From the NCBI GenBank assembly GCA_020630975.1, contig JAHDID010000004.1, forward strand, positions 56,177-120,176: a DNA stretch of 64,000 nucleotides, given 5' to 3'. The position numbers were made by a program, and so were the translations under genes. Numbering within the stretch: position 1 is the stretch's first letter; each line of letters starts with the position of its first letter. Shown piece by piece: positions 1-64,000 of this stretch. The notes under the pieces are model-generated. The model saw only the letters and a list, made by a program, of their open reading frames with translations. It was not told where the DNA came from and ran no database searches. The stretch comes from Verrucomicrobiota bacterium (lineage in GTDB: Bacteria > Verrucomicrobiota > Verrucomicrobiia > Verrucomicrobiales > DEV007).

Positions 1-288
1 TCGGATTCGTCGGATTCGTCGGATTCGTCGGATTCGTCGGATTCGTCGGATTCGTCGGATTCGTTGGATTCGTTGGATTCGTCGGATTCGTCGGATTCGT
101 TGGATTCGTTGGATTCGTTGGATTCGTCGGATTCGTTGGATTCGTTGGATTCGTCGGTGACGTTGGATTCGTTGGATTCGTCGGATTCGCCGGATTCGCC
201 GGTGACGTTGGATTCGTTGGATTCGTTGGATTCGTTGGATTCGTTGGTGACGTTGGTGACGTTGGTGACGTTGGATTCGTCGGGTTAG
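1..288. repeat. 9-bp minisatellite coding for a Thr-Asn-Pro / Thr-Ser-Pro linker
   Basis: About 30 near-perfect 9-bp units of the form GGATTCGTC or GGATTCGTT, with GGTGACGTT variants, run from the left edge to about 288. Read on the minus strand in the frame of the partial pseudopilin gene, they give Thr-Asn-Pro and Thr-Ser-Pro triplets. The unit length is a multiple of three, so gain or loss of units keeps the frame. The array starts outside the window, so its full length is unknown. Confidence 0.9.
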
Positions 289-2155
289 CCGGATCTGTCG
301 GTGACGTTGGATTCGTCGGTGACGTTGGATCTGTCGGGCTACTAGGCGATGTTGGGTTGCCTGGAGGGCCAGGAATCACATCGATGTTGCCCTTCACAGT
401 CAGCGTACATGGAGTTGAATCGCTTCCATCTGATAGTGTGGTATTAACAGTCAAAGTAAAAGGACCGCCGGTAGGATTGTTGAAAAACTCCACCCACTGA
501 CCTGTTGGCTGTACACCGCCACCTCTAGGGAAAAGAGACTCGAGGCAGATCTTACCAGTGCTCGCGAAGTCCAGCTCAACTGGTATCGAAGCATTACTAA
601 GCTTCGCATCAGCCAGAGTTACAGTGTCACCATCGGCGTCGAAAGCATTGTCCAACACATTTTTACAAGCATCGCCTACTGGATAGAACTCTTTCTTGGC
701 CTGATCGACACGGAATGAAATAAATGCCTCTTCGGGATTACAATCTGGTGGATCATTTCCGCAGGTAGGCTCACAGTTCCAGCCAAACTGAGCAACTGTC
801 GTGTTATAGCCATCGGAAATGGTTACCATGGCAGCGATTAGAGACTGCTCACCAGCAGGAAATGACTTGCCTTCTGATGGAACAGGAATCAGGCAAACCT
901 CGCCAGTCTCCTTGAAGCTCAATCGAATAGGATACTGAGTCGTCAATAGCTGCGCATCTACTACCTTTAGAGTATCGCCATTTGCATCACTCGCATAGTC
1001 CAGCGCATTGATACACTGAGGCGTGTCATCTTTTGGTATCGCAAAGCCTCCGACACACTTACAGATCCATGTGCAAACTGGTGGAACCGTCGGTGGATTA
1101 CAAACAGGAGGCACATTAGTTGGGTTATCTTGGATTGTGATATCTGGCTTGATCACCAACTTACAGGTGACGGTGTGAGGGCCTGCAGAGATATCGATCG
1201 TGCCTAGGCACTCTAGACCAGCGAAGTTATTAGGATTCGAGAAAAACGGAAGCCACTCAGCTGATGGCGAGTTCGGAGTACCCGATAGTGGATAGATCGG
1301 CTGTACACATACCATACCACCCGCATCAGAAGTGATCGCTAGAGGATAGGGATTACTCGTCAGCTTCGCATTTGTCAGCTTAAGCGGATCGCCATCGGGG
1401 TCGACCACACCATCCAGCGAATTGACACACGTGTCAGCTGTTGGCTGAAATGCCGACTGATCCTTCACGAACAAAAATTTAGGATAGAGATACACTGTTG
1501 GCACATTTGGCGGTGTATTGGTAGTGCCAGGGGGCGTCGGCCCAGGAGGCGGTGTAGGGCCGCCTGTCGGTGGTCCGACGACCGGAGGTCCTGTGACTGG
1601 TGGTGGTGTACTGTTAAAATAGTCGTCATCGTCGCGGAAGAAGCCGTTTTTACCCGCACTATTGTCGATCTTGATCGTCGCCAGATTGGCGATGGATGTC
1701 GGCGTACCTAGGTTGATACGGCAGATACCCGCAGGACCGGACTTCTCCAAGATAAACTGCTGCAAACTAGAATCCCATAGAATACGAGCCTGATCGCTGG
1801 CTGCCTCTCCAGGAGTCTGGATCTCACACTCTATTCTGGGATCGATGATGCCGTTGGACGCGATCGTGATCGACATCCCTTTGAGTGCGGGATTGTCCAT
1901 GCGCAATGCCTTCAACTGAGCGATCACATCCAAAGGATCCGAGATCCCTGTGAGATCACCACCTACGGACCTAAAAGTACCGACAGCTGAGTTGAGGACT
2001 TTCACCTCACTTCGTAGTTTTGCTTCCTCGGTGGAACTTCTGAAGTTCCCTACCATGATTATAGAGATACTTGCAAGCACCATGATAATGGCAACGATCG
2101 TAATGATCTCAACCATCGAGAAGCCCTTCCGGCTAGATGAATTTATAATTTTCAT
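1..2155 (-). CDS. Pseudopilin-like protein with Ig/cadherin-like repeats (3' end beyond window)
   Basis: Partial minus-strand gene that runs off the left edge; at least 718 residues are in the window. It starts at ATG 2153-2155. The N-terminus has a type IV pilin/pseudopilin signal: a short basic leader, Gly before the cleavage point, then FSMVE with Glu at mature position 5 and a hydrophobic helix. The mature part follows the plan of its neighbour at 2432-5437: a short pilin-like region, Cys-containing modules with Asp-rich calcium-type motifs, then a Thr/Ser-Pro linker coded by a 9-bp repeat at the window edge. By analogy, another module and EF-hands should lie beyond the edge. An AT-rich, gene-free leader of about 275 bp precedes it. 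Prepilin peptidase processing is expected from the motif. The role (surface fibre or adhesin) is inference. Confidence 0.75.
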   Translation of the reverse strand, partial: MKIINSSSRKGFSMVEIITIVAIIMVLASISIIMVGNFRSSTEEAKLRSEVKVLNSAVGTFRSVGGDLTGISDPLDVIAQLKALRMDNPALKGMSITIASNGIIDPRIECEIQTPGEAASDQARILWDSSLQQFILEKSGPAGICRINLGTPTSIANLATIKIDNSAGKNGFFRDDDDYFNSTPPPVTGPPVVGPPTGGPTPPPGPTPPGTTNTPPNVPTVYLYPKFLFVKDQSAFQPTADTCVNSLDGVVDPDGDPLKLTNAKLTSNPYPLAITSDAGGMVCVQPIYPLSGTPNSPSAEWLPFFSNPNNFAGLECLGTIDISAGPHTVTCKLVIKPDITIQDNPTNVPPVCNPPTVPPVCTWICKCVGGFAIPKDDTPQCINALDYASDANGDTLKVVDAQLLTTQYPIRLSFKETGEVCLIPVPSEGKSFPAGEQSLIAAMVTISDGYNTTVAQFGWNCEPTCGNDPPDCNPEEAFISFRVDQAKKEFYPVGDACKNVLDNAFDADGDTVTLADAKLSNASIPVELDFASTGKICLESLFPRGGGVQPTGQWVEFFNNPTGGPFTLTVNTTLSDGSDSTPCTLTVKGNIDVIPGPPGNPTSPSSPTDPTSPTNPTSPTDPANPTNPTSPTSPTSPTNPTNPTNPTNPTSPANPANPTNPTNPTSPTNPTNPTNPTNPTNPTNPTNPTNPTNPTNPTNPTNPTNPTNPTNPTNPTNP

Positions 2156-2431
2156 GTCTATAAAACGGGATATTTTGGTAAAATTTACAACATTTTAAAA
2201 CATCGTCATTATATTTATTATATAAATTATGGTTTTTTAACTGAAAACCAACGCTTTACATCGAAAAGCCCAGCCAGAAAGGTGATCAGAGCCAAAAATC
2301 GGAGCTGAAACTGCACGCGCGAACACCGAGAGAAGGATAATCCTTCCTCGATGTCCGAATGCGAAGAGTGGACAAAGGAGGCTGCCCAAAACAAATCTTG
2401 TTCAGCCCCCTCTCAAATATTCACTAGAATA

Positions 2432-5400
2432 TTAGTTCAAAACGACTGGCAGCCAGACATCTTCGAAGTGCACTGTGCTGCCATCGGTGCGCCATGCGCT
2501 ACTGATGTAGTCGACATGATCCGTGCTCAGCTTGGCGATGTCTGCCGACTCGAGGCTACTGATCTCATCTGGGCTGAGCTCGGCATCACCATTGCGGTCT
2601 TGCCAGATCACCAGACCATTCAGCTCTGCTCCTGAGATTTGGCCATCGGCATCGGCATCCAGCTGGGCCAGTTTGGCAAAGCCATCGCTATACAGCATAC
2701 CTTGGTCTCCATAGAGGTGCTCACCACTGAATGTCTCGTCGGCTTTTGGCTGACGAATCAGGATACCATCTTCACTGCTAAACCACTGGGATAGAAGCTC
2801 CTTCACGCCATCGCCGTCTAGGTCGAAGTGCACCGGATTGTCAGAACGTCCAATCTGGCCATCACCATCGAGATCGATTGCCAAAGGTGAAGCCTCTGCC
2901 CTGACTTGGGGCATGATAGTGAAGCTACAAGTCGAACTGTCCTTACCATCGGACACAGTGTACTGGAACTCATCAGGTCCTAGACGAGACAGCAAATTTC
3001 TAACGTGGTGATACCTATCCATTCTGACTTTAGCGTCAAATTGAGGTGTGTCTGGATAGACATCTTTTCCGAAAAACGCCGTCCATTTACCGCTGGTCTG
3101 ATTCCTAGTGTTAATGATATCACTTGGCATACCATTGTAAGGGAATGGATAAAGCTCCCTGATAGTGATCATACCATCAGATGAGTGCGATACGGTGTAA
3201 GGGTAGTTTTCAGTCAACCTGGTCACGGATACCAAACGGAGAGGGTCGCCATCTGGATCGCGGACTCCCTGTAGAAGATTATACATATTGGTATCTTTCA
3301 AAGTGAAACCAGAGAACCAGACTCTCATCTCAAACGCTTTTGTGAGGCTATGAGAAATACATTCCGGCTCATTATTCTGAGTAGGAGGCTCACTCGGTGA
3401 AGCAGGATCACTAGGGTCTGACGGCGAGGTCGGGCTCGACGGCGAGGTCGGGTCTGACGGCGATGTTGGGTCTGACGGCGAGGTCGGGTTCGACGGCGAG
3501 GTCGGGTCTGACGGCGAGGTCGGGTTCGACGGCGATGTCGGGTTCGACGGCGATATCGGGTTCGACGGCGATGTCGGGTTCGCTGGTGAACTTGGGTCAA
3601 CTGGCACAATAGGGTTCGTAGGCGAACTTGGGTTCGTAGGCTCGACCGGAGGACCAGGGATCATGTCGATGTTTCCTTTTATCGTCAGAGAGCACGGGGT
3701 GGTGTCAGAACCATCCGACAAAGTCGTGTTGACGGTTACGGAGAAAGAACCTGTAGGAGGGTTGTTAAAGAAACTCACCCACTTGCCAGTAGGCTGCACG
3801 CCTCCATCTCTGGGGAAGAGTGACTTCACACAGATTCTACCATTGCTCTCGAATGCTATATCAAGTGGCAGCGAATTGTTACTCAGAGTAGCACCTGCTA
3901 GGGTCACAGTATCACCATCGGGGTCGAATGAATTCTCCAAGACATTGACACACGCCTCACCTACGGCATAGACCTCACGAGTCCCCTGGTCGATTCGCAG
4001 AGAGATAAATGCCTCTTCTTTGTTACAAGAAGGAGGGTCATTGGCACAGACTGGATTACAGTTCCACGCGAACTCACCGATGACTGAGTTTGTACCATCA
4101 GAGATAGTCACCATGGCTACGATTACCGACAGCTGACCTGAGGGAAATTTCTTACCGTCCATAGGCATAGGCACCAAACAGACTTCACCATTTTCTTTAT
4201 GGGTTAACTTGATCGGATACTGAGTCGTAACCAACTGAGCTCCAACTACCTTCAGAGCATCCCCATCCGCATCCGTGGTGTAGTCGAGTACATTAATACA
4301 CTGTGGATCATTACCGCGAGGCACGGCATAGTCACCCACACATTTACTGATGATTCTAGCTTCTGGAGGACTTGGAGGTACACATACTGGAGGGATATTA
4401 TCAGGCTCATCGACTATGGTTACGTCGGGCTTAATAACTAGTTTGCACTGCACAGTGTGAGGGCCTGCCGTCACATCGATGGTGCCTGTGCACTCTTGAC
4501 CATTAAAACTCTCTGGATTGGCGAAAAATGCCTGCCACTCAGAAGATGGTGTATTGGGAGAACCGGTCAGAGGGTAGATTGGTTTCACACACACCATACC
4601 ACCTGCATCAGAAGTGATGTCCAGTGGGAAAGGATTCGTGGTCAACTTCACATTGCCCATCGAGATAGGGTCGTTGTCGGCATCTTTAGCATCTTCCAAA
4701 GCGTTCACACAGGCATCTGCGGTCGGCTGAAAGGCTGAACTATCCTTAGCCAGAAGAAACTTTGGATAACAATAAACAGTAGGAACTGTCGGGGGGGTAT
4801 TACCTGCACCAGGTGTAATCGGTCCAGGTGCTGGGATCCCACCACCTGCTGGAGCAGGGCCAGTCGGTGGTGCAGGTACTGGGGGAGGCGTACTAGCAAA
4901 GAAGTCCTCGTCATCACGAAAAAAACCATTCCTACCCGCACTGTTGTCGATCTTGATCGTCGCCAGATTAGCGATAGAGGTCGGCTTACCTAGATTGATA
5001 CGGCAGATGCCCGCCTGACCAGAAGTCTCCAAAACAAACTGCTGATTTGTCGCATCCCAGAGGATACGAGGCTGATCGCTTGCCGCTTCCGCTGCAGTCT
5101 GAATCTCGCATTCGATACGAGCATCGACGATTCCATTGGAGCCAATAGTGATCGACATATCTTTCAGCGCAGGGTTGTCCATACGCATTGCCTTGAGCTG
5201 GTCGATCACATCTTCAGGCTCTGTGAAGCCACTCAGATCACCTCCAACTGCCCGAAATGTAGCCACTGCAGAGTTCAAGGTTTTCACCTCATTCTCTAAT
5301 TTGGCAGTCTCAGTTGATTTTCGAAAGTTGCTGACTTGTACGACACAAATTGCCGCAATTACCATAATGATAGCCACAATCGTGACTATCTCCACCATTG

Positions 5401-5437
5401 AGAAGGCCTTTCGGCCCGCGGAGCGAATCGATTTCAT
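2432..5437 (-). CDS. Pseudopilin-like surface protein with cadherin/Ig-like modules and EF-hands
   Basis: 1001 residues, complete. Residues 1-35 form a prepilin leader: a basic start, Ala11 then FSMVE (Glu5 of the mature form) and a hydrophobic helix. Residues about 40-170 are pilin-like. Then come three Cys-containing modules of about 120 residues with DADND, DADGD or DPDGD motifs, typical of cadherin/Ig-like bacterial repeats. A Ser-Pro/Asn-Pro/Asp-Pro/Thr-Ser-Pro linker follows (about 596-676), then a fourth module (RDPDGDP). The end (about 848-970) carries EF-hand-like loops (DLDGDGQIG, DADADGQIS, DRNGDAELS). The motifs suggest calcium-stabilised extracellular structure. It is the second copy of a tandem pair with the gene at 1-2155; about 165 bp of AT-rich DNA lies upstream. 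No secretion operon is adjacent. The pilin signal is clear; the function is inferred. Confidence 0.85.
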   Translation of the reverse strand: MKSIRSAGRKAFSMVEIVTIVAIIMVIAAICVVQVSNFRKSTETAKLENEVKTLNSAVATFRAVGGDLSGFTEPEDVIDQLKAMRMDNPALKDMSITIGSNGIVDARIECEIQTAAEAASDQPRILWDATNQQFVLETSGQAGICRINLGKPTSIANLATIKIDNSAGRNGFFRDDEDFFASTPPPVPAPPTGPAPAGGGIPAPGPITPGAGNTPPTVPTVYCYPKFLLAKDSSAFQPTADACVNALEDAKDADNDPISMGNVKLTTNPFPLDITSDAGGMVCVKPIYPLTGSPNTPSSEWQAFFANPESFNGQECTGTIDVTAGPHTVQCKLVIKPDVTIVDEPDNIPPVCVPPSPPEARIISKCVGDYAVPRGNDPQCINVLDYTTDADGDALKVVGAQLVTTQYPIKLTHKENGEVCLVPMPMDGKKFPSGQLSVIVAMVTISDGTNSVIGEFAWNCNPVCANDPPSCNKEEAFISLRIDQGTREVYAVGEACVNVLENSFDPDGDTVTLAGATLSNNSLPLDIAFESNGRICVKSLFPRDGGVQPTGKWVSFFNNPPTGSFSVTVNTTLSDGSDTTPCSLTIKGNIDMIPGPPVEPTNPSSPTNPIVPVDPSSPANPTSPSNPISPSNPTSPSNPTSPSDPTSPSNPTSPSDPTSPSDPTSPSSPTSPSDPSDPASPSEPPTQNNEPECISHSLTKAFEMRVWFSGFTLKDTNMYNLLQGVRDPDGDPLRLVSVTRLTENYPYTVSHSSDGMITIRELYPFPYNGMPSDIINTRNQTSGKWTAFFGKDVYPDTPQFDAKVRMDRYHHVRNLLSRLGPDEFQYTVSDGKDSSTCSFTIMPQVRAEASPLAIDLDGDGQIGRSDNPVHFDLDGDGVKELLSQWFSSEDGILIRQPKADETFSGEHLYGDQGMLYSDGFAKLAQLDADADGQISGAELNGLVIWQDRNGDAELSPDEISSLESADIAKLSTDHVDYISSAWRTDGSTVHFEDVWLPVVLN
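3408..3600. repeat. 18-bp-type tandem repeat coding for a Ser/Asn/Asp-Pro linker
   Basis: Direct repeats of about 18 bp built from GACGGCGAGGTCGGG and close variants lie inside the pseudopilin-like gene. On the minus strand they code for SDPTSP and SNPTSP units. The linker sits at the same place as the 9-bp array of the upstream paralogue but uses a different unit. Confidence 0.85.
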
Positions 5438-5604
5438 GTTTTCTAGTTTTGAGTAAGTGTAAAAAAAGGGACCCGAACCTAATTTATTTTTAAAAACATT
5501 GCAAATATTGTTTTTATCTCAATTATGAATATTATGGATTCACAGCTAAGAATTTGCTGGTTTCCAAGAATTCCGAACTGTCCCAGCTCCCTTAACTAAA
5601 GGAA

Positions 5605-8600
5605 TCAGAAGGGACTGCTGCTCAGATCACGATTGAGAGAGTGGATCTCTAACTCACCACGATTTTTTATAAAGTCCTCCGGTTCAACGACTTGATTACG
5701 CTTCAATTCACACCCCAAAATACCCTCGTAGACCTCTCTTAGCACCCAGCCAGCTGCTCCAGTATAGCCATTCCAGATCATCCGGCCGGGGTCAAAAGTC
5801 GTCAGAATGTCCGCCGCCTGCTTGTTGGGCTGCCCTCCGTAGACTTCGATTTCGCTGCCCTGTACGTGGAAAAGCGGTGAGATTTTCTGCCAAATCTGCA
5901 ATCCAGTCTTGCGATAATGGGCCGCACCAGCCTCATCCCTATCTGCTAGGCACTGCTCCACGAGTATCCGAGAGGCCCGTACCAGCCACTGATCACCATG
6001 GCAGTACATGCCATTCTCGCGCACGCCCTCGGGGTACTGGGAGCTGCGCCCGAGATAGGGCTTCGAGTCAGCACGCAGAGCCGGTGTGCCCAGTTTTACT
6101 ATCTTTTCCTCCTCCAGCTCGCGCACTGCGGTATCAAAACAGATCCGGCTGCGCTCGGGATTGATCCCCGACATCACCGACCAGGCTGCGGTGAGGGCAT
6201 CGATCTCCCAGATGCCACTGCCCTTCACACCGATCTCGGTGCCATCATCGTGGATCGCCCGTAGGTAGCGGTCGTCGCGCCAGGTCTTCTCCAAAGAGGC
6301 GACCAGCTCATCGCGCTTTTTCTGGTAGTGAGCACGCCGCTCAGCCCCCTCGCGCTCCTCGATCAGATCTAGGAAGACTCGCATCGTGTAGCAGAGGAAA
6401 AAGCCCAGCCACGTACTCTCGCCTCGGCCTTCGCTACCGATCTCGTCCAGGCCATCATTCCAGTCGCCAGCGCCGATCAGAGGCAGTCCATTGGGGCCGA
6501 GCCTCTGCTCAAACACCAGATCAAAAGCACGCAGACAGTGGTGATACACACTCTCCACCACCGGTGAGCGCTGCGGGAAAAATCCCATCCCATGTTTGCC
6601 CTCGGGCAGTGGGGTGAATGGCTGCTCTGCCTGCAGATAGGAGACTGGCTCATCGAGTAGAGTGGTATCCCCCGTCATGCGCACGTATTCGGAGACGCCC
6701 CAGCCCAGCCATAGCAGATTGTCGTAGGCATGCGAGCGACAGGCAAAGCCCGTGCGCCCATCCTGCAGGAGAAAGAACCAATGCACCGAATCGCCTTCGA
6801 TGAATTGCTGCGCGGCATGTAGCATCAGCTGTTTGCGCGCTAGACTAGGATCGACCCAGATCAGGTTCACGCTATCCTGCAGCTGATCCCGGTAGCCAAA
6901 GGCCCCACTCGACTGGTAAAACCCTCTACGTGCCCAGATGCGCTCCGCCAGCGCCTGATACTTCAGCCAATTCTGCAGCTGGTCGAATGCCTCGTCATTG
7001 GTCTTCACACTGGTCGTGCCGACATATCGCCGCCACCATTGCCGATTTTCTGCCAGCGCTTCGTCCACTCGAGCCAGAGATTGATACTTCTGCACCGTAG
7101 CCTCGGCTGTCGCTCGATCATCAGCCTGGCCGAGCATGACCGCCAGCGATACCTCGCCACCAGCAGGCACCTCTACCGAGCTCAGTAATGCGGCAACCGG
7201 TGCCATATCACTACTCTCTGCCTGGGCACGCCCAGTCGCCACCATCTGCGGATGGCTGGAGCTGACACCCTGGCCATAGAATCTACCTCTCCGTGTCTCG
7301 ACACAGTCGACCGCCTGAGTCATGGCGACAAAGGCCACTCCCTGGCGAAAGGTGTTGCGTGGATTTCGGTAGTACAGCGCATCGCTACTGGTATCGTGCT
7401 TCACCTTCAGAGAGCCCGCATTCTCCGGCATATCCGCCAGCGACATCTGAAAATACGGTGCCACTCGGAGCCGCTTAGCCTTGTCGGTGCGGTTGCGAAT
7501 GGTCAGCCGATACAGCCCGGTCGGGTCCTCGCGAGGGACGAATACGGTGAGCTCGGTCTCGATATCTGGCCGAGTCATGGTGAAAGTCGCCGTGCCTTCT
7601 ACCGAGTAGTCCACCTGATACTCCGCCTGCTCATCGCGCAGCGGCTCCCAGGTAGGCGATAGCCAGGTCTCGCCCTCCGTATCATAGAGATAGATCGCCT
7701 CACCCGGAGTCTCCCTAGTCGTGGTATCCGCCCAGTCGGGGGTGACTCGGTTTTGCTGAGCATTACCCGAGGCCGTGGTATGCAGACCGCGATTGGTCAC
7801 GCAGAGCACATGGCCCAGCGCATTCGACATCGAGTGATCCCACGGCCGTGGTGTGTAGGGCGTATGGATCCGCAGGGTATTTCCCTCGTCGAGGTAGCTA
7901 TAGTAGGGCTGCGGTGTGCCATCCGGTATTTCTCCATGCCCGATCAGCGGCTGGCGCGGAGTCTGAGCAGGCTGCTTTTGGGCATCGGGTTTCAGAAAAC
8001 GATCGACTAGAGCCAGTGCTTTAGCTTTGTCTTTGGCACAGCCTACGAGGAACCGCACCACTGCTTTCTCACCTGCCGCTATCTCCACCGGTATCAACAG
8101 CGCCGATATCGGATCGAAGCTCGGACACGGCGGTGTGTCACACGCTGGTGAGAAGGCCAATGTCTCGAGAGCCCGAGCATCCCACAGACTACGAGCCCGG
8201 CCGATGTAGTCGATCCGCGAAGATAGAATCCCCACGGGAGCTACCGAACTCGCCAGTATACCATACAGCTTGGTCTTTCGGTGCAGGGCTAGAGCCGCAT
8301 TGTGAGCCGACTCATAGCTGAGCTCTGGAAACAAGCGATTGTACTGCGTGTGCCCACGGTCGCCATGCGCTTCATTGATGACCCACTCCACATAGGGCGA
8401 TAGCTTTAGCTGCCGGTCTCGATCGCTAGTGTTCTCTAGCTGTACTTCCCACAGCTCGATGGCTTCATCCGCACATGGCAGCGATATCTCTACCTGAGAT
8501 ACGAGATCTCTACTGGTCGTCGCTAGGGTGATGCTCTCAGCCGTAGCCGATACCTGATTGCCCACAGAGATCTCCTCGGGATAGTTGCCGAGTATCGGCC

Positions 8601-11523
8601 AATTTTCCTCGCCATCATTCTCCACGACAAACAAGGCCCGCCCACAGGGATCGCGAGGATCGTAGCTGCGTCGCGTCAGGTCGTAGCCTTTTAGCGGTAG
8701 GCTGCTGTAGCTCTCGCCGCTGGACTTTACCACCACTTCGTAGCTCTGGTTGGATAGCTTTTCATCACCACTAGCCTGTCGGCTAGAGCGCCGCGATCTG
8801 AGCCTCCGCACCAGCGCAAAGCCCGCGCCTATCACTAGCATCGCAGCCAGCCCTAGGCCTAGCACCGGTAGCGGGGCCAGTCCCTGTAGCCAGCCGAATA
8901 GCCCACCACTCGAGGCCGCACGGATCTCTGCCGAGCGATCCCACACCTGATCCCACTGCGCCCCCATCGGTATGTAGAAAGGAATCAATAGTGGCGCCCA
9001 GGTGGTAAAACGTTTCACCCCCTCGGGTATGTACCGAGCAGTCGCATCGCGGCCGATGAAGCGCGATACCCAGCCATCGATCTTCTCCATACCGAGAAAG
9101 CTGAAGTTCACCAAAGTCGCCACTCGCAGCCCCATGTGATCGATCCAGATCAAGACACGGACGATGTCGTAAGCCAGCAAGGCGACGAACACACTCAGAC
9201 TCCACTGCACAAAGTCGCCCTGACTCATGGTCAGTTGATTGATCGTAGCGATGACGCTACGCACTAGGCCATCCTGATTGTACCAAGTCGGCTCTCCCAT
9301 CATACGCAGGAAGGAAAAGATGATCGGCGACATCCACAGTCCCCAGCGCATCACCTCGATCATGTGCTGGATCAGCTGTACCAGCCCTTCGCGGGTAAAC
9401 AGGAACTTGATCGGCGCTGTATTCCGATCCAGTGCAGCACTGAGAAACGTGCGGTTGATCGCAAACAACCACGCCGCGATCGACCAATTGATCACACCAG
9501 CTAGCGACTCGCGAAACAACAGGCTCACCCCACCAGTCCAATCGCCCAGATCGAGATGCCCCCAGCGATTCAAAAAGGGTATCGTCTCATACGCAGTCGC
9601 CGCCTGGTGCAGACTCACATATTGGTGAAACTTCGCCACCACCACACCGACCTGAGCCGAGTCTAAGTAAAAACCCAGCGCCATACCGATGAAGCCACCC
9701 ATCGCAGCATCGACCAGGTAGGCTCGCCAGCTACGGATCACACCGCGCCTGCGAGTCATATTTAGCCCATCGCGGAGCAGGCTCACCCCGGCAAAAGCCA
9801 CCACACCTATCACCAGTCCCACTAGTATCCGCTGCCCAGTCGTGCTCGCAAAGGCATCGCCAGCCAAAACCCAAGCCATAGCCGCCCCGATGATAGCCCC
9901 CCTCAGGTACAACCACGGGCTGCGATAGCTCTGCCTCGCCCGCTGGACGAATGCCGGACTGCCGTCGAAACTCTCGATGATCGTTTTGAGTAGCGGAAAG
10001 AGGATCGCCCCAAATCCCGCAGCTACTAGCCACGGCAGATGCGCCATCAGCCACTGGCCTTCGCTAGAGCTAAAGGTGAGATACAGCGCATGCATCAATG
10101 CGATAAAGATACCGCTGTAGATCATCCCTTTGCCGATACCGCTACGCGCATGCCCCAGTAGACTGGACCGATCTGGGTGCCGCCCGTGGATACCATCGAG
10201 CATCAGCCCAGTCAGTAGGTAGGCTTCTGCCCAGAGACCGGCCTGTGATAGCACCGTAGTCACCACCGCGAATACACGCTGGAGCAGATCCGGCCATGCC
10301 TGCACCGCCTCTATAGAGCCCAGGCCCGCTACCTTTGGCCCGAGCACCACCCACACAGCTACCAGCAGCAATACTACGTGAGACATCAGCCCGCTCACCA
10401 ACTTTCGGCGCGTCACTAGTGCGATGCCATTGGCGACAAACTCATTGAAAAGAAATACCGCAGCGACTCCAAGCAACAGCGTCCGCTCCTCTGCCCCTAC
10501 TGCCAACAGCACATTACAAGCATAAGGCGTAGCCAGTATCAAAAGCCCGCTCACCAGTGATAGATGACGTTTCGCACCTGTCAGCTTCCAAACATTACCT
10601 AGATGATACAGCACCGCATACACAGCAGCCGTGCAGCCACATAGTGAAAAAACCTCGCCGACATTCTGTGGGGTATGCAAAATCGGTAACGCAGAGACAG
10701 TGGCGGCTAATAGTCCCGGCACAGCCGCATCGGCAAAAGCCTCGCCCGCCGTCAGCCGCCCGCCGACAAGACTCCACTTCAGTAGGCTACCCACTAGCCA
10801 ACCGAGAAACGCGACGACGAGGGCATTGTACCCTATTGAGTCAAAACTGTACCCTACTGAATTTGGGGCAAAAAAGATACTCAGACCTATCCCTACTAAA
10901 AAAACGACAATCGCGCCGAAAATAAAATCGCGCAGCAGTCCTGCTAGAGGCTGAGCGAATAGACCTGCCGGTAATAGCAGCGAAATACCAGCCAAGATAG
11001 CAGCTAGTAACAATACCCAAAGCCATGGCGACCCCAGTCCCACCGTCGTGAACTGAATCGGTAAAAACTCCACATCCCAATCTAGCTTTCCCTCAGCTAC
11101 TGAGGTATCCCCCTGTCGCGATACGACTAGCACCACCTCCTGTAGTTTACCTATAGTCGGCCAATCTATTGTCGCCTCTGCCTGCTGGGAATCGATATCG
11201 ATCACTTGGACACCTGTTGTGCCTTTCACCTCTAGCTTTGTCGATACCGCTCCTCCTGTAGTGACTTGCGATAGAGCCACCCGTACCTGCCCTACCGCAT
11301 CCGCCGATACCGTAGATGGGTAGTCCTTTGACCACACACCAGCGACACCATCGCCAGCGATACGATAGCTCAGAGTACGGCCGGTATAGCTCGCCTCTGC
11401 CTCGCCTATCTGTAGTACCCCAGAGGCCCCAGCATCGCTAAGCGAGAAATGCGCCTCTGCAGCCGAGCTGAGTACCCACCCATAGCTGAAAAAGACGGCT
11501 AAAGCCGAAACAACAAATTTCAT
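5605..11523 (-). CDS. Giant polytopic membrane protein with GH94 (GT36-type) C-terminal region
   Basis: 1972 residues from ATG 11521-11523. An in-frame Met 24 codons earlier would overlap the sulfatase gene; the chosen start opens directly on a signal peptide. After a secreted beta-rich N-terminal domain (about 20-155), residues about 170-950 hold many membrane helices. The last 1000 residues resemble the GH94 part of cyclic beta-1,2-glucan synthases: beta-sandwich domains, then an alpha/alpha barrel with GAGDWNDGLDEIG near residue 1690, whose NDG Asp is the expected general acid. GH94 enzymes cleave beta-glucosides by phosphorolysis or cyclise glucans. No GT84 synthase signature was seen, so this may be the processing enzyme only. 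It lies 22 bp downstream of the sulfatase and is probably cotranscribed. The stretch at 10825-10862 codes for an in-frame repeat insertion. Confidence 0.8.
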   Translation of the reverse strand: MKFVVSALAVFFSYGWVLSSAAEAHFSLSDAGASGVLQIGEAEASYTGRTLSYRIAGDGVAGVWSKDYPSTVSADAVGQVRVALSQVTTGGAVSTKLEVKGTTGVQVIDIDSQQAEATIDWPTIGKLQEVVLVVSRQGDTSVAEGKLDWDVEFLPIQFTTVGLGSPWLWVLLLAAILAGISLLLPAGLFAQPLAGLLRDFIFGAIVVFLVGIGLSIFFAPNSVGYSFDSIGYNALVVAFLGWLVGSLLKWSLVGGRLTAGEAFADAAVPGLLAATVSALPILHTPQNVGEVFSLCGCTAAVYAVLYHLGNVWKLTGAKRHLSLVSGLLILATPYACNVLLAVGAEERTLLLGVAAVFLFNEFVANGIALVTRRKLVSGLMSHVVLLLVAVWVVLGPKVAGLGSIEAVQAWPDLLQRVFAVVTTVLSQAGLWAEAYLLTGLMLDGIHGRHPDRSSLLGHARSGIGKGMIYSGIFIALMHALYLTFSSSEGQWLMAHLPWLVAAGFGAILFPLLKTIIESFDGSPAFVQRARQSYRSPWLYLRGAIIGAAMAWVLAGDAFASTTGQRILVGLVIGVVAFAGVSLLRDGLNMTRRRGVIRSWRAYLVDAAMGGFIGMALGFYLDSAQVGVVVAKFHQYVSLHQAATAYETIPFLNRWGHLDLGDWTGGVSLLFRESLAGVINWSIAAWLFAINRTFLSAALDRNTAPIKFLFTREGLVQLIQHMIEVMRWGLWMSPIIFSFLRMMGEPTWYNQDGLVRSVIATINQLTMSQGDFVQWSLSVFVALLAYDIVRVLIWIDHMGLRVATLVNFSFLGMEKIDGWVSRFIGRDATARYIPEGVKRFTTWAPLLIPFYIPMGAQWDQVWDRSAEIRAASSGGLFGWLQGLAPLPVLGLGLAAMLVIGAGFALVRRLRSRRSSRQASGDEKLSNQSYEVVVKSSGESYSSLPLKGYDLTRRSYDPRDPCGRALFVVENDGEENWPILGNYPEEISVGNQVSATAESITLATTSRDLVSQVEISLPCADEAIELWEVQLENTSDRDRQLKLSPYVEWVINEAHGDRGHTQYNRLFPELSYESAHNAALALHRKTKLYGILASSVAPVGILSSRIDYIGRARSLWDARALETLAFSPACDTPPCPSFDPISALLIPVEIAAGEKAVVRFLVGCAKDKAKALALVDRFLKPDAQKQPAQTPRQPLIGHGEIPDGTPQPYYSYLDEGNTLRIHTPYTPRPWDHSMSNALGHVLCVTNRGLHTTASGNAQQNRVTPDWADTTTRETPGEAIYLYDTEGETWLSPTWEPLRDEQAEYQVDYSVEGTATFTMTRPDIETELTVFVPREDPTGLYRLTIRNRTDKAKRLRVAPYFQMSLADMPENAGSLKVKHDTSSDALYYRNPRNTFRQGVAFVAMTQAVDCVETRRGRFYGQGVSSSHPQMVATGRAQAESSDMAPVAALLSSVEVPAGGEVSLAVMLGQADDRATAEATVQKYQSLARVDEALAENRQWWRRYVGTTSVKTNDEAFDQLQNWLKYQALAERIWARRGFYQSSGAFGYRDQLQDSVNLIWVDPSLARKQLMLHAAQQFIEGDSVHWFFLLQDGRTGFACRSHAYDNLLWLGWGVSEYVRMTGDTTLLDEPVSYLQAEQPFTPLPEGKHGMGFFPQRSPVVESVYHHCLRAFDLVFEQRLGPNGLPLIGAGDWNDGLDEIGSEGRGESTWLGFFLCYTMRVFLDLIEEREGAERRAHYQKKRDELVASLEKTWRDDRYLRAIHDDGTEIGVKGSGIWEIDALTAAWSVMSGINPERSRICFDTAVRELEEEKIVKLGTPALRADSKPYLGRSSQYPEGVRENGMYCHGDQWLVRASRILVEQCLADRDEAGAAHYRKTGLQIWQKISPLFHVQGSEIEVYGGQPNKQAADILTTFDPGRMIWNGYTGAAGWVLREVYEGILGCELKRNQVVEPEDFIKNRGELEIHSLNRDLSSSPF
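10825..10862. repeat. Two copies of dispersed GGGTACA repeat inside a coding sequence
   Basis: ATTGTACCCTATTGAG (10825-10840) and CTGTACCCTACTGAAT (10847-10862) are reverse-strand copies of the TTCAATAGGGTACAAT repeat also found at 51320-51354 and 60788-60803. Their period is 21 bp, as in the 51320 pair. Here they code in frame for SVGYSFD then SIGYN in a loop between membrane helices of the GH94 membrane protein. Confidence 0.7.
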
Positions 11524-11545
11524 ACTAAAACAAAGCGATAAATGA

Positions 11546-12973
11546 TTACTTCTGTGTGTGATAAGGCTGCGGCTTCCCGAAATTAGGATCTTCATAGCCT
11601 AGGGCTTTATTCCAGCCCCACTGTGGTGGCATGAGCGACGACTCCCACACAGCGTGTTTTTCGATCAGTTCGCTCAACTTCTTCGGCCGCTTCTGAGCCA
11701 GGTCAGTCGTCTCACCGATGTCATTGGCGAGTTGGTATAGTTGCCAGGATTTGCCGTTGTCTTGACTCAGCGCCTTCAGATCGTGATGGCGGATCGCCTT
11801 CCGTGGTCCCCAGGTCCAGTAGAGAGTCTGGTGTGGCCGAGTCGAGTCCTCACCCGTCAGATGCCCGAGTATATCGACACCATCGAGCTGCCAGTCGGCC
11901 TGTATCTCACCACCAGCCGCCATCACAAAGGTAGGCAGGATATCCAAAGAACTCACCGGGTGGGCAAAGCGGCTACCGGCAGGGATTTTACCCAGCCACT
12001 GCGCGCAGAATGGCACTCGCAACCCTCCCTCCCAGTAGGTGGCTTTTTTGCCGCGTAGCGGTTCATTGGGCGATGCCTCGTGCCCGCCATTGTCACTGAG
12101 AAACACCACCATGGTGCGCTCCTCGAGCCCATGCTCTCGCAGCGCGGTCAAGATTTTGCCGATGTTTTCATCCATCGAGTCGAGCATAGCCGCTACCAGC
12201 TGGCGCTTGCGATCGGTGATGTGGGCATACTTCTCCACTAGAGGCTGCGGAGCTTGGAATGGCCCGTGCACGGCATTGAAAGGCACGTAGCAGAGAAAGG
12301 GCTGATCCTTATTGGCACCGATAAAATCCGCCGCACGATCGCCGAGCACATCGGTCAGATGCTGATCCAGATCCTGCTGTAATGCACCATCCGAGATCAC
12401 CTCATCGTGGCCGATCCCCTGACTCGCATAAGATCGCCCGACGATCTCCCGGTTGTGAAAAATCGGGTTGTGCGCCCGATTCATCCCACCCAGATAATTC
12501 GAAGCTCCATTATTGAACCCATAGAACTCATCCCACCGGCTGAAGGCCATCTGCTCCTCGGTGACGCCATCGTGAGTTTTGCCAAAGATCCCTGTGGTAT
12601 AGCCTAGGGCCTGCAGCCGCTCCGAGAGGATGGGTAGATCCGCAGGGATGCCAGGATTCACATCCGGCCCAGCTCGATAGGGGCCGATATTGTCCCAAAA
12701 TCCGAAAGACTGCTGGTAGCGGCCGGTCAGCAGACCAGCTCGAGATGGCGCACACACTGGGCAGGTCACATAGCCATCGGTGCAGATCACGCCATTGGCT
12801 GCGATCGAGTCGATATGCGGAGTCGGCACATCCCCGCCCTGATAGCCGACATCGCCATAGCCCAAATCATCGGCAAAGATCAGCACAAAATTCGGCTGCG
12901 GGGCCTGGTCCTCAGCGTAGCCCGTGCTCAGGCAGACGATAATCGCGATCGCGAAAGAAAATACATTTCTCAT
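11546..12973 (-). CDS. Secreted sulfatase (formylglycine-dependent, Cys type)
   Basis: 475 residues from ATG 12971-12973, chosen because it opens on a signal peptide (about 1-20) ending before EDQAPQ; a further in-frame Met 16 codons upstream would precede the leader. The fold is that of the alkaline phosphatase/sulfatase superfamily. FADDLGYGD (Asp35-Asp36) is the metal-binding start. C74-A-P-S-R followed by AGLLTGR is the formylglycine motif, with Cys74 to be oxidised by a sulfatase-maturating enzyme. A later LSDNGGH supplies further metal ligands. Length fits the family. It should hydrolyse sulfate esters, likely of polysaccharide in the periplasm; the substrate cannot be told. It is first in a two-gene unit with the GH94 membrane protein and is divergent from the DUF1552 gene 102 bp away. 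Confidence 0.9.
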   Translation of the reverse strand: MRNVFSFAIAIIVCLSTGYAEDQAPQPNFVLIFADDLGYGDVGYQGGDVPTPHIDSIAANGVICTDGYVTCPVCAPSRAGLLTGRYQQSFGFWDNIGPYRAGPDVNPGIPADLPILSERLQALGYTTGIFGKTHDGVTEEQMAFSRWDEFYGFNNGASNYLGGMNRAHNPIFHNREIVGRSYASQGIGHDEVISDGALQQDLDQHLTDVLGDRAADFIGANKDQPFLCYVPFNAVHGPFQAPQPLVEKYAHITDRKRQLVAAMLDSMDENIGKILTALREHGLEERTMVVFLSDNGGHEASPNEPLRGKKATYWEGGLRVPFCAQWLGKIPAGSRFAHPVSSLDILPTFVMAAGGEIQADWQLDGVDILGHLTGEDSTRPHQTLYWTWGPRKAIRHHDLKALSQDNGKSWQLYQLANDIGETTDLAQKRPKKLSELIEKHAVWESSLMPPQWGWNKALGYEDPNFGKPQPYHTQK

Positions 12974-13075
12974 AAGAAAGAAGGCTCTAGAATGGCGAAA
13001 TTTGATAAAGATGCAGCGCAAAAAGGCAACTTTATCGAACGCAAAGACGCACCGAAGCTAAAGATGATTTTCTAG

Positions 13076-14350
13076 ATGAACCGTCGCTATTTCCTAAGAT
13101 CCGCCGGAGCCACGCTATCCCTGCCTGCGCTCCACTCCCTGCTGCCTTCTGCCTTGGGCTCTGGTATGGCTCTCGGCGCGGAGACGACCGCTGCCGTAGA
13201 GTCACCTCGGAGACTGGTCGCCATCGGCAATCTGCTCGGCTTCCAGACCCCGCATCTATTCCCCGAGACCGCAGGCCCCGACTACCAGACCACTCGCCTA
13301 CTCGAGCCACTGTCTGGCATCCGCCAGGACATGACGCTATACCGCGGGCTCGATCACGATATCAAAGGCGGTCACTTCGCCGTGCACTCCTACCTCAGCG
13401 GAGTGCTACAGATGGATGCCAAAGGACTGCCAGACGGCAATATCAGCCTGGATCAGCTGGCGGCCGAGAGCATGGGTGGGGCCACACGATTTCCCTCGCT
13501 CACCATCGGCTCCGAGAGCGGGATCCACGGCGGCTGCATGATGAGCTGGACCCGCAGCGGTACCCGCGTGCCTCCGATACCCGGGCCACGCCAGCTCTTC
13601 GAGAAGCTTTTCGTCAAAGAAGACAGCAACAATCTCGCCAAAGCCAAAGATCGGCACGCCCTACAGGGCTCCATACTCGATGCCATGCTGGCCGATACTC
13701 AGACTCTGAGGAAACGCATCGATCACGAGGACAAAGCCAAACTCGATGAGTACCTCACCTCAGTACGCGAGGTCGAGCAGCAGCTACAGCTCAGCGAGCA
13801 GTGGGTCGATATCGAAAAGCCCACAGCCCCTATCAATCGCCCGGCCAATCGCAACATGGTGGAGGACCTCCCCCTACTCTATGACCTGATCATACTAGCT
13901 CTACAGACCGACTCCACCCGCATCGCCACTCTGGAGATCGGTGGCGACTTTCTACCCACACACCTAGGTATCGATGGCGGCTATCACGGTCTATCACACC
14001 ATGGCAAACGCCCTGAGGTGATAGAAAAACTCGTACAGCTCGAAACCTACCAGCTACAGCATTTCGGCCGCTTTGTCGAAAAGATGGGCCAGACCACCGG
14101 AGCCTATGGAGCCAATTTACTCGATCAGACTGCTATCCTATTCGGTAGTGGCATGGGCGATGCCAATATCCACTCCAATCGCGATCTACCCATCATCCTC
14201 GCTGGAGGTGGCTACAGCCATGGCGAATACAAAAATCTCACTACTGATGATGGGCAACGCCAACGCCTCTGCAATCTCTATGTCAAACTACTACAGGATT
14301 TCGGTCTGGAGCGCGATAGCTTCGGTAGCAGCGATGGCATCTTGATATAG
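13076..14350 (+). CDS. DUF1552 family secreted protein
   Basis: 424 residues. The N-terminus has a twin-arginine-like start (MNRRYFLRSAGA) and a hydrophobic stretch, as is usual for DUF1552. The family is known almost only from planctomycetes, verrucomicrobia and a few other groups, where it pairs with cytochrome-like DUF1592/1588/1585 proteins, as here (12 bp gap). HDIKGGHF, HLGIDGGYHGLSHHG and GSGMGDANIHSNRDLP are the kind of His/Asp-rich stretches seen in DUF1501/1552 proteins, which are distantly related to alkaline-phosphatase-type enzymes. The biochemical role is unproven. It opens a plus-strand unit with 14363-16846 and perhaps 16890-17294. Confidence 0.88.
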   Translation: MNRRYFLRSAGATLSLPALHSLLPSALGSGMALGAETTAAVESPRRLVAIGNLLGFQTPHLFPETAGPDYQTTRLLEPLSGIRQDMTLYRGLDHDIKGGHFAVHSYLSGVLQMDAKGLPDGNISLDQLAAESMGGATRFPSLTIGSESGIHGGCMMSWTRSGTRVPPIPGPRQLFEKLFVKEDSNNLAKAKDRHALQGSILDAMLADTQTLRKRIDHEDKAKLDEYLTSVREVEQQLQLSEQWVDIEKPTAPINRPANRNMVEDLPLLYDLIILALQTDSTRIATLEIGGDFLPTHLGIDGGYHGLSHHGKRPEVIEKLVQLETYQLQHFGRFVEKMGQTTGAYGANLLDQTAILFGSGMGDANIHSNRDLPIILAGGGYSHGEYKNLTTDDGQRQRLCNLYVKLLQDFGLERDSFGSSDGILI

Positions 14351-14362
14351 CAAACCACGCTC

Positions 14363-16846
14363 ATGAAAATTTTGTTTCCATTGTGGCTACTGAGTATCTC
14401 CGCCACAGCCATGTGTCAGGACTTTCACGCCGTCGAGGATTTCCTCGATAAGTATTGTCTAGACTGCCATGACTCGAGCCTACAGAAAGGCGACCGATCT
14501 TTCGAAGCACTGCTATTCCCCCTACAGGACTACCACGCCCTGATCGAAGCACAGGATATCGTCGACCAGCTGAATCTCGGGGTCATGCCACCGAAGGATG
14601 CCGATCAACCTACCGAGGACGAGCGCGCACAAGCCGTCGCACACATCACCAAAGAGATCGCTCGAGCTACAGAAAAAATCCAAGATACCGGGCGACAGAC
14701 CACCCTGCGCCGGCTCAATGAACGCGAGTATCTCAATACCCTGCGCGACTTATTCTCTCGCCGTGTCGACACCCTAGGCCTAGCAGCTACCTTCCCCAAT
14801 GATCAGACCTATCATCACCTCGATACGATAGGTAGCGAGCTAGTCACCTCTAGTTTCCTACTCCAAAACCACTTCGAAGCCGCCGATCGTATCGTCGAGA
14901 AATCTCTGAACCCTCGCCAACAACCAAAGATCAAAGAATGGCGATTCGCGGGTGACTTCGACCAAGGGCAGGAGCTGAGCTACGCACACAAGCATGTCTA
15001 CCAATACCGCTACCTCTGCGTCTACGAAGTACCCAATACCGTAAACCATGAGGGCGGCTACGCTGGGCTCGAAGCTTTTTCAGAAGGGGTCCACGCACAC
15101 GGCGAGTACGAGGTGAAAGTGCTCGCTCATGCGATGCACCGCGACACACCCTACGACCCCGCCATTTTTCAGATGGATTTTGACGAACCTTTCCGCCTGG
15201 GCATCGTCAGTGGCGATGCGCGAGTCGGCAAGCTACATCACCCCCAGCCTATCGAACCTCACCTAGCCGAAGTCACCGTAGCCGATGGCGAGCCTCAATG
15301 GTATACCATGCGCGTCTGGCTAGAGAGAGGCCAGCAGCCTCGCTTCATCTTTCCCAACGGCATGGCCAACTGTCGTACGGCCTTTAGCAAAATCTCACGC
15401 ACCTACCAAAACGACTGGCCAGCCGATGATCCATTTCACAAAAACCCCGGTATCGCTCAGGCACGGCGAGCCGTGCTCAAACACGGCAAGATGCCCCACA
15501 TCCGCATCCACGAGGTAAAGGTACGCGGTCCACTATATGATTCCTGGCCACCCGCAGGACAGAAAGCGATCCTAGGCAAAGCCAATCTAACTATCGCCGA
15601 AACCCGCGAGCGCATCATCCGCCGCTTTGCCGACCGCGCCTATCGCCGCCCTGCTACCGACCAAGAGGTAACGACTCTGGTGAATGTCGCCGATGCCCGT
15701 ATAGCAGCAGGTCACTCTCCTAGACAAGCCACACTAGACGCCTTTAAAGCAGCCCTATGCTCTCCTGCCTTTCTTTACCTATCCGAGCCAAAGCCTAAAC
15801 AAAACCGGCACCTATCCGCCTACGATCTCGCAGCTAGGCTATCCTACTTTCTCACAGCTTCACTGCCCGATGAACCACTGGTAGCAGCGGCAGCCGACAG
15901 CAGCCTGCTGAAACCCGACACTCTACTACAGCACGCCACTCGCTTACTTCAGTCCGAACACTCCGATGGATTTTATACCGGCTTTACCGATAGCTGGCTG
16001 AATCTCCGTGAGCTGGGCGGCATGCCACCAGATCGCCTAGAGTCTGCAGTCTACTACCACGATGATCTCGAGACCGCAATGCAGCAGGAGGTCACCCACT
16101 ACCTGCGGCATCTCGTAGAGGAAAACCGCCCCACACGTGAGCTGATAAAAAGTAACTACACCTTCATCAATCACCCACTAGCAAAACTCTACAAGCTAGA
16201 CTTTCCCTACCCAGTTGAGCAGCGCTACCAATTTCAGAAAGTCAGCTTCAAAACCCCACGCCGAGGTGGTCTACTCGGCATGGCTGCGGTGCATACCATA
16301 TCTGCCAATGGCATCGAGACTTCACCCGTCACCCGTGGAGTCTTTATCCTAGAAAATCTACTCGGCACGCCCACGCCCCCGCCTCCCGACGAAGTGCCCG
16401 CCATCGAGCCAGACCTGCGCGGTGCCACCACCATCCGCGACCTGCTGGCCAAACACCGCGAGGTAAAGACCTGCGCCGAGTGCCATCGAAAAATCGATCC
16501 GCTAGGATTTGGCCTAGAGAATTTCGACCCAATCGGTCGCTGGAGAGACAGCTACAAAGTCGGTAGAAAGAAATGGATCCCCATCGAAAAAACAGGGCAA
16601 TTCGCCGATGGAACAGCCTACCAGTCCTTCCATCAATTTAAGAACCACTTAGCGACTCAACAGGACTTCATCACCCGCCACCTAGCTGAGACCTTGCTGG
16701 CCTACGGCACCGGACGCAAGATGACTCGCCTAGACCGAGTCGAAATCGAGGCATTGCTCGACCAAATAAAAACAGCTGAGGGCGACTACCCCATGAAAGA
16801 TCTTCTGAATCAAATCATCCTAAGCGACATATTCCGCTCGCCATAG
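14363..16846 (+). CDS. DUF1587/1592/1588/1585 cytochrome-like protein
   Basis: 827 residues with a signal peptide (about 1-18). CLDCHD (Cys32-Cys35-His36) gives an N-terminal c-type heme site. The middle holds the DUF1587, DUF1595 and DUF1592-type regions (for example RRLNEREYLNTLRDL; DLAARLSYFLTASLPDEPL). The C-terminal part has CAECHRKIDPLGFGLENFD, typical of DUF1588/1585 and a second CxxCH. Such proteins are partners of DUF1552 and may be periplasmic electron-transfer or oxidative carbohydrate enzymes; no activity is established. Spacing of 12 bp to the DUF1552 gene supports cotranscription. Length and motif order are intact. Confidence 0.9.
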   Translation: MKILFPLWLLSISATAMCQDFHAVEDFLDKYCLDCHDSSLQKGDRSFEALLFPLQDYHALIEAQDIVDQLNLGVMPPKDADQPTEDERAQAVAHITKEIARATEKIQDTGRQTTLRRLNEREYLNTLRDLFSRRVDTLGLAATFPNDQTYHHLDTIGSELVTSSFLLQNHFEAADRIVEKSLNPRQQPKIKEWRFAGDFDQGQELSYAHKHVYQYRYLCVYEVPNTVNHEGGYAGLEAFSEGVHAHGEYEVKVLAHAMHRDTPYDPAIFQMDFDEPFRLGIVSGDARVGKLHHPQPIEPHLAEVTVADGEPQWYTMRVWLERGQQPRFIFPNGMANCRTAFSKISRTYQNDWPADDPFHKNPGIAQARRAVLKHGKMPHIRIHEVKVRGPLYDSWPPAGQKAILGKANLTIAETRERIIRRFADRAYRRPATDQEVTTLVNVADARIAAGHSPRQATLDAFKAALCSPAFLYLSEPKPKQNRHLSAYDLAARLSYFLTASLPDEPLVAAAADSSLLKPDTLLQHATRLLQSEHSDGFYTGFTDSWLNLRELGGMPPDRLESAVYYHDDLETAMQQEVTHYLRHLVEENRPTRELIKSNYTFINHPLAKLYKLDFPYPVEQRYQFQKVSFKTPRRGGLLGMAAVHTISANGIETSPVTRGVFILENLLGTPTPPPPDEVPAIEPDLRGATTIRDLLAKHREVKTCAECHRKIDPLGFGLENFDPIGRWRDSYKVGRKKWIPIEKTGQFADGTAYQSFHQFKNHLATQQDFITRHLAETLLAYGTGRKMTRLDRVEIEALLDQIKTAEGDYPMKDLLNQIILSDIFRSP

Positions 16847-16889
16847 CCAAGCCCATGGCTACCCATCTACTAACCCTAAGCGAGAAAAA

Positions 16890-17294
16890 ATGACGCCTAA
16901 AATCCACTGCAAACTTCTGGCCTACAGTTTTATATCATGGCTAGCATTCTTTCTCGTTGGCCTACCACAGTATTATCAGCACTGGCCATTTTGGGCAAAA
17001 TTAACTGCCCTCCCCTTGGTGACCATTGCTCTATTTCCGATCACTGCTTACTCGTTGCGATACTTCTGGGGCGACAACCGTTATCTACACAATTCACTTT
17101 GGCTAGCAGCCTACCTGACAATTCCTATTTTCATCTACGATTACATCTTGCTCGGTATTTTCTGGGGTTATGGGATAGGATTTGTCTTCCCCTTTTGGTA
17201 CCTGACCTTTTTCTACTTCTCCCTTTGGATCCAATTCCCAGTGATTGGCCTTTGGATGCAGCGCAACCAGAGCGATGTGACAACAACCAACTAG
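16890..17294 (+). CDS. Small four-helix membrane protein, function unknown
   Basis: 134 residues with about four hydrophobic helices (about 10-28, 36-54, 68-90 and 96-122) separated by short loops rich in Tyr, Trp and Phe. No catalytic motif is visible and no family was recognised. It starts 43 bp after the DUF1592-type gene on the same strand and converges with the TPR gene at 17331. It may be the last gene of the DUF1552 unit. The ATG at 16890 starts close to the first helix. Confidence 0.65.
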   Translation: MTPKIHCKLLAYSFISWLAFFLVGLPQYYQHWPFWAKLTALPLVTIALFPITAYSLRYFWGDNRYLHNSLWLAAYLTIPIFIYDYILLGIFWGYGIGFVFPFWYLTFFYFSLWIQFPVIGLWMQRNQSDVTTTN

Positions 17295-17330
17295 GAAAAT
17301 GCTCAGCGCTAACCCAAGCCCCTAGCAGCT

Positions 17331-18845
17331 TCACTCAGCCTTAGCCCCTCCAAATGTCGCAGTGATCTGGTACTTCGTTTGCAGATGGGCATGAGCCCGG
17401 CTGGCGGCTTTGCTCTTGGGATGGTTTCGGCACGTGGACTGAAAGGCTTTGATGGCATTTTCTCGCTGACCGGCCTCTTCGTAGGTATGACCCATTTGAT
17501 AAATCGCTTCAGCCGCATGTGACTCCGAGGATTTTAGTTGGTTATACAGGCCTAGTGCTTCATTCCAGTCCTTGAGTCGTCTGTGACACTGAGCCATACG
17601 GAGGTAGTTGGCTGGGTAGCGATCGGTCTGGCGGTAAGCTTGAACGGCGTTTTTGTAGTCTTGCTCGGCCTCGTAGCACTCGGCGATGGCCCATAGGTAA
17701 TCATCGACACGATCAGCATCCTCCTGAGTCAGCTCACGGTAGAGATCGATCGCCTCTTGGTATTTTTTCTCCTCACGAAGCATGAGGGCAATGTGCGATT
17801 TCGCCTTGGCTTGATCTTCAAACTTCCGATAAGTGCTACGAGCTTTGTCTCGCTCGCCTACCGACTTGTAGTAGCCAGCCAACTGACCTAAGCGCGCATC
17901 GGATGCACCAAGCAGCTTCTCGGCACGCTCGATGGTTTTCAATAGTGCTTCACCATTCTTTGCAGAAGTGTGCAGCCCGATGATTCTGCTAAAGGTTTCA
18001 TTCGCTCTCGCCAGATTAGAATCACTATCCAAATCGTCAGGTATCGATCCATCCAGTTGCTCGATCAATCCCGAGGCAAATGACTTAACCTTTGCCTCGC
18101 CGCCCTCCTGCCTCAGCAGATGCCGAATCCCTTCGCTACCGTATTGGTAGATATGATGATCCAAAGAAGAACCCTGGTAAGTCGTCTGCAGGGCTCGGAT
18201 CACTTCTCTGGTATTGCCGCGATAGGCATGATACCTAGCCAGCTCGCGCGAGGCTGCTGCGCAGACATCTTTCGAGGCATCGGATCGCTCCGTCTTATAG
18301 GTGAGCTCATCGAGCAGCTTCAGTTGTGCCACATCGTCTTGAGCGGTTCTAGCGATCTCGAGTAGGCTCGACCGGGAAAACACTGCCAGACTACTTTCGG
18401 CATCGTTGTCGATCACGGCGCGAAAAGAGAGTTTGGCTTTCTCGACCTCACCCATATCCAGATAGGCTCGAGCGATCAGATACTCTGCTGTTTTTGCCTC
18501 CACAGCATCCGGCCAGTAGTCGATGACGGACTGGAAGCCTTCGCGGATAGCGGTGTTTACTTTGCGTAGCTTCACCAGACATTGACTCCACATCAGCTGA
18601 GCGTACGCCGCACCACTACTGGACTCGTAGAGAGACAGATATTTCTCGTACTCAGCCATGGCGATCTTGTACTCCTGCTTTAGATAGTACTTTTCCGCGA
18701 CCTTCATCTGATAGCGCTCCACTTCTCGCATAGTCTGGTAGCTCTCCATCGGGATCTGCTCGACGGGTGACAGTCTTTGAGCCTGCACCACCGAAGCCCA
18801 GACAAAGAAACAGATCCACGGAAAGAACTTGAGAGAAGTTTTCAT
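17331..18845 (-). CDS. TPR repeat secreted protein (last gene of the ExbBD operon)
   Basis: 504 residues from ATG 18843-18845, which overlaps the stop of the DUF4159 gene as ATGA, a strong sign of translational coupling. An in-frame Met 10 codons upstream lies inside that gene and is less likely. Residues 1-23 form a signal peptide ending at VQAQ. The rest is helical with repeated TPR-type units (for example YLKQEYKIAMAEYEKYLSLY; EKKYQEAIDLYRELTQ; EDYKNAVQAY-like; EEAGQRENAIKAFQSTCRNHP). TPRs bind proteins, so it is likely a periplasmic scaffold of the complex coded by the operon. No catalytic residues are seen. Confidence 0.85.
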   Translation of the reverse strand: MKTSLKFFPWICFFVWASVVQAQRLSPVEQIPMESYQTMREVERYQMKVAEKYYLKQEYKIAMAEYEKYLSLYESSSGAAYAQLMWSQCLVKLRKVNTAIREGFQSVIDYWPDAVEAKTAEYLIARAYLDMGEVEKAKLSFRAVIDNDAESSLAVFSRSSLLEIARTAQDDVAQLKLLDELTYKTERSDASKDVCAAASRELARYHAYRGNTREVIRALQTTYQGSSLDHHIYQYGSEGIRHLLRQEGGEAKVKSFASGLIEQLDGSIPDDLDSDSNLARANETFSRIIGLHTSAKNGEALLKTIERAEKLLGASDARLGQLAGYYKSVGERDKARSTYRKFEDQAKAKSHIALMLREEKKYQEAIDLYRELTQEDADRVDDYLWAIAECYEAEQDYKNAVQAYRQTDRYPANYLRMAQCHRRLKDWNEALGLYNQLKSSESHAAEAIYQMGHTYEEAGQRENAIKAFQSTCRNHPKSKAASRAHAHLQTKYQITATFGGAKAE

Positions 18846-20263
18846 TTTTCGTCCTGATTTTGCGTGTCCAGCCATTTGTTATATTCGACGTGAGCGTAGA
18901 AGATGACATTCACCCCTAACTGGTAACAGTACTCCCAAATCTCGCGCTTCACTTTGGCATGATCGTCGGCCCAAGCATCGCCGATATCCCCTGGGTGGTA
19001 ATAAGCGACGAGCCTACCGTCGACCACCCAGCCCCACGCGTCCTTGCCCCCGTGTGGAGCGACGTAGGGCAGAAAGGGGATCGGATTGGGCGTGGTATGA
19101 ATCGGGTGATCCAGAGGCACACGTATCGGCTTCACCTTCGGGTAGATGCGCTGCATCAGCCTAAAAAACTGCTGTCCCCAGCCAGCACTGCCGCCATTGT
19201 CAGCGAATAGCATCCCATGTTTGTCAGTCAGGTACTCCCCGAGGATCTCGACTTCACTATCAGAAACGATCAGATTGCGCTGACCGGTGATGTATAGAAA
19301 TGGCGGGCTCTTACCACGCGGGAAATTTTTCAATTGAGCGATCTTACGTGACTCGGGTTTCTTGGCGACCTTGTGCCCCGTGCGAATGCCATATTCCATC
19401 AGCATATTCACATCCGAGCTACCAGAGAAATCCTGATCCCAATCGCCGCCCTGGTACTCGAGCCGAATAAACCGCACCTGCCCGCGATTCGTACCTCCAG
19501 AGAAACCAGAGCCCTCGCCTTGTCCATAGCCGACCTGATAAGCGTGTTTAGTTAATTCCTGAAACTGGAGCTTAATATCTTCGATCGGTGGCGGGTTGAA
19601 GATGATCGAGCTAAAAGGATTGATGACGATCTTCTTCTTCACCACCTTCTCGATCTTTATCTTCTGCCTCTGGGCCTGCTCGCCACCTCCCGCTGGCATC
19701 TCATACAGCTCGCGACAGCCAGGCAGATTGGTCATCAGCAACATCAGCACCACAAATAGCACGGTGTATAACACAAACGTCCATAGCGATTGATCTAGCT
19801 TCCTCGACGAATCGCGGAAGTACCACGCATTGAGATTGGTCAGATTCCACACTTTACCATTGCTGCCGTCGCTAGCTACCAATTGCCACTGCCTAGCTCT
19901 GCGATCGACCCAGTGGATGGCCAAAACTAACCCGACAAGAAATAGCAGAAGTAAACCCACGGACGCCAGCCAATGGGTCAGCGCACTCAGACCCAATAAC
20001 CCACCTGCCAGAATCAAAATCTGCCATGTGAGGACATAGATCGATAGATACAAGAGCACCCTTCCCTGCCCACTGGAGACCGTTTTGATCTTCCGAAAAA
20101 ACCACAGCCAGCCCAAGAACGTGAGTCCTGCAAAGCCAGCCCAATGAGCGACATCGGGTAATAGGTAAAAGGATGTCCAATCACACCACAAAAATGCCCA
20201 CACGGCCCAGAACAGTAGGGCAGGCCAGTGATTTTTGAGCAAGGCGTTCTTCATTTGCGGCAA
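18842..20263 (-). CDS. DUF4159 domain membrane protein
   Basis: 473 residues. The N-terminal 215 residues hold about six membrane helices. The C-terminal soluble half starts with a Lys-rich patch and an NPFSSIIFNPPP segment, then a DUF4159-type domain (about 270-470) recognised by RFIRLEYQGGDWDQDF, a PPFLYITGQ segment, LFADNGGSAGWG and a WGWVVDGRLVAYYHPGDIGDAWA segment. DUF4159 resembles glutamine-amidotransferase-like folds and is common next to TPR/ExbD genes in verrucomicrobia and planctomycetes; no activity is known. It lies 13 bp after the single-pass protein and overlaps the next TPR gene by 4 bp. The fusion of membrane helices with the domain suits a role in the envelope. Confidence 0.85.
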   Translation of the reverse strand: MPQMKNALLKNHWPALLFWAVWAFLWCDWTSFYLLPDVAHWAGFAGLTFLGWLWFFRKIKTVSSGQGRVLLYLSIYVLTWQILILAGGLLGLSALTHWLASVGLLLLFLVGLVLAIHWVDRRARQWQLVASDGSNGKVWNLTNLNAWYFRDSSRKLDQSLWTFVLYTVLFVVLMLLMTNLPGCRELYEMPAGGGEQAQRQKIKIEKVVKKKIVINPFSSIIFNPPPIEDIKLQFQELTKHAYQVGYGQGEGSGFSGGTNRGQVRFIRLEYQGGDWDQDFSGSSDVNMLMEYGIRTGHKVAKKPESRKIAQLKNFPRGKSPPFLYITGQRNLIVSDSEVEILGEYLTDKHGMLFADNGGSAGWGQQFFRLMQRIYPKVKPIRVPLDHPIHTTPNPIPFLPYVAPHGGKDAWGWVVDGRLVAYYHPGDIGDAWADDHAKVKREIWEYCYQLGVNVIFYAHVEYNKWLDTQNQDEK

Positions 20264-20276
20264 ACGATCTGGCTAT

Positions 20277-20798
20277 CTACTCCAAATCCTTGAGGATATC
20301 GTCGTCAGCACTGTCTAGTGGATTGAGATTCGCTGGCGCTTCCTTCACGTCACTAACGCCGAGCGTATCGGCAGCGACTTGCTTATCGTCTGCACTCAGT
20401 TCTGGCATCTCAGCCTTTGCAGGATCAGCGATCTCAGGTGTCGGTTCTGGGGTAGGAGCTTTAGTTTCCGCAGCGGCATCCTGATCTCCGGCAGCCACTT
20501 CTGCCGGAGGGCTCAAATCCGTAGCTGCAGAATTGCGGACGAAATTATCATAGCCCCATACCGCTGCAGTCCACGCCACGATGATGAATCCCAAAAGCAA
20601 CGCCGACTGAACCAAACTCTTGAACAAACTACTATTGGCCACTTCCCCTAGCACTTCTTTAGGTGACTTACCACGCATCTGGGCTAGCCAGCCCATCAAT
20701 TCATCTGCCGCTGCAGCGCTATTCGCCCTCAGCTTGCGCACATCATTCACCGGGCTCGACAGAGGTGTCAGATCTGGCTTTTGGTCTTCTTCTTCCAT
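20277..20798 (-). CDS. Single-pass membrane protein with acidic Pro/Ala-rich tail
   Basis: 173 residues. A soluble, mostly charged N-terminus (1-65), one membrane helix (about 66-87, LVQSALLLGFIIVAW) and an acidic, Pro/Ala/Glu-rich, probably disordered C-terminal half. The topology (short cytoplasmic part, one helix, extended periplasmic tail) recalls TonB-like or TolA-like linkers, but no TonB C-terminal domain is present, so that is only an analogy. It sits 26 bp after the second ExbD gene and 13 bp before the DUF4159 gene in the operon. No database family was recognised. Confidence 0.75.
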   Translation of the reverse strand: MEEEDQKPDLTPLSSPVNDVRKLRANSAAAADELMGWLAQMRGKSPKEVLGEVANSSLFKSLVQSALLLGFIIVAWTAAVWGYDNFVRNSAATDLSPPAEVAAGDQDAAAETKAPTPEPTPEIADPAKAEMPELSADDKQVAADTLGVSDVKEAPANLNPLDSADDDILKDLE

Positions 20799-20824
20799 GG
20801 TTGATATAGAAAATTTTTCTTCAG

Positions 20825-21238
20825 TTACTGAGTGGATTGGTCCTCTCGATTTAGTACATGCATCAGATCACCTCCCGCCATACTGATCGCTTCGATCGCA
20901 GGCTGAAACACATCGGCTGTGGCTTCTTTATCGACCTTCAGCAGGACTTTTCGCTTTCCTGGCTCTACGCCTTCCAGCAAGCTCTCTAGGGCAGCGGGCA
21001 ATGCATCTGCACTGATGGATTGCCCGTTGAGATAGAGTTTCCGATCGCCATCGATGACCACGCTAGCCAAAGCCGCACCGACCGGCTCGACTTCGGGCGT
21101 CAGAGCGGGCTGCCACTGCAGATGGCTATCGTCCACCGCCCGCGCCAAAATGACGAAAAAGATCAGCAGCAGAAAGGCGATGTCCCCCATCGCTGTGGAC
21201 GGGACATCGGCTTCGAATTTCTTTCTCGGTATCTTCAC
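20825..21238 (-). CDS. exbD: ExbD/TolR family protein (second copy)
   Basis: 137 residues. It has the ExbD plan: a short cytoplasmic tail, one membrane helix (about 18-36, MGDIAFLLLIFFVILA, whose Asp is the usual proton-path residue) and a periplasmic domain ending with a KVDKEATADVFQPAIEAI motif. ExbD works with ExbB to couple proton flow to motion in the periplasm. It follows the first ExbD with only 3 bp between them and was probably made by duplication. Two different ExbD-type proteins per ExbB is common in such clusters. The family call is firm; what it drives is not known. Confidence 0.9.
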   Translation of the reverse strand: MKIPRKKFEADVPSTAMGDIAFLLLIFFVILARAVDDSHLQWQPALTPEVEPVGAALASVVIDGDRKLYLNGQSISADALPAALESLLEGVEPGKRKVLLKVDKEATADVFQPAIEAISMAGGDLMHVLNREDQSTQ

Positions 21239-21241
21239 GGG

Positions 21242-21664
21242 CTACTGTACGATTTGGACTTGTTCTTGCTCGACCTGGATGGTGATGATGCCGCCACCGG
21301 CCTCGATGGCTGTGGTCGCTGTGATCCATCTCTGGTAATTAGTTTCCTTCGAGCTCTTCACGATCACGACACGATCGGACTCCTTAGTCTTTCCGGCCAG
21401 TGACTGAGCGACTTTATTCGTCAAACTCGCAAGTGGCACCAGATCGCCATTCACCATGACCGTTTGCTCGGTCAGCGAGACTTCGAGATTTTGATTCTGC
21501 TCGCTAGATTCGTTATTCGATTCGCTCTTGGGGATATCCTGAAGCTTACCCGTATCCGGCTGGACCGAGGCGCAGACCAAAAAGAAAATGATCAAAATAA
21601 ACGCAATATCGGGAGCCGCTGTGGAGGGCGGTTCGACCAATAACTTTCTGCGCTTCAGATTCAT
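21242..21664 (-). CDS. exbD: ExbD/TolR family protein (first copy)
   Basis: 140 residues from ATG 21662-21664; a longer reading would overlap the ExbB gene by 47 bp and lack sense before the conserved KRRKLL start. The single membrane helix (about 16-34, APDIAFILIIFFLVCAS) holds the conserved Asp. The periplasmic part has a Gln/Glu/Asn-rich linker and an ExbD-type domain with VVIVKSSKETNYQRW. It lies 10 bp after ExbB and 3 bp before the second ExbD. It is expected to join ExbB in a proton-driven stator-like complex. Confidence 0.9.
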   Translation of the reverse strand: MNLKRRKLLVEPPSTAAPDIAFILIIFFLVCASVQPDTGKLQDIPKSESNNESSEQNQNLEVSLTEQTVMVNGDLVPLASLTNKVAQSLAGKTKESDRVVIVKSSKETNYQRWITATTAIEAGGGIITIQVEQEQVQIVQ

Positions 21665-21674
21665 TATCCCAGAT

Positions 21675-22382
21675 CTACTTATCCCGAGCTCCCAAGGTGA
21701 GCTGTAGCGATATCGCCTCAACCAACTCCGCCGCTGACTGCTCGACCTCTAGTACGAATTGATTGATCACGCTCATAAAGTAGTTAAACGCCATGTAGGC
21801 TGGAATACCGATGATCAGACCAAAGCAAGTGGTCAAGAGCGCCGTCTGAATACCCGACGCAGCCGCCTCGACAATATTTACTTTGCCCATGGTATCTACG
21901 ATATTGGCAAAGGAAACGATCATCCCCTGCACCGTTCCTAAAAAGCCCAGCATCGGTGCCACACTGGAGACTGTCGCTAGCAGCGGCAAGTGCCGCTCAA
22001 GAGCCGCCACCACATTCACCCCATAGGCCTCCATATTTTTCGTTACCTGATCTTCGATTCGGTTGGTCTCGTAACCTAGCTGATGCAGGACCAGATACTT
22101 CCTCAGTCCATTGCCCAAGACAGCAGCCACAGGTCCATCAGATTCATCACAGAGCGATATCGCTTCGTCGATATCCCCATTAGCTAGTCGATCGAGGACG
22201 CCCTGGCGGACTTCATCACCACTGGTATCGAGTATCTTCAGACTGCGCCACCGCTCGATGATGACGGCTACCGCTAGGACTCCGAGTAGGAGGATCACCC
22301 ACATAAAGACACCACCCTGAATCAGATAGCCTAAAGCCCCCGACTCGAGAAAGGATGAAGCTGCGATAAATGTTTCTTCCAT
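21675..22382 (-). CDS. exbB: MotA/TolQ/ExbB proton channel family protein
   Basis: 235 residues with three membrane helices (about 20-42, 130-155, 172-200). The conserved core AVVAALERHLPLLATVSSVAPMLGFLGTV-like segment before TVQGMI and the Gly/Ala-rich third helix (TALLTTCFGLIIGIPAYMAFN) define the ExbB/TolQ family. It forms the inner-membrane proton channel with ExbD. The gene begins 9 bp after the end of the giant TPR gene. No TonB, TolA or TolB gene is in the window; the giant TPR proteins are the likely partners by context. Confidence 0.92.
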   Translation of the reverse strand: MEETFIAASSFLESGALGYLIQGGVFMWVILLLGVLAVAVIIERWRSLKILDTSGDEVRQGVLDRLANGDIDEAISLCDESDGPVAAVLGNGLRKYLVLHQLGYETNRIEDQVTKNMEAYGVNVVAALERHLPLLATVSSVAPMLGFLGTVQGMIVSFANIVDTMGKVNIVEAAASGIQTALLTTCFGLIIGIPAYMAFNYFMSVINQFVLEVEQSAAELVEAISLQLTLGARDK

Positions 22383-22391
22383 ATTGTTGTA

Positions 22392-25300
22392 TTATTGTTC
22401 CATCTCTACCGCCTGAGCCTCGCGCTCAAACTGCTGGATCATCTCCGGCAGAGCCAGTCGACCGCGTGCGTATTTGGCTGCATCGGACTCTGGGAAATCC
22501 CAACGGCAACGATTGTATCTTTGGAAAGCGACACGATTGTCTCGCCCCTGGCGATAGCTTTCCCCAGCCCAGAATAAAGCCTGAGCGGAAAGGTCGTCCT
22601 CGGGGAAGCGTTTGATGAAATCATCGAATGCCTCACCTGCAGTCTTATACTCTTCGTTCTTGTAGTAACACTGACCGACTCGAAACGCCATCCTCGGTGC
22701 CCACTCGTGATTCTCGAACCGTTCTAGGAAACGACTACCCACCTGGGCAGCGACTTCGAAGTCTTCCTTCTTGTAAAAGTGATCGTTGATCCGGATCATC
22801 ACATTAGATATCAGTGGATTCTGCGGATAGGTCGCAGCGAGAGTCACATAGGCCTCCAGCGCTTCGTCGAGTCGCTCGGCTTCCTCATAGCACTGCCCCA
22901 ACTTGTACTGCGAGTCGGCAGCCAGCGAGTGGTCGGGATATTGATTGACAATAGTCTCGTAGGCTTCGATCGCTTCGTCCCAATTCTTTAGTTCCTGCGC
23001 AAACTGCCCCAGCAGGTAAGCGACTCTGGGAGCATACTTTGGATCGGGATAATCCTCACTCAGTTCACGCAGTATACGCTGACCATTTTTCAGGTCGAGA
23101 TCGGACTCTTCTTTACGTCCCAACTTCAGATGGCTCTTGAATAGCTCGAAATAACTCTCTGCGATGTGAAATTGCGTCTGAATCGCCAGATCCTCGTCCC
23201 CATAGATCTTGGTAAAGGCGGCGACGTCCCCGTCCGTACCATCCGATACCGGCACACTGACCTGATGCTCGACCGGCTCACGACCATCAGTAGGCGACTC
23301 GTCGATGTAGGTGATAGTCAGATTCTCGCCAAAAAACACCTCTAGTTCCGGTTTCTCGACATCATAGTTCTCAGCGACTGGCTCACGGCTGGCTTTTAGC
23401 TTAAACGAGCCGGTAAACACCCCGCTATGACTGAGCGTCTCCTCCAGCTTTATCGTCTCTTTCTCACCACTCGGCGAGGTAACCGATAGAGTGATAGCAT
23501 CTCGCTCACTCGATACATCGCGATCAGGATCGCTGAGCCGGAGAAATAAGCGCTCCCCTACCTGGAGTTTTTCCACTGCCACCTCGTAGGAGTTATCAGT
23601 CGCTACGAGGTCAGCTGTGCCACGCATGGTAGCACTATCCGTGTGGGTGACAGCATCCTCTACCGCAGGCTCGACATCTAGGTAGGTGACTTTAATACGA
23701 TTGGCCCCTGTTAAATTCAGAACTCCCAGCATACCTGGATCGATCAGTTCGGTCAGGCTGGCCCAGTCCGGCGGCAGCACTCGGCCCAGCGCAGTATCGC
23801 GCTGACCAGGCTCCAGCGGCACGATACGAGGACTGCTACCGTCGCCTAAGCGCATCGCCACTTGCCCGACGAATCTACCACGATGTAGAGCTGGGTTTGC
23901 CACATCGGTATCCGTATCGGCCAGATCCGAAAAGGCAGAAGAAATCATACAAGCAACCTCGACAGGTGGAACTTCTGTATCGCCACCATCTATCGATACC
24001 GCTACGACCACTTCACTTTGTGAGTTACGCGCGGCGTCCTCATCGTAAACCTCGATCGTCAACGGCACCTCGTAGGCCACGCGCTTGGTATCGCTTTCAG
24101 ATGCGGGCAGGTAAGCAACAGTCGCGTTTCGCCCCTCATCTGCTGGTGCCGTGTAGGTCGTCTCGATGATACGCATCTTCGCATCAGTTGGCTCGCGCAC
24201 ATAGACGGCACTCGTTCGATCGATCGCGTGGCCAGGGAATGTATTTTCCCGATCTCGATAGGTAAAGAACAGCTGATCGCCAGGACCGACACTCAAGGTC
24301 GACTCTGCTGTATCTGGACTAGCCTGAGAATCGCGGCCGATTGTATCGATCTCGATCTTGAATACACCCGATGTCGATTCCGTTTCAGTCGCCATTAACT
24401 GCTGAGGCTCACCGTTGCCTAGCTGCAAACTGATCGACACCTGATCACGCTGCCCTGTGGTGTCCATATCGTAGTCGACTATCTTTAATGTGATGCGCTC
24501 ACCGGGATCGATACGCAGCAGTTCCTTCTCCATCTCATCGACCTGACCATTGGCCTGACGGACAAAGTCGTAAGCGATGGAAGAGATTGTACCATCATAG
24601 TAGGTGGCCTGGAGCTGCTGGCTGATCGCTCGGTTACGCGGCTCACCACCATTGGGCAGCTCATCGATATACACAGAATCGATCCGATCTCCAGGAGTGA
24701 TCTCCAGCACATTATTTCCCGATAGCTGCAAGATGTCCGCATCGGTAGGAATGAACTGACCCTCCGGCCCCGATACTGATACCTGATTGATCGCTACTGA
24801 CTGGCCCAAATATTCATCGACCACCAGACGGACATGACGCAGTTCTCGTGGTTCGATAGCAAATTGCCAAAGACCGTCTTCACTCACACTCATCGTGCCC
24901 AGTGGGTAACTATCGATCGAGTTGAGATTAGCTACGAAACTTTGTTGTAGATCAAAGTCCTCACGGGTAAATGGTGTCAGGCGCACTCGACTGACATTAG
25001 GATTTTCCCGACTACGAGTGATGTCGATCTTTCTACGCGCAGAGTCCCGAGTCGAGGCAACGATTAGCACCTCGTGAATACCTGCCTCCAGATAGAGATC
25101 GACCTCGTGCTCCCTCTGCACCGCGACCATCGGCTGAATCATAAAATCATTCACCACGACTGCAGCGTGATCAGCCCGCAAACCTAGACGCACGGCTCCT
25201 GATCTAGGCTGGACCAAGCTACCTTGGAAAATAACCAGACAGGGATCCGCTTTGTACTTCCGCCGCTCCTCAGGATCAAACGGCAACTCTGTCGAGTAAC

Positions 25301-28300
25301 TGAGCGCATCGACCTCGTCAGTCTCGTGAGCTTCACCACTGCTGATCCTCTGGATCTGTTTCCAGTCATCGAAACGCTGGCCTTTCAGGTGCCAGACTCT
25401 GCGCGTCATTCTCTGAAACGAACCACTGATCTGCTCAGGCGCAGGGCGCTGCGGATGCTCCGCCAATGGATACCAGTATCGGCCGTCGTGACTGCCCTGC
25501 AGACGAGAGCGAACCGGTGCCTGATTGTCAGGATCAGGAGTGGAGAATGAGCCTTTATCCACTTGGCGAAGCTCCTTCAAATCAACTGAGAGAAACTTTG
25601 GCGTAACGCCATCTGGCTGGCTGACCCAGGCAGAGGATTCATCTTTATCTATCGCCATCAGCGGGCTGTGCTCGATCGCGGTATCCGAGGCTAGCGCTCC
25701 AGCAGGCAGATCGCTAGTCGCTATCGTCCCTTCGAATACCCCACTGTGCGAGCCGGTCTCTTTCAGCACCGCCTGCACCTCATCGCCAGACGATGCGGTC
25801 AGTTTGACCATCACCTGATCATTGCCATTAGTCGTATCCCTATCGAAATCTTTTACCTGCAGGTAGACGGGATTACCCGGTTTTATCTGATCTAGCGGAC
25901 GCTGCTCAGACAACCGCAGTTCGCCCTCCACAAGAGCGACCTCTCTAGCCAACCGGTCCGACTCGGTTTCTTCAGTCTCCTCGACCAGCTCGCTACTGGC
26001 CATGGCAAACTCTGCATCGGCAGCCAGACCGATATCTCCAGTCGTGAGTGGCTCAAACTGAAACTCGGATTTGAATTCATCGGGGTAATCCACTTTGATC
26101 AGATCTTGACCGCCGACTTCGAGAAAGCCATTGCCCACCTGAGGCTCACCTAGGACGGTTTCGATCTCACCCATGAATAGCCCTTTACCGGCACCTCCAC
26201 TGACGATGTAGACCTTTTCGCTATCGCCCCCTGGGTGAGTCGTCACCGCCACGGGGATGCGTGTGTGCCCGCGACTGATACCCAGATCAGAATCCTGCAC
26301 CACGATCGATAAGGCTCGACCGGGCTCGTGCCAGCGCTTCGACTCCTGGCCGAGACGACCAACCGTGCGCAGCAGATCGAGTTGCTCTAGGTAGCGCTGC
26401 TCGCCCCGATAGACTTCCGAGAGGTTGAACAGTGTCTCATTCGCCAGCGACACATCAGGCATTGAGCTCAGCACATCCTTAAAGATCCGACGCGCATCAT
26501 CGGTATTGCCTTTGCGACTCTCCAGTACACCCAGTAAAAACATACCCCGGATTCTGACCTTGGCGACTGAGCTAACCGAAAGCTCAGTAAAGGTCTGCTC
26601 GGCCTGGTCGAATATCTTCTGTGCCAGCTGCGTCTCGCCGATACCGAAACGAGCCTCGACTGCCTCTTCGGTCTCTGGGTAGCGATTGACTACCGTCGTG
26701 TATTCACTACGAGCGACTTCATAGCGCTTACTGCGATTGTAGTTGCGCGCGAGTAGCAGCTGCATCCTAGCCTTCTCTGCCGTAGTAAACTTTTCGCTCT
26801 CGCTGTGAGCGACGATCCATTTGCGCAGAATTGACTCGGCGCGCTCGTGATTTACCTCACCACCCGCTGCGATGTGAGAGTCTGCAGCAAATGCCACCAG
26901 CTCCGCCGGTAGTTCGAGTATAAACTCGTCAAAACGATTTCGATTTTCACTATAGGCATCGAGCGCTCGCTCTTGGTCGCCGAGCTTCAGGTGCACGCCT
27001 ATCTCGAGTAGCGGGGCCATCGGGTTATCGGCGCTGACCTCCATTCCCAGAGCACCCATCTTGCCATAGGCTTCGCGGATCAGGGCACGAGCTTTGTCCT
27101 GATAGTCGACACCGACATTGGTGATATTTGCCAACACACCTGTGCCGATGGCTGCCGCCTCAGCGTATTCTTTACGCCCGATGGCTTTCTGCGCCCACGC
27201 CATTAGGTAATTGAAGCTATTGCCATCGCTCTGCGACTGCAGCGAGGTGTGGCGATAGGCTAGCAGCCTCTGCATCGCTGGCATCTCGTGGCCTTGACCC
27301 TCCAGTAAGGACAGTCTACCCATCGCACTATCCCGATACATCTGCATCTGACTAGCCAGATCGTAGACCAAGTGTTTTTGCTCTGCGGTCCAGTCATTAC
27401 TTCGCTGAGCGGTCGATACCATATCAGCCACTGGGAAATACCAGCGCTTGAGCTGATAATCATCACGCGCCTTCAGTGCCTCGCGGCATACCTTTTCAAA
27501 ATTGGCGAAATCATTCTGCCGTAAGTATTGATTGGCTAAATAGGAGGCGAAATCTCCATAACCGTCACTGCCCGTATCGAGATAAGGCTTGAGGAAGTCG
27601 ATTCGCTCTTTGCCTTCTGGCAGTTTATTGGCGAGATCGATGACCGCTCTCCGATGATCGTACGACCAGGGCTCGCGACTCGCTGTGGAGCGTAGCCGCG
27701 CCATCTCCTCTTGTTCCATATCGAGGTGACGGATCTGATCCGTGATACTACCTGCGTAGCCATTTTTATGCATCGCTCTACTGCGCTGGCTATCGATCCA
27801 CTTCAGCGCACGCTGCATCATGCCTTTATCCTCGGCTTTGCGTGCGGCCATCGCAGCCAGATACCAGCCCGAGCTATCTTCCCGGTCGGCGTCGAGCTTT
27901 AGGATATGAGTCAGTGCAGCTCGGGCCTCGCTAGGCTCGCCATAGTTGGCAGCAGAGTCGAGCCAGGCTCTGGCGGCACTGTAGTCCTTAGCTTGCAGCT
28001 TAGCGGCCTCAGCATAGAATGGCACCGCTTCGTTGCGCCGACGATGATCACCGTGGTGATGGATATCGTGGGCATGCAGCTTCAGGAGGCGTAGTTTCTG
28101 GTCAGCAGTCAGATTCGTCTTTAAAAGTTCCACCCGCGGATTGTGACCTTTCATCCTCCCCTGCAGAGCGCTAGCCCAGCGCCGGATATTGGCATCGCGC
28201 TTCAGGCTTTCATACTGGCCACTGGCATACTTATAGCGCTTGCGGATTTCCTCATCATTACTCTTGCGGTAGGTATTCAGCCAGGTTTCTAGGGCTTTGG

Positions 28301-29687
28301 CGTAGTTTTGCTGTTGGCCATTGATTTTGGCATTTTCCACATAGCGTTGCACACGCTTCTGAAAATCTGCCTCGTCTTTCGCCTGTTCTAAGACGAAGCG
28401 TAGCGCACTACCGTACTCCGAGCCAGCATTGGGCAGCGGCTTCTTGTAAAGAACTTCACTTTCCAAAATACGTATCGCGGCCCCGACATCCTTGCGTCGG
28501 TCTCGATAGTGATTGAAGGCCATATAGTAATGATAGCGCCAGATCTCCTCCGGTTTTGCAGCTACCACATTCCGATAGATCGTCTCAGCCTGCTGCCACA
28601 GCGTCTCATCGTGAGTCCAGTTCAATAAGTTGCTACCATGATGCGCGTAGAGCTTCAGCGACTGCTCCATCGTCGCCAGTGCGGCAGGCAGATCTTCCGC
28701 ACGCTGCTGAGTCGCGGCAAGTGTGTGCAGTAGGTCTGAGTGAACTTTGTGACTTGGCCAGGGATAATTCTTTTGATACAGATCTACCACTTTCTGGATC
28801 TCTTTAGCATCGGCCTGAGAGTCGTACAGAGAGCGTGCCAGATGCTGATAACTGTGATACGTCGGAGTCCCAGCTGCGATCGCATCTCGATAAGGTTGCA
28901 CCGAGTTGGTGTATTGTTTCAGCGCGCGGTAGTTATCCCCAACATGGTGATGAATATCCCATAGCCGATGCTGGGGGATAGGCACCTTCTTGTCGAACAT
29001 CTTGCGGGCGATCTGATTACTCAGCTGATAGTGTCCCCCATAGGAGCGAGTCTGTATAAACCCATGATAGCCTACCTCTGCAGCGGTCCCATCGGCAGGC
29101 AACTGATCAAGTAGTTTCAGCGACATGTTTCCCAGTAGCTCCGCAGTGATCCCACTGCGCAAATCGCGATATAGCAGCATAGCCTTCTCCGCGTCCTGAA
29201 ACCCTCCATCTCGCAGTCCCCTGCTCTCCCACGACTGCCGATAGTGGTCGGCTGCTTCACGACGCTGATTTTCACGCTCGTAGACCTCGGCGATCATCCG
29301 ATGGGCGTCTGCTGCTCGCCTCGATTTCGGGTAGCGCTCCAAATATTGAAGAATCGTGGCTTTCAGATCGGCATTCTGGGAGGCAACGGCAAGGCCATCG
29401 ATCAATTTCCCCATCATCTCCTCGTGCTGCGGATGACCAGGCTGAGCTGCTGCGAAGATTTTACCCGTACGCACCAGTCCAAAGACTTGCCCCTCATCAT
29501 AGTAGGTATTGATCAGATCGATTAAGATGCGAGCGCCCTCATCGGAATTTTCCAGCGTCTGCCGGAGCTTGGCTTCCAGATCAGCAGCTTTACTGCCGCT
29601 AGCCTCCTGCGCCAGACTGTGTGGAAATATCACCAGTAGCACCGCAGCAAGTAAGGCACTGGTATAGATGGCTAGATATCGCTTCAT
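22392..29687 (-). CDS. Giant periplasmic TPR / Ig-like / discoidin-like protein
   Basis: 2431 residues from ATG 29685-29687, taken because a signal peptide (about 1-27) follows; a longer frame would overlap the preceding gene. Residues about 30-1150 are helical TPR-type repeats (many YP and RYP turns). Then come at least four Ig-like repeats (starting near 1272, 1729, 1880, 2042) with DxDxD motifs and an ETxSHSGVFxG-type end. Between the first and second lie an F5/8C-like patch (about 1335-1420, DKDESSAWVS) and a PA14-like segment (about 1480-1550). Residues about 2150-2431 are TPRs again (YPDHSLAADSQYKLGQCYE). It likely forms a long scaffold in the periplasm or cell surface. It is 22 bp after a 733-residue relative and 9 bp before exbB. 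No enzymatic motif is seen. Confidence 0.85.
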   Translation of the reverse strand: MKRYLAIYTSALLAAVLLVIFPHSLAQEASGSKAADLEAKLRQTLENSDEGARILIDLINTYYDEGQVFGLVRTGKIFAAAQPGHPQHEEMMGKLIDGLAVASQNADLKATILQYLERYPKSRRAADAHRMIAEVYERENQRREAADHYRQSWESRGLRDGGFQDAEKAMLLYRDLRSGITAELLGNMSLKLLDQLPADGTAAEVGYHGFIQTRSYGGHYQLSNQIARKMFDKKVPIPQHRLWDIHHHVGDNYRALKQYTNSVQPYRDAIAAGTPTYHSYQHLARSLYDSQADAKEIQKVVDLYQKNYPWPSHKVHSDLLHTLAATQQRAEDLPAALATMEQSLKLYAHHGSNLLNWTHDETLWQQAETIYRNVVAAKPEEIWRYHYYMAFNHYRDRRKDVGAAIRILESEVLYKKPLPNAGSEYGSALRFVLEQAKDEADFQKRVQRYVENAKINGQQQNYAKALETWLNTYRKSNDEEIRKRYKYASGQYESLKRDANIRRWASALQGRMKGHNPRVELLKTNLTADQKLRLLKLHAHDIHHHGDHRRRNEAVPFYAEAAKLQAKDYSAARAWLDSAANYGEPSEARAALTHILKLDADREDSSGWYLAAMAARKAEDKGMMQRALKWIDSQRSRAMHKNGYAGSITDQIRHLDMEQEEMARLRSTASREPWSYDHRRAVIDLANKLPEGKERIDFLKPYLDTGSDGYGDFASYLANQYLRQNDFANFEKVCREALKARDDYQLKRWYFPVADMVSTAQRSNDWTAEQKHLVYDLASQMQMYRDSAMGRLSLLEGQGHEMPAMQRLLAYRHTSLQSQSDGNSFNYLMAWAQKAIGRKEYAEAAAIGTGVLANITNVGVDYQDKARALIREAYGKMGALGMEVSADNPMAPLLEIGVHLKLGDQERALDAYSENRNRFDEFILELPAELVAFAADSHIAAGGEVNHERAESILRKWIVAHSESEKFTTAEKARMQLLLARNYNRSKRYEVARSEYTTVVNRYPETEEAVEARFGIGETQLAQKIFDQAEQTFTELSVSSVAKVRIRGMFLLGVLESRKGNTDDARRIFKDVLSSMPDVSLANETLFNLSEVYRGEQRYLEQLDLLRTVGRLGQESKRWHEPGRALSIVVQDSDLGISRGHTRIPVAVTTHPGGDSEKVYIVSGGAGKGLFMGEIETVLGEPQVGNGFLEVGGQDLIKVDYPDEFKSEFQFEPLTTGDIGLAADAEFAMASSELVEETEETESDRLAREVALVEGELRLSEQRPLDQIKPGNPVYLQVKDFDRDTTNGNDQVMVKLTASSGDEVQAVLKETGSHSGVFEGTIATSDLPAGALASDTAIEHSPLMAIDKDESSAWVSQPDGVTPKFLSVDLKELRQVDKGSFSTPDPDNQAPVRSRLQGSHDGRYWYPLAEHPQRPAPEQISGSFQRMTRRVWHLKGQRFDDWKQIQRISSGEAHETDEVDALSYSTELPFDPEERRKYKADPCLVIFQGSLVQPRSGAVRLGLRADHAAVVVNDFMIQPMVAVQREHEVDLYLEAGIHEVLIVASTRDSARRKIDITRSRENPNVSRVRLTPFTREDFDLQQSFVANLNSIDSYPLGTMSVSEDGLWQFAIEPRELRHVRLVVDEYLGQSVAINQVSVSGPEGQFIPTDADILQLSGNNVLEITPGDRIDSVYIDELPNGGEPRNRAISQQLQATYYDGTISSIAYDFVRQANGQVDEMEKELLRIDPGERITLKIVDYDMDTTGQRDQVSISLQLGNGEPQQLMATETESTSGVFKIEIDTIGRDSQASPDTAESTLSVGPGDQLFFTYRDRENTFPGHAIDRTSAVYVREPTDAKMRIIETTYTAPADEGRNATVAYLPASESDTKRVAYEVPLTIEVYDEDAARNSQSEVVVAVSIDGGDTEVPPVEVACMISSAFSDLADTDTDVANPALHRGRFVGQVAMRLGDGSSPRIVPLEPGQRDTALGRVLPPDWASLTELIDPGMLGVLNLTGANRIKVTYLDVEPAVEDAVTHTDSATMRGTADLVATDNSYEVAVEKLQVGERLFLRLSDPDRDVSSERDAITLSVTSPSGEKETIKLEETLSHSGVFTGSFKLKASREPVAENYDVEKPELEVFFGENLTITYIDESPTDGREPVEHQVSVPVSDGTDGDVAAFTKIYGDEDLAIQTQFHIAESYFELFKSHLKLGRKEESDLDLKNGQRILRELSEDYPDPKYAPRVAYLLGQFAQELKNWDEAIEAYETIVNQYPDHSLAADSQYKLGQCYEEAERLDEALEAYVTLAATYPQNPLISNVMIRINDHFYKKEDFEVAAQVGSRFLERFENHEWAPRMAFRVGQCYYKNEEYKTAGEAFDDFIKRFPEDDLSAQALFWAGESYRQGRDNRVAFQRYNRCRWDFPESDAAKYARGRLALPEMIQQFEREAQAVEMEQ

Positions 29688-29709
29688 ACGTTCAGAACTT
29701 TCGCAGATA

Positions 29710-31911
29710 CTAAAATCCTGCTTTGACCAGAGCATCGCTGATCTTCTTGGCTTCGGTAGCGAGATTACTCTCGGGAAATTCATTAATCAGCTGATCAAAC
29801 ATCCGACGAGCTTCGGCTCTGCGCTTGAGTCGATACAGGCAGCGACCGTAGTTGAATAAAATGACGTCGAGAAAGTTGGCATCCGGATAGTCAGACAAGA
29901 CATTTTCAAAGACATCGACAGCTCTAGAGTAGTCTTTTTTCTTGTAATAGAAATTCGCCATCTTGGCGACGGAGTCTCCGACTCGCCCGCTCTCGGGAAA
30001 TTGCTCATACACCTTTTGATACTCCACAAAGGCTCGTTCGTATAATGTCTCAGCCTGCTGCACCGGCGCCGCAGCAGCCATAGCCTCGTAGCTCTCTGCG
30101 ATACCGAACTGAGCCTCACCTTTCAGGGCACTATTGTTGAGACGTAGGATCGATCCATATAGCTGGATGGCCTCGGTGTGGTTATTCTGTTCACGAAACG
30201 CATTGGCCTGCTGTAGCATCGCCTCGTCTACGAATATCGAATTGGGGAATTCGCGCATCAGACGCTGACTCATGGCTACCGCTAGGTTGTATTCTTCCTT
30301 GGCGAAATAGGTACGCCACATCTGCACATAGGCATTTTCTAAAACCGACCCTCCTAGTTGGCGAGCTTCTGCCAATACATTTTCGGCAGTCGATAGAGAC
30401 TCCTCATACTTGCTATCAGCGTGCTTCTGCAAACCGAATTCTTTGTAGTGATTGCCAATATTAGTCAAAGCATCGGCCGACCGCAGTTGAGTCTGGATCC
30501 GCAGTTCGGAATCGCTGATCTCGGTACGAGTCACGCGCACGTTACCGAGATTTCCCTCGATACACCGGGCCTGAGCTACCAGCACCTGTCTATCGCCGCT
30601 GAGATTGACATCGTCGATATAGCGTAACCTAAGCTGATCGCCGGGCTGAGCCTGTAGCTTGGCGTCGCCAGACTTGGGTTCCGCTATATCTTCCACAGCT
30701 ACTAGCCCCCGAAAGACTCCAGAGTGCACGGCTGCCTGCTCGGCATCACCGGTTTCGACTAGAGTCGTTTGGTATTCGTCGATTTTGCGATACCTCTCGA
30801 TCTTGGGTTCCTCCAATCGACTAGCCAGAGGATCTCGCGCAGCTACGGCAGCGGCGATCTCCTCATCTATCTCTGCCTGCGATTTTTCCCGCCAGATCTC
30901 AGCGATTGCTTTTAGCTGATCTGCCTGATCGCTGCGGTCGAAGTCTGGGTCGGTGACTTCTAGGTAGGCATTTTTCCCGATGACCACTCCTGCCAAGGTA
31001 TCGCCATAGGAGCCATCTTTGATCTTCACGATGGCCGAGCCAACCACGTCGACTGTGTACAGTCGTTGCTGGTCGAATTTTTTATCGGCGGTCTGAGCAT
31101 CGACATAGTAGACCTCTACCTGGTCCTGCCCCAGCACCTCCAGTGTGCCATTGCCCGGAGTGGCTACCCCCAAAGCAGTAGGCAGCGAACCCAAAATCAC
31201 CTTTACCTGACGGCCGAGCGGATGGCAGATGACTTCCTCTTCATCGCCGCTTTTGGCGACACAGCGCAGTGTGATCGTTTCGTCTGGTTCCATCACGGCC
31301 AGATCCTGATCGTTGACCTTCACGTAGAGTCGCTTCCCCGCCTCGATTTTCTCTACCGAAGCATCCTGCTCGTTTAAAGCAGTGCCGACCTTTTCCAGAG
31401 CCTCGATGGCTCGGCTATAGTGCCCCAGCTTGAAGTGCCCTAGACCGATATAGTAGTAGGCATCGTTGACCTCGGGCATCGCTGGGTACAGTTCGATGAC
31501 TTCGCGCAGCTTTTTGAAAGACTGCCCATACAGGCGCCCCTCGTAAAAGCAGACACCTGTCTGCAGCGCCGCCTTGGCGCGTTGTTCCGTGTCGCGATTG
31601 GCCTCGTCGTCGACTGACTCGAAGTGCCGACGCGCCTCTTCGTAGCTACTCTTTTTCTCCAGCAGGAATTCGCCGATCCGCATGTGAGCCTCGTAGCGCA
31701 CTCGGCTATTGGGGTAGCGCTCGACCACCGATTTCCAAATCTCCAGAGCCTTCGATGTTTCATCGGCCTCCAGACGAGCATCGCCAGCCTGGAGCAGCTT
31801 CTTCGCCGCCCGATCCTCGACGATCGAGCCACGCTGCGCAGGAGCCTGCAGACACCACAGGCACAGGGAAACCACTGCAAAAAACACCTTAAAACCGGAA
31901 CAGGATATCAT
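29710..31911 (-). CDS. Secreted TPR / Ig-like protein (first gene of the ExbBD operon)
   Basis: 733 residues with a signal peptide (about 1-25). N-terminal TPRs (about 35-185), an Ig-like middle (about 190-460) and C-terminal TPRs (about 470-733, for example EYNLAVAMSQRLMREFPNS; KDYSRAVDVFENVLSDYPD). The middle part has EVTDPDFDRSDQADQ and AVHSGVFRGLVAVED, which match the repeat pattern of the giant protein downstream, so the two share ancestry. It starts the eight-gene operon; 211 bp with a strong hairpin separates it from the DUF1501 gene upstream. A protein-binding scaffold role is inferred from the TPRs. Confidence 0.85.
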   Translation of the reverse strand: MISCSGFKVFFAVVSLCLWCLQAPAQRGSIVEDRAAKKLLQAGDARLEADETSKALEIWKSVVERYPNSRVRYEAHMRIGEFLLEKKSSYEEARRHFESVDDEANRDTEQRAKAALQTGVCFYEGRLYGQSFKKLREVIELYPAMPEVNDAYYYIGLGHFKLGHYSRAIEALEKVGTALNEQDASVEKIEAGKRLYVKVNDQDLAVMEPDETITLRCVAKSGDEEEVICHPLGRQVKVILGSLPTALGVATPGNGTLEVLGQDQVEVYYVDAQTADKKFDQQRLYTVDVVGSAIVKIKDGSYGDTLAGVVIGKNAYLEVTDPDFDRSDQADQLKAIAEIWREKSQAEIDEEIAAAVAARDPLASRLEEPKIERYRKIDEYQTTLVETGDAEQAAVHSGVFRGLVAVEDIAEPKSGDAKLQAQPGDQLRLRYIDDVNLSGDRQVLVAQARCIEGNLGNVRVTRTEISDSELRIQTQLRSADALTNIGNHYKEFGLQKHADSKYEESLSTAENVLAEARQLGGSVLENAYVQMWRTYFAKEEYNLAVAMSQRLMREFPNSIFVDEAMLQQANAFREQNNHTEAIQLYGSILRLNNSALKGEAQFGIAESYEAMAAAAPVQQAETLYERAFVEYQKVYEQFPESGRVGDSVAKMANFYYKKKDYSRAVDVFENVLSDYPDANFLDVILFNYGRCLYRLKRRAEARRMFDQLINEFPESNLATEAKKISDALVKAGF

Positions 31912-32056
31912 CTCAAATACGTCGCCATGGTAGCAAAACGAGGATACCGAGCAAGATCGCTGAGGGGTGTGATCACGTCTCGAAGTGGCTACTAGCGAAT
32001 TCTAGGTAAAATTCTGCCACGTCTCATCGCTCGGCAGGTTGGGCCGATCACCTACG

Positions 32057-32098
32057 CAAGATGGCAGGGGCCGAGCGCCGAGACGCCGCCCCATCTTG
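32057..32098 (-). terminator. Hairpin between the DUF1501 gene and the TPR/ExbBD operon
   Basis: Perfect 8-bp arms CAAGATGG (32057-32064) and CCATCTTG (32091-32098) with a GC-rich centre that can pair further. It lies 25-66 bp after the DUF1501 stop, in the direction of transcription, and before the TPR operon. There is no clear T-run, so it may be an intrinsic terminator or an RNA-stabilising hairpin. Confidence 0.5.
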
Positions 32099-32122
32099 AC
32101 TAAAAAGCTTCGCCGTTAGTCT

Positions 32123-33409
32123 CTAGCCGAATAAACCATCGATGACCTTCGCCTCTTTGCGCACCAGAGTCATAGGGCGGCCTTGTGGCGTGGTGATCTC
32201 GTGAGCGGGATTGATCCCCATGGCTGAGACAATACTGGCGTGAATATCGCTGACCTGGACGGGCTGCTCATCAGGCATAGCACCATCAGCATCGGAAGAG
32301 CCGATGACATGGCCGCCTTTCACGCCACCTCCTGCCATAAAGGCTGAGAAAACTCTAGCCCAATGATCGCGACCAGAGTTCTTATTGATCCGAGGTGTGC
32401 GCCCAAATTCAGACAGCACGACGACCAACGTCTTGTCCAGACGACCAGAGACAGCCAGATCCTCAAGTAGTGATCCCAACGCTGGATCCATAACCTCGCC
32501 ATGAGTGCGCATCGCTTCCTCGATGCCCTCGTGATTGTCAAAGCCACCCCGATTCACCTGGACGAAACGCACGCCTTTTTCATTAAGCTTTCTGGCCAGG
32601 AGAGCAGCACGGCCAAACTCGGTCTCACCGTAGCGGGCCAGAGTCTTGGGATCTTCTTTCTCCAGATCGAATACCGACAGTGCCGGACTCTGCATGAGAT
32701 CGACCGCATCATTTAGCGCGGTCTCAGCGGCCTTCATCTCGGAGGTGCTGAAGTTTTTGGTCTGGCGCAGATTCATCTTGGCGAGGATATCCAGCCGCTT
32801 GTTGCCATGAGCACTGTTGATACCTTCTGGAAAAGATAGGTAGGGATCGCGCTCGCCGGGACGGCCGACATAGTAGGCTTCGCACTTTTGGCCGAGGTAG
32901 CCTGCCTTTGGCGCACGCCCACCGATACTGACGAATGCAGGCAGATCACCCAGCGAATCGCGCTGACTGACGACGATCGATCCGATACCCGGGTGGATCG
33001 TACTATTCCCCGTCATCTGATAGCTGGTCTGGAGTTCGTAGGTCGCACGCCCATGATCACCGTTGGTTCCTGCTATACTGCGTATCAGCGAGGCATTGTG
33101 CATCTGTTTGGCTACGGTAGGGAAAATCTCGCTGATCTCGACTCCACTGGCACTGGTCTGAATGGGCTTGAAATATCCGGCGGTCGGGCGACCGGGCTTA
33201 GGGTCCCAGGTATCGATATGGCTCATCCCTCCACCATTCCAGAATAGGATAACTTGCTCCGCACTGGCCGACCCAAAAGTAGCTGGTCCAGAGGCCATAA
33301 GGTCGCGCACCGGCATACCTAGAAACGTGGCTAATGCAGCAGCTCCGCCTCCTTTTAGCATTCGTCTACGTGTGGCGTGGTAATCCTGACAACCGAATTG
33401 TTGATTCAT
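32123..33409 (-). CDS. DUF1501 family secreted protein
   Basis: 428 residues. The start has an Arg-rich hydrophobic signal (ATRRRMLKGGGAAALATFLG) of the twin-arginine type. The DUF1501 features are VILFWNGGGMSHIDTWDPKP, TNGDHGRATYELQTSYQMTG, HPGIGSIVVSQ, QVNRGGFDNHEG and VVVLSEFGRTPRINKNSGRDHW, which is the sulfatase-like alkaline phosphatase fold with probable metal ligands. It lies 63 bp after the DUF1549/1553 gene and is the second gene of that pair, an arrangement seen repeatedly in planctomycetes and verrucomicrobia. No substrate has been shown for the family. Confidence 0.92.
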   Translation of the reverse strand: MNQQFGCQDYHATRRRMLKGGGAAALATFLGMPVRDLMASGPATFGSASAEQVILFWNGGGMSHIDTWDPKPGRPTAGYFKPIQTSASGVEISEIFPTVAKQMHNASLIRSIAGTNGDHGRATYELQTSYQMTGNSTIHPGIGSIVVSQRDSLGDLPAFVSIGGRAPKAGYLGQKCEAYYVGRPGERDPYLSFPEGINSAHGNKRLDILAKMNLRQTKNFSTSEMKAAETALNDAVDLMQSPALSVFDLEKEDPKTLARYGETEFGRAALLARKLNEKGVRFVQVNRGGFDNHEGIEEAMRTHGEVMDPALGSLLEDLAVSGRLDKTLVVVLSEFGRTPRINKNSGRDHWARVFSAFMAGGGVKGGHVIGSSDADGAMPDEQPVQVSDIHASIVSAMGINPAHEITTPQGRPMTLVRKEAKVIDGLFG

Positions 33410-33472
33410 AATAGTTAAACGTTGGTGGATAGAATAGGGAGGGGAATCTAAGTAGGTATATAAAAAGTTCCC

Positions 33473-35995
33473 TTAAGGAAGAAAACGAAATTCGTGAGAA
33501 TTGAAGATGGCCCATCTCAGGTCGCTCATACCATCGATCGGCTCGACCCCATCCGTCAGAATGAACCGTGCATCGGCTAGCTCCTCGGCACTCGGCTGGC
33601 GCGTCAATGTCTCTAGGTAAGCGGTCCGGATCGCTTGATCGACATCGGGATTATCGCCTGCTAGCAGACGATATAGCGGCTCTAGTGTACCGACACGACT
33701 AGCCTCGTGAGTGGCTTTACCATTTAGCATCATCAACTGCTGGCGCAGTGAGGTACTGTGGTCGCGGAACTCCCCTAACCCATCGCGACTCGGCTGGCCA
33801 AAGACACGCAGGAAATGGTCGGCCGGAGCCGGCGACGCCATACGTAGCGTGCTGTTGAAGCTCGGATTATCGTCGACTTCTTCTTGGATCGTCTTGAGCA
33901 GATAACGATTGGGCCCCCGACGGCGTGCCTCCATTTCCATCCGAATACGCTCTTCTTCCGCCACCTTGGCGTCGGCCATTTGGCGCATAGAGTCGATTTC
34001 CTTTGCCTGATCTTTGGCATCAGAGAGCACTTTTTTGAAATCGATCTCGATACTCGACTCCAGATCGTAGCCTGCACCCGCCGAGCTCATGTTATTGGCA
34101 GCCATAGCCATGCCGGGAGACATCATCGCCATGGAGGCATCCGTACTAGCAGGTGCCACATCACCATCCGCACCCATCGATCCATCTGGCCGTATCGGCA
34201 CTCGGATCTGCTTGCTGATCGTGCGGACATTCTCTCCGGCACGCCATTTCTTTTGCTCTAGGTGGCCCGCCACTACGATACTGTCATACAGCGACTCAGA
34301 GAGCATGCGCCGAGTCGGGCTGATAGTGAATGACTTCTCGGCATTCTCCATAGCTACAGCGCCGACACTCTCCTGCAGATGATCGCGACTGTAGGTATCT
34401 GTGAGCACGATCATGCGCACCAAATGACGAATATCGAAACCACTAGCAGTGAACTCTCTACCGATGAACTCCAGAGTCTGCGGATGACTATTGGCCTGAT
34501 ACTCAGAAAAATTATCCAACGGCATGACGAAACCGCGACCATTCAGCTCGGCCCAGACTCGATTGGCAAACGCCCGTGCAAAGTAAGGATTGCGCGGGTG
34601 GGTGATCTTTCCGGCCAGATCGGCGCGCAGCTCGCTAGGCTTGTAGAGATCGCCTTTCACATTGAGATCTTCCCCAGCTTTCTTGGCTTCGCCGAGAATA
34701 TCAAAGCTTTCATCCGCCTCTCCCAGACCTGCATCGAGATCGAGCAGAGCATCTAGGTCATCCAGATCCACTTCAGCCGTATCGGCCTCGCCAGACACTG
34801 CGCCACTTCCAGCACGCAGCTCTTCAAATCGAGTCAGGAAATGCGGCTTGTTTTCGTAGGTGACCAGCTCGAATGGGAACCGTGGCTTCACCGGCGAACG
34901 CGAGGGTGGCTGCTCACGCTCAGGCGGCCACATCACCGCCATCTCATCGGTCTCGGTGGTGTAGACAGTGCGAGAAAAGCGATTTTCCCGACGCTCGGTC
35001 TTGCCGAAAAAGCTGGCCAGTTCGTAGAAATCCATCTGCCCCCAGTCGTCGAAAGGGTGGTCGTGACACTGAGCACACTGCATGCGGACACCGAGAAAAA
35101 TCTGGCTCACAGCACCCGCCATCTCCATCGGATCTGCCCCATCATTCAGCACGAATCCGACAGCTGGGTTGTCAGACGGCCGACCATTAGCCGAGATCAG
35201 TTCGTGAGCCATTTTATCCCAGGGCATCCCCTCGTCGAGCGAGGTATGTAGCCAAGCCATCAGCTGGCGACCACCCTGCACATTTGACCGGACTCGCAGC
35301 ATATCGGCTAGGAATACCGACCAACGATCGGTAAAGCGCGGGTCTGCGATGAGCTTATCGATCAACTTCTCACGGCGCTGAGCCTCGGGCCATTTTTGAT
35401 AGGCCTGGATCTCGACCAAAGTCGGGATGCGGCCAATCAGGTCTACGGTGGCGCGGCGTAGAAAGGCCAGATCGTCGATCTGCCCGGCTTTCACTGGGTT
35501 GCGCTTGGCATTCTCGCCATCGATCAGCGAATCGATCGTGGCGGCGATCTCGCCGATAGATGCCGGAGCTGTCTCTGGGATCTTGTCGGTGATCAGTTTT
35601 TTCTTTCTCGGCTTCAGCCGTACACCCTCCGGCCACTCAGCACCAGACTCGACCCAAGCGGTGAGCACTGCGATCTCCTCCTCGCTCAGAGGCTCAGCCT
35701 CCTGCGGCATGATCTCGTCGTCCTCCGGCGGCAGCGTGATCCGATCGATCAGCGAGCTGATGTGCGCTGGCTCGCCGAGCTCCACTAGCGGCCCTGAATC
35801 GCCCCCTTTGAAGAATAAATCCTTCTCATGCATCCGCAGCCCACCCTTTTCTTTACCCGAGCCATGGCAGCGCAGGCATTGGCTTTCCAAGATCGGCCGG
35901 ACTTCTTTATCGAAATCCGGCGCAGCGACCGTAGGGCTGCTGCAAAAAGAGAACCATGCCAAGCAAACAGGAAGTGCGGCCAGAAGCTTTCTCAT
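33473..35995 (-). CDS. DUF1549/DUF1553 cytochrome-like protein (PSD1 type)
   Basis: 840 residues with a signal peptide (about 1-24). CLRCHG (Cys40-Cys43-His44) is an N-terminal planctomycete-type cytochrome c domain. DUF1549 follows with RRATVDLIGRIPTLVE and the second heme-like motif CAQCHDHPFDDWGQ. DUF1553 fills the C-terminal half (NPYFARAFANRVWAELNGRGFV; TRRMLSESLYDS). Two inserts break the usual plan: an Asp/Glu-rich stretch near the middle (DLDDLDALLDLDAG) and a Met/Ala-rich charged stretch later. The family is periplasmic, role unproven. It heads a two-gene unit with the DUF1501 gene. Confidence 0.92.
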   Translation of the reverse strand: MRKLLAALPVCLAWFSFCSSPTVAAPDFDKEVRPILESQCLRCHGSGKEKGGLRMHEKDLFFKGGDSGPLVELGEPAHISSLIDRITLPPEDDEIMPQEAEPLSEEEIAVLTAWVESGAEWPEGVRLKPRKKKLITDKIPETAPASIGEIAATIDSLIDGENAKRNPVKAGQIDDLAFLRRATVDLIGRIPTLVEIQAYQKWPEAQRREKLIDKLIADPRFTDRWSVFLADMLRVRSNVQGGRQLMAWLHTSLDEGMPWDKMAHELISANGRPSDNPAVGFVLNDGADPMEMAGAVSQIFLGVRMQCAQCHDHPFDDWGQMDFYELASFFGKTERRENRFSRTVYTTETDEMAVMWPPEREQPPSRSPVKPRFPFELVTYENKPHFLTRFEELRAGSGAVSGEADTAEVDLDDLDALLDLDAGLGEADESFDILGEAKKAGEDLNVKGDLYKPSELRADLAGKITHPRNPYFARAFANRVWAELNGRGFVMPLDNFSEYQANSHPQTLEFIGREFTASGFDIRHLVRMIVLTDTYSRDHLQESVGAVAMENAEKSFTISPTRRMLSESLYDSIVVAGHLEQKKWRAGENVRTISKQIRVPIRPDGSMGADGDVAPASTDASMAMMSPGMAMAANNMSSAGAGYDLESSIEIDFKKVLSDAKDQAKEIDSMRQMADAKVAEEERIRMEMEARRRGPNRYLLKTIQEEVDDNPSFNSTLRMASPAPADHFLRVFGQPSRDGLGEFRDHSTSLRQQLMMLNGKATHEASRVGTLEPLYRLLAGDNPDVDQAIRTAYLETLTRQPSAEELADARFILTDGVEPIDGMSDLRWAIFNSHEFRFLP

Positions 35996-36536
35996 AAAAA
36001 CAAGAGTCGGTGGTGAAAATCCGAATAATTAACATGAGCGTAGCGAAATAACGCCTCCAATGCCAGAACGAAGTGCACTAGTTGATCACGCGATTCAGTG
36101 TTATACCGCCGAAGGCCGCCACAAAGCCCACCAGAAAAAATCTATGCAATCTGTGCCCAATCCCCAAGAAATCTGTGAACCAGAAAACACAACCCAAGCA
36201 GTAGATTCGGCTTCAGTCGAATCATCCCGTACTGGGAGCGGAAAAGGTAAATGGGGGCAGGCGAACTGTGGAAGTGAGCGACTTATTGTTGTGTAGAAAT
36301 TTAAGAGCCTTCGCTGAAGTCGTTGCAAACTGGCCGAGTGAGATCAGTCCTCCTGAAACTTTGCCACCAGATTTGGCTTACCTACCCTTACCTACAGAAA
36401 AATAGGGGGGGCTAAACTCGGCGCGCCGACGCGATTATTCACTAGGTGACAGATGGTATCACCTGAGGCTGCTGTTTTTTTGTGTAGCGTTTGCTGGCTT
36501 ATGTTTCGCGGATCACGGGCCTGCAGTAGTGACAGC
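35996..36536. other. 541-bp stretch without a supported gene
   Basis: No convincing coding frame. It holds one copy of the short GGTAAATGGGGGCAGGCGA repeat (36246-36264), a partial direct repeat TTACCTACCC-TTACCTAC near 36380, a GGCGCGCC palindrome near 36420 and small arms AGGTGA / TCACCT near 36444-36464 followed by a T-run. It marks the left border of the accessory segment carrying the RAYT gene. Confidence 0.5.
36246..36265 (+). repeat. Short GGGGACAGGCGA-type repeat, copy 1
   Basis: GGTAAATGGGGGCAGGCGAA. Three other copies lie at 37714 (reverse), 40000 (forward) and 40868 (reverse). This forward copy and the reverse one at 37714 bracket the RAYT gene. Confidence 0.65.
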
Positions 36537-37592
36537 TTAGTGCAATTGACTGATGACGTGTAAGCGCAGGTCTCGTAGGCTGCACAGCCCTGACCAGTTG
36601 GCCCAGCGCATCGGTCGAGCGCCTGTTTCCCGTTGCGAGTTCGGTGCGGTCAACCCACCTCGATGATCATCAAACACTTGATCGACGAACTCTCTAGAGC
36701 CGATAATGACTCCATCGGTGAAGTAGCGCACGCGATAGTGCATCACCTCATGGATCGGGAGACGGCCGCGCCGAGAGATTTCCTTATGGACAGACGCCTC
36801 TGTGATACCTCTGCGAGCTTTTATGCCTCGGCTCGGTTCCGCCTGTTGCTGTTGTCCGTTTTCGTATAGAAACTGGCGATAGTCAGCTGCTATACTCGAC
36901 CATGAGATGTCTTTGCTGCCACCTCGGTGGCCATAGATGCTAGCTAATCCAGAGCGAGCTTTGCTATCCCCGCCGAGGGCAGCCGCATAGCCGCACCAGC
37001 GGTAGTCCTCTGGACGATCTACGATACCTGCTCGCACAGCATTGAGATCGATATAGGTCGATACCGCTAGCAAGGCTCTTGGAGTGTTTTCCACTACCAC
37101 ACTTTTGAAGCGGCCATCCCATAGGGTTCCTTTACGCTTATGCTCTTTGTTAATGTAGCGAGTGATACGCTCCTTCACCTCTTTCATAAATTCAGAGCGA
37201 TCGGCCCTTTTTTGCTCGAATCGATCGAGGATTTTTTGGCTATGGTAATTGTCTGAGCGTTTACTATCGAGTTTCTCAGCTGAGGCGAACTCAGATTCGA
37301 GGTCGCTCACCCAATCCGCGCGATACAAAACCTTGGCACAGCGTATGATGTTGTCTTTGGAAAGCGGCGTTAGGGAGTTCTGTCTAGGAATTCTAGCAAG
37401 GATATGCAGATGATTTGAGAGGATCGAATAATTGATGAGCTCCACACCTCTGAGCTCTGCGGCAGCGAAGATAATGCGCTGGATCCGACTCCGCTTCGCC
37501 GGAGTATCGAACAGCCAAGCCTGCCCCGCGCAGCGAGTGATACAATGGTAAGCGCAAGCTTCTGGATCTAAGATCAATCTAGGGTTTCTCAT
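36537..37592 (-). CDS. REP-associated tyrosine transposase (RAYT, Y1 family)
   Basis: 351 residues. The start (RNPRLILDPEACAYHCITR) and the HLHI motif in YSILSNHLHILARIP give the HuH metal site of IS200/RAYT enzymes. TRYINKEHKRKGTLWDGRFKSV and YIDLNAVRAGIVDRPEDYRWCGYAAALGG match RAYT C-terminal motifs; the catalytic Tyr is probably in the RITRYINKEH region. Such enzymes nick single-stranded DNA at REP hairpins. The C-terminal 120 residues look helix-turn-helix-like (ASVHKEISRRGRLPIHE). No IS200 terminal hairpins were proven, but inverted copies of a short repeat flank the gene. It looks intact and its target repeats may be those copies. Confidence 0.88.
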   Translation of the reverse strand: MRNPRLILDPEACAYHCITRCAGQAWLFDTPAKRSRIQRIIFAAAELRGVELINYSILSNHLHILARIPRQNSLTPLSKDNIIRCAKVLYRADWVSDLESEFASAEKLDSKRSDNYHSQKILDRFEQKRADRSEFMKEVKERITRYINKEHKRKGTLWDGRFKSVVVENTPRALLAVSTYIDLNAVRAGIVDRPEDYRWCGYAAALGGDSKARSGLASIYGHRGGSKDISWSSIAADYRQFLYENGQQQQAEPSRGIKARRGITEASVHKEISRRGRLPIHEVMHYRVRYFTDGVIIGSREFVDQVFDDHRGGLTAPNSQRETGARPMRWANWSGLCSLRDLRLHVISQLH

Positions 37593-37600
37593 GATGTACC

Positions 37601-37636
37601 GTGTTCAAAAAAGGTTTAAACTAAAAATCTGAACAC
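37601..37636. repeat. Inverted repeat upstream of the RAYT gene
   Basis: Arms GTGTTCA (37601-37607) and TGAACAC (37630-37636) lie 9 bp upstream of the RAYT start. The spacing and symmetry suit an operator or a nicking hairpin. The loop is AT-rich. Confidence 0.45.
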
Positions 37637-37713
37637 TGCAATAAAATACTATTGTGAAGTTTGGGTGGTTTAGATAGGTTTACTTTCCGAAGAAACGAAG
37701 TTTTCTTTTACTT

Positions 37714-37734
37714 TTCGCCTGTCCCTGTTTGCAC
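37714..37734 (-). repeat. Short GGGGACAGGCGA-type repeat, copy 2 (reverse)
   Basis: TTCGCCTGTCCCTGTTTGCA on the plus strand, the reverse of the core GGGACAGGCGAA. It is inverted relative to copy 1 across the RAYT gene. Confidence 0.6.
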
Positions 37735-37754
37735 TACCACGTTCGGCTTAGAAA

Positions 37755-38178
37755 ATGCCTGCTTTAGAAATAACGAGGTATCAAAGTTCTGCTGGTCCTT
37801 ACTCGACGGAGGTAATTCAATCACCTTCTTGGGAACAGTTTAAATCAGCGATACTCAATTTGGATCAGGACCTTTTGCCTTTTGCCTTTTGTCTGGCTCT
37901 ACCGAAATATTGGGTCTGGATTTGATAGCGATATTCCAGATTTTGAGGTCACAGGAGGTAACGGATTATATTTTATCCACCTGAGAACCGGAGACAGAGA
38001 GCTTATGTTCTCCGATCGATCTTTGGGTGATGAAGATGTTGACGTCTGGATAAATGATCAAGGCGCTTCCTTTCCAGCCCGCAATGTATGCAGAGACGTA
38101 GATACGGTCCTTTCTATTGCGAAGCGTTATTTTGATAATGGAGATGCCTTGGAAGGTATTCCGTGGGAAGACTACTAG
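37755..38178 (+). pseudogene. Imm1-like immunity gene frameshifted by a 7-bp repeat expansion
   Basis: Two frames together code one protein. The first, from ATG 37755, reads MPALEITRYQSSAGPYS and on to a TGA at 37923. The second carries on from PFVWLYRNIGSG to the stop at 38178. The break lies in three tandem copies of CCTTTTG (37871-37891). With two copies the frame would be open for 138 residues, reading LDQDLLPFVWLYRN. The size and the end (IAKRYFDNGDALEGIPWED) resemble Imm1-type immunity proteins of polymorphic toxin systems. That family call is by eye. No toxin gene is next to it. The state could be a true null or a reversible ON/OFF switch. The region is more AT-rich than its surroundings. 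Confidence 0.7.
37871..37891. repeat. Heptanucleotide repeat (CCTTTTG)x3
   Basis: Three perfect tandem copies of CCTTTTG. Seven is not a multiple of three, so each gain or loss changes the reading frame of the Imm1-like gene that contains it. Confidence 0.95.
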
Positions 38179-38218
38179 ATTCCGAATTGCCGAACACTGC
38201 GCATCACCCAAGATCTCC

Positions 38219-38794
38219 ATGTCAGAGTCGGCTAAGGCCAACACTCGACATTCCGATCTGGCTGTGCTATATCGTTCGCCCGAAAAAATGGTCAAAGCAT
38301 GCGTGACAGAAGACGGATTGAAGCTCAATGGCCAGAATGCTTCTGTTGCGATGGTCCAGGAAGCACTAAGTACCATCCTTTCGTGTGAGGCTAGATCGAT
38401 AGAAAAATATCCGGGAGAGAATTGGCGAGCCATCCATTACTATGATGATGTTGGAGTTGTGGCTCTTGAAGATTTGTCAAAAAAATTGATTATTTCAATT
38501 ATGTTTCCGTTTCATTGTCCTGATGCTGTTCATGGACCGCAAACTCCGTTTGCAGGTGAGATTACTGTTGGAGGTTTTCAAATGCATGAGAGATTAACTC
38601 CTGGGGCTACGAATATTCCCGAGCGATTAGGATTCGTATCTGAAATCGGTCCGAGTTATCGCAGTACCTTAAACGGAGTCTATATTTGTATCACCTACCA
38701 ACGGCGAAAAAATTTACATCGTAAGCGCTCTGGTTCTCCTCGACTTGTTGAATTGTCTGCCGATTTGATAACTCCCAGAGGCGAACACGACTGA
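38219..38794 (+). CDS. Orphan DUF7738-like (immunity-type) protein
   Basis: 191 residues from ATG 38219; ATG 38288 is an alternative that begins just before VKACVTEDGLKLNGQ. The body reads like DUF7738-type proteins found in toxin-immunity arrays: GLKLNGQNASVAMVQEAL, IHYYDDVGVVALED, then a beta-rich end with FAGEITVGGFQM. The C-terminal 60 residues are basic. It follows the broken Imm1-like gene by 40 bp and precedes another orphan. Codon use and base content are unlike the core genes, which suggests transfer. The family name is a tentative recognition; no toxin is nearby. Confidence 0.55.
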   Translation: MSESAKANTRHSDLAVLYRSPEKMVKACVTEDGLKLNGQNASVAMVQEALSTILSCEARSIEKYPGENWRAIHYYDDVGVVALEDLSKKLIISIMFPFHCPDAVHGPQTPFAGEITVGGFQMHERLTPGATNIPERLGFVSEIGPSYRSTLNGVYICITYQRRKNLHRKRSGSPRLVELSADLITPRGEHD

Positions 38795-38909
38795 GCAGCC
38801 AAGAAGATTGCCTAGGAGTTTTTGAAGCTTTTTGGTGAATGAGATTTCGTCTTTTGTGGGGTGAATTCTCTTGCCATCTCCTGGCTGTCTTAATACGTTC
38901 GCTCTAAAA

Positions 38910-39356
38910 ATGTACTGGGAAAAGCTGTATTCTGCATACATGGATCGCCCGATGGAGTGGAGAGAGATAGGCGGGTACTACATTATCGATGAGGATGATC
39001 GAATGTTTCATCGAACAGCCAAGGGTGCAACTCCGATTGCAACTTATGGTGTAGACGGAATGCATTTGGCGATTTTGGGTATTCCTGGTTCACCTATTGA
39101 CGAGTGCCCGGTTGCTCAGATTTGCCCAATGGATTCGCAAGCAATATGGTTTGTAGGGTCTTCTATTATCGATTTCCTAGCGACCTCCTGCAACATTGAG
39201 CCTGAAGAAGTGCGTAAACGGATAGATGACGACGCATCCTCATTTCTATCCTTTATCGACGAGGAGTTCGGTGCGGGGGTTGTATATGGCGAGGATCGCC
39301 ATGCTTTCCTCGCCGAAAACATCGAAGAGACATTTGAGATCGACTGGAAGGAATAA
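38910..39356 (+). CDS. Orphan small protein, possibly SUKH/SMI1-like immunity
   Basis: 148 residues from ATG 38910; an upstream TTG at 38871 is possible. It is acidic and soluble. The stretch ICPMDSQAIWFVGSSIIDFLATSC resembles the end of SUKH/SMI1-type immunity domains (a hydrophobic strand followed by S-x-x-x-FL), but the match is weak. The end (RHAFLAENIEETFEIDWKE) is acidic. It is the third gene of a row of AT-rich orphan genes and stops just before the group II intron remnant. Function is unknown. Confidence 0.5.
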   Translation: MYWEKLYSAYMDRPMEWREIGGYYIIDEDDRMFHRTAKGATPIATYGVDGMHLAILGIPGSPIDECPVAQICPMDSQAIWFVGSSIIDFLATSCNIEPEEVRKRIDDDASSFLSFIDEEFGAGVVYGEDRHAFLAENIEETFEIDWKE

Positions 39357-39369
39357 AACTTGAGCGAAT

Positions 39370-40000
39370 CGGGTCGGGACGGGGTTTGAACCCGCCCCTC
39401 CCACACCACCAAGCATACGGGTCCGTACTAAGGCGGTTCCCTAATGTCATGCTTTTAAATCCCCTTTACCCCCAGCTTTACGCTTCGGGCCATTGGGGTA
39501 GCGAATGGATATCCACTGTTTCTCTATCGAGGGCACTCCCTGGTCCCACAGCCATTGATTGGTCATAGCACGTTTCACGATGCTATTATCACACATCCTC
39601 CACGGACCTTTCCTAGCTCGACTCGCCTTGTGCACTTCGTCATTGCCTATCCCTAGACGCAATAGATTTCGACGTCGAGTCCGCGCTCTCTTCCATTGTT
39701 TCCAAAAGTAGAGACGCACCCTGCGACGCATCCATTGATCTAGGTCTTTAGACTCTGTGTAGTGCAGACCGGGCATGTAGTAAGCGATAGCTCCTCGCAC
39801 GTAGCTATCCAGATCACTGATCACGGTAGTAGGCGATACCCCTCGGGTACGCCTCGTGATCGTGCGGATACTCGTTTTGAACTTCTCGCAGGACTTCCTC
39901 GTCCAGCGGACTTTATGCCGTTGGAGGGTAAACCCTAGATAACTCGCTTGACTTATCTTTACCAGGTGGCTCCTCGCCGTGTTCACTATCAGCTTCAGAG
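39370..40000 (-). mobile_element. Truncated group II intron (3' remnant)
   Basis: On the minus strand this holds the last part of an intron-encoded maturase followed by structured RNA. The segment 39370-39442 (read in reverse) begins GAACCGCCTTAGTACGG and continues through GGTGGTGTGGGAGGGG, matching the domain V layout of bacterial group II introns. A GC-rich stem with a TTTGAAC-type loop follows as domain VI. The 5' part of the intron and the reverse transcriptase domain are missing. The break falls at about 40000, exactly where a copy of the short GGTAAATGGGGACAGGCGA repeat starts. Confidence 0.8.
39447..39999 (-). pseudogene. ltrA: Group II intron maturase, C-terminal fragment
   Basis: About 184 residues of the maturase-specific (GIIM) domain, open from about 39999 with an internal GTG at 39986. 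Typical stretches are LKLIVNTARSHLV, ASYLGFTLQRHKVRW, IRTITRRTRGVS, LDQWMRRRVRLYFWKQWKRAR, RKGPWRM and NQWLWDQGVPSI. The catalytic reverse transcriptase with YxDD is absent, so it cannot support mobility by itself. The frame is otherwise clean to the stop at 39447, which suggests a fairly recent loss. It is followed by the intron's domain V/VI. Confidence 0.85.
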
Positions 40001-40018
40001 GTAAATGGGGACAGGCGA
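40000..40018 (+). repeat. Short GGGGACAGGCGA-type repeat, copy 3
   Basis: GGTAAATGGGGACAGGCGA. It marks the broken edge of the group II intron and, with the reverse copy at 40868, brackets the orphan gene at 40139-40615. Confidence 0.65.
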
Positions 40019-40089
40019 CTGGTGAATACCCTCGCGTACCCTGTATGTGTTGACACCGTCAGAATTAGGGCCACTCTAATCATGTAATC

Positions 40090-40124
40090 AAGACGAGGCC
40101 GGCCGCGAGTAGCCTGGTCTTTTT
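40090..40124 (+). terminator. Possible terminator before the orphan gene
   Basis: AAGAC (40090-40094) pairs with GTCTT (40117-40121), with inner GGC/GCC pairs and a run of T. It would stop plus-strand transcripts that enter from the left. The stem has a mismatch step, so the call is weak. Confidence 0.35.
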
Positions 40125-40138
40125 CGTTGTGCTTGAGA

Positions 40139-40615
40139 ATGGATTCTGTGTCATTTAAAATGTGTAGTGAGTGTGTTGCGAGCTATCGCGATTTGGAATA
40201 CGATTCGAACTCTGATTACTCTTTGAACATTATGCCATTTTGCTCACTGGTATGGCATGATGAGCACCCTGAAGATTGGTACGATCATTGTTGCGAAGAA
40301 TGCCAGTTATCAATTCGTCACTTATCTTCTGCCAGAACTGCTCTTTGGCGCACCGGCGAAATTCCGGATCACTATCTAATTTTTTGGAAAAACGCAAAAG
40401 AAGCGATCCCGGAATGGCCTGGGTTCAAACGACTGTCTCTAAATAAGAAAGAGTTGGATTCCCTTGATGGATGCAGCGAGGAACTAGATGATATGATGGG
40501 CGCGATTACTGAAGAATTCCCAGATGTAACCGTTACTGATCAAGGCGGAGGACTGACGAAATTTACCGCAGAACGAGATTTATCCCGAAAACGGTGGTGG
40601 CAGTTCTGGCGATAA
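40139..40615 (+). CDS. Orphan acidic Cys-containing protein, function unknown
   Basis: 158 residues from ATG 40139. The N-terminal half has spaced Cys pairs (CSEC at 12-15 or so and CCEEC near 52) that could hold a zinc ion. The segment HLSSARTALWRTGEIPDHY and FWKNAKEAIPEWPGFKRLSL follow, then an acidic stretch, and the end is basic with WWQFW. No family was recognised. It is AT-rich compared with core genes, is alone on its strand, and lies between inverted copies of the GGGGACAGGCGA repeat at 40000 and 40868. It could be another immunity-type or cargo gene; that is inference. Confidence 0.6.
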   Translation: MDSVSFKMCSECVASYRDLEYDSNSDYSLNIMPFCSLVWHDEHPEDWYDHCCEECQLSIRHLSSARTALWRTGEIPDHYLIFWKNAKEAIPEWPGFKRLSLNKKELDSLDGCSEELDDMMGAITEEFPDVTVTDQGGGLTKFTAERDLSRKRWWQFWR

Positions 40616-40644
40616 AACAACTTTCACAACAAATCGACGCTGGT

Positions 40645-40678
40645 AATTCTGTTCCTTCACAAGTCCAGGAACAGAATT
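40645..40678 (+). terminator. Perfect 12-bp stem-loop after the orphan gene
   Basis: AATTCTGTTCCT (40645-40656) and AGGAACAGAATT (40667-40678) are perfect inverted arms with a 10-base loop, 27 bp after the stop at 40615. GG/CC pairs can extend it after a one-base bulge. No T-run follows; it may still end the transcript or stabilise it. Confidence 0.55.
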
Positions 40679-40867
40679 CCAGATCTCAAACGGTATGCTA
40701 GGAAAAATTTTCCCAGACTAGCCATGCTTTCGTTCACAGCTAAAATAGAAAATTGCGGGCGGCATAGCCTCAAACAAAGGGACGAGGGAGGTCATAAAAT
40801 AGAGGTGGCTCAGCCTAACCCATCCGCTTTGGCTAGGGCTCTGGCGAGATTCTTATCAGCGTTTGCA

Positions 40868-40890
40868 TTTCGCCTGTCCCCGTTTTGCAC
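40868..40890 (-). repeat. Short GGGGACAGGCGA-type repeat, copy 4 (reverse)
   Basis: TTTCGCCTGTCCCCGTTTTG on the plus strand, the reverse of the core CGGGGACAGGCGAAA. It shares GTGCAAA before the core with copy 2. It is inverted relative to copy 3. Confidence 0.6.
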
Positions 40891-40909
40891 GGCCCCCGTT
40901 TGCAGTAAA

Positions 40910-41359
40910 TTATGCCTTATCAGATCTATTGGATCTGGCTTCTGGTGGCTTGGGTTGGCGGGGTTCGCCTTCTTTCCAAGGGTTTCGTTTACCAATGATT
41001 ACATAATGCGTGGAGTAGGCTTGTTCGAGCTTACGATCTCCGGATTTGGAGAATCGTAATGGTTTACCTTTGCGCTTGTAGTCCGTAGTCGATGGCTTCA
41101 GGCACAGGTCCCAGGCGTGAAACCTCATGATTCGAAGAATACGATTCACCTTCGATAGGTTACACATGATCACCTTTTCCAGAAAGGGTATTTTGCCTGC
41201 GCGCCAGTCACTGGCATTCTTGCTATCGAGTAGCTGTATCTCGATCAGAATATCGATCGCTGAGAAGTAATCTTTACGACAAAGGATGGAATCGACTGCA
41301 CGAACGATTTTGGGATAGTATTTATCCTGGCGGTAGTTATCTACAGTCAGTTTATTCAT
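40910..41359 (-). CDS. Conserved-looking basic protein, function unknown
   Basis: 149 residues from ATG 41357-41359, 10 bp after the AAA ATPase stop; a longer in-frame reading would overlap that gene by about 150 bp. The core (IVRAVDSILCRKDYFSAIDI, LLDSKNASDWRAGKIPFLEKVI, CNLSKVNRILRIMRFHAWDL, PLRFSKSGDRKLEQAYSTHY) looks well ordered and mostly helical, with a basic, Pro-rich tail. I could not name the family. Position suggests cotranscription with the ATPase, but it could also belong to the accessory segment on its other side. A reverse repeat copy lies 20 bp past its stop. Confidence 0.65.
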   Translation of the reverse strand: MNKLTVDNYRQDKYYPKIVRAVDSILCRKDYFSAIDILIEIQLLDSKNASDWRAGKIPFLEKVIMCNLSKVNRILRIMRFHAWDLCLKPSTTDYKRKGKPLRFSKSGDRKLEQAYSTHYVIIGKRNPWKEGEPRQPKPPEARSNRSDKA

Positions 41360-41369
41360 TCGGAATGAT

Positions 41370-43037
41370 TCACGCAAAATCTCGAAACACTTCTGGAACG
41401 AAATCCCTATCACTAGCCTCCCCCGCTGCCAGACCGATCTGCTCTTCCATGATCTCTCTGGGGATTGGGTTTTGATACTCGTCCAGACAGTCTCGCAGTG
41501 CTTCTTCAGCATCGACACCCTTGGTCTTCACCAGGCGATAGACCTTCATCGCGATCGACTCGGCGGCACCCGGGGTGACCCACTCGGGTATCAAAGATTG
41601 CAGCGCCTCAGGGCATTCTTTTGGTAAATCCAAACGATGCTTTTTGCAAAGGGCACGGATCAGCAGATAGCAGCCAGCTGTATCGTGAGCGGGGAATAAA
41701 GGTATCTTCACATCGACACGACCAGGGCGCTTCAGATCGACCTCGATCAAGTCGGGGCGACTGGAGGCTAATATCCAGAGTATCCGGCCTCGGTTTGCAG
41801 TATTACTCATCTCCTTAGCCATCATGGAATAGACGCGCCCAGAAACTCCAGAGTCTCCCGATCCCGCATCGCGGCTACCCAGTGCCTGATCCGCTTCGTC
41901 GATGAAAACAATGCAGCGCCCCAGCGCATGCAGTAGGTTAAAGATTTTTTCGAGGTTTCCCTCAGTGCTGCCCACCCACCGATCGCGGAAATTCTTCATC
42001 TTCACCACCGGCACACCAGCCTCGCCAGCCAGACACTCGACGAGGTAGGTCTTACCCGTACCGACAGGACCACAAAATAGATAACCCATAGGCATCGCCT
42101 CGAGGTCGTCCTGACGCCATAGCTCGATATCCTGACGCATCCAGTTTTTCACCGCATCGGAGCCGTACACATCGTCGAGCGTACGACTGGGCTCGAGAAA
42201 CTCGATAAGGCCCTGTGAGTCCTTTTCGACTAGCTGCTTTTTTAGATCTGCCAGGTCCTCCTCGACCAAAGCCGCCCCTGAATACTCGCGAGTCTTGAGC
42301 AGATTCTCGATAGAGGCGAGGCTAGCACCGGCCAGACGAGCTGCAGGTAGCTCGGTGTCTTCGGCAAACTGGGCCATCGCTTTCGGGTAGCGCTGTGCAA
42401 ACCCCACAAAAGCCTGCTGTAGAATCGCCACCGAAGGCATCTCTAGCTCGATCCGCGCCGCACGAGTGTTATTCGCCAGCAGGTGATTCAGGTCATTGAG
42501 ATTCTCCGAGATCAAAAACACGGCCATGTTTTGATCGAGAAAGTAGCTCTCGTGCGACCAGGATCGGACTACCGACGCCATCGAGCTGAGCTGATAGTCG
42601 CGCGACTGCTTGGAGATAGGAAAGATCAGTTCCGCCGATTTGATGATGATACCGACATGATAGTTCCGCCCCGCTATGCCCTGCTGATCGGCATCGACTG
42701 GCTCGATCCGGCGCAGATTGACGAGATAGCGCAGCAGATGATCTAGGTAACCGATCGCCTGAGTGGGATCTTTGGGCAGGTCCTCTGGCTGGCGGAGTTT
42801 TTGAAACAGCTCCCTGCCCGACTCGATGCGCAGACCGGTGCCGAGCTCATAGCTGAGCACTAGGTCGAACTTACGCAGCTGATGATCGACCAGATAATCT
42901 GCGAGATTCCCCAGCGACTGCGACTCTTCATCCGGCAGTAGCAGCCGATCACTGACATTGCCATAGACGACGAATTGATTCGCCGCGCCTGAGAGGTATT
43001 GGGTCTTTATGGTCTCCGACCAGTCTGGGTGTGCCAT
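41370..43037 (-). CDS. AAA family ATPase (spastin/FtsH-like core)
   Basis: 555 residues. The first 300 residues form a poorly conserved AAA-like domain without a Walker A motif. The active domain follows: Walker A GPVGTGKT near residue 322, Walker B CIVFIDEAD near 373, sensor-1 region WILASSRPD, and the RPGRVDVKIPLFP stretch with arginine-finger-type residues. Proteins of this build remodel or unfold partners as hexamers; no protease domain is attached and the substrate is unknown. It starts about 130 bp from the divergent DUF6263-like gene and is followed by the 149-residue gene. Confidence 0.85.
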   Translation of the reverse strand: MAHPDWSETIKTQYLSGAANQFVVYGNVSDRLLLPDEESQSLGNLADYLVDHQLRKFDLVLSYELGTGLRIESGRELFQKLRQPEDLPKDPTQAIGYLDHLLRYLVNLRRIEPVDADQQGIAGRNYHVGIIIKSAELIFPISKQSRDYQLSSMASVVRSWSHESYFLDQNMAVFLISENLNDLNHLLANNTRAARIELEMPSVAILQQAFVGFAQRYPKAMAQFAEDTELPAARLAGASLASIENLLKTREYSGAALVEEDLADLKKQLVEKDSQGLIEFLEPSRTLDDVYGSDAVKNWMRQDIELWRQDDLEAMPMGYLFCGPVGTGKTYLVECLAGEAGVPVVKMKNFRDRWVGSTEGNLEKIFNLLHALGRCIVFIDEADQALGSRDAGSGDSGVSGRVYSMMAKEMSNTANRGRILWILASSRPDLIEVDLKRPGRVDVKIPLFPAHDTAGCYLLIRALCKKHRLDLPKECPEALQSLIPEWVTPGAAESIAMKVYRLVKTKGVDAEEALRDCLDEYQNPIPREIMEEQIGLAAGEASDRDFVPEVFRDFA

Positions 43038-43165
43038 AGGCTTGCAGGTTGCTACGAGATTGGCTCGCTTTCAACAGATCGAATCAGGTTTCGAAGATGG
43101 CGGTTATAAATTTGAGCGAATTTCGTATTAGCCCATAGCCAAGCGGTTCCTTATCATCGACCTAT

Positions 43166-44047
43166 ATGAAAATCTTAAGCCGCTATCTGTCCGCACTCAC
43201 CATCCTCGCATCCAGCTCCCTTTGCCTCGCTCAAGACGGGCAAAAAGTCGACTTGTCTGCCAAATTTCTGGTCGGCAAACGCTACGTCCTAGAGCAAAAA
43301 CTCGAGCAAACCACTGAGATGCAAGTCCCTGGTGGAGGCGACGCACAGGAGATGACAGTCGATATGACGATGCAGATGGCGATGGCAGTCGAGCGCGAAA
43401 AAGAAAATGAAATCAAGGTAGGGCTGAGCTTTGAAAAAATGATCATGGAGACCAACATGATGGGCCAGACCATGAAAATGGATGCAACCGATCCAGCCCA
43501 AAAAGCGACTATGGGGGCCGTACTGGATATGAAGCCGACCATGTACTACACCGATGATTTCCAGTTTCTACGCATGGAGGACTTTGGTCTGGAGGATAAT
43601 CCTATCGCCCAGCAGATGATGAAAGAAGACACACTCAAACAAATGGTGAACGGTTCGCTCGAGGCGATGCCCAAAGAGCCTGTCGCACCAGGGCACCAGT
43701 GGTCTTATGAGCTGGCGATGCCTATGGAGGGTATCGGCGAGGTATCAGTAGCCTCGGACTACACCTTTGAAAAAATGGAAGAGGTCGATGGTGTCCCATG
43801 CGCCCTGATCTCCTACACCGGCACGATCGATGGCGACATCACCCTCCCAGATGGGCAGGGAAAGATCACATTCGGCGATAGTGAGTTCACCGGGACCTTC
43901 CATTTCGATCCCGCCATCGGTTACCTGCGTAAAAGCGAAGCCAAAAATGTGATCTCCATGAACATGCAGATAGCAGGCCAGCCCGAAATGACCGTGCCGA
44001 CTGTTCAAACACAGACTTTGAAACTGAAGGCCTTAGAAGATCTCTAG
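43166..44047 (+). CDS. Secreted DUF6263-like protein
   Basis: 293 residues with a signal peptide (about 1-22, ending LCLAQ). The rest is soluble and beta-rich, with Met-rich stretches (TVDMTMQMAMAVERE; MIMETNMMGQTMKM) and a repeated pattern of amphipathic strands, as in DUF6263-type periplasmic proteins. The end has FHFDPAIGYLRKSEAKN and TQTLKLKAL. No catalytic residues are seen. It is monocistronic by position, ending before a strong hairpin at 44059-44119. Confidence 0.7.
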   Translation: MKILSRYLSALTILASSSLCLAQDGQKVDLSAKFLVGKRYVLEQKLEQTTEMQVPGGGDAQEMTVDMTMQMAMAVEREKENEIKVGLSFEKMIMETNMMGQTMKMDATDPAQKATMGAVLDMKPTMYYTDDFQFLRMEDFGLEDNPIAQQMMKEDTLKQMVNGSLEAMPKEPVAPGHQWSYELAMPMEGIGEVSVASDYTFEKMEEVDGVPCALISYTGTIDGDITLPDGQGKITFGDSEFTGTFHFDPAIGYLRKSEAKNVISMNMQIAGQPEMTVPTVQTQTLKLKALEDL

Positions 44048-44058
44048 ACCTCCGGGAT

Positions 44059-44119
44059 CGCCGACGCCCTCGTCGGCACTTCCCTCCCCTCCCATATGCT
44101 GCCGACGGGGGCGTCGGCG
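44059..44119. terminator. Strong 20-bp stem-loop after the DUF6263-like gene
   Basis: Arms 44059-44078 and 44100-44119 pair over 20 positions (CGCCGACGCCCTCGTCGGCA against its complement with one G-T step), with a 21-base loop. Each arm is itself close to a palindrome (GCCGACG...CGTCGGC). It lies 11 bp after the stop. It could be a terminator or a copy of a REP-type element. Confidence 0.65.
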
Positions 44120-44141
44120 CTCCCAGCCCAGACACGAGCCC

Positions 44142-44465
44142 ATGAAAGAAATCTTCAGAGACCCAGACTCAGCGAAAGTCTCACTTTGCCAATCGATCGT
44201 AGAGTCAGCCGGTATCCGCACACATCTGCGAAACGAATTCCTCTCCGCTGCGGAAGTTGTGATCCCGGTCTTCTACCCCGCCCTGTGCGTGGTCGATCCC
44301 GATGACTACCAGCGAGCGGTCGACGTGCTGAAAGAACACTTTGAAGCCGATCAAGAGCGAGCTCAACTGCCAGACATCGCCTGCCCTGAGTGTAGCGAAG
44401 AAAATCCAGCCACCTTCGACATCTGCTGGTCGTGCGAGGCTGCTCTAGTAGAAGAGGTCACATAG
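44142..44465 (+). CDS. DUF2007-like protein with zinc ribbon
   Basis: 107 residues. The first 75 are DUF2007-like (a small alpha/beta fold related to PII-type signalling domains): VSLCQSIVESAGIRTHLRNE and PALCVVDPDDYQRAVDVLKEHF. The end has CPECSEENPATFDICWSC, a two-pair zinc ribbon. It is probably cytoplasmic. It converges with lptB, with 17 bp between the two stops. Role unknown. Confidence 0.82.
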   Translation: MKEIFRDPDSAKVSLCQSIVESAGIRTHLRNEFLSAAEVVIPVFYPALCVVDPDDYQRAVDVLKEHFEADQERAQLPDIACPECSEENPATFDICWSCEAALVEEVT

Positions 44466-44482
44466 ACCACCCGTCTCTACAT

Positions 44483-46039
44483 CTACATCGAGAAGCGCTC
44501 TCCGAGATACAGCTCACGGCTGACGGGATCGTTGACTAGGAAGTCTCTAGGTCCCTCGCGCAGCACACGCCCCTCAAAGATGAGATAGGCACGATCGACT
44601 AGCTCCAGCGTCTGGCGCGCGTTGTGGTCTGTGATGAGGATGGCCAGGCCCTCCTCGCGCAGATCATGGACGATACCCTGGATCTCATTGACCGCGATCG
44701 GGTCGACCCCAGCAAATGGCTCGTCGAGCATGATGATGCTCGGATTTGGCACCAAAGAGCGAGCGATGGTGACACGGCGTTTCTCACCACCCGAGCAGGC
44801 CATCGCCATATTCTTTCGGATATGAGTGATGCTGAATCGCTCGAGTAGCTCTTCGCAGCGCTCTTTCTTTTCCTTTCTCGAGTAGTTCATGGTCTGCATG
44901 ACAGCCATGATGTTTTCCTCCACGGTGAGTTTGCGAAAGATCGATTCCTCCTGCGGGAGGTAGCCCATACCGAGACGGGCGCGCTTGTACATCGGTAGTT
45001 TCGAGACATCCATGCCATTGAACATGACAGTGCCTCCGTTTGGCGGGACTAGGCCGACGATCATGTAGAAGCTCGTCGTTTTTCCTGCCCCATTTGGGCC
45101 GAGCAGACCGACAATCTCGCCACTACGCACAGCGATGTTCACCCCATTCACGACGGTGCGTCCGCCATAGATCTTCACCAGTCCCTCAGTGAAAAGCAGT
45201 GAGCCTGAGGGATCGAGCCCAGCGAGATCAGAGCCCGAGACGAATTCCAGATTCTCACGATCGATGTTCTGCTGCTTGGCGCGGTCTTCACCAAAGGTGA
45301 AATCTTCGTTGCCCGATGGCCTTGCCTCTGATTGAGGCTCTGGCTTAGCTGCAGGTTTTGCTGCAGGCTTCGGCTCAGATACGACCTGAGACTTAGAGGG
45401 AGAAGGGGCGGGGGAAGGTTTGGCAGGCTGCGGCTCAGGCTGGGGGGCCTGCGCCGGTGGAGTCGAAACGACAGCAGATTGCTGTTTGGATTTCGGTGTT
45501 TGAGCGGGAGCCAACACCTGTGCCTGAGGTGTATTGACTGGCTCCTGAGGAGGAGGAGTGGATGGAGACACAGGGGGAGAAAGAGGTTTGGGCTGTCGAT
45601 TCGGTAGAGTGCGCGGATCGGCAGGTTGGGCAGGAGCCTGAGATACAGGCTGCTGCGGGCTTGGCTGGGCCGGTTGAGTCGTCTGGACGGGTGCCAGTGA
45701 TAAAGATTGTTGCGGAGCCTGCTGTGGTTGCTGTGGGGCAGCAGGTCTAGCTGGCGGCTGTTGCGGCGGCATTTGCTGCTGTTGAGGAGCGGCAGGCTGC
45801 TGCTGCGGTGGTTGCTGCGGATGCGGCTGCCCCTGCTGTGACATCTGCGCTGGCGACTGAGCCACCTGCTGCTGTGGCGGATGCCCCGGCGGTCTAGCGG
45901 GAGGCAATCCCCCTCCTGCTGCCGGCGGCTGCTGGGCAGCAGGAGGCGGCCCAGGCTGGCTGAGCCTGGCTCTCCCACGCGCCCTAGGCTGGGCAGGCCT
46001 TTGCGGTTGGCCTTGGTTGGGATCGTTAGATTGGCTCAT
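44483..46039 (-). CDS. lptB: LPS export ABC ATPase with long Pro/Gln-rich extension
   Basis: 518 residues. Residues about 280-518 are a full LptB-type ATPase: Walker A GPNGAGKTT, Q-loop LPQEES, signature CSGGEKRR (the usual first residue is Leu), Walker B IIMLDEPFAG and the H-loop ILITDHN. It powers LPS export with LptFG and the LptA/C bridge. LptB is normally about 240 residues. Here about 275 residues are added in front, made mostly of Pro, Gln and Ala (for example PQQPPQQQPAAPQQQQ) and likely disordered. A start inside would remove it, but the reading frame is open and in-frame Met codons are scarce before the domain. It follows the lptA-like gene by 62 bp. Confidence 0.88.
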   Translation of the reverse strand: MSQSNDPNQGQPQRPAQPRARGRARLSQPGPPPAAQQPPAAGGGLPPARPPGHPPQQQVAQSPAQMSQQGQPHPQQPPQQQPAAPQQQQMPPQQPPARPAAPQQPQQAPQQSLSLAPVQTTQPAQPSPQQPVSQAPAQPADPRTLPNRQPKPLSPPVSPSTPPPQEPVNTPQAQVLAPAQTPKSKQQSAVVSTPPAQAPQPEPQPAKPSPAPSPSKSQVVSEPKPAAKPAAKPEPQSEARPSGNEDFTFGEDRAKQQNIDRENLEFVSGSDLAGLDPSGSLLFTEGLVKIYGGRTVVNGVNIAVRSGEIVGLLGPNGAGKTTSFYMIVGLVPPNGGTVMFNGMDVSKLPMYKRARLGMGYLPQEESIFRKLTVEENIMAVMQTMNYSRKEKKERCEELLERFSITHIRKNMAMACSGGEKRRVTIARSLVPNPSIIMLDEPFAGVDPIAVNEIQGIVHDLREEGLAILITDHNARQTLELVDRAYLIFEGRVLREGPRDFLVNDPVSRELYLGERFSM

Positions 46040-46101
46040 AAGTGTAGGGAAAATACGGATCGCGCCGCAGCAAGTTAGAGAGAGTATCCGAGAAAAAAAG
46101 C

Positions 46102-47364
46102 TTAGCGCCCCAGATCTTTCATCTTGTTCTCGAAGCCAAGATTCCCGGTGATCTTGCCGGCTCCGGCGATCGGTACCACCAGGACGCTCCGTCCCTGTCC
46201 CTTTGGCGCATCGATTTTATACCGGCCATCACCCGTCAGCACGATGCGGGAGTCCTGAGAGTCGGTATTCACATACTGATCGCCATTCTGGATGTAGGGA
46301 GGGCCACCGGAGAGTGTCGTCACATTGGTAGCTGCCACATGGTGCGCCTTGCGTGCTTTCACGATCTGGAGCTGCTTCTGATCCCCCACCCGGCGGATCT
46401 CTACCATCCCTCCGGTAGCGGTCACCTCTTTCATTTGCTGCTTGTCGTCTAGGTTCACCAGCAGGTGGTCGCACTTCATCTCCATACCGCGCATCTGTAC
46501 GACCACGTCGCCTTTGAAGACGATCGTCTTAGCTTTCTGATTCGCCTCGGTCGTACTCGCGGTGATCACCATGGTATTGTCCTCTGGCTTCTGATTGCTA
46601 GCTGTGCTGGCAGGGATCAGATCTTTGTCTGGGCGAAATTTACTGGGCTTCGGGTAGCGTGGCTTGATCGCACTAGGAGCAGCAGCGCTAGAGAAAAGCT
46701 CCGGCGAATCGGGGATCATCTGCGGCGTCGGCTCGGTGCTGCGAGTCGGTATAGCCGGAGCCTGACTGGCATCGTAGGCTATCGATGGCTGCGGTGGGGT
46801 AGCCGCCGCTCGTGGGGTGGCTATAGGCGCAGGAGTCGGTGCTACCCCTGGAGTCGATCGCATCGGTGGCGCGGCCGATACCGGCTGAGACGCGACTGGA
46901 CGCGATATCGGGTCGATTGGTCCCAGCTTATTCACCAACTCCTGAGCCGCTGATTGTGCTGCCGACTTCGCCTGATTGATTTGGCTCTGATCGACATTGA
47001 ATTCCGGGATCTTCACCGGCTCGGCATTGGGGTCGACAGGACTCGCAAAGGTCCGACGTAGATTGGCCAGCGACTTATCAGTCTGTGAGACCGATGAGCG
47101 TGTCGCCGGCACGGCATTGGCGTCTTTGTCGCGCTGCTGATCAGCAAAGATCGCTGTCGCACTGCGCACGATCTCATCCGGATTTTGGCGGACTTTATTC
47201 ACCATCGCTTCGGGATTGTTCTTCGCCGATGACAAGATCTGCTGCACATCATTGTTTTGCAGGATGTTATTCAGAGCAGAGTTACCATCTGCATCTTGCG
47301 CAGCGGCCGGTATACATAGGCCAGCTAGCACAAAGGCAGCTGAAGAAAAAATAGAGCGATTCAT
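46102..47364 (-). CDS. lptA: LptA-like (OstA) periplasmic LPS bridge protein
   Basis: 420 residues with a signal peptide (about 1-22). The C-terminal 170 residues are OstA/LptA-like: TVFKGDVVVQMRGMEMKCDHLLVNL-type strands, ATGGMVEIRR and SRIVLTGDGRYKIDAP. The first 240 residues are Ala/Pro-rich and repetitive with low complexity, so this is longer than the usual 180-residue LptA. It should carry LPS across the periplasm. Order kdsA, lptC-like, lptA-like, lptB on one strand supports the role. Confidence 0.78.
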   Translation of the reverse strand: MNRSIFSSAAFVLAGLCIPAAAQDADGNSALNNILQNNDVQQILSSAKNNPEAMVNKVRQNPDEIVRSATAIFADQQRDKDANAVPATRSSVSQTDKSLANLRRTFASPVDPNAEPVKIPEFNVDQSQINQAKSAAQSAAQELVNKLGPIDPISRPVASQPVSAAPPMRSTPGVAPTPAPIATPRAAATPPQPSIAYDASQAPAIPTRSTEPTPQMIPDSPELFSSAAAPSAIKPRYPKPSKFRPDKDLIPASTASNQKPEDNTMVITASTTEANQKAKTIVFKGDVVVQMRGMEMKCDHLLVNLDDKQQMKEVTATGGMVEIRRVGDQKQLQIVKARKAHHVAATNVTTLSGGPPYIQNGDQYVNTDSQDSRIVLTGDGRYKIDAPKGQGRSVLVVPIAGAGKITGNLGFENKMKDLGR

Positions 47365-47415
47365 AGGTGAGTGAGTTGAGAGTCGAGTCAGAGAGACGAA
47401 CGGGGTTACAATAAG

Positions 47416-47910
47416 TTATTCAGGTACGGTGAAGGAAAATTGGCTACCCGCATCGGGAATGACCACGCGGACATTGCCCTCCATGGTCACGATTTCAGTG
47501 GTCATGTCGTAGCTGAGCACATCGCCCGTCATATTCATCTGGGTGTGATCTACCTCAGCAGGTGTCTTGCTGCGTAGCTTGCGCTCGATCAGGTGGAATT
47601 CGGCCTCCGCCATGAAGATCGTGCTAGCTACCCCGCCCTCGGCATCATAGGTGCGTATGGTCAGATTCACGATATCCAGCCGGTTGGCATCGACTCGCGT
47701 GATGCTCTCTGCCTCCATGACGGTGGCGAGTAGGCTGGTATTTTTATCATAGTTGGGCACCTTCACCCCACGAAAGGTCCGACCGATCGGGATACGATCG
47801 GAGAACTCCTTGGGGATCAGCCCATTGGCATACGCACTCTGCCCGACCCAACTCACTACCAACACTAGGCTGGCAAACATCGCGAAAGGAGATAGGGCAG
47901 GTCGAGACAT
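47416..47910 (-). CDS. LptC-like small secreted protein
   Basis: 164 residues with a signal peptide (about 1-28, ending at YANG). The body is beta-rich: NLTIRTYDAEGGVASTIFMAEAEFHL and a final VTMEGNVRVVIPDAG, which is how LptC/OstA-type strands look. A membrane anchor, as in enteric LptC, is not clear. It lies 20 bp after kdsA and 51 bp before the lptA-like gene. The call rests on position and fold pattern. Confidence 0.6.
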   Translation of the reverse strand: MSRPALSPFAMFASLVLVVSWVGQSAYANGLIPKEFSDRIPIGRTFRGVKVPNYDKNTSLLATVMEAESITRVDANRLDIVNLTIRTYDAEGGVASTIFMAEAEFHLIERKLRSKTPAEVDHTQMNMTGDVLSYDMTTEIVTMEGNVRVVIPDAGSQFSFTVPE

Positions 47911-47930
47911 GATACAAAAATAGTGAGCGT

Positions 47931-48761
47931 CTAAGAGCGGACGAGTTGGTAGATGCTGATTAGCTTTTTCAGCACTCCACCCAGCTGATCGAGAGGCACT
48001 TGGTTGGGCCCATCGCTGAGAGCCTTTTCGGGATTGGGATGAGTCTCCATGAATACCCCATCGCAGCCAGCCGCTACAGCCGACCTAGCCAATACCGGAG
48101 CCAGATACCCGTCGCCACCGCTGGAGGTGCCATTGCCACCAGGGCGCTGCACCGAGTGTGTCGCATCGAAAACAACGCGGCAGCCAGTCTCCTGCATCCA
48201 GGGGATCGATCTCATATCAGCAACTAGGGTATTGTATCCAAAACTGGAACCCCTCTCGGTAAGGAAAAAGTTGGGATTCCCAAAGGAACGGAGTTTCTCC
48301 GCAATATTCGAAACGTCCCATGGCGCCAAAAATTGGCCTTTTTTTACATTTACCACTCGGCCAGTGTCAGCAGCGGCTTTCAGCAGGTCAGTCTGGCGGC
48401 AGAGAAAGGCGGGGATCTGCAGGATATCGATGTATTTTCCAGCGATCTCCGCCTGCTCCTCAGTGTGAATATCAGTCGTCACTGGCACCCCCAGCTCCTT
48501 GCCGATCTCGGCCATCAGCTGGCAGCCCTCCTCGCAGTCCATCCCACGAAAGGAGTGCGCCGAGCTGCGGTTGGCCTTGTCATAGCTAGCTTTAAAGACG
48601 AATGGAGCGCCTACCTCGTCGGCTATCTCTTTGATCTGCGGTGCTACCTCGCGGATAAAAGACTCCGACTCGATCACACACGGCCCCAGGATGAAAAGGG
48701 GTAGATCGCCGCCCAACTTATGCGGGCCCACAGGTATCTCTGACAATTTTGATTCGCTCAT
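47931..48761 (-). CDS. kdsA: 3-deoxy-D-manno-octulosonate 8-phosphate synthase
   Basis: 276 residues, the expected length. It condenses phosphoenolpyruvate with arabinose 5-phosphate, the first committed step of Kdo for LPS. Motifs: LFILGPCVIESE, FKASYDKANRSS, GVPVTTDIHTEEQ, LQIPAFLCRQTDLL, VNVKKGQFLAPWD, VVFDATHSVQRPGG and VFMETHPNPEKALSDG. These fit the KdsA (DAHP synthase-like) barrel; Asn and Cys at the known metal-binding position were not judged. It starts the LPS cluster and faces the kinase gene across 164 bp. Confidence 0.95.
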   Translation of the reverse strand: MSESKLSEIPVGPHKLGGDLPLFILGPCVIESESFIREVAPQIKEIADEVGAPFVFKASYDKANRSSAHSFRGMDCEEGCQLMAEIGKELGVPVTTDIHTEEQAEIAGKYIDILQIPAFLCRQTDLLKAAADTGRVVNVKKGQFLAPWDVSNIAEKLRSFGNPNFFLTERGSSFGYNTLVADMRSIPWMQETGCRVVFDATHSVQRPGGNGTSSGGDGYLAPVLARSAVAAGCDGVFMETHPNPEKALSDGPNQVPLDQLGGVLKKLISIYQLVRS

Positions 48762-48775
48762 GGATTAAATTTGAA

Positions 48776-48849
48776 TAGCCGAAAGCATGCCTCGGCTACC
48801 TAGACTGGCAACCCGGGAATGCGCATCGCCCGAAAATCTTTGATTTTCG
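48776..48849. promoter_or_regulatory. Two hairpins between kdsA and the kinase gene
   Basis: TAGCCGA (48776-48782) pairs with TCGGCTA (48792-48798). CGAAAATC (48831-48838) pairs with GATTTTCG (48842-48849) around a TTT loop. Both lie in the divergent intergenic region, so they may act as operators or 5' UTR hairpins. No promoter boxes were assigned. Confidence 0.4.
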
Positions 48850-48925
48850 CTCGCAAAGGATGAGTGAATCCCTAAACTCACCAATACTCACATTCCGCCC
48901 GCACTGCTACCGCTGCTGCTAACCT

Positions 48926-51295
48926 ATGGATTCCGATTCCACTGATCTAGTCATCAACCAATGTCCTGAATGCAGTCAGGACCTGGATGTGACGGGCCTA
49001 TCTCCTTTTTCCAAGATCGCCTGTCCCTACTGCCAATCCTCGGTGCGCGTGCGCACACGGCTAGGTCAGTACCAGATCACACGCCTACTCGGCGAGGGTG
49101 GCATGAGCCAGGTCTTCGCTGCAGACGATGCCACTCTCGGCCGTCAAGTCGCGCTGAAGATCCTGCACCAGAGCCTGAGTCAGGACAAAAAACTGACCGA
49201 TATGTTCGAGCGGGAGGCCAAGCTGACCGCCTCGATCAATCACCCCAATGTGGTGAAGGTCTACACCGTGGGTGAGGAGAAAGGCTATTTCTACATCGCC
49301 ATGGAGCTGGTCGATGCTACCAGCATCGAGCAGATGATCGCCGAGCACGGTGCGCTGCCTGAGCAGACTGTCCTCAGCATCGCAGCCGATGTGGTGGCAG
49401 GTCTGAAAGCCGCCTACGCCAACAATCTGATCCACCGCGACATCAAGCCCGGCAATATGCTGATGACCAAGGACGGCACCACCAAGCTGGTCGACTTTGG
49501 TCTAGCCGTGGCGCAGGGCGGTGCCGATGAGAATGAAGATCTCTGGGCCACTCCATTCTACGTCCCACCAGAGAAGCTGGTGCGCGAGCCAGATACCTAT
49601 CTAGGCGACATCTACGCCCTAGGTGCCACCTGCTACCACGCTCTCGCCGGGAAGCCCGCCTTCCTCGCCAATACCAACTCTCTGGAAGAGCTGATCGAGA
49701 TCAAAGCTCAGGGAGTCGATCTAAAGGCTGCAGCACCCGATGCTAGCAAAGCCACCGTGAAGCTCTTCGAAAAGATGATGGCGCACTCGGCATCGAGTCG
49801 CCCAGCCTCCTACGACAAGCTGCTATCTCTAGTGGCCGAGTGCCGGGGCGAGAATGCCGCTAGCGCAGCCAGCAGCCACACCCCAGCTAGGCGCAAAAGA
49901 AAGTCACTCATCCCACTGGCCATCGTGGCCGCCGCTGTGATCGGAGCTGTCGCATGGTTCGCCACCCAAGGAGAAGGTGACAATGGAAACAACGAATTTA
50001 ACAGCCTGCTCGGCGGTCAGAATGATCGTGTCATCAGCGCCGAGGAGAAAGAAGCCGCCCGCCAGCTACTAGCTGGCCGCACTGCCATGGTCCGTGGCCG
50101 CCTCGGAGAGGCTCGCCAGACCTTTGAGAAGCTCGAGGGCAACGCCAGCTTCAAACAGCCAGTGAAAGCCTGGAACACCTTTAATCTAGGGCTCACCGAT
50201 CTCCTCATCGGCGAGGAAAAACGAGCTCGTGCAGCTTTCACCAAGCTCGGAGATCAAAAAGGCTTCGACGACAAAGCCCTAAAGCCCTACAGCAAGTTTT
50301 TTGGCAACATGGGCGACCTGCTAGCCGATCCACTGCCTACCGTGCGCAGCGAGATCACCTCCAATAAAGATAATTTCCAAAGCATCGGCCTACTAGCCGC
50401 CGGTCTGAAGAACTGGCAGATGGGCCATTTCGCCGAGGCCGATAAATTCTTCCAAGATTTCGCCCAGATCGAGACCCCAGTATCCGATCCCTGGATCGGC
50501 GAGCTGAAATCGGTCCTCGGCAACTACCGCGCCGACTATCAGGCCTATCAAAAGGCTCCCAATCCCTCCCGCAATATGGGCGAGGGCGAGCTCCGCAAGA
50601 CCATCGATCAGCTCAAAGAACAGCGCAAGCAGGCGAAAACCAAAGGCGCCTACCCTAAGCTCCTCGGCTCGCGTATCTCCCGTGGCGAACAATTCCTCAA
50701 ACAACGCAGCGCTCCCAAGCCCCCTCCTGCTACCAATAGCACCGAATGGACCGATGCTGAAAAGGCCGACCTACAGAGCCTCCAGGGGCTAATCAGCAGC
50801 TCGCTGCAGGGCCACCGCGATACGTATCTTTTCTCCGCCGCCGTCGTCAAAGTGAAGGAGACCGCACTCAACAGCCCGAAAGGCAAACTACTGAAAAGCG
50901 ATGTCGAGGCAGGCTATGCCGCCGCCGACCAATTTCTAGGTCAACTCGCTCAGCTACTGAACGACGGCCAATACAAAGGCTCGATCCTGCGCAAAGAGGG
51001 GCTACCTCTAGATGCCAGAGTCGCCGCCGCCACGGAGGAGCTGATCACGGTAGATCTCGGTTTTGGTCCCAATCCCGTAGAAGTCGAAAAATTCGAACCT
51101 CGCTGGATGGTAGAGGCTGCCGTAGCCCTGCTAGGCGAGCCCTCGAAAGATAAGCTACAAGCCTGGCGCAGTGCCTACTGGTTCGCCACCGTCATGGGTC
51201 TAAAAGAGCACTCCAATGCCCTAGGCCGCCGCCTAGTCAGCATCGACCCCAAATTTGCCGAAGACAGCAAGCGTTTTACTAAGCTGACTTTCTAG
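48926..51295 (+). CDS. Membrane Ser/Thr protein kinase with N-terminal zinc ribbon
   Basis: 789 residues. CPEC (13-16) and CPYC (33-36) form a zinc ribbon. The kinase domain spans about 48-305: glycine loop GEGGMSQV (56-63), VALK (Lys78), HRDIKPGN (170-177, catalytic Asp172) and DFG (190-192). It should be an active Hanks-type kinase. A basic patch (RRKRK) and one membrane helix (about 328-347) follow. The last 440 residues are extracytoplasmic, helical and TPR-like near the start, with no recognised sensor domain. It stands alone between kdsA and an IS4 element. Confidence 0.92.
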   Translation: MDSDSTDLVINQCPECSQDLDVTGLSPFSKIACPYCQSSVRVRTRLGQYQITRLLGEGGMSQVFAADDATLGRQVALKILHQSLSQDKKLTDMFEREAKLTASINHPNVVKVYTVGEEKGYFYIAMELVDATSIEQMIAEHGALPEQTVLSIAADVVAGLKAAYANNLIHRDIKPGNMLMTKDGTTKLVDFGLAVAQGGADENEDLWATPFYVPPEKLVREPDTYLGDIYALGATCYHALAGKPAFLANTNSLEELIEIKAQGVDLKAAAPDASKATVKLFEKMMAHSASSRPASYDKLLSLVAECRGENAASAASSHTPARRKRKSLIPLAIVAAAVIGAVAWFATQGEGDNGNNEFNSLLGGQNDRVISAEEKEAARQLLAGRTAMVRGRLGEARQTFEKLEGNASFKQPVKAWNTFNLGLTDLLIGEEKRARAAFTKLGDQKGFDDKALKPYSKFFGNMGDLLADPLPTVRSEITSNKDNFQSIGLLAAGLKNWQMGHFAEADKFFQDFAQIETPVSDPWIGELKSVLGNYRADYQAYQKAPNPSRNMGEGELRKTIDQLKEQRKQAKTKGAYPKLLGSRISRGEQFLKQRSAPKPPPATNSTEWTDAEKADLQSLQGLISSSLQGHRDTYLFSAAVVKVKETALNSPKGKLLKSDVEAGYAAADQFLGQLAQLLNDGQYKGSILRKEGLPLDARVAAATEELITVDLGFGPNPVEVEKFEPRWMVEAAVALLGEPSKDKLQAWRSAYWFATVMGLKEHSNALGRRLVSIDPKFAEDSKRFTKLTF

Positions 51296-51319
51296 CTACC
51301 AGTTCAAAACGAACGCCAA

Positions 51320-51354
51320 TTCAATAGGGTACAATTTTTATTCAATAGGGTACA
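51320..51354. repeat. Dispersed GGGTACA repeat, tandem pair
   Basis: TTCAATAGGGTACAAT (51320-51335) and TTCAATAGGGTACA (51341-51354), period 21 bp. The second copy is interrupted by the IS4 element: its last part, GGGTACAAT, lies at 52928-52936 on the far side. Confidence 0.8.
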
Positions 51355-51356
51355 GG

Positions 51357-51376
51357 CCACTAGTGTTGACATAAGG
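51357..51376 (+). repeat. Left terminal inverted repeat of the IS4 element
   Basis: CCACTAGTGTTGACATAAGG, an exact inverted match to 52909-52928. Confidence 0.95.
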
Positions 51377-51464
51377 CATGGCTGAACGGGCTATAACCAC
51401 CTTACTATTAGTCGCTTAAGGCGTTTTAATTACTTGACAAAAAGTCGGCCGCTGCACGCTGACG

Positions 51465-52925
51465 GTGAAAAATATAGAATCGCCTTCAGTCAGGCTGTCT
51501 ACTAGCGGCAGCGGCCTTATTCCTACTAACCGAAAAATCGCCGATCTTGCAAGGAAAACGAAGCTCTTTGAGCGGAAGCCTCGCAAACTGACTGCCGAAG
51601 GGATCGTAGTAGGATTATTATCAATGGTGGCTTTCGGCGATAAATCTTGTCGAGCTCTAGCTTTGGAGTTAGGAGTGACCTGCGATATCTCAGTCACCCG
51701 AAAAGCGGTCTGGAGATTTCTCCAAAAGCCAGCCATGGTAAGATTCTTAGAAGCTCTTCTGAGCTATGCTCTCAAGGAGTCTTTGAAACGCAAGAGGCAG
51801 GGATTGCTCTCAATAATCGGCGATGGAGTCCCCAATCTACCGGGCGTGAAGTCGATCCTTGTTGGGGATGCTACGACTATTTGCCTACATCCGTCCCTGT
51901 ATAAAGACTACCCTGGATCGCATAACCACCTAGATGTCGACAAATCTCATCTCAAAATCCAACTCACCGCTGATCTTCTCACTGGTGAGTTTGTAGATGT
52001 GAGCCTCGATCCCTATCAACGTAGTGATGGGACGGCAGCTCATGATATCCTATCTAAACTTGAAGCGGGTGATCTGCTTATCCGAGATCTTGGTTATAGT
52101 AGTATCGAGGTGTTTCAGCGTATCGACGAGCAAGAGGCATTCTTCGTGAGTCGTTTAAAATCTAGTATCAATGTCTACGACAGCAGTGGTGAGCAGATGG
52201 ATCTACTAAGATTTCTACAAACGCAGGCGACTCGACCAGAAGATACTGTCCGCAAATCTGTGAAGATAGGCAAATCTGCTCAATTACCATGCGAGCTCAT
52301 CGCCATTCGTGTGCCAGAAGAGATAGGGAATAAACGCCGTGCAGATCTTCGCCAAGACCATAAAGATAAGGGCTTTTCCGCGCCGAGTAAAGAACGCCTA
52401 GCTCGACTAGATTGGACGATCCTAGTGACCAATTTACCTGAAGAAACAGCTGATAATGAGCAGGTAAGAGAGCTATACCTAATGCGCTGGCGTATCGAAA
52501 ATATCTTTAAATCTTGTAAAAGTCATACTGGATTAATGGAGCTTATCCAGCATAAGACCAATGCCATGCACATGAAGTCGCTGATCTTAGCTTGGTTGTT
52601 ACTCATGATGATCTTGGCTAAAGGAGGCGCCTTTTCTATGACTCAGCTTCGCGAGCTATACTCCACCAGTGGTGAACCCGAGTGCTACGAGTTGGTAGTT
52701 CACAATGAAAGCCTGTTCAAAACCCTTACTAAGCGGGTGCTCACTCTCGGATTTTACATTGAGCTAGCGGGCTGCGACATGAAAATAGACAAACATATCG
52801 AACGAACCTCCCGCTACAGCGCAATGCACAACCAAACCGAACTAACAGATGGTCGCACTGCGCTCAGTGAGATCATCGCATCAGTCCTGGAGGTTGAAAA
52901 TTCTGGCTCCTTATGTCAACACTAG
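51465..52925 (+). CDS. IS4-family DDE transposase
   Basis: 486 residues from GTG 51465. The catalytic residues are visible: first Asp in LVGDATTI, second Asp in LLIRDLGYS, and Glu in YLMRWRIENIFKSCK, which is the Y-(2)-R-(3)-E-(6)-K signature of the IS4 family. The frame is intact and runs into the right terminal repeat, so the stop lies inside the repeat. No frameshift was seen, so the element may be active. Confidence 0.95.
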   Translation: MKNIESPSVRLSTSGSGLIPTNRKIADLARKTKLFERKPRKLTAEGIVVGLLSMVAFGDKSCRALALELGVTCDISVTRKAVWRFLQKPAMVRFLEALLSYALKESLKRKRQGLLSIIGDGVPNLPGVKSILVGDATTICLHPSLYKDYPGSHNHLDVDKSHLKIQLTADLLTGEFVDVSLDPYQRSDGTAAHDILSKLEAGDLLIRDLGYSSIEVFQRIDEQEAFFVSRLKSSINVYDSSGEQMDLLRFLQTQATRPEDTVRKSVKIGKSAQLPCELIAIRVPEEIGNKRRADLRQDHKDKGFSAPSKERLARLDWTILVTNLPEETADNEQVRELYLMRWRIENIFKSCKSHTGLMELIQHKTNAMHMKSLILAWLLLMMILAKGGAFSMTQLRELYSTSGEPECYELVVHNESLFKTLTKRVLTLGFYIELAGCDMKIDKHIERTSRYSAMHNQTELTDGRTALSEIIASVLEVENSGSLCQH

Positions 52926-52928
52926 TGG
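52909..52928 (-). repeat. Right terminal inverted repeat of the IS4 element
   Basis: CCTTATGTCAACACTAGTGG, exact complement of the left repeat. It overlaps the end of the transposase gene. Confidence 0.95.
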
Positions 52929-53008
52929 GGTACAATCGCGAAAAGCAGGCTACCCCAAACCACCAGTCCAACCAACGGGGACCCCAAAGCCCCCGCTGCT
53001 GAATGGAT

Positions 53009-54547
53009 TCACTTGGCGCTGACTAGGTTTTCACCCGTCATCGCAGCTGGCTGCTCCAGACCTAGTAGGTGGAGCATGGTGGGGGCGATGTCGGCTAGCT
53101 TGCCGTCGGCTAGGTTGATCGAGTCGCTGTCGTCGCCTACGTAGATCATCTCTACGAGATTGGTCGTGTGGGCGGTGTGGGGCGAGCCGTCTGGCTTGAT
53201 CATCTGCTCGCAGTTGCCGTGGTCGGCGGTGATCAGTAGCTTGCCACCTAGGTCGAGGACTTTGGTCACGACTTGCTCTACGGCTTGATCGATGGTCTCG
53301 CAGGCTTTCATGGCTGCGGGGACAAAGCCGGTGTGGCCGACCATGTCGGGGTTGGCGTAATTTACGATGACCATGTCGAACTCTGCTAGGCGGTCCATGA
53401 GCACATCGGTCACCTGACCGGCGGACATCTCTGGCTTTTCGTCGTAGGTCTTCACATCCTGCGGCGACTGGCGTAGCACGCGCTCCTCGCCCTCGAATGG
53501 CTCTTCGAGACCGCCGTTGAAGAAAAACGATACGTGTGGGTATTTCTCGGTCTCGGCTAGGCGCAGCTGAGTCTTGCCGGCTTCGGAGACGACTTTGCCG
53601 AGCACATCGTCGAGTGTCTCAGGCGGAAAGGCGACTGGGCAGTCGTAGGTCTCGTCATACTCAGTCATGGTCACGAAGTGGACCTTTGGCTGGACACCTC
53701 GATCGAAGCCATCGAAGTCGTCATTTAGAATAGCCTGGCTAAACTGGCGGGCGCGGTCGGCGCGGAAGTTGAAAAACAACACCACATCGCCATCGCGTAC
53801 GCGCTGCTCCTCGTGAGCATCGAAGATCATGGCAGGCATGAACTCGTCGGTGGTGTCGTGGGCGTATTTATCTTTGATCGCCTCGCTAGCGAGGATCTCT
53901 TGCTTCTGGCCTTTGCCATGGACGATAGCGTCCCAGCCTAGCTGGGTGCGATCCCAGCGCTTGTCGCGGTCCATGGCGTAGTAGCGACCTACCACAGTGG
54001 AGATGCGAGCGCCGTGCTCGGCTAGCTTGTCCTCGCAGTAGCTCACGTAGTCTTTGCCACCAGTGGGTGAAGTATCACGGCCATCAGTGATCGCGTGCAG
54101 CATGATGTCGCTCACACCTGCTGCCTTGGCCTCGGCCGCCAGTGCTACGATGTGGTCCTGGTGACTGTGCACACCACCGTCGGAGACGAGACCGATCAGG
54201 TGTAGGCGGGTATCTTTGGCCTTTGAGAAAGCATCCTTGAGCACTTCGTTTTGGCCTAGCTGGCCTTCGTCGATGTTTTTATTAATCCGAGTCAGGTCCT
54301 GGTAGACGATGCGACCGGCGCCGAGATTGAGGTGGCCGACCTCGGAGTTGCCCATCTGGCCCTCTGGCAGACCCACATCTAGCCCGCTGGCGGAGATGTG
54401 GCATACGGGGTATTTCTCTAGCAGCCCATCGGTGAATGGGGTGTCTGCTAGGCGAGGACAGTCGCCATTTTTCTCCGCTTCCGCGGCACCGCCAGGATTA
54501 TCGCCCCAGCCGTCGCGGATGATCAGTACTACAGGTTGCTTAGCCAT
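53009..54547 (-). CDS. gpmI: 2,3-bisphosphoglycerate-independent phosphoglycerate mutase
   Basis: 512 residues, normal length. It interconverts 3- and 2-phosphoglycerate in glycolysis, using two Mn ions and a phosphoserine. IIRDGWGDN (Asp12) holds the first metal site. GQMGNSEVGHLNLGAGR contains the nucleophile Ser68. HSHQDH, DGRDTSP, YYAMDRDKRWDR, FFNFRADRARQ, ANPDMVGHTG and ITADHGNCEQM give the other active-site positions. Start at ATG 54545-54547. It is alone on its strand and faces the nucleotidyltransferase gene across 125 bp. Confidence 0.96.
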   Translation of the reverse strand: MAKQPVVLIIRDGWGDNPGGAAEAEKNGDCPRLADTPFTDGLLEKYPVCHISASGLDVGLPEGQMGNSEVGHLNLGAGRIVYQDLTRINKNIDEGQLGQNEVLKDAFSKAKDTRLHLIGLVSDGGVHSHQDHIVALAAEAKAAGVSDIMLHAITDGRDTSPTGGKDYVSYCEDKLAEHGARISTVVGRYYAMDRDKRWDRTQLGWDAIVHGKGQKQEILASEAIKDKYAHDTTDEFMPAMIFDAHEEQRVRDGDVVLFFNFRADRARQFSQAILNDDFDGFDRGVQPKVHFVTMTEYDETYDCPVAFPPETLDDVLGKVVSEAGKTQLRLAETEKYPHVSFFFNGGLEEPFEGEERVLRQSPQDVKTYDEKPEMSAGQVTDVLMDRLAEFDMVIVNYANPDMVGHTGFVPAAMKACETIDQAVEQVVTKVLDLGGKLLITADHGNCEQMIKPDGSPHTAHTTNLVEMIYVGDDSDSINLADGKLADIAPTMLHLLGLEQPAAMTGENLVSAK

Positions 54548-54672
54548 GGCGGGAGTATTATGCCAAATGCACCTCCCGCAAGGGGACTTTTCGCCCTGCT
54601 GTATAGCCTCTAAATGATTCCACCTCCATTTCTCGCCTGCCTGCGATTATTAAGTTACCGTAGGCCCAACGT

Positions 54673-55188
54673 ATGGATGCCTTCACCCAAGTCCTTTCTG
54701 CTCTTTCCAACCGCAATGTGCGCTTCATCGTAGTCGGTGGCGTGGCGGTGAATGCCCATGGTTTTCAGCGCTTCACGCAGGATTTGGATCTCGCTCTAGA
54801 TCTGTCTAAAGAGAATGTCGAAGTCGCCCTAGAGGTCTTCGAAGGGCTCGGATTCCGCCCTCGCGTGCCGGTTCAAATGGCCGATTTCCTCAATCTGGAA
54901 TTACGAAAAAAATGGATTTCGGAGAAAGGAATGAAAGTTTTCACACTTATCAGTGACAGACTGAATGGATTAATTGTCGATATTTTTGCAGAAGATCCTT
55001 TTCCTTTTGCCGAAACGCTGGCAAAATCCTTCACCGACGACCTGGGGGCTGATGCTGCCATCACCATCCCATTCCTCGATCTGGAGTCGCTGATAGCGAT
55101 GAAGATAGAGTCAGGTCGCCCCAACGATCTTCGCGACGTCGAAGAACTAAGACTCCTTCAACATGAAATCACGAAAAGACAGAGCTGA
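54673..55188 (+). CDS. Nucleotidyltransferase-like protein (MNT/AbiEii type)
   Basis: 171 residues. FIVVGGVAVNAHGFQRFTQDLDLAL gives the GG motif and DxD site of the small nucleotidyltransferase family, and LESLIAMKIESGRPNDLRDVEEL is the usual later helix with a conserved Lys and Asp. Such proteins act as toxin or regulator partners in AbiE/MNT-HEPN pairs or in simple two-gene sets. It overlaps the next small gene by 26 bp (55163-55188), which implies a coupled unit. No abortive-infection role is proven. Confidence 0.8.
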   Translation: MDAFTQVLSALSNRNVRFIVVGGVAVNAHGFQRFTQDLDLALDLSKENVEVALEVFEGLGFRPRVPVQMADFLNLELRKKWISEKGMKVFTLISDRLNGLIVDIFAEDPFPFAETLAKSFTDDLGADAAITIPFLDLESLIAMKIESGRPNDLRDVEELRLLQHEITKRQS

Positions 55189-55369
55189 CGACCTGATAGA
55201 AAGGGACGCCTGGTTTGGCGTATCCTACGAAGGCGCGCGCATCCAAAACCTGCGCGACGCCCAAACTGTATCTTTGCAGAGCAAACTCGCTTGGCTAGAC
55301 CAGGCTCGAGACTTCGCCCACCGGACTTCGCAAAAGCTCCGCCAACAGGCTGAGATCAATGCCGCCTAG
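55163..55369 (+). CDS. Small basic/acidic helical partner of the nucleotidyltransferase
   Basis: 68 residues, start ATG 55163 inside the end of the nucleotidyltransferase gene. It is charged and helical (RADDLIERDAWFGVSYEG, LQSKLAWLDQARDFAHR) with no known domain. The 26-bp overlap and size suggest the second part of a two-component system, antitoxin-like or a chaperone. Ends 4 bp before the stop of the convergent OmpA-domain gene. Confidence 0.65.
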   Translation: MKSRKDRADDLIERDAWFGVSYEGARIQNLRDAQTVSLQSKLAWLDQARDFAHRTSQKLRQQAEINAA

Positions 55370-55373
55370 AGCG

Positions 55374-55970
55374 CTAGTTCCCTGGTAGCAGCTCGAACTC
55401 AAGTCGGGTCCTCCCCCTGAGTTTTCGCCCCTCTTGGTCAGGTACGTCATTGTCATTGTTGCTAAAGGTCTGGATCCTTGATGCAGGGATCCCAAGACTG
55501 ACTAGATAATCCAAACCGGCTTTTGCCCGATCATCAGAGAGCTGCTGATCATCATGACCGGTGTTAGATCTGATCAGAATATTGTACTGCGGGTTAGCCT
55601 TTAGGTAATCCGCCACTTTGTCCAACTCTGCCATGCCCTCGGGTGACATCTCTGCTTTGTACCTGCGGAAGTAATTTTTTTTGCCCAGACTGATCTCATC
55701 ATAGATATTGGGAACATCTTGAGGCGGGTCCGGATCGACCGTCGGATCCACGGTCGTTTGCTGCTGAAACACACGCCCTAACTGCTCCGCGTCTAGCATG
55801 GCCAAGGTTTGCGACAGCTTGCGACTGTATCGCCGGTAATTATCTCTCGGATACGGACTATCTGCAGCGATAGCATCTAGTATGGTATCAACATCGATCT
55901 GCTGCCCATAGCTGAGCGTTGTGCCTGCTAAAGCGATAAATGAGAGAATAACGAGCCGAAAATGAACCAT
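55374..55970 (-). CDS. OmpA-domain periplasmic protein
   Basis: 198 residues with a signal peptide (about 1-23). The C-terminal half is an OmpA/MotB-type peptidoglycan-binding domain: LDKVADYLKANPQYNILIRSNTGHDDQQLSDDRAKAGLDYLVSLGIPASRIQTFS-type order, with the NTGHDDQQLS and RAKAGLDYLVS motifs and an Arg near the end. The N-terminal part is short and Asp-rich. It likely anchors to peptidoglycan in the periplasm. Not tied to any nearby operon; the gap to the gene at 56027 is 56 bp. Confidence 0.8.
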   Translation of the reverse strand: MVHFRLVILSFIALAGTTLSYGQQIDVDTILDAIAADSPYPRDNYRRYSRKLSQTLAMLDAEQLGRVFQQQTTVDPTVDPDPPQDVPNIYDEISLGKKNYFRRYKAEMSPEGMAELDKVADYLKANPQYNILIRSNTGHDDQQLSDDRAKAGLDYLVSLGIPASRIQTFSNNDNDVPDQEGRKLRGRTRLEFELLPGN

Positions 55971-56026
55971 CGAGTTGGGGTTAGAAAAGTATAACGCTCA
56001 TCTTAACCATTAACCACTCGATAATT

Positions 56027-57298
56027 TTAAATTTTCTCAATCCTTCTCTTAGAAATTACCACTGCTAGGACTAAGGCCAAGCCACCCAGCACAGCCATTG
56101 CTACACTCGGCGTCGGCAGGTACCAACGCGCGGTCAGCTGCCAGCCTAGAAGCATCATGCCAAAGACAGCGGCAGTCGCGATCAGCCAGACCTTCGTCAG
56201 CCCACGATGCCCCTGCAGCGCTATCAGCCCACAGCACACCATAGGAATAGCCAGCACATCATTGTAAGTGTGCCGATACGCAGGCAGCAGAAAATCGCCC
56301 AAAACAATCCAGGCTGCGACTGCCCACCAGATGGCTGCAGAGCCCGCCCGACGCCACGACAGGTAGCCAACCGTAGCTAGCATCGCAATCCCCCACACAG
56401 CCAGCAGCACCATAGCAGGTAGGGAAAATGACACCAATCGGTAGATCGACGTATCGGCAAACGGGATGGTACGATCCAACCCAGCGATGACCTCTAGCGG
56501 GATACCCTCGATGGTATTCGGATATGACATCGAGCCTCGGCTCGGTCGCATCTGGTTCAGATAGATCTCTGAGTGCAGCTCCATCGCCTCGCGATACTGC
56601 TGCCAGATCGGCGGCCCAAAAAGTATCGTGGGCACGATAAAAACGATCAACCCACCTAGCCCTATCGCCACCAGAGTCGTCCACCGCCTAGCCAGTGCAG
56701 CAGGGGCAGCCGCCCCGATCAAGGTCGGTCGACAGCCCAGCAGCATCCCACAGAGCAGACCTTCGGAGATATCCACTAGGCTCGATCGCTGCTGCCGCAG
56801 GCTCAGCCAGACCAGCAATATAAAACACGCGGCATACACAGAATAGATCTGCCCATGATCGACATGGTGCCTCCAACTCGGCGATAGGCTATAGAGCAGC
56901 ACCAGCACGATACCCCAGTCGGCCGTACTCCGCTCAGACATCGATCGTCGCCACAGCAGCAGCGCCGCCACCAGCGTGCCATAGGTAAAGAAAAGCCAGA
57001 GCCACTGCGTATGCCGATAGTTCAAGCCATTCACTAGCGAGTGGCCTGCCAGTACCCAGGGAGTAACCGTCGTCTTGCTCAAAAACAGAGCCCCTGGCTC
57101 ATTGTACACATCGCAAAATGCCTGCGGCTCGCCGGGACGCCACTTGTAGGTGTAGGGATCGACCTTCTCTGCGGCCACACGCGCCCCTGTCACACGGTTT
57201 CGCAGGTCGATCGAACCCCCGTTAGCTGTATTGGCGACATCCCGCAGGAGCCCCCAGCCAGCGAGTAGCCCTAGGATGATGAGTGTGGCAAAACGCAT
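56027..57298 (-). CDS. GT87-like polytopic membrane protein
   Basis: 423 residues from ATG 57296-57298 (a Met 7 codons upstream is also possible). About ten membrane helices; an early extracytoplasmic part with DPYTYKWRPGEPQ and a YNEPGALFLSKTTVTPW segment. The layout resembles DUF2029/GT87 membrane mannosyl- or glycosyl-transferases with a large loop after helix 1, where the catalytic Asp is usually found (VDPY here is a candidate). Lipid-linked sugar donors are expected for the family; the acceptor is unknown. It follows the DUF4403 gene by 53 bp. Confidence 0.68.
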   Translation of the reverse strand: MRFATLIILGLLAGWGLLRDVANTANGGSIDLRNRVTGARVAAEKVDPYTYKWRPGEPQAFCDVYNEPGALFLSKTTVTPWVLAGHSLVNGLNYRHTQWLWLFFTYGTLVAALLLWRRSMSERSTADWGIVLVLLYSLSPSWRHHVDHGQIYSVYAACFILLVWLSLRQQRSSLVDISEGLLCGMLLGCRPTLIGAAAPAALARRWTTLVAIGLGGLIVFIVPTILFGPPIWQQYREAMELHSEIYLNQMRPSRGSMSYPNTIEGIPLEVIAGLDRTIPFADTSIYRLVSFSLPAMVLLAVWGIAMLATVGYLSWRRAGSAAIWWAVAAWIVLGDFLLPAYRHTYNDVLAIPMVCCGLIALQGHRGLTKVWLIATAAVFGMMLLGWQLTARWYLPTPSVAMAVLGGLALVLAVVISKRRIEKI

Positions 57299-57351
57299 AG
57301 AAGATTTTCTGAGGCGCACAGGATACTAGATCTCCCGTCTGGTAGAAACCT

Positions 57352-58839
57352 CTAAAATACCAGTCGCTTCATCTCCACCTCGATATGGCTCCTCGCCCCT
57401 AGGACGAAGACGATACCTGGACTCTCGGGGGCATTCCACGATGGGCGCTCGATGGTGTAGGCCCCGAGCAGATGTACATCCGGCTTGGCCACGGATAGCC
57501 CGACATGGTCTGGGATATTCAGTTGCCCGACCACTTTGTGAATCTCGTCCTCTAGCTTTGGCAGGTATTCCTTTAGGTCGATCCGCAGATCATTTTCGAT
57601 CGATTTCACCAGGATATCCTCCATCAGCCAGGCAGCCGTCTCAGAGAGCATCTCCTTGGTCTTGTAGGCTAGAGAGACGTCGGAAAAGCCCATCGTCTGG
57701 GTGACACAATCGATGATCGGCCGAGCTCGGATCTGGACCTTGCCATAGAGTCCATCGGCAAACTGACCATCGAGCGCATTCACCTTCATCACCACATCGA
57801 GATAGCCAGACGGAGCCATATGTATCTGAGGGGCCGATATCTCCAGCGCTGCGCCAAACTTATTTTCGATCGGGAAAGTGCGCGATACCAGCATCTCATT
57901 GAGCACCTGAAAATCGGCAATGATCGGCACCCGGATCTCGGTGAGCGGATCCGTAGAGAGCAGGTCGAGATCCGGCAGCTCCTCCGGCAATCGCTCACCC
58001 GGCTCCGAGCTAGTGATGTAAGACTGAGCTACGATACCGAGAGTCATCGCCAGACTCTCGCTATCGGAATAGTCAATCTGCCCCATCTGCACAAAACCGG
58101 GATCAAAAACCACCCAAGAGTCGACATCGGGCGCAATGCGTTTGTTGATATGAGCCTGATCCCAGATTTTCTGAATGCCCGGCTTTAGGTTCAGTGTCTT
58201 GGCGAGATTTGGCCCCACCTTCTCAGCCTGCTCGGCCACGACTGGAGCCAGAGCATCGTGCACCTTTTGGCGACCATCGATCGTCCCTAGCTTGCCCAGG
58301 GTCAGTTCTGCTCGATGGACCTTCAGCATCGGGGTGATGCGAGGAAAAATAGTCCAGTCCCGAGTCACCGAAGGGGCTAGACGCCCGCTGATGACACCCT
58401 CCACCTGAGCACTACCTTTGATCGGGATGTTTAGCTTTGTCAGCTTCCCAGTGGAGTAGGCATCGCCAGCCACGGGGAAATAGAAAGTCAGATCGCGCCC
58501 CGCGTTATTGATCTTCACTGGCCCAGGAAACATCTGCCAGTGGATGATCCCATCGTGGATCTTCTCATGCACATTTTTCTCCACAGAGCCCACCAGCTTG
58601 CGCGGAGCCTTTGCATTGGTCACGTCCGCCAGAGCTTGCAGAGGGAGCTTCAGCTTCACTGCCACGAGAGAGCGCTCCGGTATCGGAAAATCGCGCTCAC
58701 CCAGAGGAACTCCAGGCTGAGGTGCCAGCTCCATCATCATATCGGGGCCGACGACTTTAGTGAGGACTGGCACTGCGACCACGACACCGATGATGACTAG
58801 GAAGATGCTGACGAGGAAACCCAGCAAAAACTTAATCAT
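57352..58839 (-). CDS. DUF4403 family membrane-anchored protein
   Basis: 495 residues with one N-terminal membrane helix (about 3-28). The soluble part follows DUF4403 features: early FPIPERSLVAVKLKLPL, DLTFYFPVAGDAYSTGKL, a long middle with an amphipathic lipid-binding-like pattern (GQIDYSDSESLAMTLGIVAQ), and RIDLKEYLPKLEDEIHKVV near the end. DUF4403 is related to SMP/BPI-like lipid-binding folds, so a lipid or LPS handling role in the envelope is a reasonable guess. It is the first gene of a pair with the GT87-like gene. Confidence 0.82.
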   Translation of the reverse strand: MIKFLLGFLVSIFLVIIGVVVAVPVLTKVVGPDMMMELAPQPGVPLGERDFPIPERSLVAVKLKLPLQALADVTNAKAPRKLVGSVEKNVHEKIHDGIIHWQMFPGPVKINNAGRDLTFYFPVAGDAYSTGKLTKLNIPIKGSAQVEGVISGRLAPSVTRDWTIFPRITPMLKVHRAELTLGKLGTIDGRQKVHDALAPVVAEQAEKVGPNLAKTLNLKPGIQKIWDQAHINKRIAPDVDSWVVFDPGFVQMGQIDYSDSESLAMTLGIVAQSYITSSEPGERLPEELPDLDLLSTDPLTEIRVPIIADFQVLNEMLVSRTFPIENKFGAALEISAPQIHMAPSGYLDVVMKVNALDGQFADGLYGKVQIRARPIIDCVTQTMGFSDVSLAYKTKEMLSETAAWLMEDILVKSIENDLRIDLKEYLPKLEDEIHKVVGQLNIPDHVGLSVAKPDVHLLGAYTIERPSWNAPESPGIVFVLGARSHIEVEMKRLVF

Positions 58840-59045
58840 TTTAAAATTCTAACAAAACAGAGTAGTTAATCAAACTTTATTTTTAAAATAATCCAGGAAA
58901 CATTCGCCACCGGACCTCCTCTTTGTAAACGCAGTAGCCCTCACTCTGCTGACAAAGAAAATCCGATATTGCTCCTAGATGGCACTTCAGTGCGCCGAGA
59001 TTAGGCATTTACACGCTGCCGTGGTTTTGCCACCCTCGCTGTCTT

Positions 59046-60737
59046 ATGATAGCTTCGCCATCTGTGACTCTGGCTCAAGGCCCACTCCCTACCACTTCTC
59101 TGATAGCTCTGCTCATCTTCGGCATCGCTCTACTGCTCATCATGATCCTGCGGTTTAAGTGGCAGGCATTCATCGCCCTACTGATCGCCTCGATCGCTGT
59201 GGCTTTGGGAGCGGTGTTTATCAATGGCGAGGCAGACACCGTGGCTGTCGAGTCGGTAGCCAGTCGAGATGGCCAGGTCATCTTCTCCGTGCCAGGACAC
59301 GGGCGCGAGGTAGGAGCTACGGTGACTGTCTCGGGCTGTGAACCAGGCGGCTACAATGGCCGGCATACTGTCGCAAAAGTCCTCAGTCCAGACACCATCG
59401 TGCTGGACAGTGTGAGCGACCTAGGCGGCCTCGCCAAAGCCGGTAGTCTGACGAATCCTTACGCCATCTCTCTGACCCAGATCGGTGGTACCGTCGTGAA
59501 AAGCATGGGTGGAGCCCTAGGTTTCATCGCGACTATCATCGGCATCGGAGCGATCTTTGGCGCCCTGCTCGAGCACTCGGGAGGCACCCAGGCACTGGCA
59601 CGATCGACCCTGCGTGTCTTTGGCGAAAAGCGCGCCCCTTGGGCCATGCTTTTGACCGGCTTTGTCATCTCGATCCCCGTATTTCTCGATGTGGCCCTAG
59701 TCATCCTCGCGCCGCTTCTCTACGCACTAGCTCGCGATACCAAAAAGCCACTGCTCACCTTTGGCCTACCTCTAGTAGCAGGCATGGCTGTCACCCACGC
59801 CTTTGTCCCGCCCACTCCCGGACCAGTCGCTGTCGGTTACATCCTGGGGGTAAACCTCGGCTGGGTGATCGCGTTCGGCGTGCTGGTAGGCCTACCTACT
59901 GCACTCGTCTGTGGACCTATTCTCTGCTCTAAATTGGCCAAACTCGTCGACGTGCCTCTTCCTGATCACATCGCCGATGCCGATCTCGATGAGTCAGAGG
60001 CCAAGCTGCCGCCGGTAGGATTGATCCTCGGGCTCATCGCTCTCCCGATCGCCCTCATTCTCGCCTCGACCATCGTCGAGCAGATCGTCGCCGGTCAGCT
60101 GGATCCCACACTGAGCAATAGCGCTCGCAAAGCAGCCCTAGCAGGCGCCCTGACTACCTCTGCCCTACCACTCCAGATTATCCACTGTATCGGCCATCCC
60201 GTGATCGCTCTGCTCGGCTCGACCATCCTTGCCCTTTGGTTTCTCGGCACCCGTCGTGGCGCTACCAAAGATGACATCCTAGAGATCTGTACCAAAGCAC
60301 TCGGCCCCGCAGGTATCATCATCCTCATCACTGGTGCGGGTGGCGTCTTCAAAGGTGTGCTCATCTCTACCGGTATCGCCGATGCCTTGGCAGTCGCCTT
60401 CGGCAATAGCGGCATCCCTGTGATCGCCCTTGCCTACATCTTTGCCACGCTCGTCCGCATCGCTCAGGGCTCCGCCACCGTCGCTATGCTCACTGCCGCA
60501 GGACTGATGGTCGGTTTCACCGAGGATCTATCCCAGCAAATGCTAGCCCTCATCACTGTAGCCATCGCAGCAGGAGCGACCGGCTTCTCACACGTCAATG
60601 ACTCCGGCTTCTGGATGATCTCCCGCTACCTCGGCATGACCGAAAAGCAGACCTTCAAAACCTGGTCCGTCGTCTCGACAGCCATCTCGCTATTCAGCTT
60701 CGTGCTGATCATGATCATCAGCCTGTTTGTGAAATAG
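59046..60737 (+). CDS. GntP-family (gluconate:H+ symporter type) permease with inserted domain
   Basis: 563 residues. Twelve or more membrane helices, with the family stretches GGALGFIATIIGIGAIFGALLEHSGG, PVFLDVALVILAPLLYAL, AVTHAFVPPTPGPVAV, SATVAMLTAAGLM and ATGFSHVNDSGFWMISRYLGM. GntP permeases import gluconate or related hydroxy acids with protons. An extra soluble segment (about 64-138) follows helix 2: VIFSVPGHGREVGATVTVSG then YNGRHTVAKVLSPDTIVLD, beta-rich and not part of the common fold. It starts at ATG 59046 and stands alone between divergent and convergent neighbours. Substrate cannot be told. Confidence 0.88.
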   Translation: MIASPSVTLAQGPLPTTSLIALLIFGIALLLIMILRFKWQAFIALLIASIAVALGAVFINGEADTVAVESVASRDGQVIFSVPGHGREVGATVTVSGCEPGGYNGRHTVAKVLSPDTIVLDSVSDLGGLAKAGSLTNPYAISLTQIGGTVVKSMGGALGFIATIIGIGAIFGALLEHSGGTQALARSTLRVFGEKRAPWAMLLTGFVISIPVFLDVALVILAPLLYALARDTKKPLLTFGLPLVAGMAVTHAFVPPTPGPVAVGYILGVNLGWVIAFGVLVGLPTALVCGPILCSKLAKLVDVPLPDHIADADLDESEAKLPPVGLILGLIALPIALILASTIVEQIVAGQLDPTLSNSARKAALAGALTTSALPLQIIHCIGHPVIALLGSTILALWFLGTRRGATKDDILEICTKALGPAGIIILITGAGGVFKGVLISTGIADALAVAFGNSGIPVIALAYIFATLVRIAQGSATVAMLTAAGLMVGFTEDLSQQMLALITVAIAAGATGFSHVNDSGFWMISRYLGMTEKQTFKTWSVVSTAISLFSFVLIMIISLFVK

Positions 60738-60787
60738 ATAGAACTGCAGAAGTAGCGCTACTGGTGAAAACACCATCACATAGAGGG

Positions 60788-60803
60788 ATTGTACCCTATT
60801 GAA
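60788..60803. repeat. Dispersed GGGTACA repeat, single reverse copy
   Basis: ATTGTACCCTATTGAA lies between the GntP-type permease and the LRR protein gene, just past the LRR stop. It is the exact complement of the full-length unit at 51320. Confidence 0.8.
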
Positions 60804-60820
60804 TTTCAGCTTTTTAACGG

Positions 60821-62056
60821 CTAATCCAGCACCGAAAAATCAAAAATAGCCTCTGGCATTTTCTTCTTCAATGCTTCGACCTGATCTTCGGTCACACCAG
60901 AATTTCCCAGCGCGATGATCCGTAGCTCTGGGCACTGTTCTAGCACCGAGATGTCCGTCACCTGTCGGCAGCCGATGAGAGCTAGCTGAGAGAGCTTTTT
61001 CAGGGAACTCAGCTGAGAGATATCGGTGAGATTTCGGCAGCCTGTCAGATCGACTTCTTTCAGATCTGCACCAGTCTCGATACCGTCTAGATTGGTCAGG
61101 CTATGACAATGGGTAAAGCCTGCATACTGCCGCACCGATACTGGCAGACCTGCTAGAGACTCCAGATTGGGACAGGCCTCGAGATGGATCTCAGACAGCT
61201 CCGCGAGCTGGGAAAACGGCTCCAGCGATACTAGCTCGCCCTGCCCGCCCATGCGCAGCACATTCAGTTTGGGGAGACTGCCCACGATCGAAAAGTCGTC
61301 GATCTCGATATTGCGCATATCCAACACGATAAGCTCTGCTAGAGACGCTAGCCCGTCGAGATGCTTGAGATCCTGACAATTGCTCACATCCAGATCCGTC
61401 AGCTCCTGCAGAGAGCCCAGCCCGACGATCTCCGTCAGAGCCATACAGCCATCTAGGTGGAGCATCTTCAGCTTCGGCACGGCCGATAGATCGAGTCGCT
61501 TGAGCCGCCGACAACCACTGAGGTAGAGATTCTCCAGATTTGGCACACCATCCAAATCGAGTGTCTCGATACGCTCACAGGCGGTCAGATCGAGCGTCTT
61601 CAGCGTCGGCAGATCGCGGATGCCAGACACATCGCTGAGCTGGATATTGTGCGTGAGCACGACTTGGGTGAGGCTCGGCGAACCTGCCACACCATCGGCA
61701 CTAGCCAGCTGTGGACAATCGATCGCGATGAGCGACTCGAGCTGCGGGAATCGGGTAGCCCCTGCCAATGATAGTAAATTGCCACTGCCGGTCAGGTCGA
61801 TAGCATGAGGATCGAGCGCGACACCCTCCTCATTGGTCTTCGCCTTTTCAGTGAGATCGGCCAGACGACTCAGATCTTTCAGCTTGCCACTGTTTAGGCT
61901 GAAATGAGTTTCTTCACCATATTGATTCGCCCTGAGCTGGTAGACCTCCTGTAGATCTGCCCGCGCCGAGGACTGCTCGCCCCGCTGCCAAATGAGTAAG
62001 ACCCCCGCGACAGCGAAGATCGCGAAGACGAAGAGGACCAATCTGGCATTTTTCAT
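60821..62056 (-). CDS. Membrane-anchored leucine-rich repeat protein
   Basis: 411 residues with one N-terminal hydrophobic helix (about 5-24). The rest is at least ten repeats of about 22-24 residues of the LRR type (for example LPTLKTLDLTACERIETLDL; LENLYLSGCRRLKRLDLS; SLQELTDLDVSNCQDLKHL), rich in Leu and Cys. LRRs bind proteins. It begins 14 bp after the MoxR gene on the same strand, so it is probably cotranscribed. No enzymatic motif. Confidence 0.85.
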   Translation of the reverse strand: MKNARLVLFVFAIFAVAGVLLIWQRGEQSSARADLQEVYQLRANQYGEETHFSLNSGKLKDLSRLADLTEKAKTNEEGVALDPHAIDLTGSGNLLSLAGATRFPQLESLIAIDCPQLASADGVAGSPSLTQVVLTHNIQLSDVSGIRDLPTLKTLDLTACERIETLDLDGVPNLENLYLSGCRRLKRLDLSAVPKLKMLHLDGCMALTEIVGLGSLQELTDLDVSNCQDLKHLDGLASLAELIVLDMRNIEIDDFSIVGSLPKLNVLRMGGQGELVSLEPFSQLAELSEIHLEACPNLESLAGLPVSVRQYAGFTHCHSLTNLDGIETGADLKEVDLTGCRNLTDISQLSSLKKLSQLALIGCRQVTDISVLEQCPELRIIALGNSGVTEDQVEALKKKMPEAIFDFSVLD

Positions 62057-62070
62057 GGTGTATTACCGGC

Positions 62071-63090
62071 TTATGGCACAGGCGTGCTCTCGAGGATGGA
62101 TGCGATGATCTGCTCGCTGCTGACCTCCTCGGCCTCAGCCTCGTAGCTCAGTAGGATACGGTGGCGCAGCACATCGTAGGCCAAGTCTTTCACATCCTGT
62201 GGCACCACATAGCCTCGCCCTTTTAGAAAGGCATTGGCCTTGGCTGCCATCGTCAGATTGATGGTACCACGCGGCGAGGAGCCCGAGCGGATCATCGGGG
62301 TGAGGTTTGGATTCACCTCATCGGGAAAGCGGGTCGCATGGATCAAATTCACGATGTAGTCCTTCACCCCATCATCGACATAGATCATGTCCACCAGCTG
62401 TCGACCTGCGATGACCGTCTTTGGCTCCACCACAGGGCGAGTCTTGGTGATGGCGGCAGATGTCGACATGCGATCGAGGATCGTCCGCTCCTCCGCCTTG
62501 GATGGGTAGTCTACGATGACTTTTAGCAAAAATCGGTCCAGCTGAGCCTCCGGCAGCGTGTAAGTCCCCTCCTGGTCGATGGGGTTCTGAGTCGCCAGCA
62601 CGAGGAATGGATCGGGCAGCTTGTAAGTCTGGTCGCCGATCGTCACCTGCTTTTCCTGCATCGCCTCGAGTAGAGCCGACTGCACCTTGGCTGGCGCACG
62701 GTTGATCTCGTCTGCGAGGATCAGGTTGGCAAAGACAGGGCCCAACTTGGGCGAAAACTCATTCGACTGAGGATTAAAAATCAACGTACCGACGAGATCG
62801 GCTGGTAGCAGGTCGGGGGTGAACTGAATACGCTGAAAATCAGCCGTCATCGCACCAGCCAGCGCATTGACTGTCAGCGTCTTAGCCAGACCGGGCACAC
62901 CCTCGAGCAGCACGTGCCCATTGGTGAGTAGACCGATCATCAGTCGATCGATCAGCATCTCCTGGCCCACCACCACCTCTGCTACCTCAGACCGCAGCGC
63001 CTTGATCCATGGCTCATGCCTGGCGATCTGCTCTGCCAGTTGGCTGCTATCTAGCTGATTGGGCTGCTGTTGTTGCTGCTTCTTGCTCAT
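62071..63090 (-). CDS. MoxR-family AAA ATPase
   Basis: 339 residues. Walker A is GVPGLAKT (about 64-71), Walker B ADEINRAPAKVQSALLEAMQE, then ATQNPIDQEGTYTLPEAQLDRF, the MoxR signature, and RSGSSPRGTINLTMAAKA near the end. MoxR proteins are chaperone-like ATPases that often work with DUF58 and von Willebrand proteins; here the next gene is an LRR protein and no DUF58 is seen in the window. The N-terminus is Gln-rich (KKQQQQQP). Confidence 0.93.
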   Translation of the reverse strand: MSKKQQQQQPNQLDSSQLAEQIARHEPWIKALRSEVAEVVVGQEMLIDRLMIGLLTNGHVLLEGVPGLAKTLTVNALAGAMTADFQRIQFTPDLLPADLVGTLIFNPQSNEFSPKLGPVFANLILADEINRAPAKVQSALLEAMQEKQVTIGDQTYKLPDPFLVLATQNPIDQEGTYTLPEAQLDRFLLKVIVDYPSKAEERTILDRMSTSAAITKTRPVVEPKTVIAGRQLVDMIYVDDGVKDYIVNLIHATRFPDEVNPNLTPMIRSGSSPRGTINLTMAAKANAFLKGRGYVVPQDVKDLAYDVLRHRILLSYEAEAEEVSSEQIIASILESTPVP

Positions 63091-63176
63091 AGAAAATCGA
63101 TGAAAGCTCTCGCTTCATAACGAAGTGAGTCGCCAAATTTGCGGAAAATCAGCTCGATGCAAGCGAGCAAATCTAA

Positions 63177-63572
63177 TCAACCATACCAAACCGAGAGATC
63201 AGAGAAATACTGCCTCTGAAATCCCTTGTCCCGAGTCAATAGACGATCCGCATGCTCAAGCGCATGTGTGCCCACCAAAAAGTCTGCGATTGCTCTGCCA
63301 CGCTTACCTCCATTGGCCAGATATTGCCGAAAATACTCTCCCGCGCTCAGGGCAGAACTGAGGGTATTCGGAACAAAATCAATACTCACGGCGTGTAGGA
63401 AACCTGCAGGATCACCGGCACATGACGGACAGATCTCAGCCACCACCTGATCACCTACTATGAGCCGCCCCTGCCTTGAAGCCTGCTCTAAAGCCTGCTG
63501 AGACTGCCTACAGTGGGTCGGATCATTGATCAGCACATCCAACAATACGCACGAGTCAATTGCTGTAATCAT
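63177..63572 (-). CDS. vapC: PIN-domain toxin (VapC type)
   Basis: 131 residues. A PIN ribonuclease: Asp6 in AIDSCVLLDVL, Glu in VVAEIC, Asp in AIADFLVGTHAL and Asp in LTRDKGFQ form the acidic site. It overlaps the upstream antitoxin gene by 4 bp (63569-63572). As a VapC it would cut RNA unless bound by the antitoxin; target unknown. Confidence 0.88.
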   Translation of the reverse strand: MITAIDSCVLLDVLINDPTHCRQSQQALEQASRQGRLIVGDQVVAEICPSCAGDPAGFLHAVSIDFVPNTLSSALSAGEYFRQYLANGGKRGRAIADFLVGTHALEHADRLLTRDKGFQRQYFSDLSVWYG

Positions 63573-63793
63573 CTGTCGCGGACTTGGTCGATATACTCAT
63601 CTACAGAAAGATCACCCGGCACTTTGCCCACTCCTACCCACTCATCAAAAGGGCTTTCTACCGTTTTTTTTGTCGCCACTAGTTTACCATCCTCCTCACA
63701 AAACTCCAAAATAGTACCGGTTTCTAAACCTAGATTAATTCGCAATTTCTTCGGGATCGTCACCTGCCCCTTCTCAGAAAGCACCGCATTCAT
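63569..63793 (-). CDS. vapB: AbrB/MazE-type antitoxin (VapB type)
   Basis: 74 residues. N-terminal SpoVT-AbrB DNA-binding swapped-hairpin (MNAVLSEKGQVTIPKKLR) followed by the toxin-binding tail (SPFDEWVGVGKVPGDLSVDEYIDQVR). The 4-bp overlap with the toxin gene and this order fit autoregulated vapBC units. Start ATG 63791-63793. Confidence 0.88.
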   Translation of the reverse strand: MNAVLSEKGQVTIPKKLRINLGLETGTILEFCEEDGKLVATKKTVESPFDEWVGVGKVPGDLSVDEYIDQVRDR

Positions 63794-63846
63794 ACTTTTA
63801 AAATATAAATTCCTACTTTTTTGTCAAACTAGAACACGTCAATAAC

Positions 63847-64000
63847 CTACCGCTCATACAGAGCCTCCACCAGCAACAGTGACTTATCGTTCGGCAAAAT
63901 CCCTGTCTCCATCTGATTCATCACATAGCCAAAGCCGAGCCCATGCTCTGGATCGGCAAAAGCATGACTCCCCCCTGCCCCTGGCTGCCCATAGGCACGC
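63847..64000 (-). CDS. Serine hydrolase (beta-lactamase class C-like), 3' end
   Basis: About 50 residues of the C-terminus are in the window, running off the right edge. GQPGAGGSHAFADPEHGLGFGYVMNQM is the usual end of class C beta-lactamase / esterase-type serine hydrolases (H-x-G-type motif replaced by QPGAGG). The stop is TAG at 63847-63849. Start, active-site SxxK and function cannot be seen. Confidence 0.72.
   Translation of the reverse strand, partial: RAYGQPGAGGSHAFADPEHGLGFGYVMNQMETGILPNDKSLLLVEALYER

Follow-up and report, generated by a model that had tools for sequence, protein, structure and literature searches.

What does an ExbB/ExbD motor drive when its gene cluster encodes neither TonB nor TolA? 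To our knowledge, only a small number of ExbBD/TolQR-driven machine types have been assigned a function, and the question is raised here by a run of minus-strand genes in the window, i.e. the whole stretch of 64,000 nucleotides that was analysed. The sequence-only reading had described eight genes encoding an ExbB, two ExbD, a DUF4159 protein and large TPR proteins. The ORF check agreed exactly on all eight, on intergenic distances of 22, 9, 10, 3, 26 and 13 bp and on one 4-bp ATGA overlap, using starts at 31911 (H), 29687 (G), 22382 (F), 21664 (E), 21238 (D), 20798 (C) and 18845 (A); B starts with a TTG at 20263 and has an in-frame ATG at 20254. Profile matches bore out the identities of F, E, D and B, and those of A, G and H as TPR proteins (Pfam); C had no family match in Pfam. 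The limits of the locus had to be redrawn, since two further genes, P and S, are also conserved upstream: the conserved unit comprises ten genes ordered P-S-H-G-F-E-D-C-B-A (Table 1). A scan for promoters and terminators performed no better than on shuffled sequences (9 promoter-like signals for 13.2 expected, 17 terminator-like for 14.6).

Table 1. Genes of the conserved unit and domains mapped within them (positions in the window).
Feature	Coordinates	Strand	Basis
P, exported, PSCyt1 + DUF1549 (PSCyt2) + DUF1553 (PSD1), heme-binding CxxCH	33473..35995	-	Pfam, orthologues
S, DUF1501 protein, twin-arginine-like signal	32123..33409	-	Pfam, orthologues
H, secreted TPR / Ig-like / TPR protein, 733 aa, CpoB/YbgF-type TPRs	29710..31911	-	Pfam, TIGR02795
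G, 2431-aa secreted scaffold: N-terminal TPRs, Ig-like domains, CBM32 with PA14-like insert, C-terminal CpoB/YbgF-type TPRs	22392..29687	-	
CBM32 / F5-8 type C fold within G, residues 1327-1643, split by insert	24759..25709	-	structure match, Pfam of homologues
PA14-like domain inserted into the CBM32 fold, G residues 1425-1583	24939..25415	-	structure match, Foldseek
CpoB/YbgF-type TPR array, C-terminal part of G	22524..23102	-	Pfam, PDB matches, TIGR02795
F, ExbB/TolQ-like motor subunit	21675..22382	-	family profiles, TM2 GTVxG
E, ExbD/TolR-like axle subunit 1	21242..21664	-	Pfam, transmembrane Asp
D, ExbD/TolR-like axle subunit 2, GTG start	20825..21238	-	Pfam, transmembrane Asp
C, single-pass acidic/Pro-rich protein, conserved C-terminal tail	20277..20798	-	alignments, NPL tail motif
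B, five TM helices + disordered K/P-rich linker + DUF4159 domain	18842..20263	-	Pfam, AlphaFold model, fold searches
B helix 5, then lipobox-like LPGC	19715..19804	-	Tyr166, Gly182-Cys183 invariant
DUF4159 domain of B, class I glutamine-amidotransferase-like fold	18887..19480	-	fold match 4i66
A, secreted TPR protein, final gene of the locus	17331..18845	-	Pfam; 3' of B in 57/64 loci

Scanning the named genomes returned 223 relatives of B, and the best 80 of these 223 loci were kept for neighbourhood counts. Where the flank allowed it, the same-strand neighbours of B were C in 71/73 loci, D in 65/68, E in 61/65, F in 52/58, G in 43/52 and A in 57/64. Throughout these best 80 of 223 loci, which cover two phyla, the order G-F-E-D-C-B-A of the genes present was unbroken, some members being absent. 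The search for the same order in other Verrucomicrobiota and Planctomycetes that had been proposed as a check thus gave the anticipated result, and the gene arrangement is not due to chance. No adjacent G was present in 9 of 52 loci, and no adjacent F in 6 of 58; a recheck of the three forward frames recovered neither, which means that the locus is in some cases split, eroded or interrupted by gaps. A tree of B was built by a quick method from 51 Verrucomicrobiota and 28 Planctomycetota rows, with long branches flagged and phyla taken from record titles; three rows stayed ungrouped (two of undetermined phylum and the outgroup L043), and three duplicates of genomes already present were excluded. 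We call type I the window's own clade and type II the divergent sister loci. A recent transfer between phyla was rejected, the tree needing one phylum change, a value as low being reached in 0 of 500 shuffles. The window's form is rare: among 387 Verrucomicrobiota genomes 2 have it, and among 294 Planctomycetota genomes 3, the search centre being one of these 3.

In 37 of the 41 loci with sufficient flank, H is preceded by dedicated orthologues of P and S, P lying immediately before S, and in 7 of these 37 the distance to H is 5 to 8 bp. The P orthologues carry CxxCH once (20/37) or twice (17/37), and 34 of the 37 S orthologues begin with a twin-Arg-like start. Linked copies scored 718 to 1299 for P and 623 to 912 for S, the top scores coming from G004, whose S was in the search seed; among the matches listed, unlinked copies did not exceed 310 (P) and 264 (S). 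P and S are not a general feature of the sister form: of the 26 Verrucomicrobiota genomes with a B relative, 18 have no DUF1501 match at 1e-10.

The motor subunits were identified by family profiles. F belongs to MotA_ExbB (PF01618; 88.5 bits for a cut-off of 22.9) and stays below the cut-offs of both NCBIfam equivalogs, TolQ being its best match (103.3, cut-off 221) ahead of ExbB (64.2, cut-off 206.2). The GTVxG of TM2 is present in 59/59 F homologues; the column matching ExbB E176 holds V, T, I or Q in 56 of 60 aligned sequences and Glu in 4. E and D both match ExbD/TolR (PF02472; 62.4 and 47.0 bits) and bear the transmembrane Asp. For E, a pattern search located this residue in 59 of 63 homologues and inspection by eye in 3 more, one sequence being cut, which gives 62/62 among those covering the site. 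For D, it was found by pattern in 66 of 70 and by eye in 1, with 2 sequences cut and one Asp-to-Tyr change (67/68 covering the site). A Zorya-type defence system was also considered and rejected, as a scan of nine of the ten products (G excluded) for ZorA, ZorB and C/D gave a single, weak match between F and ZorA (18.8 bits).

B matches DUF4159 (PF13709) with 99.8 bits for a cut-off of 25.9. Its AlphaFold model comprises five TM helices, a low-confidence linker (181-260) and the DUF4159 domain, whose closest solved fold is the family member 4i66 (Z 22.7); compared with that family, B adds the five TM helices and the linker, and sits beside a motor. Tyr166 and Gly182-Cys183 are invariant in 45/45 sequences, as is the D355-N-G-G-S loop, which contains no Cys and, from the strand order in the model, likely occupies the place of the catalytic elbow. 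A catalytic amidotransferase role for this domain was rejected on that ground. The last membrane helix of type II B carries a TonB/TolA-like S-x3-H in 18 of 27 sequences and A-x3-H in one more, His being absent in 8 of 27 (row L255, matched only via a spurious alignment, is excluded from this count). In type I, no S-x3-H of the SHLS type is found in helix 5; the type I Tyr was discarded as a positional stand-in for the TonB His, as it sits one residue before the His column. Neither B nor C contains a TonB_C/TolA-type C-terminal domain (Pfam, E 0.01), and Pfam assigns the C-terminal domain of B to DUF4159 instead of vWA. Because of the S-x3-H motif of the sister-locus proteins, B ranks above the other products as the likeliest driven part, i.e. 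as the main candidate force transducer. The sequence-only reading had favoured the TPR giants or the acidic single-pass protein for this part: the giants gave way to B, and C is kept as a second candidate transducer. The NPL tail motif is conserved in 61 of 73 C homologues, and of the 8 type II C candidates among the matches listed, 7 have a His in their single TM. We found no paper on DUF4159 in the literature, nor on DUF4159 together with ExbD.

For the TPR giants, a role as receivers or scaffolds seems the better fit. G (141.2 bits) and H (112.5 bits) pass the tol_pal_ybgF cut-off (TIGR02795, 90.1), which places their TPRs in the CpoB/YbgF type at the domain level only; the best PDB matches of the C-terminal TPRs of G are 2xev (YbgF) and 6g5s (CpoB). 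A match to H exists in 47/47 genomes picked for having B, that of G454 at only 28-31% identity. Residues 1327-1643 of G superpose on the CBM32 4a41 (Z 17.6, rmsd 1.8, 127 aligned residues, 19% identity). Consistently, Pfam F5_F8_type_C is detected at E <= 0.01 in 17 of 20 G homologues, the window's own G scoring 22.6, below the cut-off of 28.2. The insert resembles Cea1A (Z 13.0, rmsd 3.4, 146 aligned), and its Foldseek matches are PA14 carbohydrate-binding domains. In structure searches, the Ig-like domains of G resemble an archaeal S-layer protein. Together, the CpoB-type TPRs of G and H and the CBM32 of G with its PA14-like insert point to glycans.

We propose that the products of the locus form a trans-envelope machine, powered by protons through an ExbBD/TolQR-type motor, with B as the driven part acting on the secreted TPR proteins, a proposal that we consider evenly balanced between right and wrong. 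By family homology, F would form the pentameric wheel, and D and E, two distinct ExbD-type subunits each with a proton-binding Asp, the axle. B would span the membrane with four N-terminal helices followed by a helix placed where that of TonB or TolA would sit, and its short K/P-rich linker would lead to a periplasmic DUF4159 domain. C, with its conserved acidic tail, could serve as a second transducer or docking arm. B and C would pull on or remodel H, G and A. P and S would be partners dedicated to the system outside the cytoplasm, either enzymes or redox proteins. Several findings count against this proposal. Type I B lacks the S-x3-H His, as do 8 of 27 type II sequences, and Glu fills the E176 column in only 4 of 60 F sequences. 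B and C have no TonB/TolA C-terminal domain, and Pfam detects neither an OmpA-type domain nor a barrel of the outer membrane in the ten products. G and F are missing beside B in some loci, the sister form generally does without P and S, the system is rare and patchy, and the promoter and terminator scan did not rise above shuffles. The analysis itself shows the content, order and conservation of the genes, their families, the predicted folds and the conserved residues, whereas complex formation, proton coupling and B as the moving part are what we infer; a role in polysaccharide capture, import or processing is the weakest step, and we hold it as doubtful.

Several other readings were weighed against this one. 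One is an ordinary spare ExbBD set, energising a TonB encoded elsewhere and merely adjacent to the TPR genes. With the Ton system (ExbB-ExbD-TonB) the locus shares the motor subunits and, in the B of sister loci, the S-x3-H helix. The locus differs from that system in having neither a TonB_C domain nor a receptor, the TonB_C genes lying elsewhere. In favour of a spare set, the genome contains two TonB_C ORFs outside the locus, and four Plug-domain receptors. However, each TonB_C ORF adjoins its own ExbB and ExbD genes, so that a TonB shared with F, D and E is unlikely, and the order of B, C, G, H and A is kept across two phyla. We regard the spare set as very improbable. The close linkage of P and S to H would suit a motor-powered export, assembly or maturation apparatus for such proteins (PSCyt cytochrome, DUF1501). 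Against this, DUF1501 occurs in 196 of the 387 Verrucomicrobiota genomes and any B relative in only 26, so that P/S-type proteins need no such machine in general; moreover, 18 of these 26 genomes have no DUF1501 match at 1e-10. A one-to-one dependence between the system and DUF1501 was rejected on the same two counts, and the apparatus itself seems improbable.

A Tol-Pal-like function in envelope maintenance, in which the motor would shift B/C and relocate CpoB-like TPR proteins to keep the outer membrane or the site of division stable, draws on the TolQ/TolR-type motor (TolQ is the best NCBIfam match of F) and on the CpoB/YbgF-type TPRs of G and H. The locus departs from Tol-Pal in its two different ExbD-type subunits, the size of its TPR partners and the lack of a TolA C-terminal domain, and neither Pal (OmpA-type) nor TolB was detected among the ten products (Pfam, E 0.01). 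Its patchy and rare occurrence is unlike that of a housekeeping system, and the sugar-binding-like modules and P/S would be left without a place; we therefore see little probability in it. In the Agl-Glt gliding motor of Myxococcus, TPR proteins accompany a single TolQ-like subunit and a pair of TolR-like ones. By that description the locus is similar, and a surface motility or adhesion machine, whose motor-driven periplasmic TPR proteins would tug a surface adhesin, could also account for the lectin-like modules of G and its S-layer-like Ig domains. CBM32/PA14, DUF4159, P and S are nevertheless additional here, Pfam finds no outer-membrane barrel in the locus, and P/S would go unexplained, which makes this reading quite unlikely as well.

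For the proton-driven machine with B as transducer, a more specific version would be a dedicated glycan-handling machine, in which ExbBD-type rotation drives the DUF4159 transducer and a lectin-bearing TPR scaffold of 2400 residues. The scaffold would draw polysaccharide through the outer membrane with no receptor of the TonB/SusCD type, P and S acting on the cargo. We consider this version unlikely; if true, it would be one answer to whole-polysaccharide uptake by planctomycetes, the mechanism of which is called unknown in the available part of PMC5520146. For polysaccharide handling in Planctomycetota and Verrucomicrobiota, the locus provides a concrete candidate. A transducer candidate of its own is combined there with two different axle subunits, giant scaffolds with sugar-binding-like modules and a dedicated cytochrome/DUF1501 pair, in an order kept over two phyla, and proteins of the DUF4159, DUF1501 and PSCyt families thereby gain a testable physical partner. 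It was not found among the matches listed in literature searches on Planctopirus essential genes or in a broad search.

The closest described relatives are the PVC loci of a 2025 paper (PMC12204202), with TPR, tolQ, two tolR and a vWA "transducer". According to the available part of that paper, the likeness extends to a TPR gene, one tolQ-like gene, a pair of different tolR-like genes, as found here, and a membrane-tethered Rossmann-type domain put forward as force transducer. B differs in having five TM helices and DUF4159 (amidotransferase-like) where theirs has one TM and vWA, and C, G, A, P and S are extra genes here. On that description, the window's locus is a sibling of the reported vWA-transducer class. 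Of the new envelope machine that had been suggested, the conserved machine stood, with its order kept in two phyla, and the claim to a wholly new class did not. Elsewhere in this genome, the locus L194 encodes a protein with a His-bearing helix and a VWA_2 match of 22.6 bits (cut-off 27), near an ExbB-ExbD-ExbD set from which one opposite-strand gene separates it; from its sequence it is a probable member of the PVC vWA class. Among the type II loci, L248 is followed by a MoxR-DUF58-BatA set.

The window's minus-strand gene block is spaced exactly as the sequence-only reading had described, with gaps of 22, 9, 10, 3, 26 and 13 bp and one 4-bp overlap among the eight genes H to A. Its extent had been drawn too short, because two genes on the same strand upstream, S at 211 bp from H and P at 63 bp from S, were omitted.

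Genes of the block and neighbouring features in the window
Feature	Position	Strand	Product or content
P	33473-35995	-	PSCyt1-DUF1549-DUF1553
S	32123-33409	-	DUF1501
H	29710-31911	-	TPR/Ig-like, 733 aa
G	22392-29687	-	scaffold, 2431 aa counted from ATG at 29687
F	21675-22382	-	ExbB/TolQ-like
E	21242-21664	-	ExbD/TolR-like
D	20825-21238	-	ExbD/TolR-like
C	20277-20798	-	acidic, 173 aa, one TM
B	18842-20263	-	DUF4159 protein
End of B helix 5	19715-19723	-	[hydrophobic]-x-G-C
A	17331-18845	-	TPR protein
Paired genes	13076-16846	+	DUF1552 gene, then PSCyt3/DUF1592-type gene
Carbohydrate genes	5605-13021		1996-aa protein with GH94 domains, and sulfatase

A search with B across 36 related genomes, the own one among them, gave matches of at least 50% identity in four besides the window's own copy. 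Genomes G004 and G031 carry all eight genes ordered as in the window, G026 holds D-C-B in that order on a short contig, and G029 holds F to A, no gene G being found within the 2.8 kb upstream of F, up to the contig end. A scan of named genomes yielded 223 relatives of B, the best 80 loci of which were used (50 Verrucomicrobiota, 28 Planctomycetota and 2 without phylum label, as counted from record titles). Counted where the flank allows, B is accompanied in these best 80 of 223 loci by C in 71/73, by D in 65/68, by E in 61/65, by F in 52/58, by G in 43/52 and by A in 57/64. The search for the same order in both phyla, suggested by the sequence-only reading, thus found it kept: the order of the genes present departs from the window's in 0 of the best 80 loci. 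G was not found in nine loci and F in six, also on re-search of three forward frames, so that some loci are split, eroded or gapped. The Rubritalea profundi locus L111, with an ExbD Asp replaced by Tyr, A in two pieces and no F or G found alongside, may be decayed, N runs at 7112-7136 and 7866-8155 possibly masking part of F. At locus L095, a second P-S-H-G start directly follows E-D-C-B-A, which places parts of two block copies in tandem.

H matches were detected in all 47 genomes picked from the best 80 of the 223 loci, the match in Rubritalea profundi (G454) reaching just 28-31% identity. An H fragment lies immediately before G in 19 of these 80 loci, every one from Verrucomicrobiota. Ten planctomycete loci (L052, L079, L081, L082, L085, L092, L107, L108, L110 and L117) have H on the contig of G, with no more than 1.2 kb, as determined by hand, between the matched end of H and the running frame of G; in others H sits on a different contig. 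The flank upstream of H was available as 45 stretches from the 47 genomes, four of which were too short. Among the 41 assessed, P and S precede H on the same strand in 37, with an S-H distance of 5-8 bp in 7 of these, and the pair was not found in L221, L222, L225 and L230. Scored with their own profiles, H-linked copies reached 718-1299 for P and 623-912 for S, and the unlinked copies among those printed at most 310 and 264, respectively. Because linked copies outscore unlinked ones, P and S at H are, judged by profile scores, a dedicated orthologous pair. Near the block lies another pair of cytochrome genes, of a second kind, and carbohydrate genes are found a few kb away.

The transmembrane Asp of E was recognised by pattern in 59 of 63 sequences and by eye in three more, one sequence being cut; that of D was recognised by pattern in 66 of 70 and by eye in one more, two sequences being cut and one exhibiting Asp-to-Tyr (L111). 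F has GTVxG in TM2 in 59/59 homologues. At column E176, a Glu in ExbB/TolQ, the F alignment shows V, T, I or Q in 56 of 60 sequences; the Glu is kept in four, all planctomycete (L065, L079, L110 and L126). The C-terminal tail of C is conserved (NPL in 61/73) and could dock on a TPR groove.

B was modelled with AlphaFold from 45 sequences. It has five helices (2-32, 37-58, 65-89, 93-132 and 154-178), which we read as transmembrane; after them come a low-confidence linker, spanning residues 181-260, and a domain modelled with confidence (mean pLDDT 81.7). This domain is DUF4159, and its closest fold is 4i66 Hoch_4089 (Z 22.7, rmsd 1.8, 186 aligned); class I amidotransferases and others come next with Z of at most 9.4. 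Whereas class I amidotransferases have their catalytic Cys at the elbow, B reads D-N-G-G-S at that place, as located by strand order. The end of helix 5, with G182-C183 in 45/45 homologues, resembles an internal lipoprotein signal (lipobox) in a polytopic protein.

G and H both exceed the tol_pal_ybgF cut-off, and YbgF and CpoB rank first when the G profile is compared with the PDB. F5_F8_type_C (Pfam, E <= 0.01) was detected in 17 of 20 G proteins. The model of G residues 1190-1845 (pLDDT 78.5) shows a CBM32 fold (Z 17.6) into which a PA14-like domain is inserted (Z 13.0 to Cea1A, with PA14 sugar-binding domains matched by Foldseek); the module sits among Ig-like domains resembling those of an S-layer protein. 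G is thus predicted to carry a CBM32-fold and PA14-like module with putative sugar binding.

Taken together, an ExbBD-type motor would drive B, perhaps C too, which would act on the TPR/CBM scaffolds, placed at the outer membrane or within the periplasm, with P and S as candidate partner proteins. Handling of polysaccharides is a possible function, and the weakest step of this reading. The proposal of a new envelope machine has to be narrowed: PMF-driven, TPR-associated motors of PVC bacteria are as a class already in print (PMC12204202). Novelty would rest with the ten-gene block, the DUF4159 transducer and the CBM32/PA14 giant, for which no mention was found in the open-licence literature searched.

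The block is rare. A B relative (1e-20) occurs in 26 of 387 Verrucomicrobiota and 16 of 294 Planctomycetota genomes; by score, the window's form (type I) is present only in G000 and G347 among the former and in three of the latter (G453, G417 and G435), all three among the genomes already matched by the H search; G453 was the centre of the Planctomycetota scan. The unrooted B tree (82 rows) splits cleanly by phylum with one change; the block therefore looks old and mostly vertically inherited with many losses, not recently transferred between phyla. Genomes G029 and G347 each contain a type I locus and, at a separate site, a locus of the divergent sister form (type II).

In type II loci, comprising the divergent loci of the Verrucomicrobiota scan and L043, two or three TPR/Ig-like genes are followed by F-E-D, then a small C-like protein, then B, most stretches stopping within the first TPR gene. 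L248, L249 and L251 read H-G-x-F-E-D-C-B-X, F follows three TPR genes in L250, L252 and L256, and L043, L247 and L253 show other gene mixes. The gene 3' of B in L043, L248, L249 and L251 encodes a protein without clear Pfam family. Of the 26 genomes that have a B relative, 18 gave no DUF1501 match (1e-10). In PMC12204202, S-x3-H, the TonB/TolA helix motif, serves to mark motor-bound transducers. S-x3-H stands in the last membrane helix of 18 of 27 unique type II B sequences, and one further sequence has A-x3-H there, a subgroup of seven and L156 being without the His; type II C has a His in its single helix in 7 of the 8 candidates printed. Type I B, in contrast, lacks the motif and exhibits an invariant Tyr (45/45) one residue off the His position. 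Downstream of type II locus L248, MoxR, DUF58 and BatA/vWA genes lie on the same strand (15095-19001).

The own genome contains 13 MotA_ExbB and 15 ExbD matches, four Plug receptors and two TonB_C matches (one above cut-off), each beside its own ExbB/ExbD. Another of its loci, L194 (7112-12828), comprises ExbB-ExbD-ExbD, one opposite-strand gene and a 358-aa protein that has a His-bearing transmembrane segment (ALH helix) and matches vWA weakly (VWA_2, 22.6 bits, below cut-off). By these features L194 is probably of the vWA-transducer type published in PMC12204202, so that this class and the window's block probably coexist as different loci. ExbB/ExbD loci also stand beside large TPR proteins in L188, L192 and L193 (836, 958 and 1068 aa), and motor genes are thus repeatedly paired with TPR genes in the own genome.
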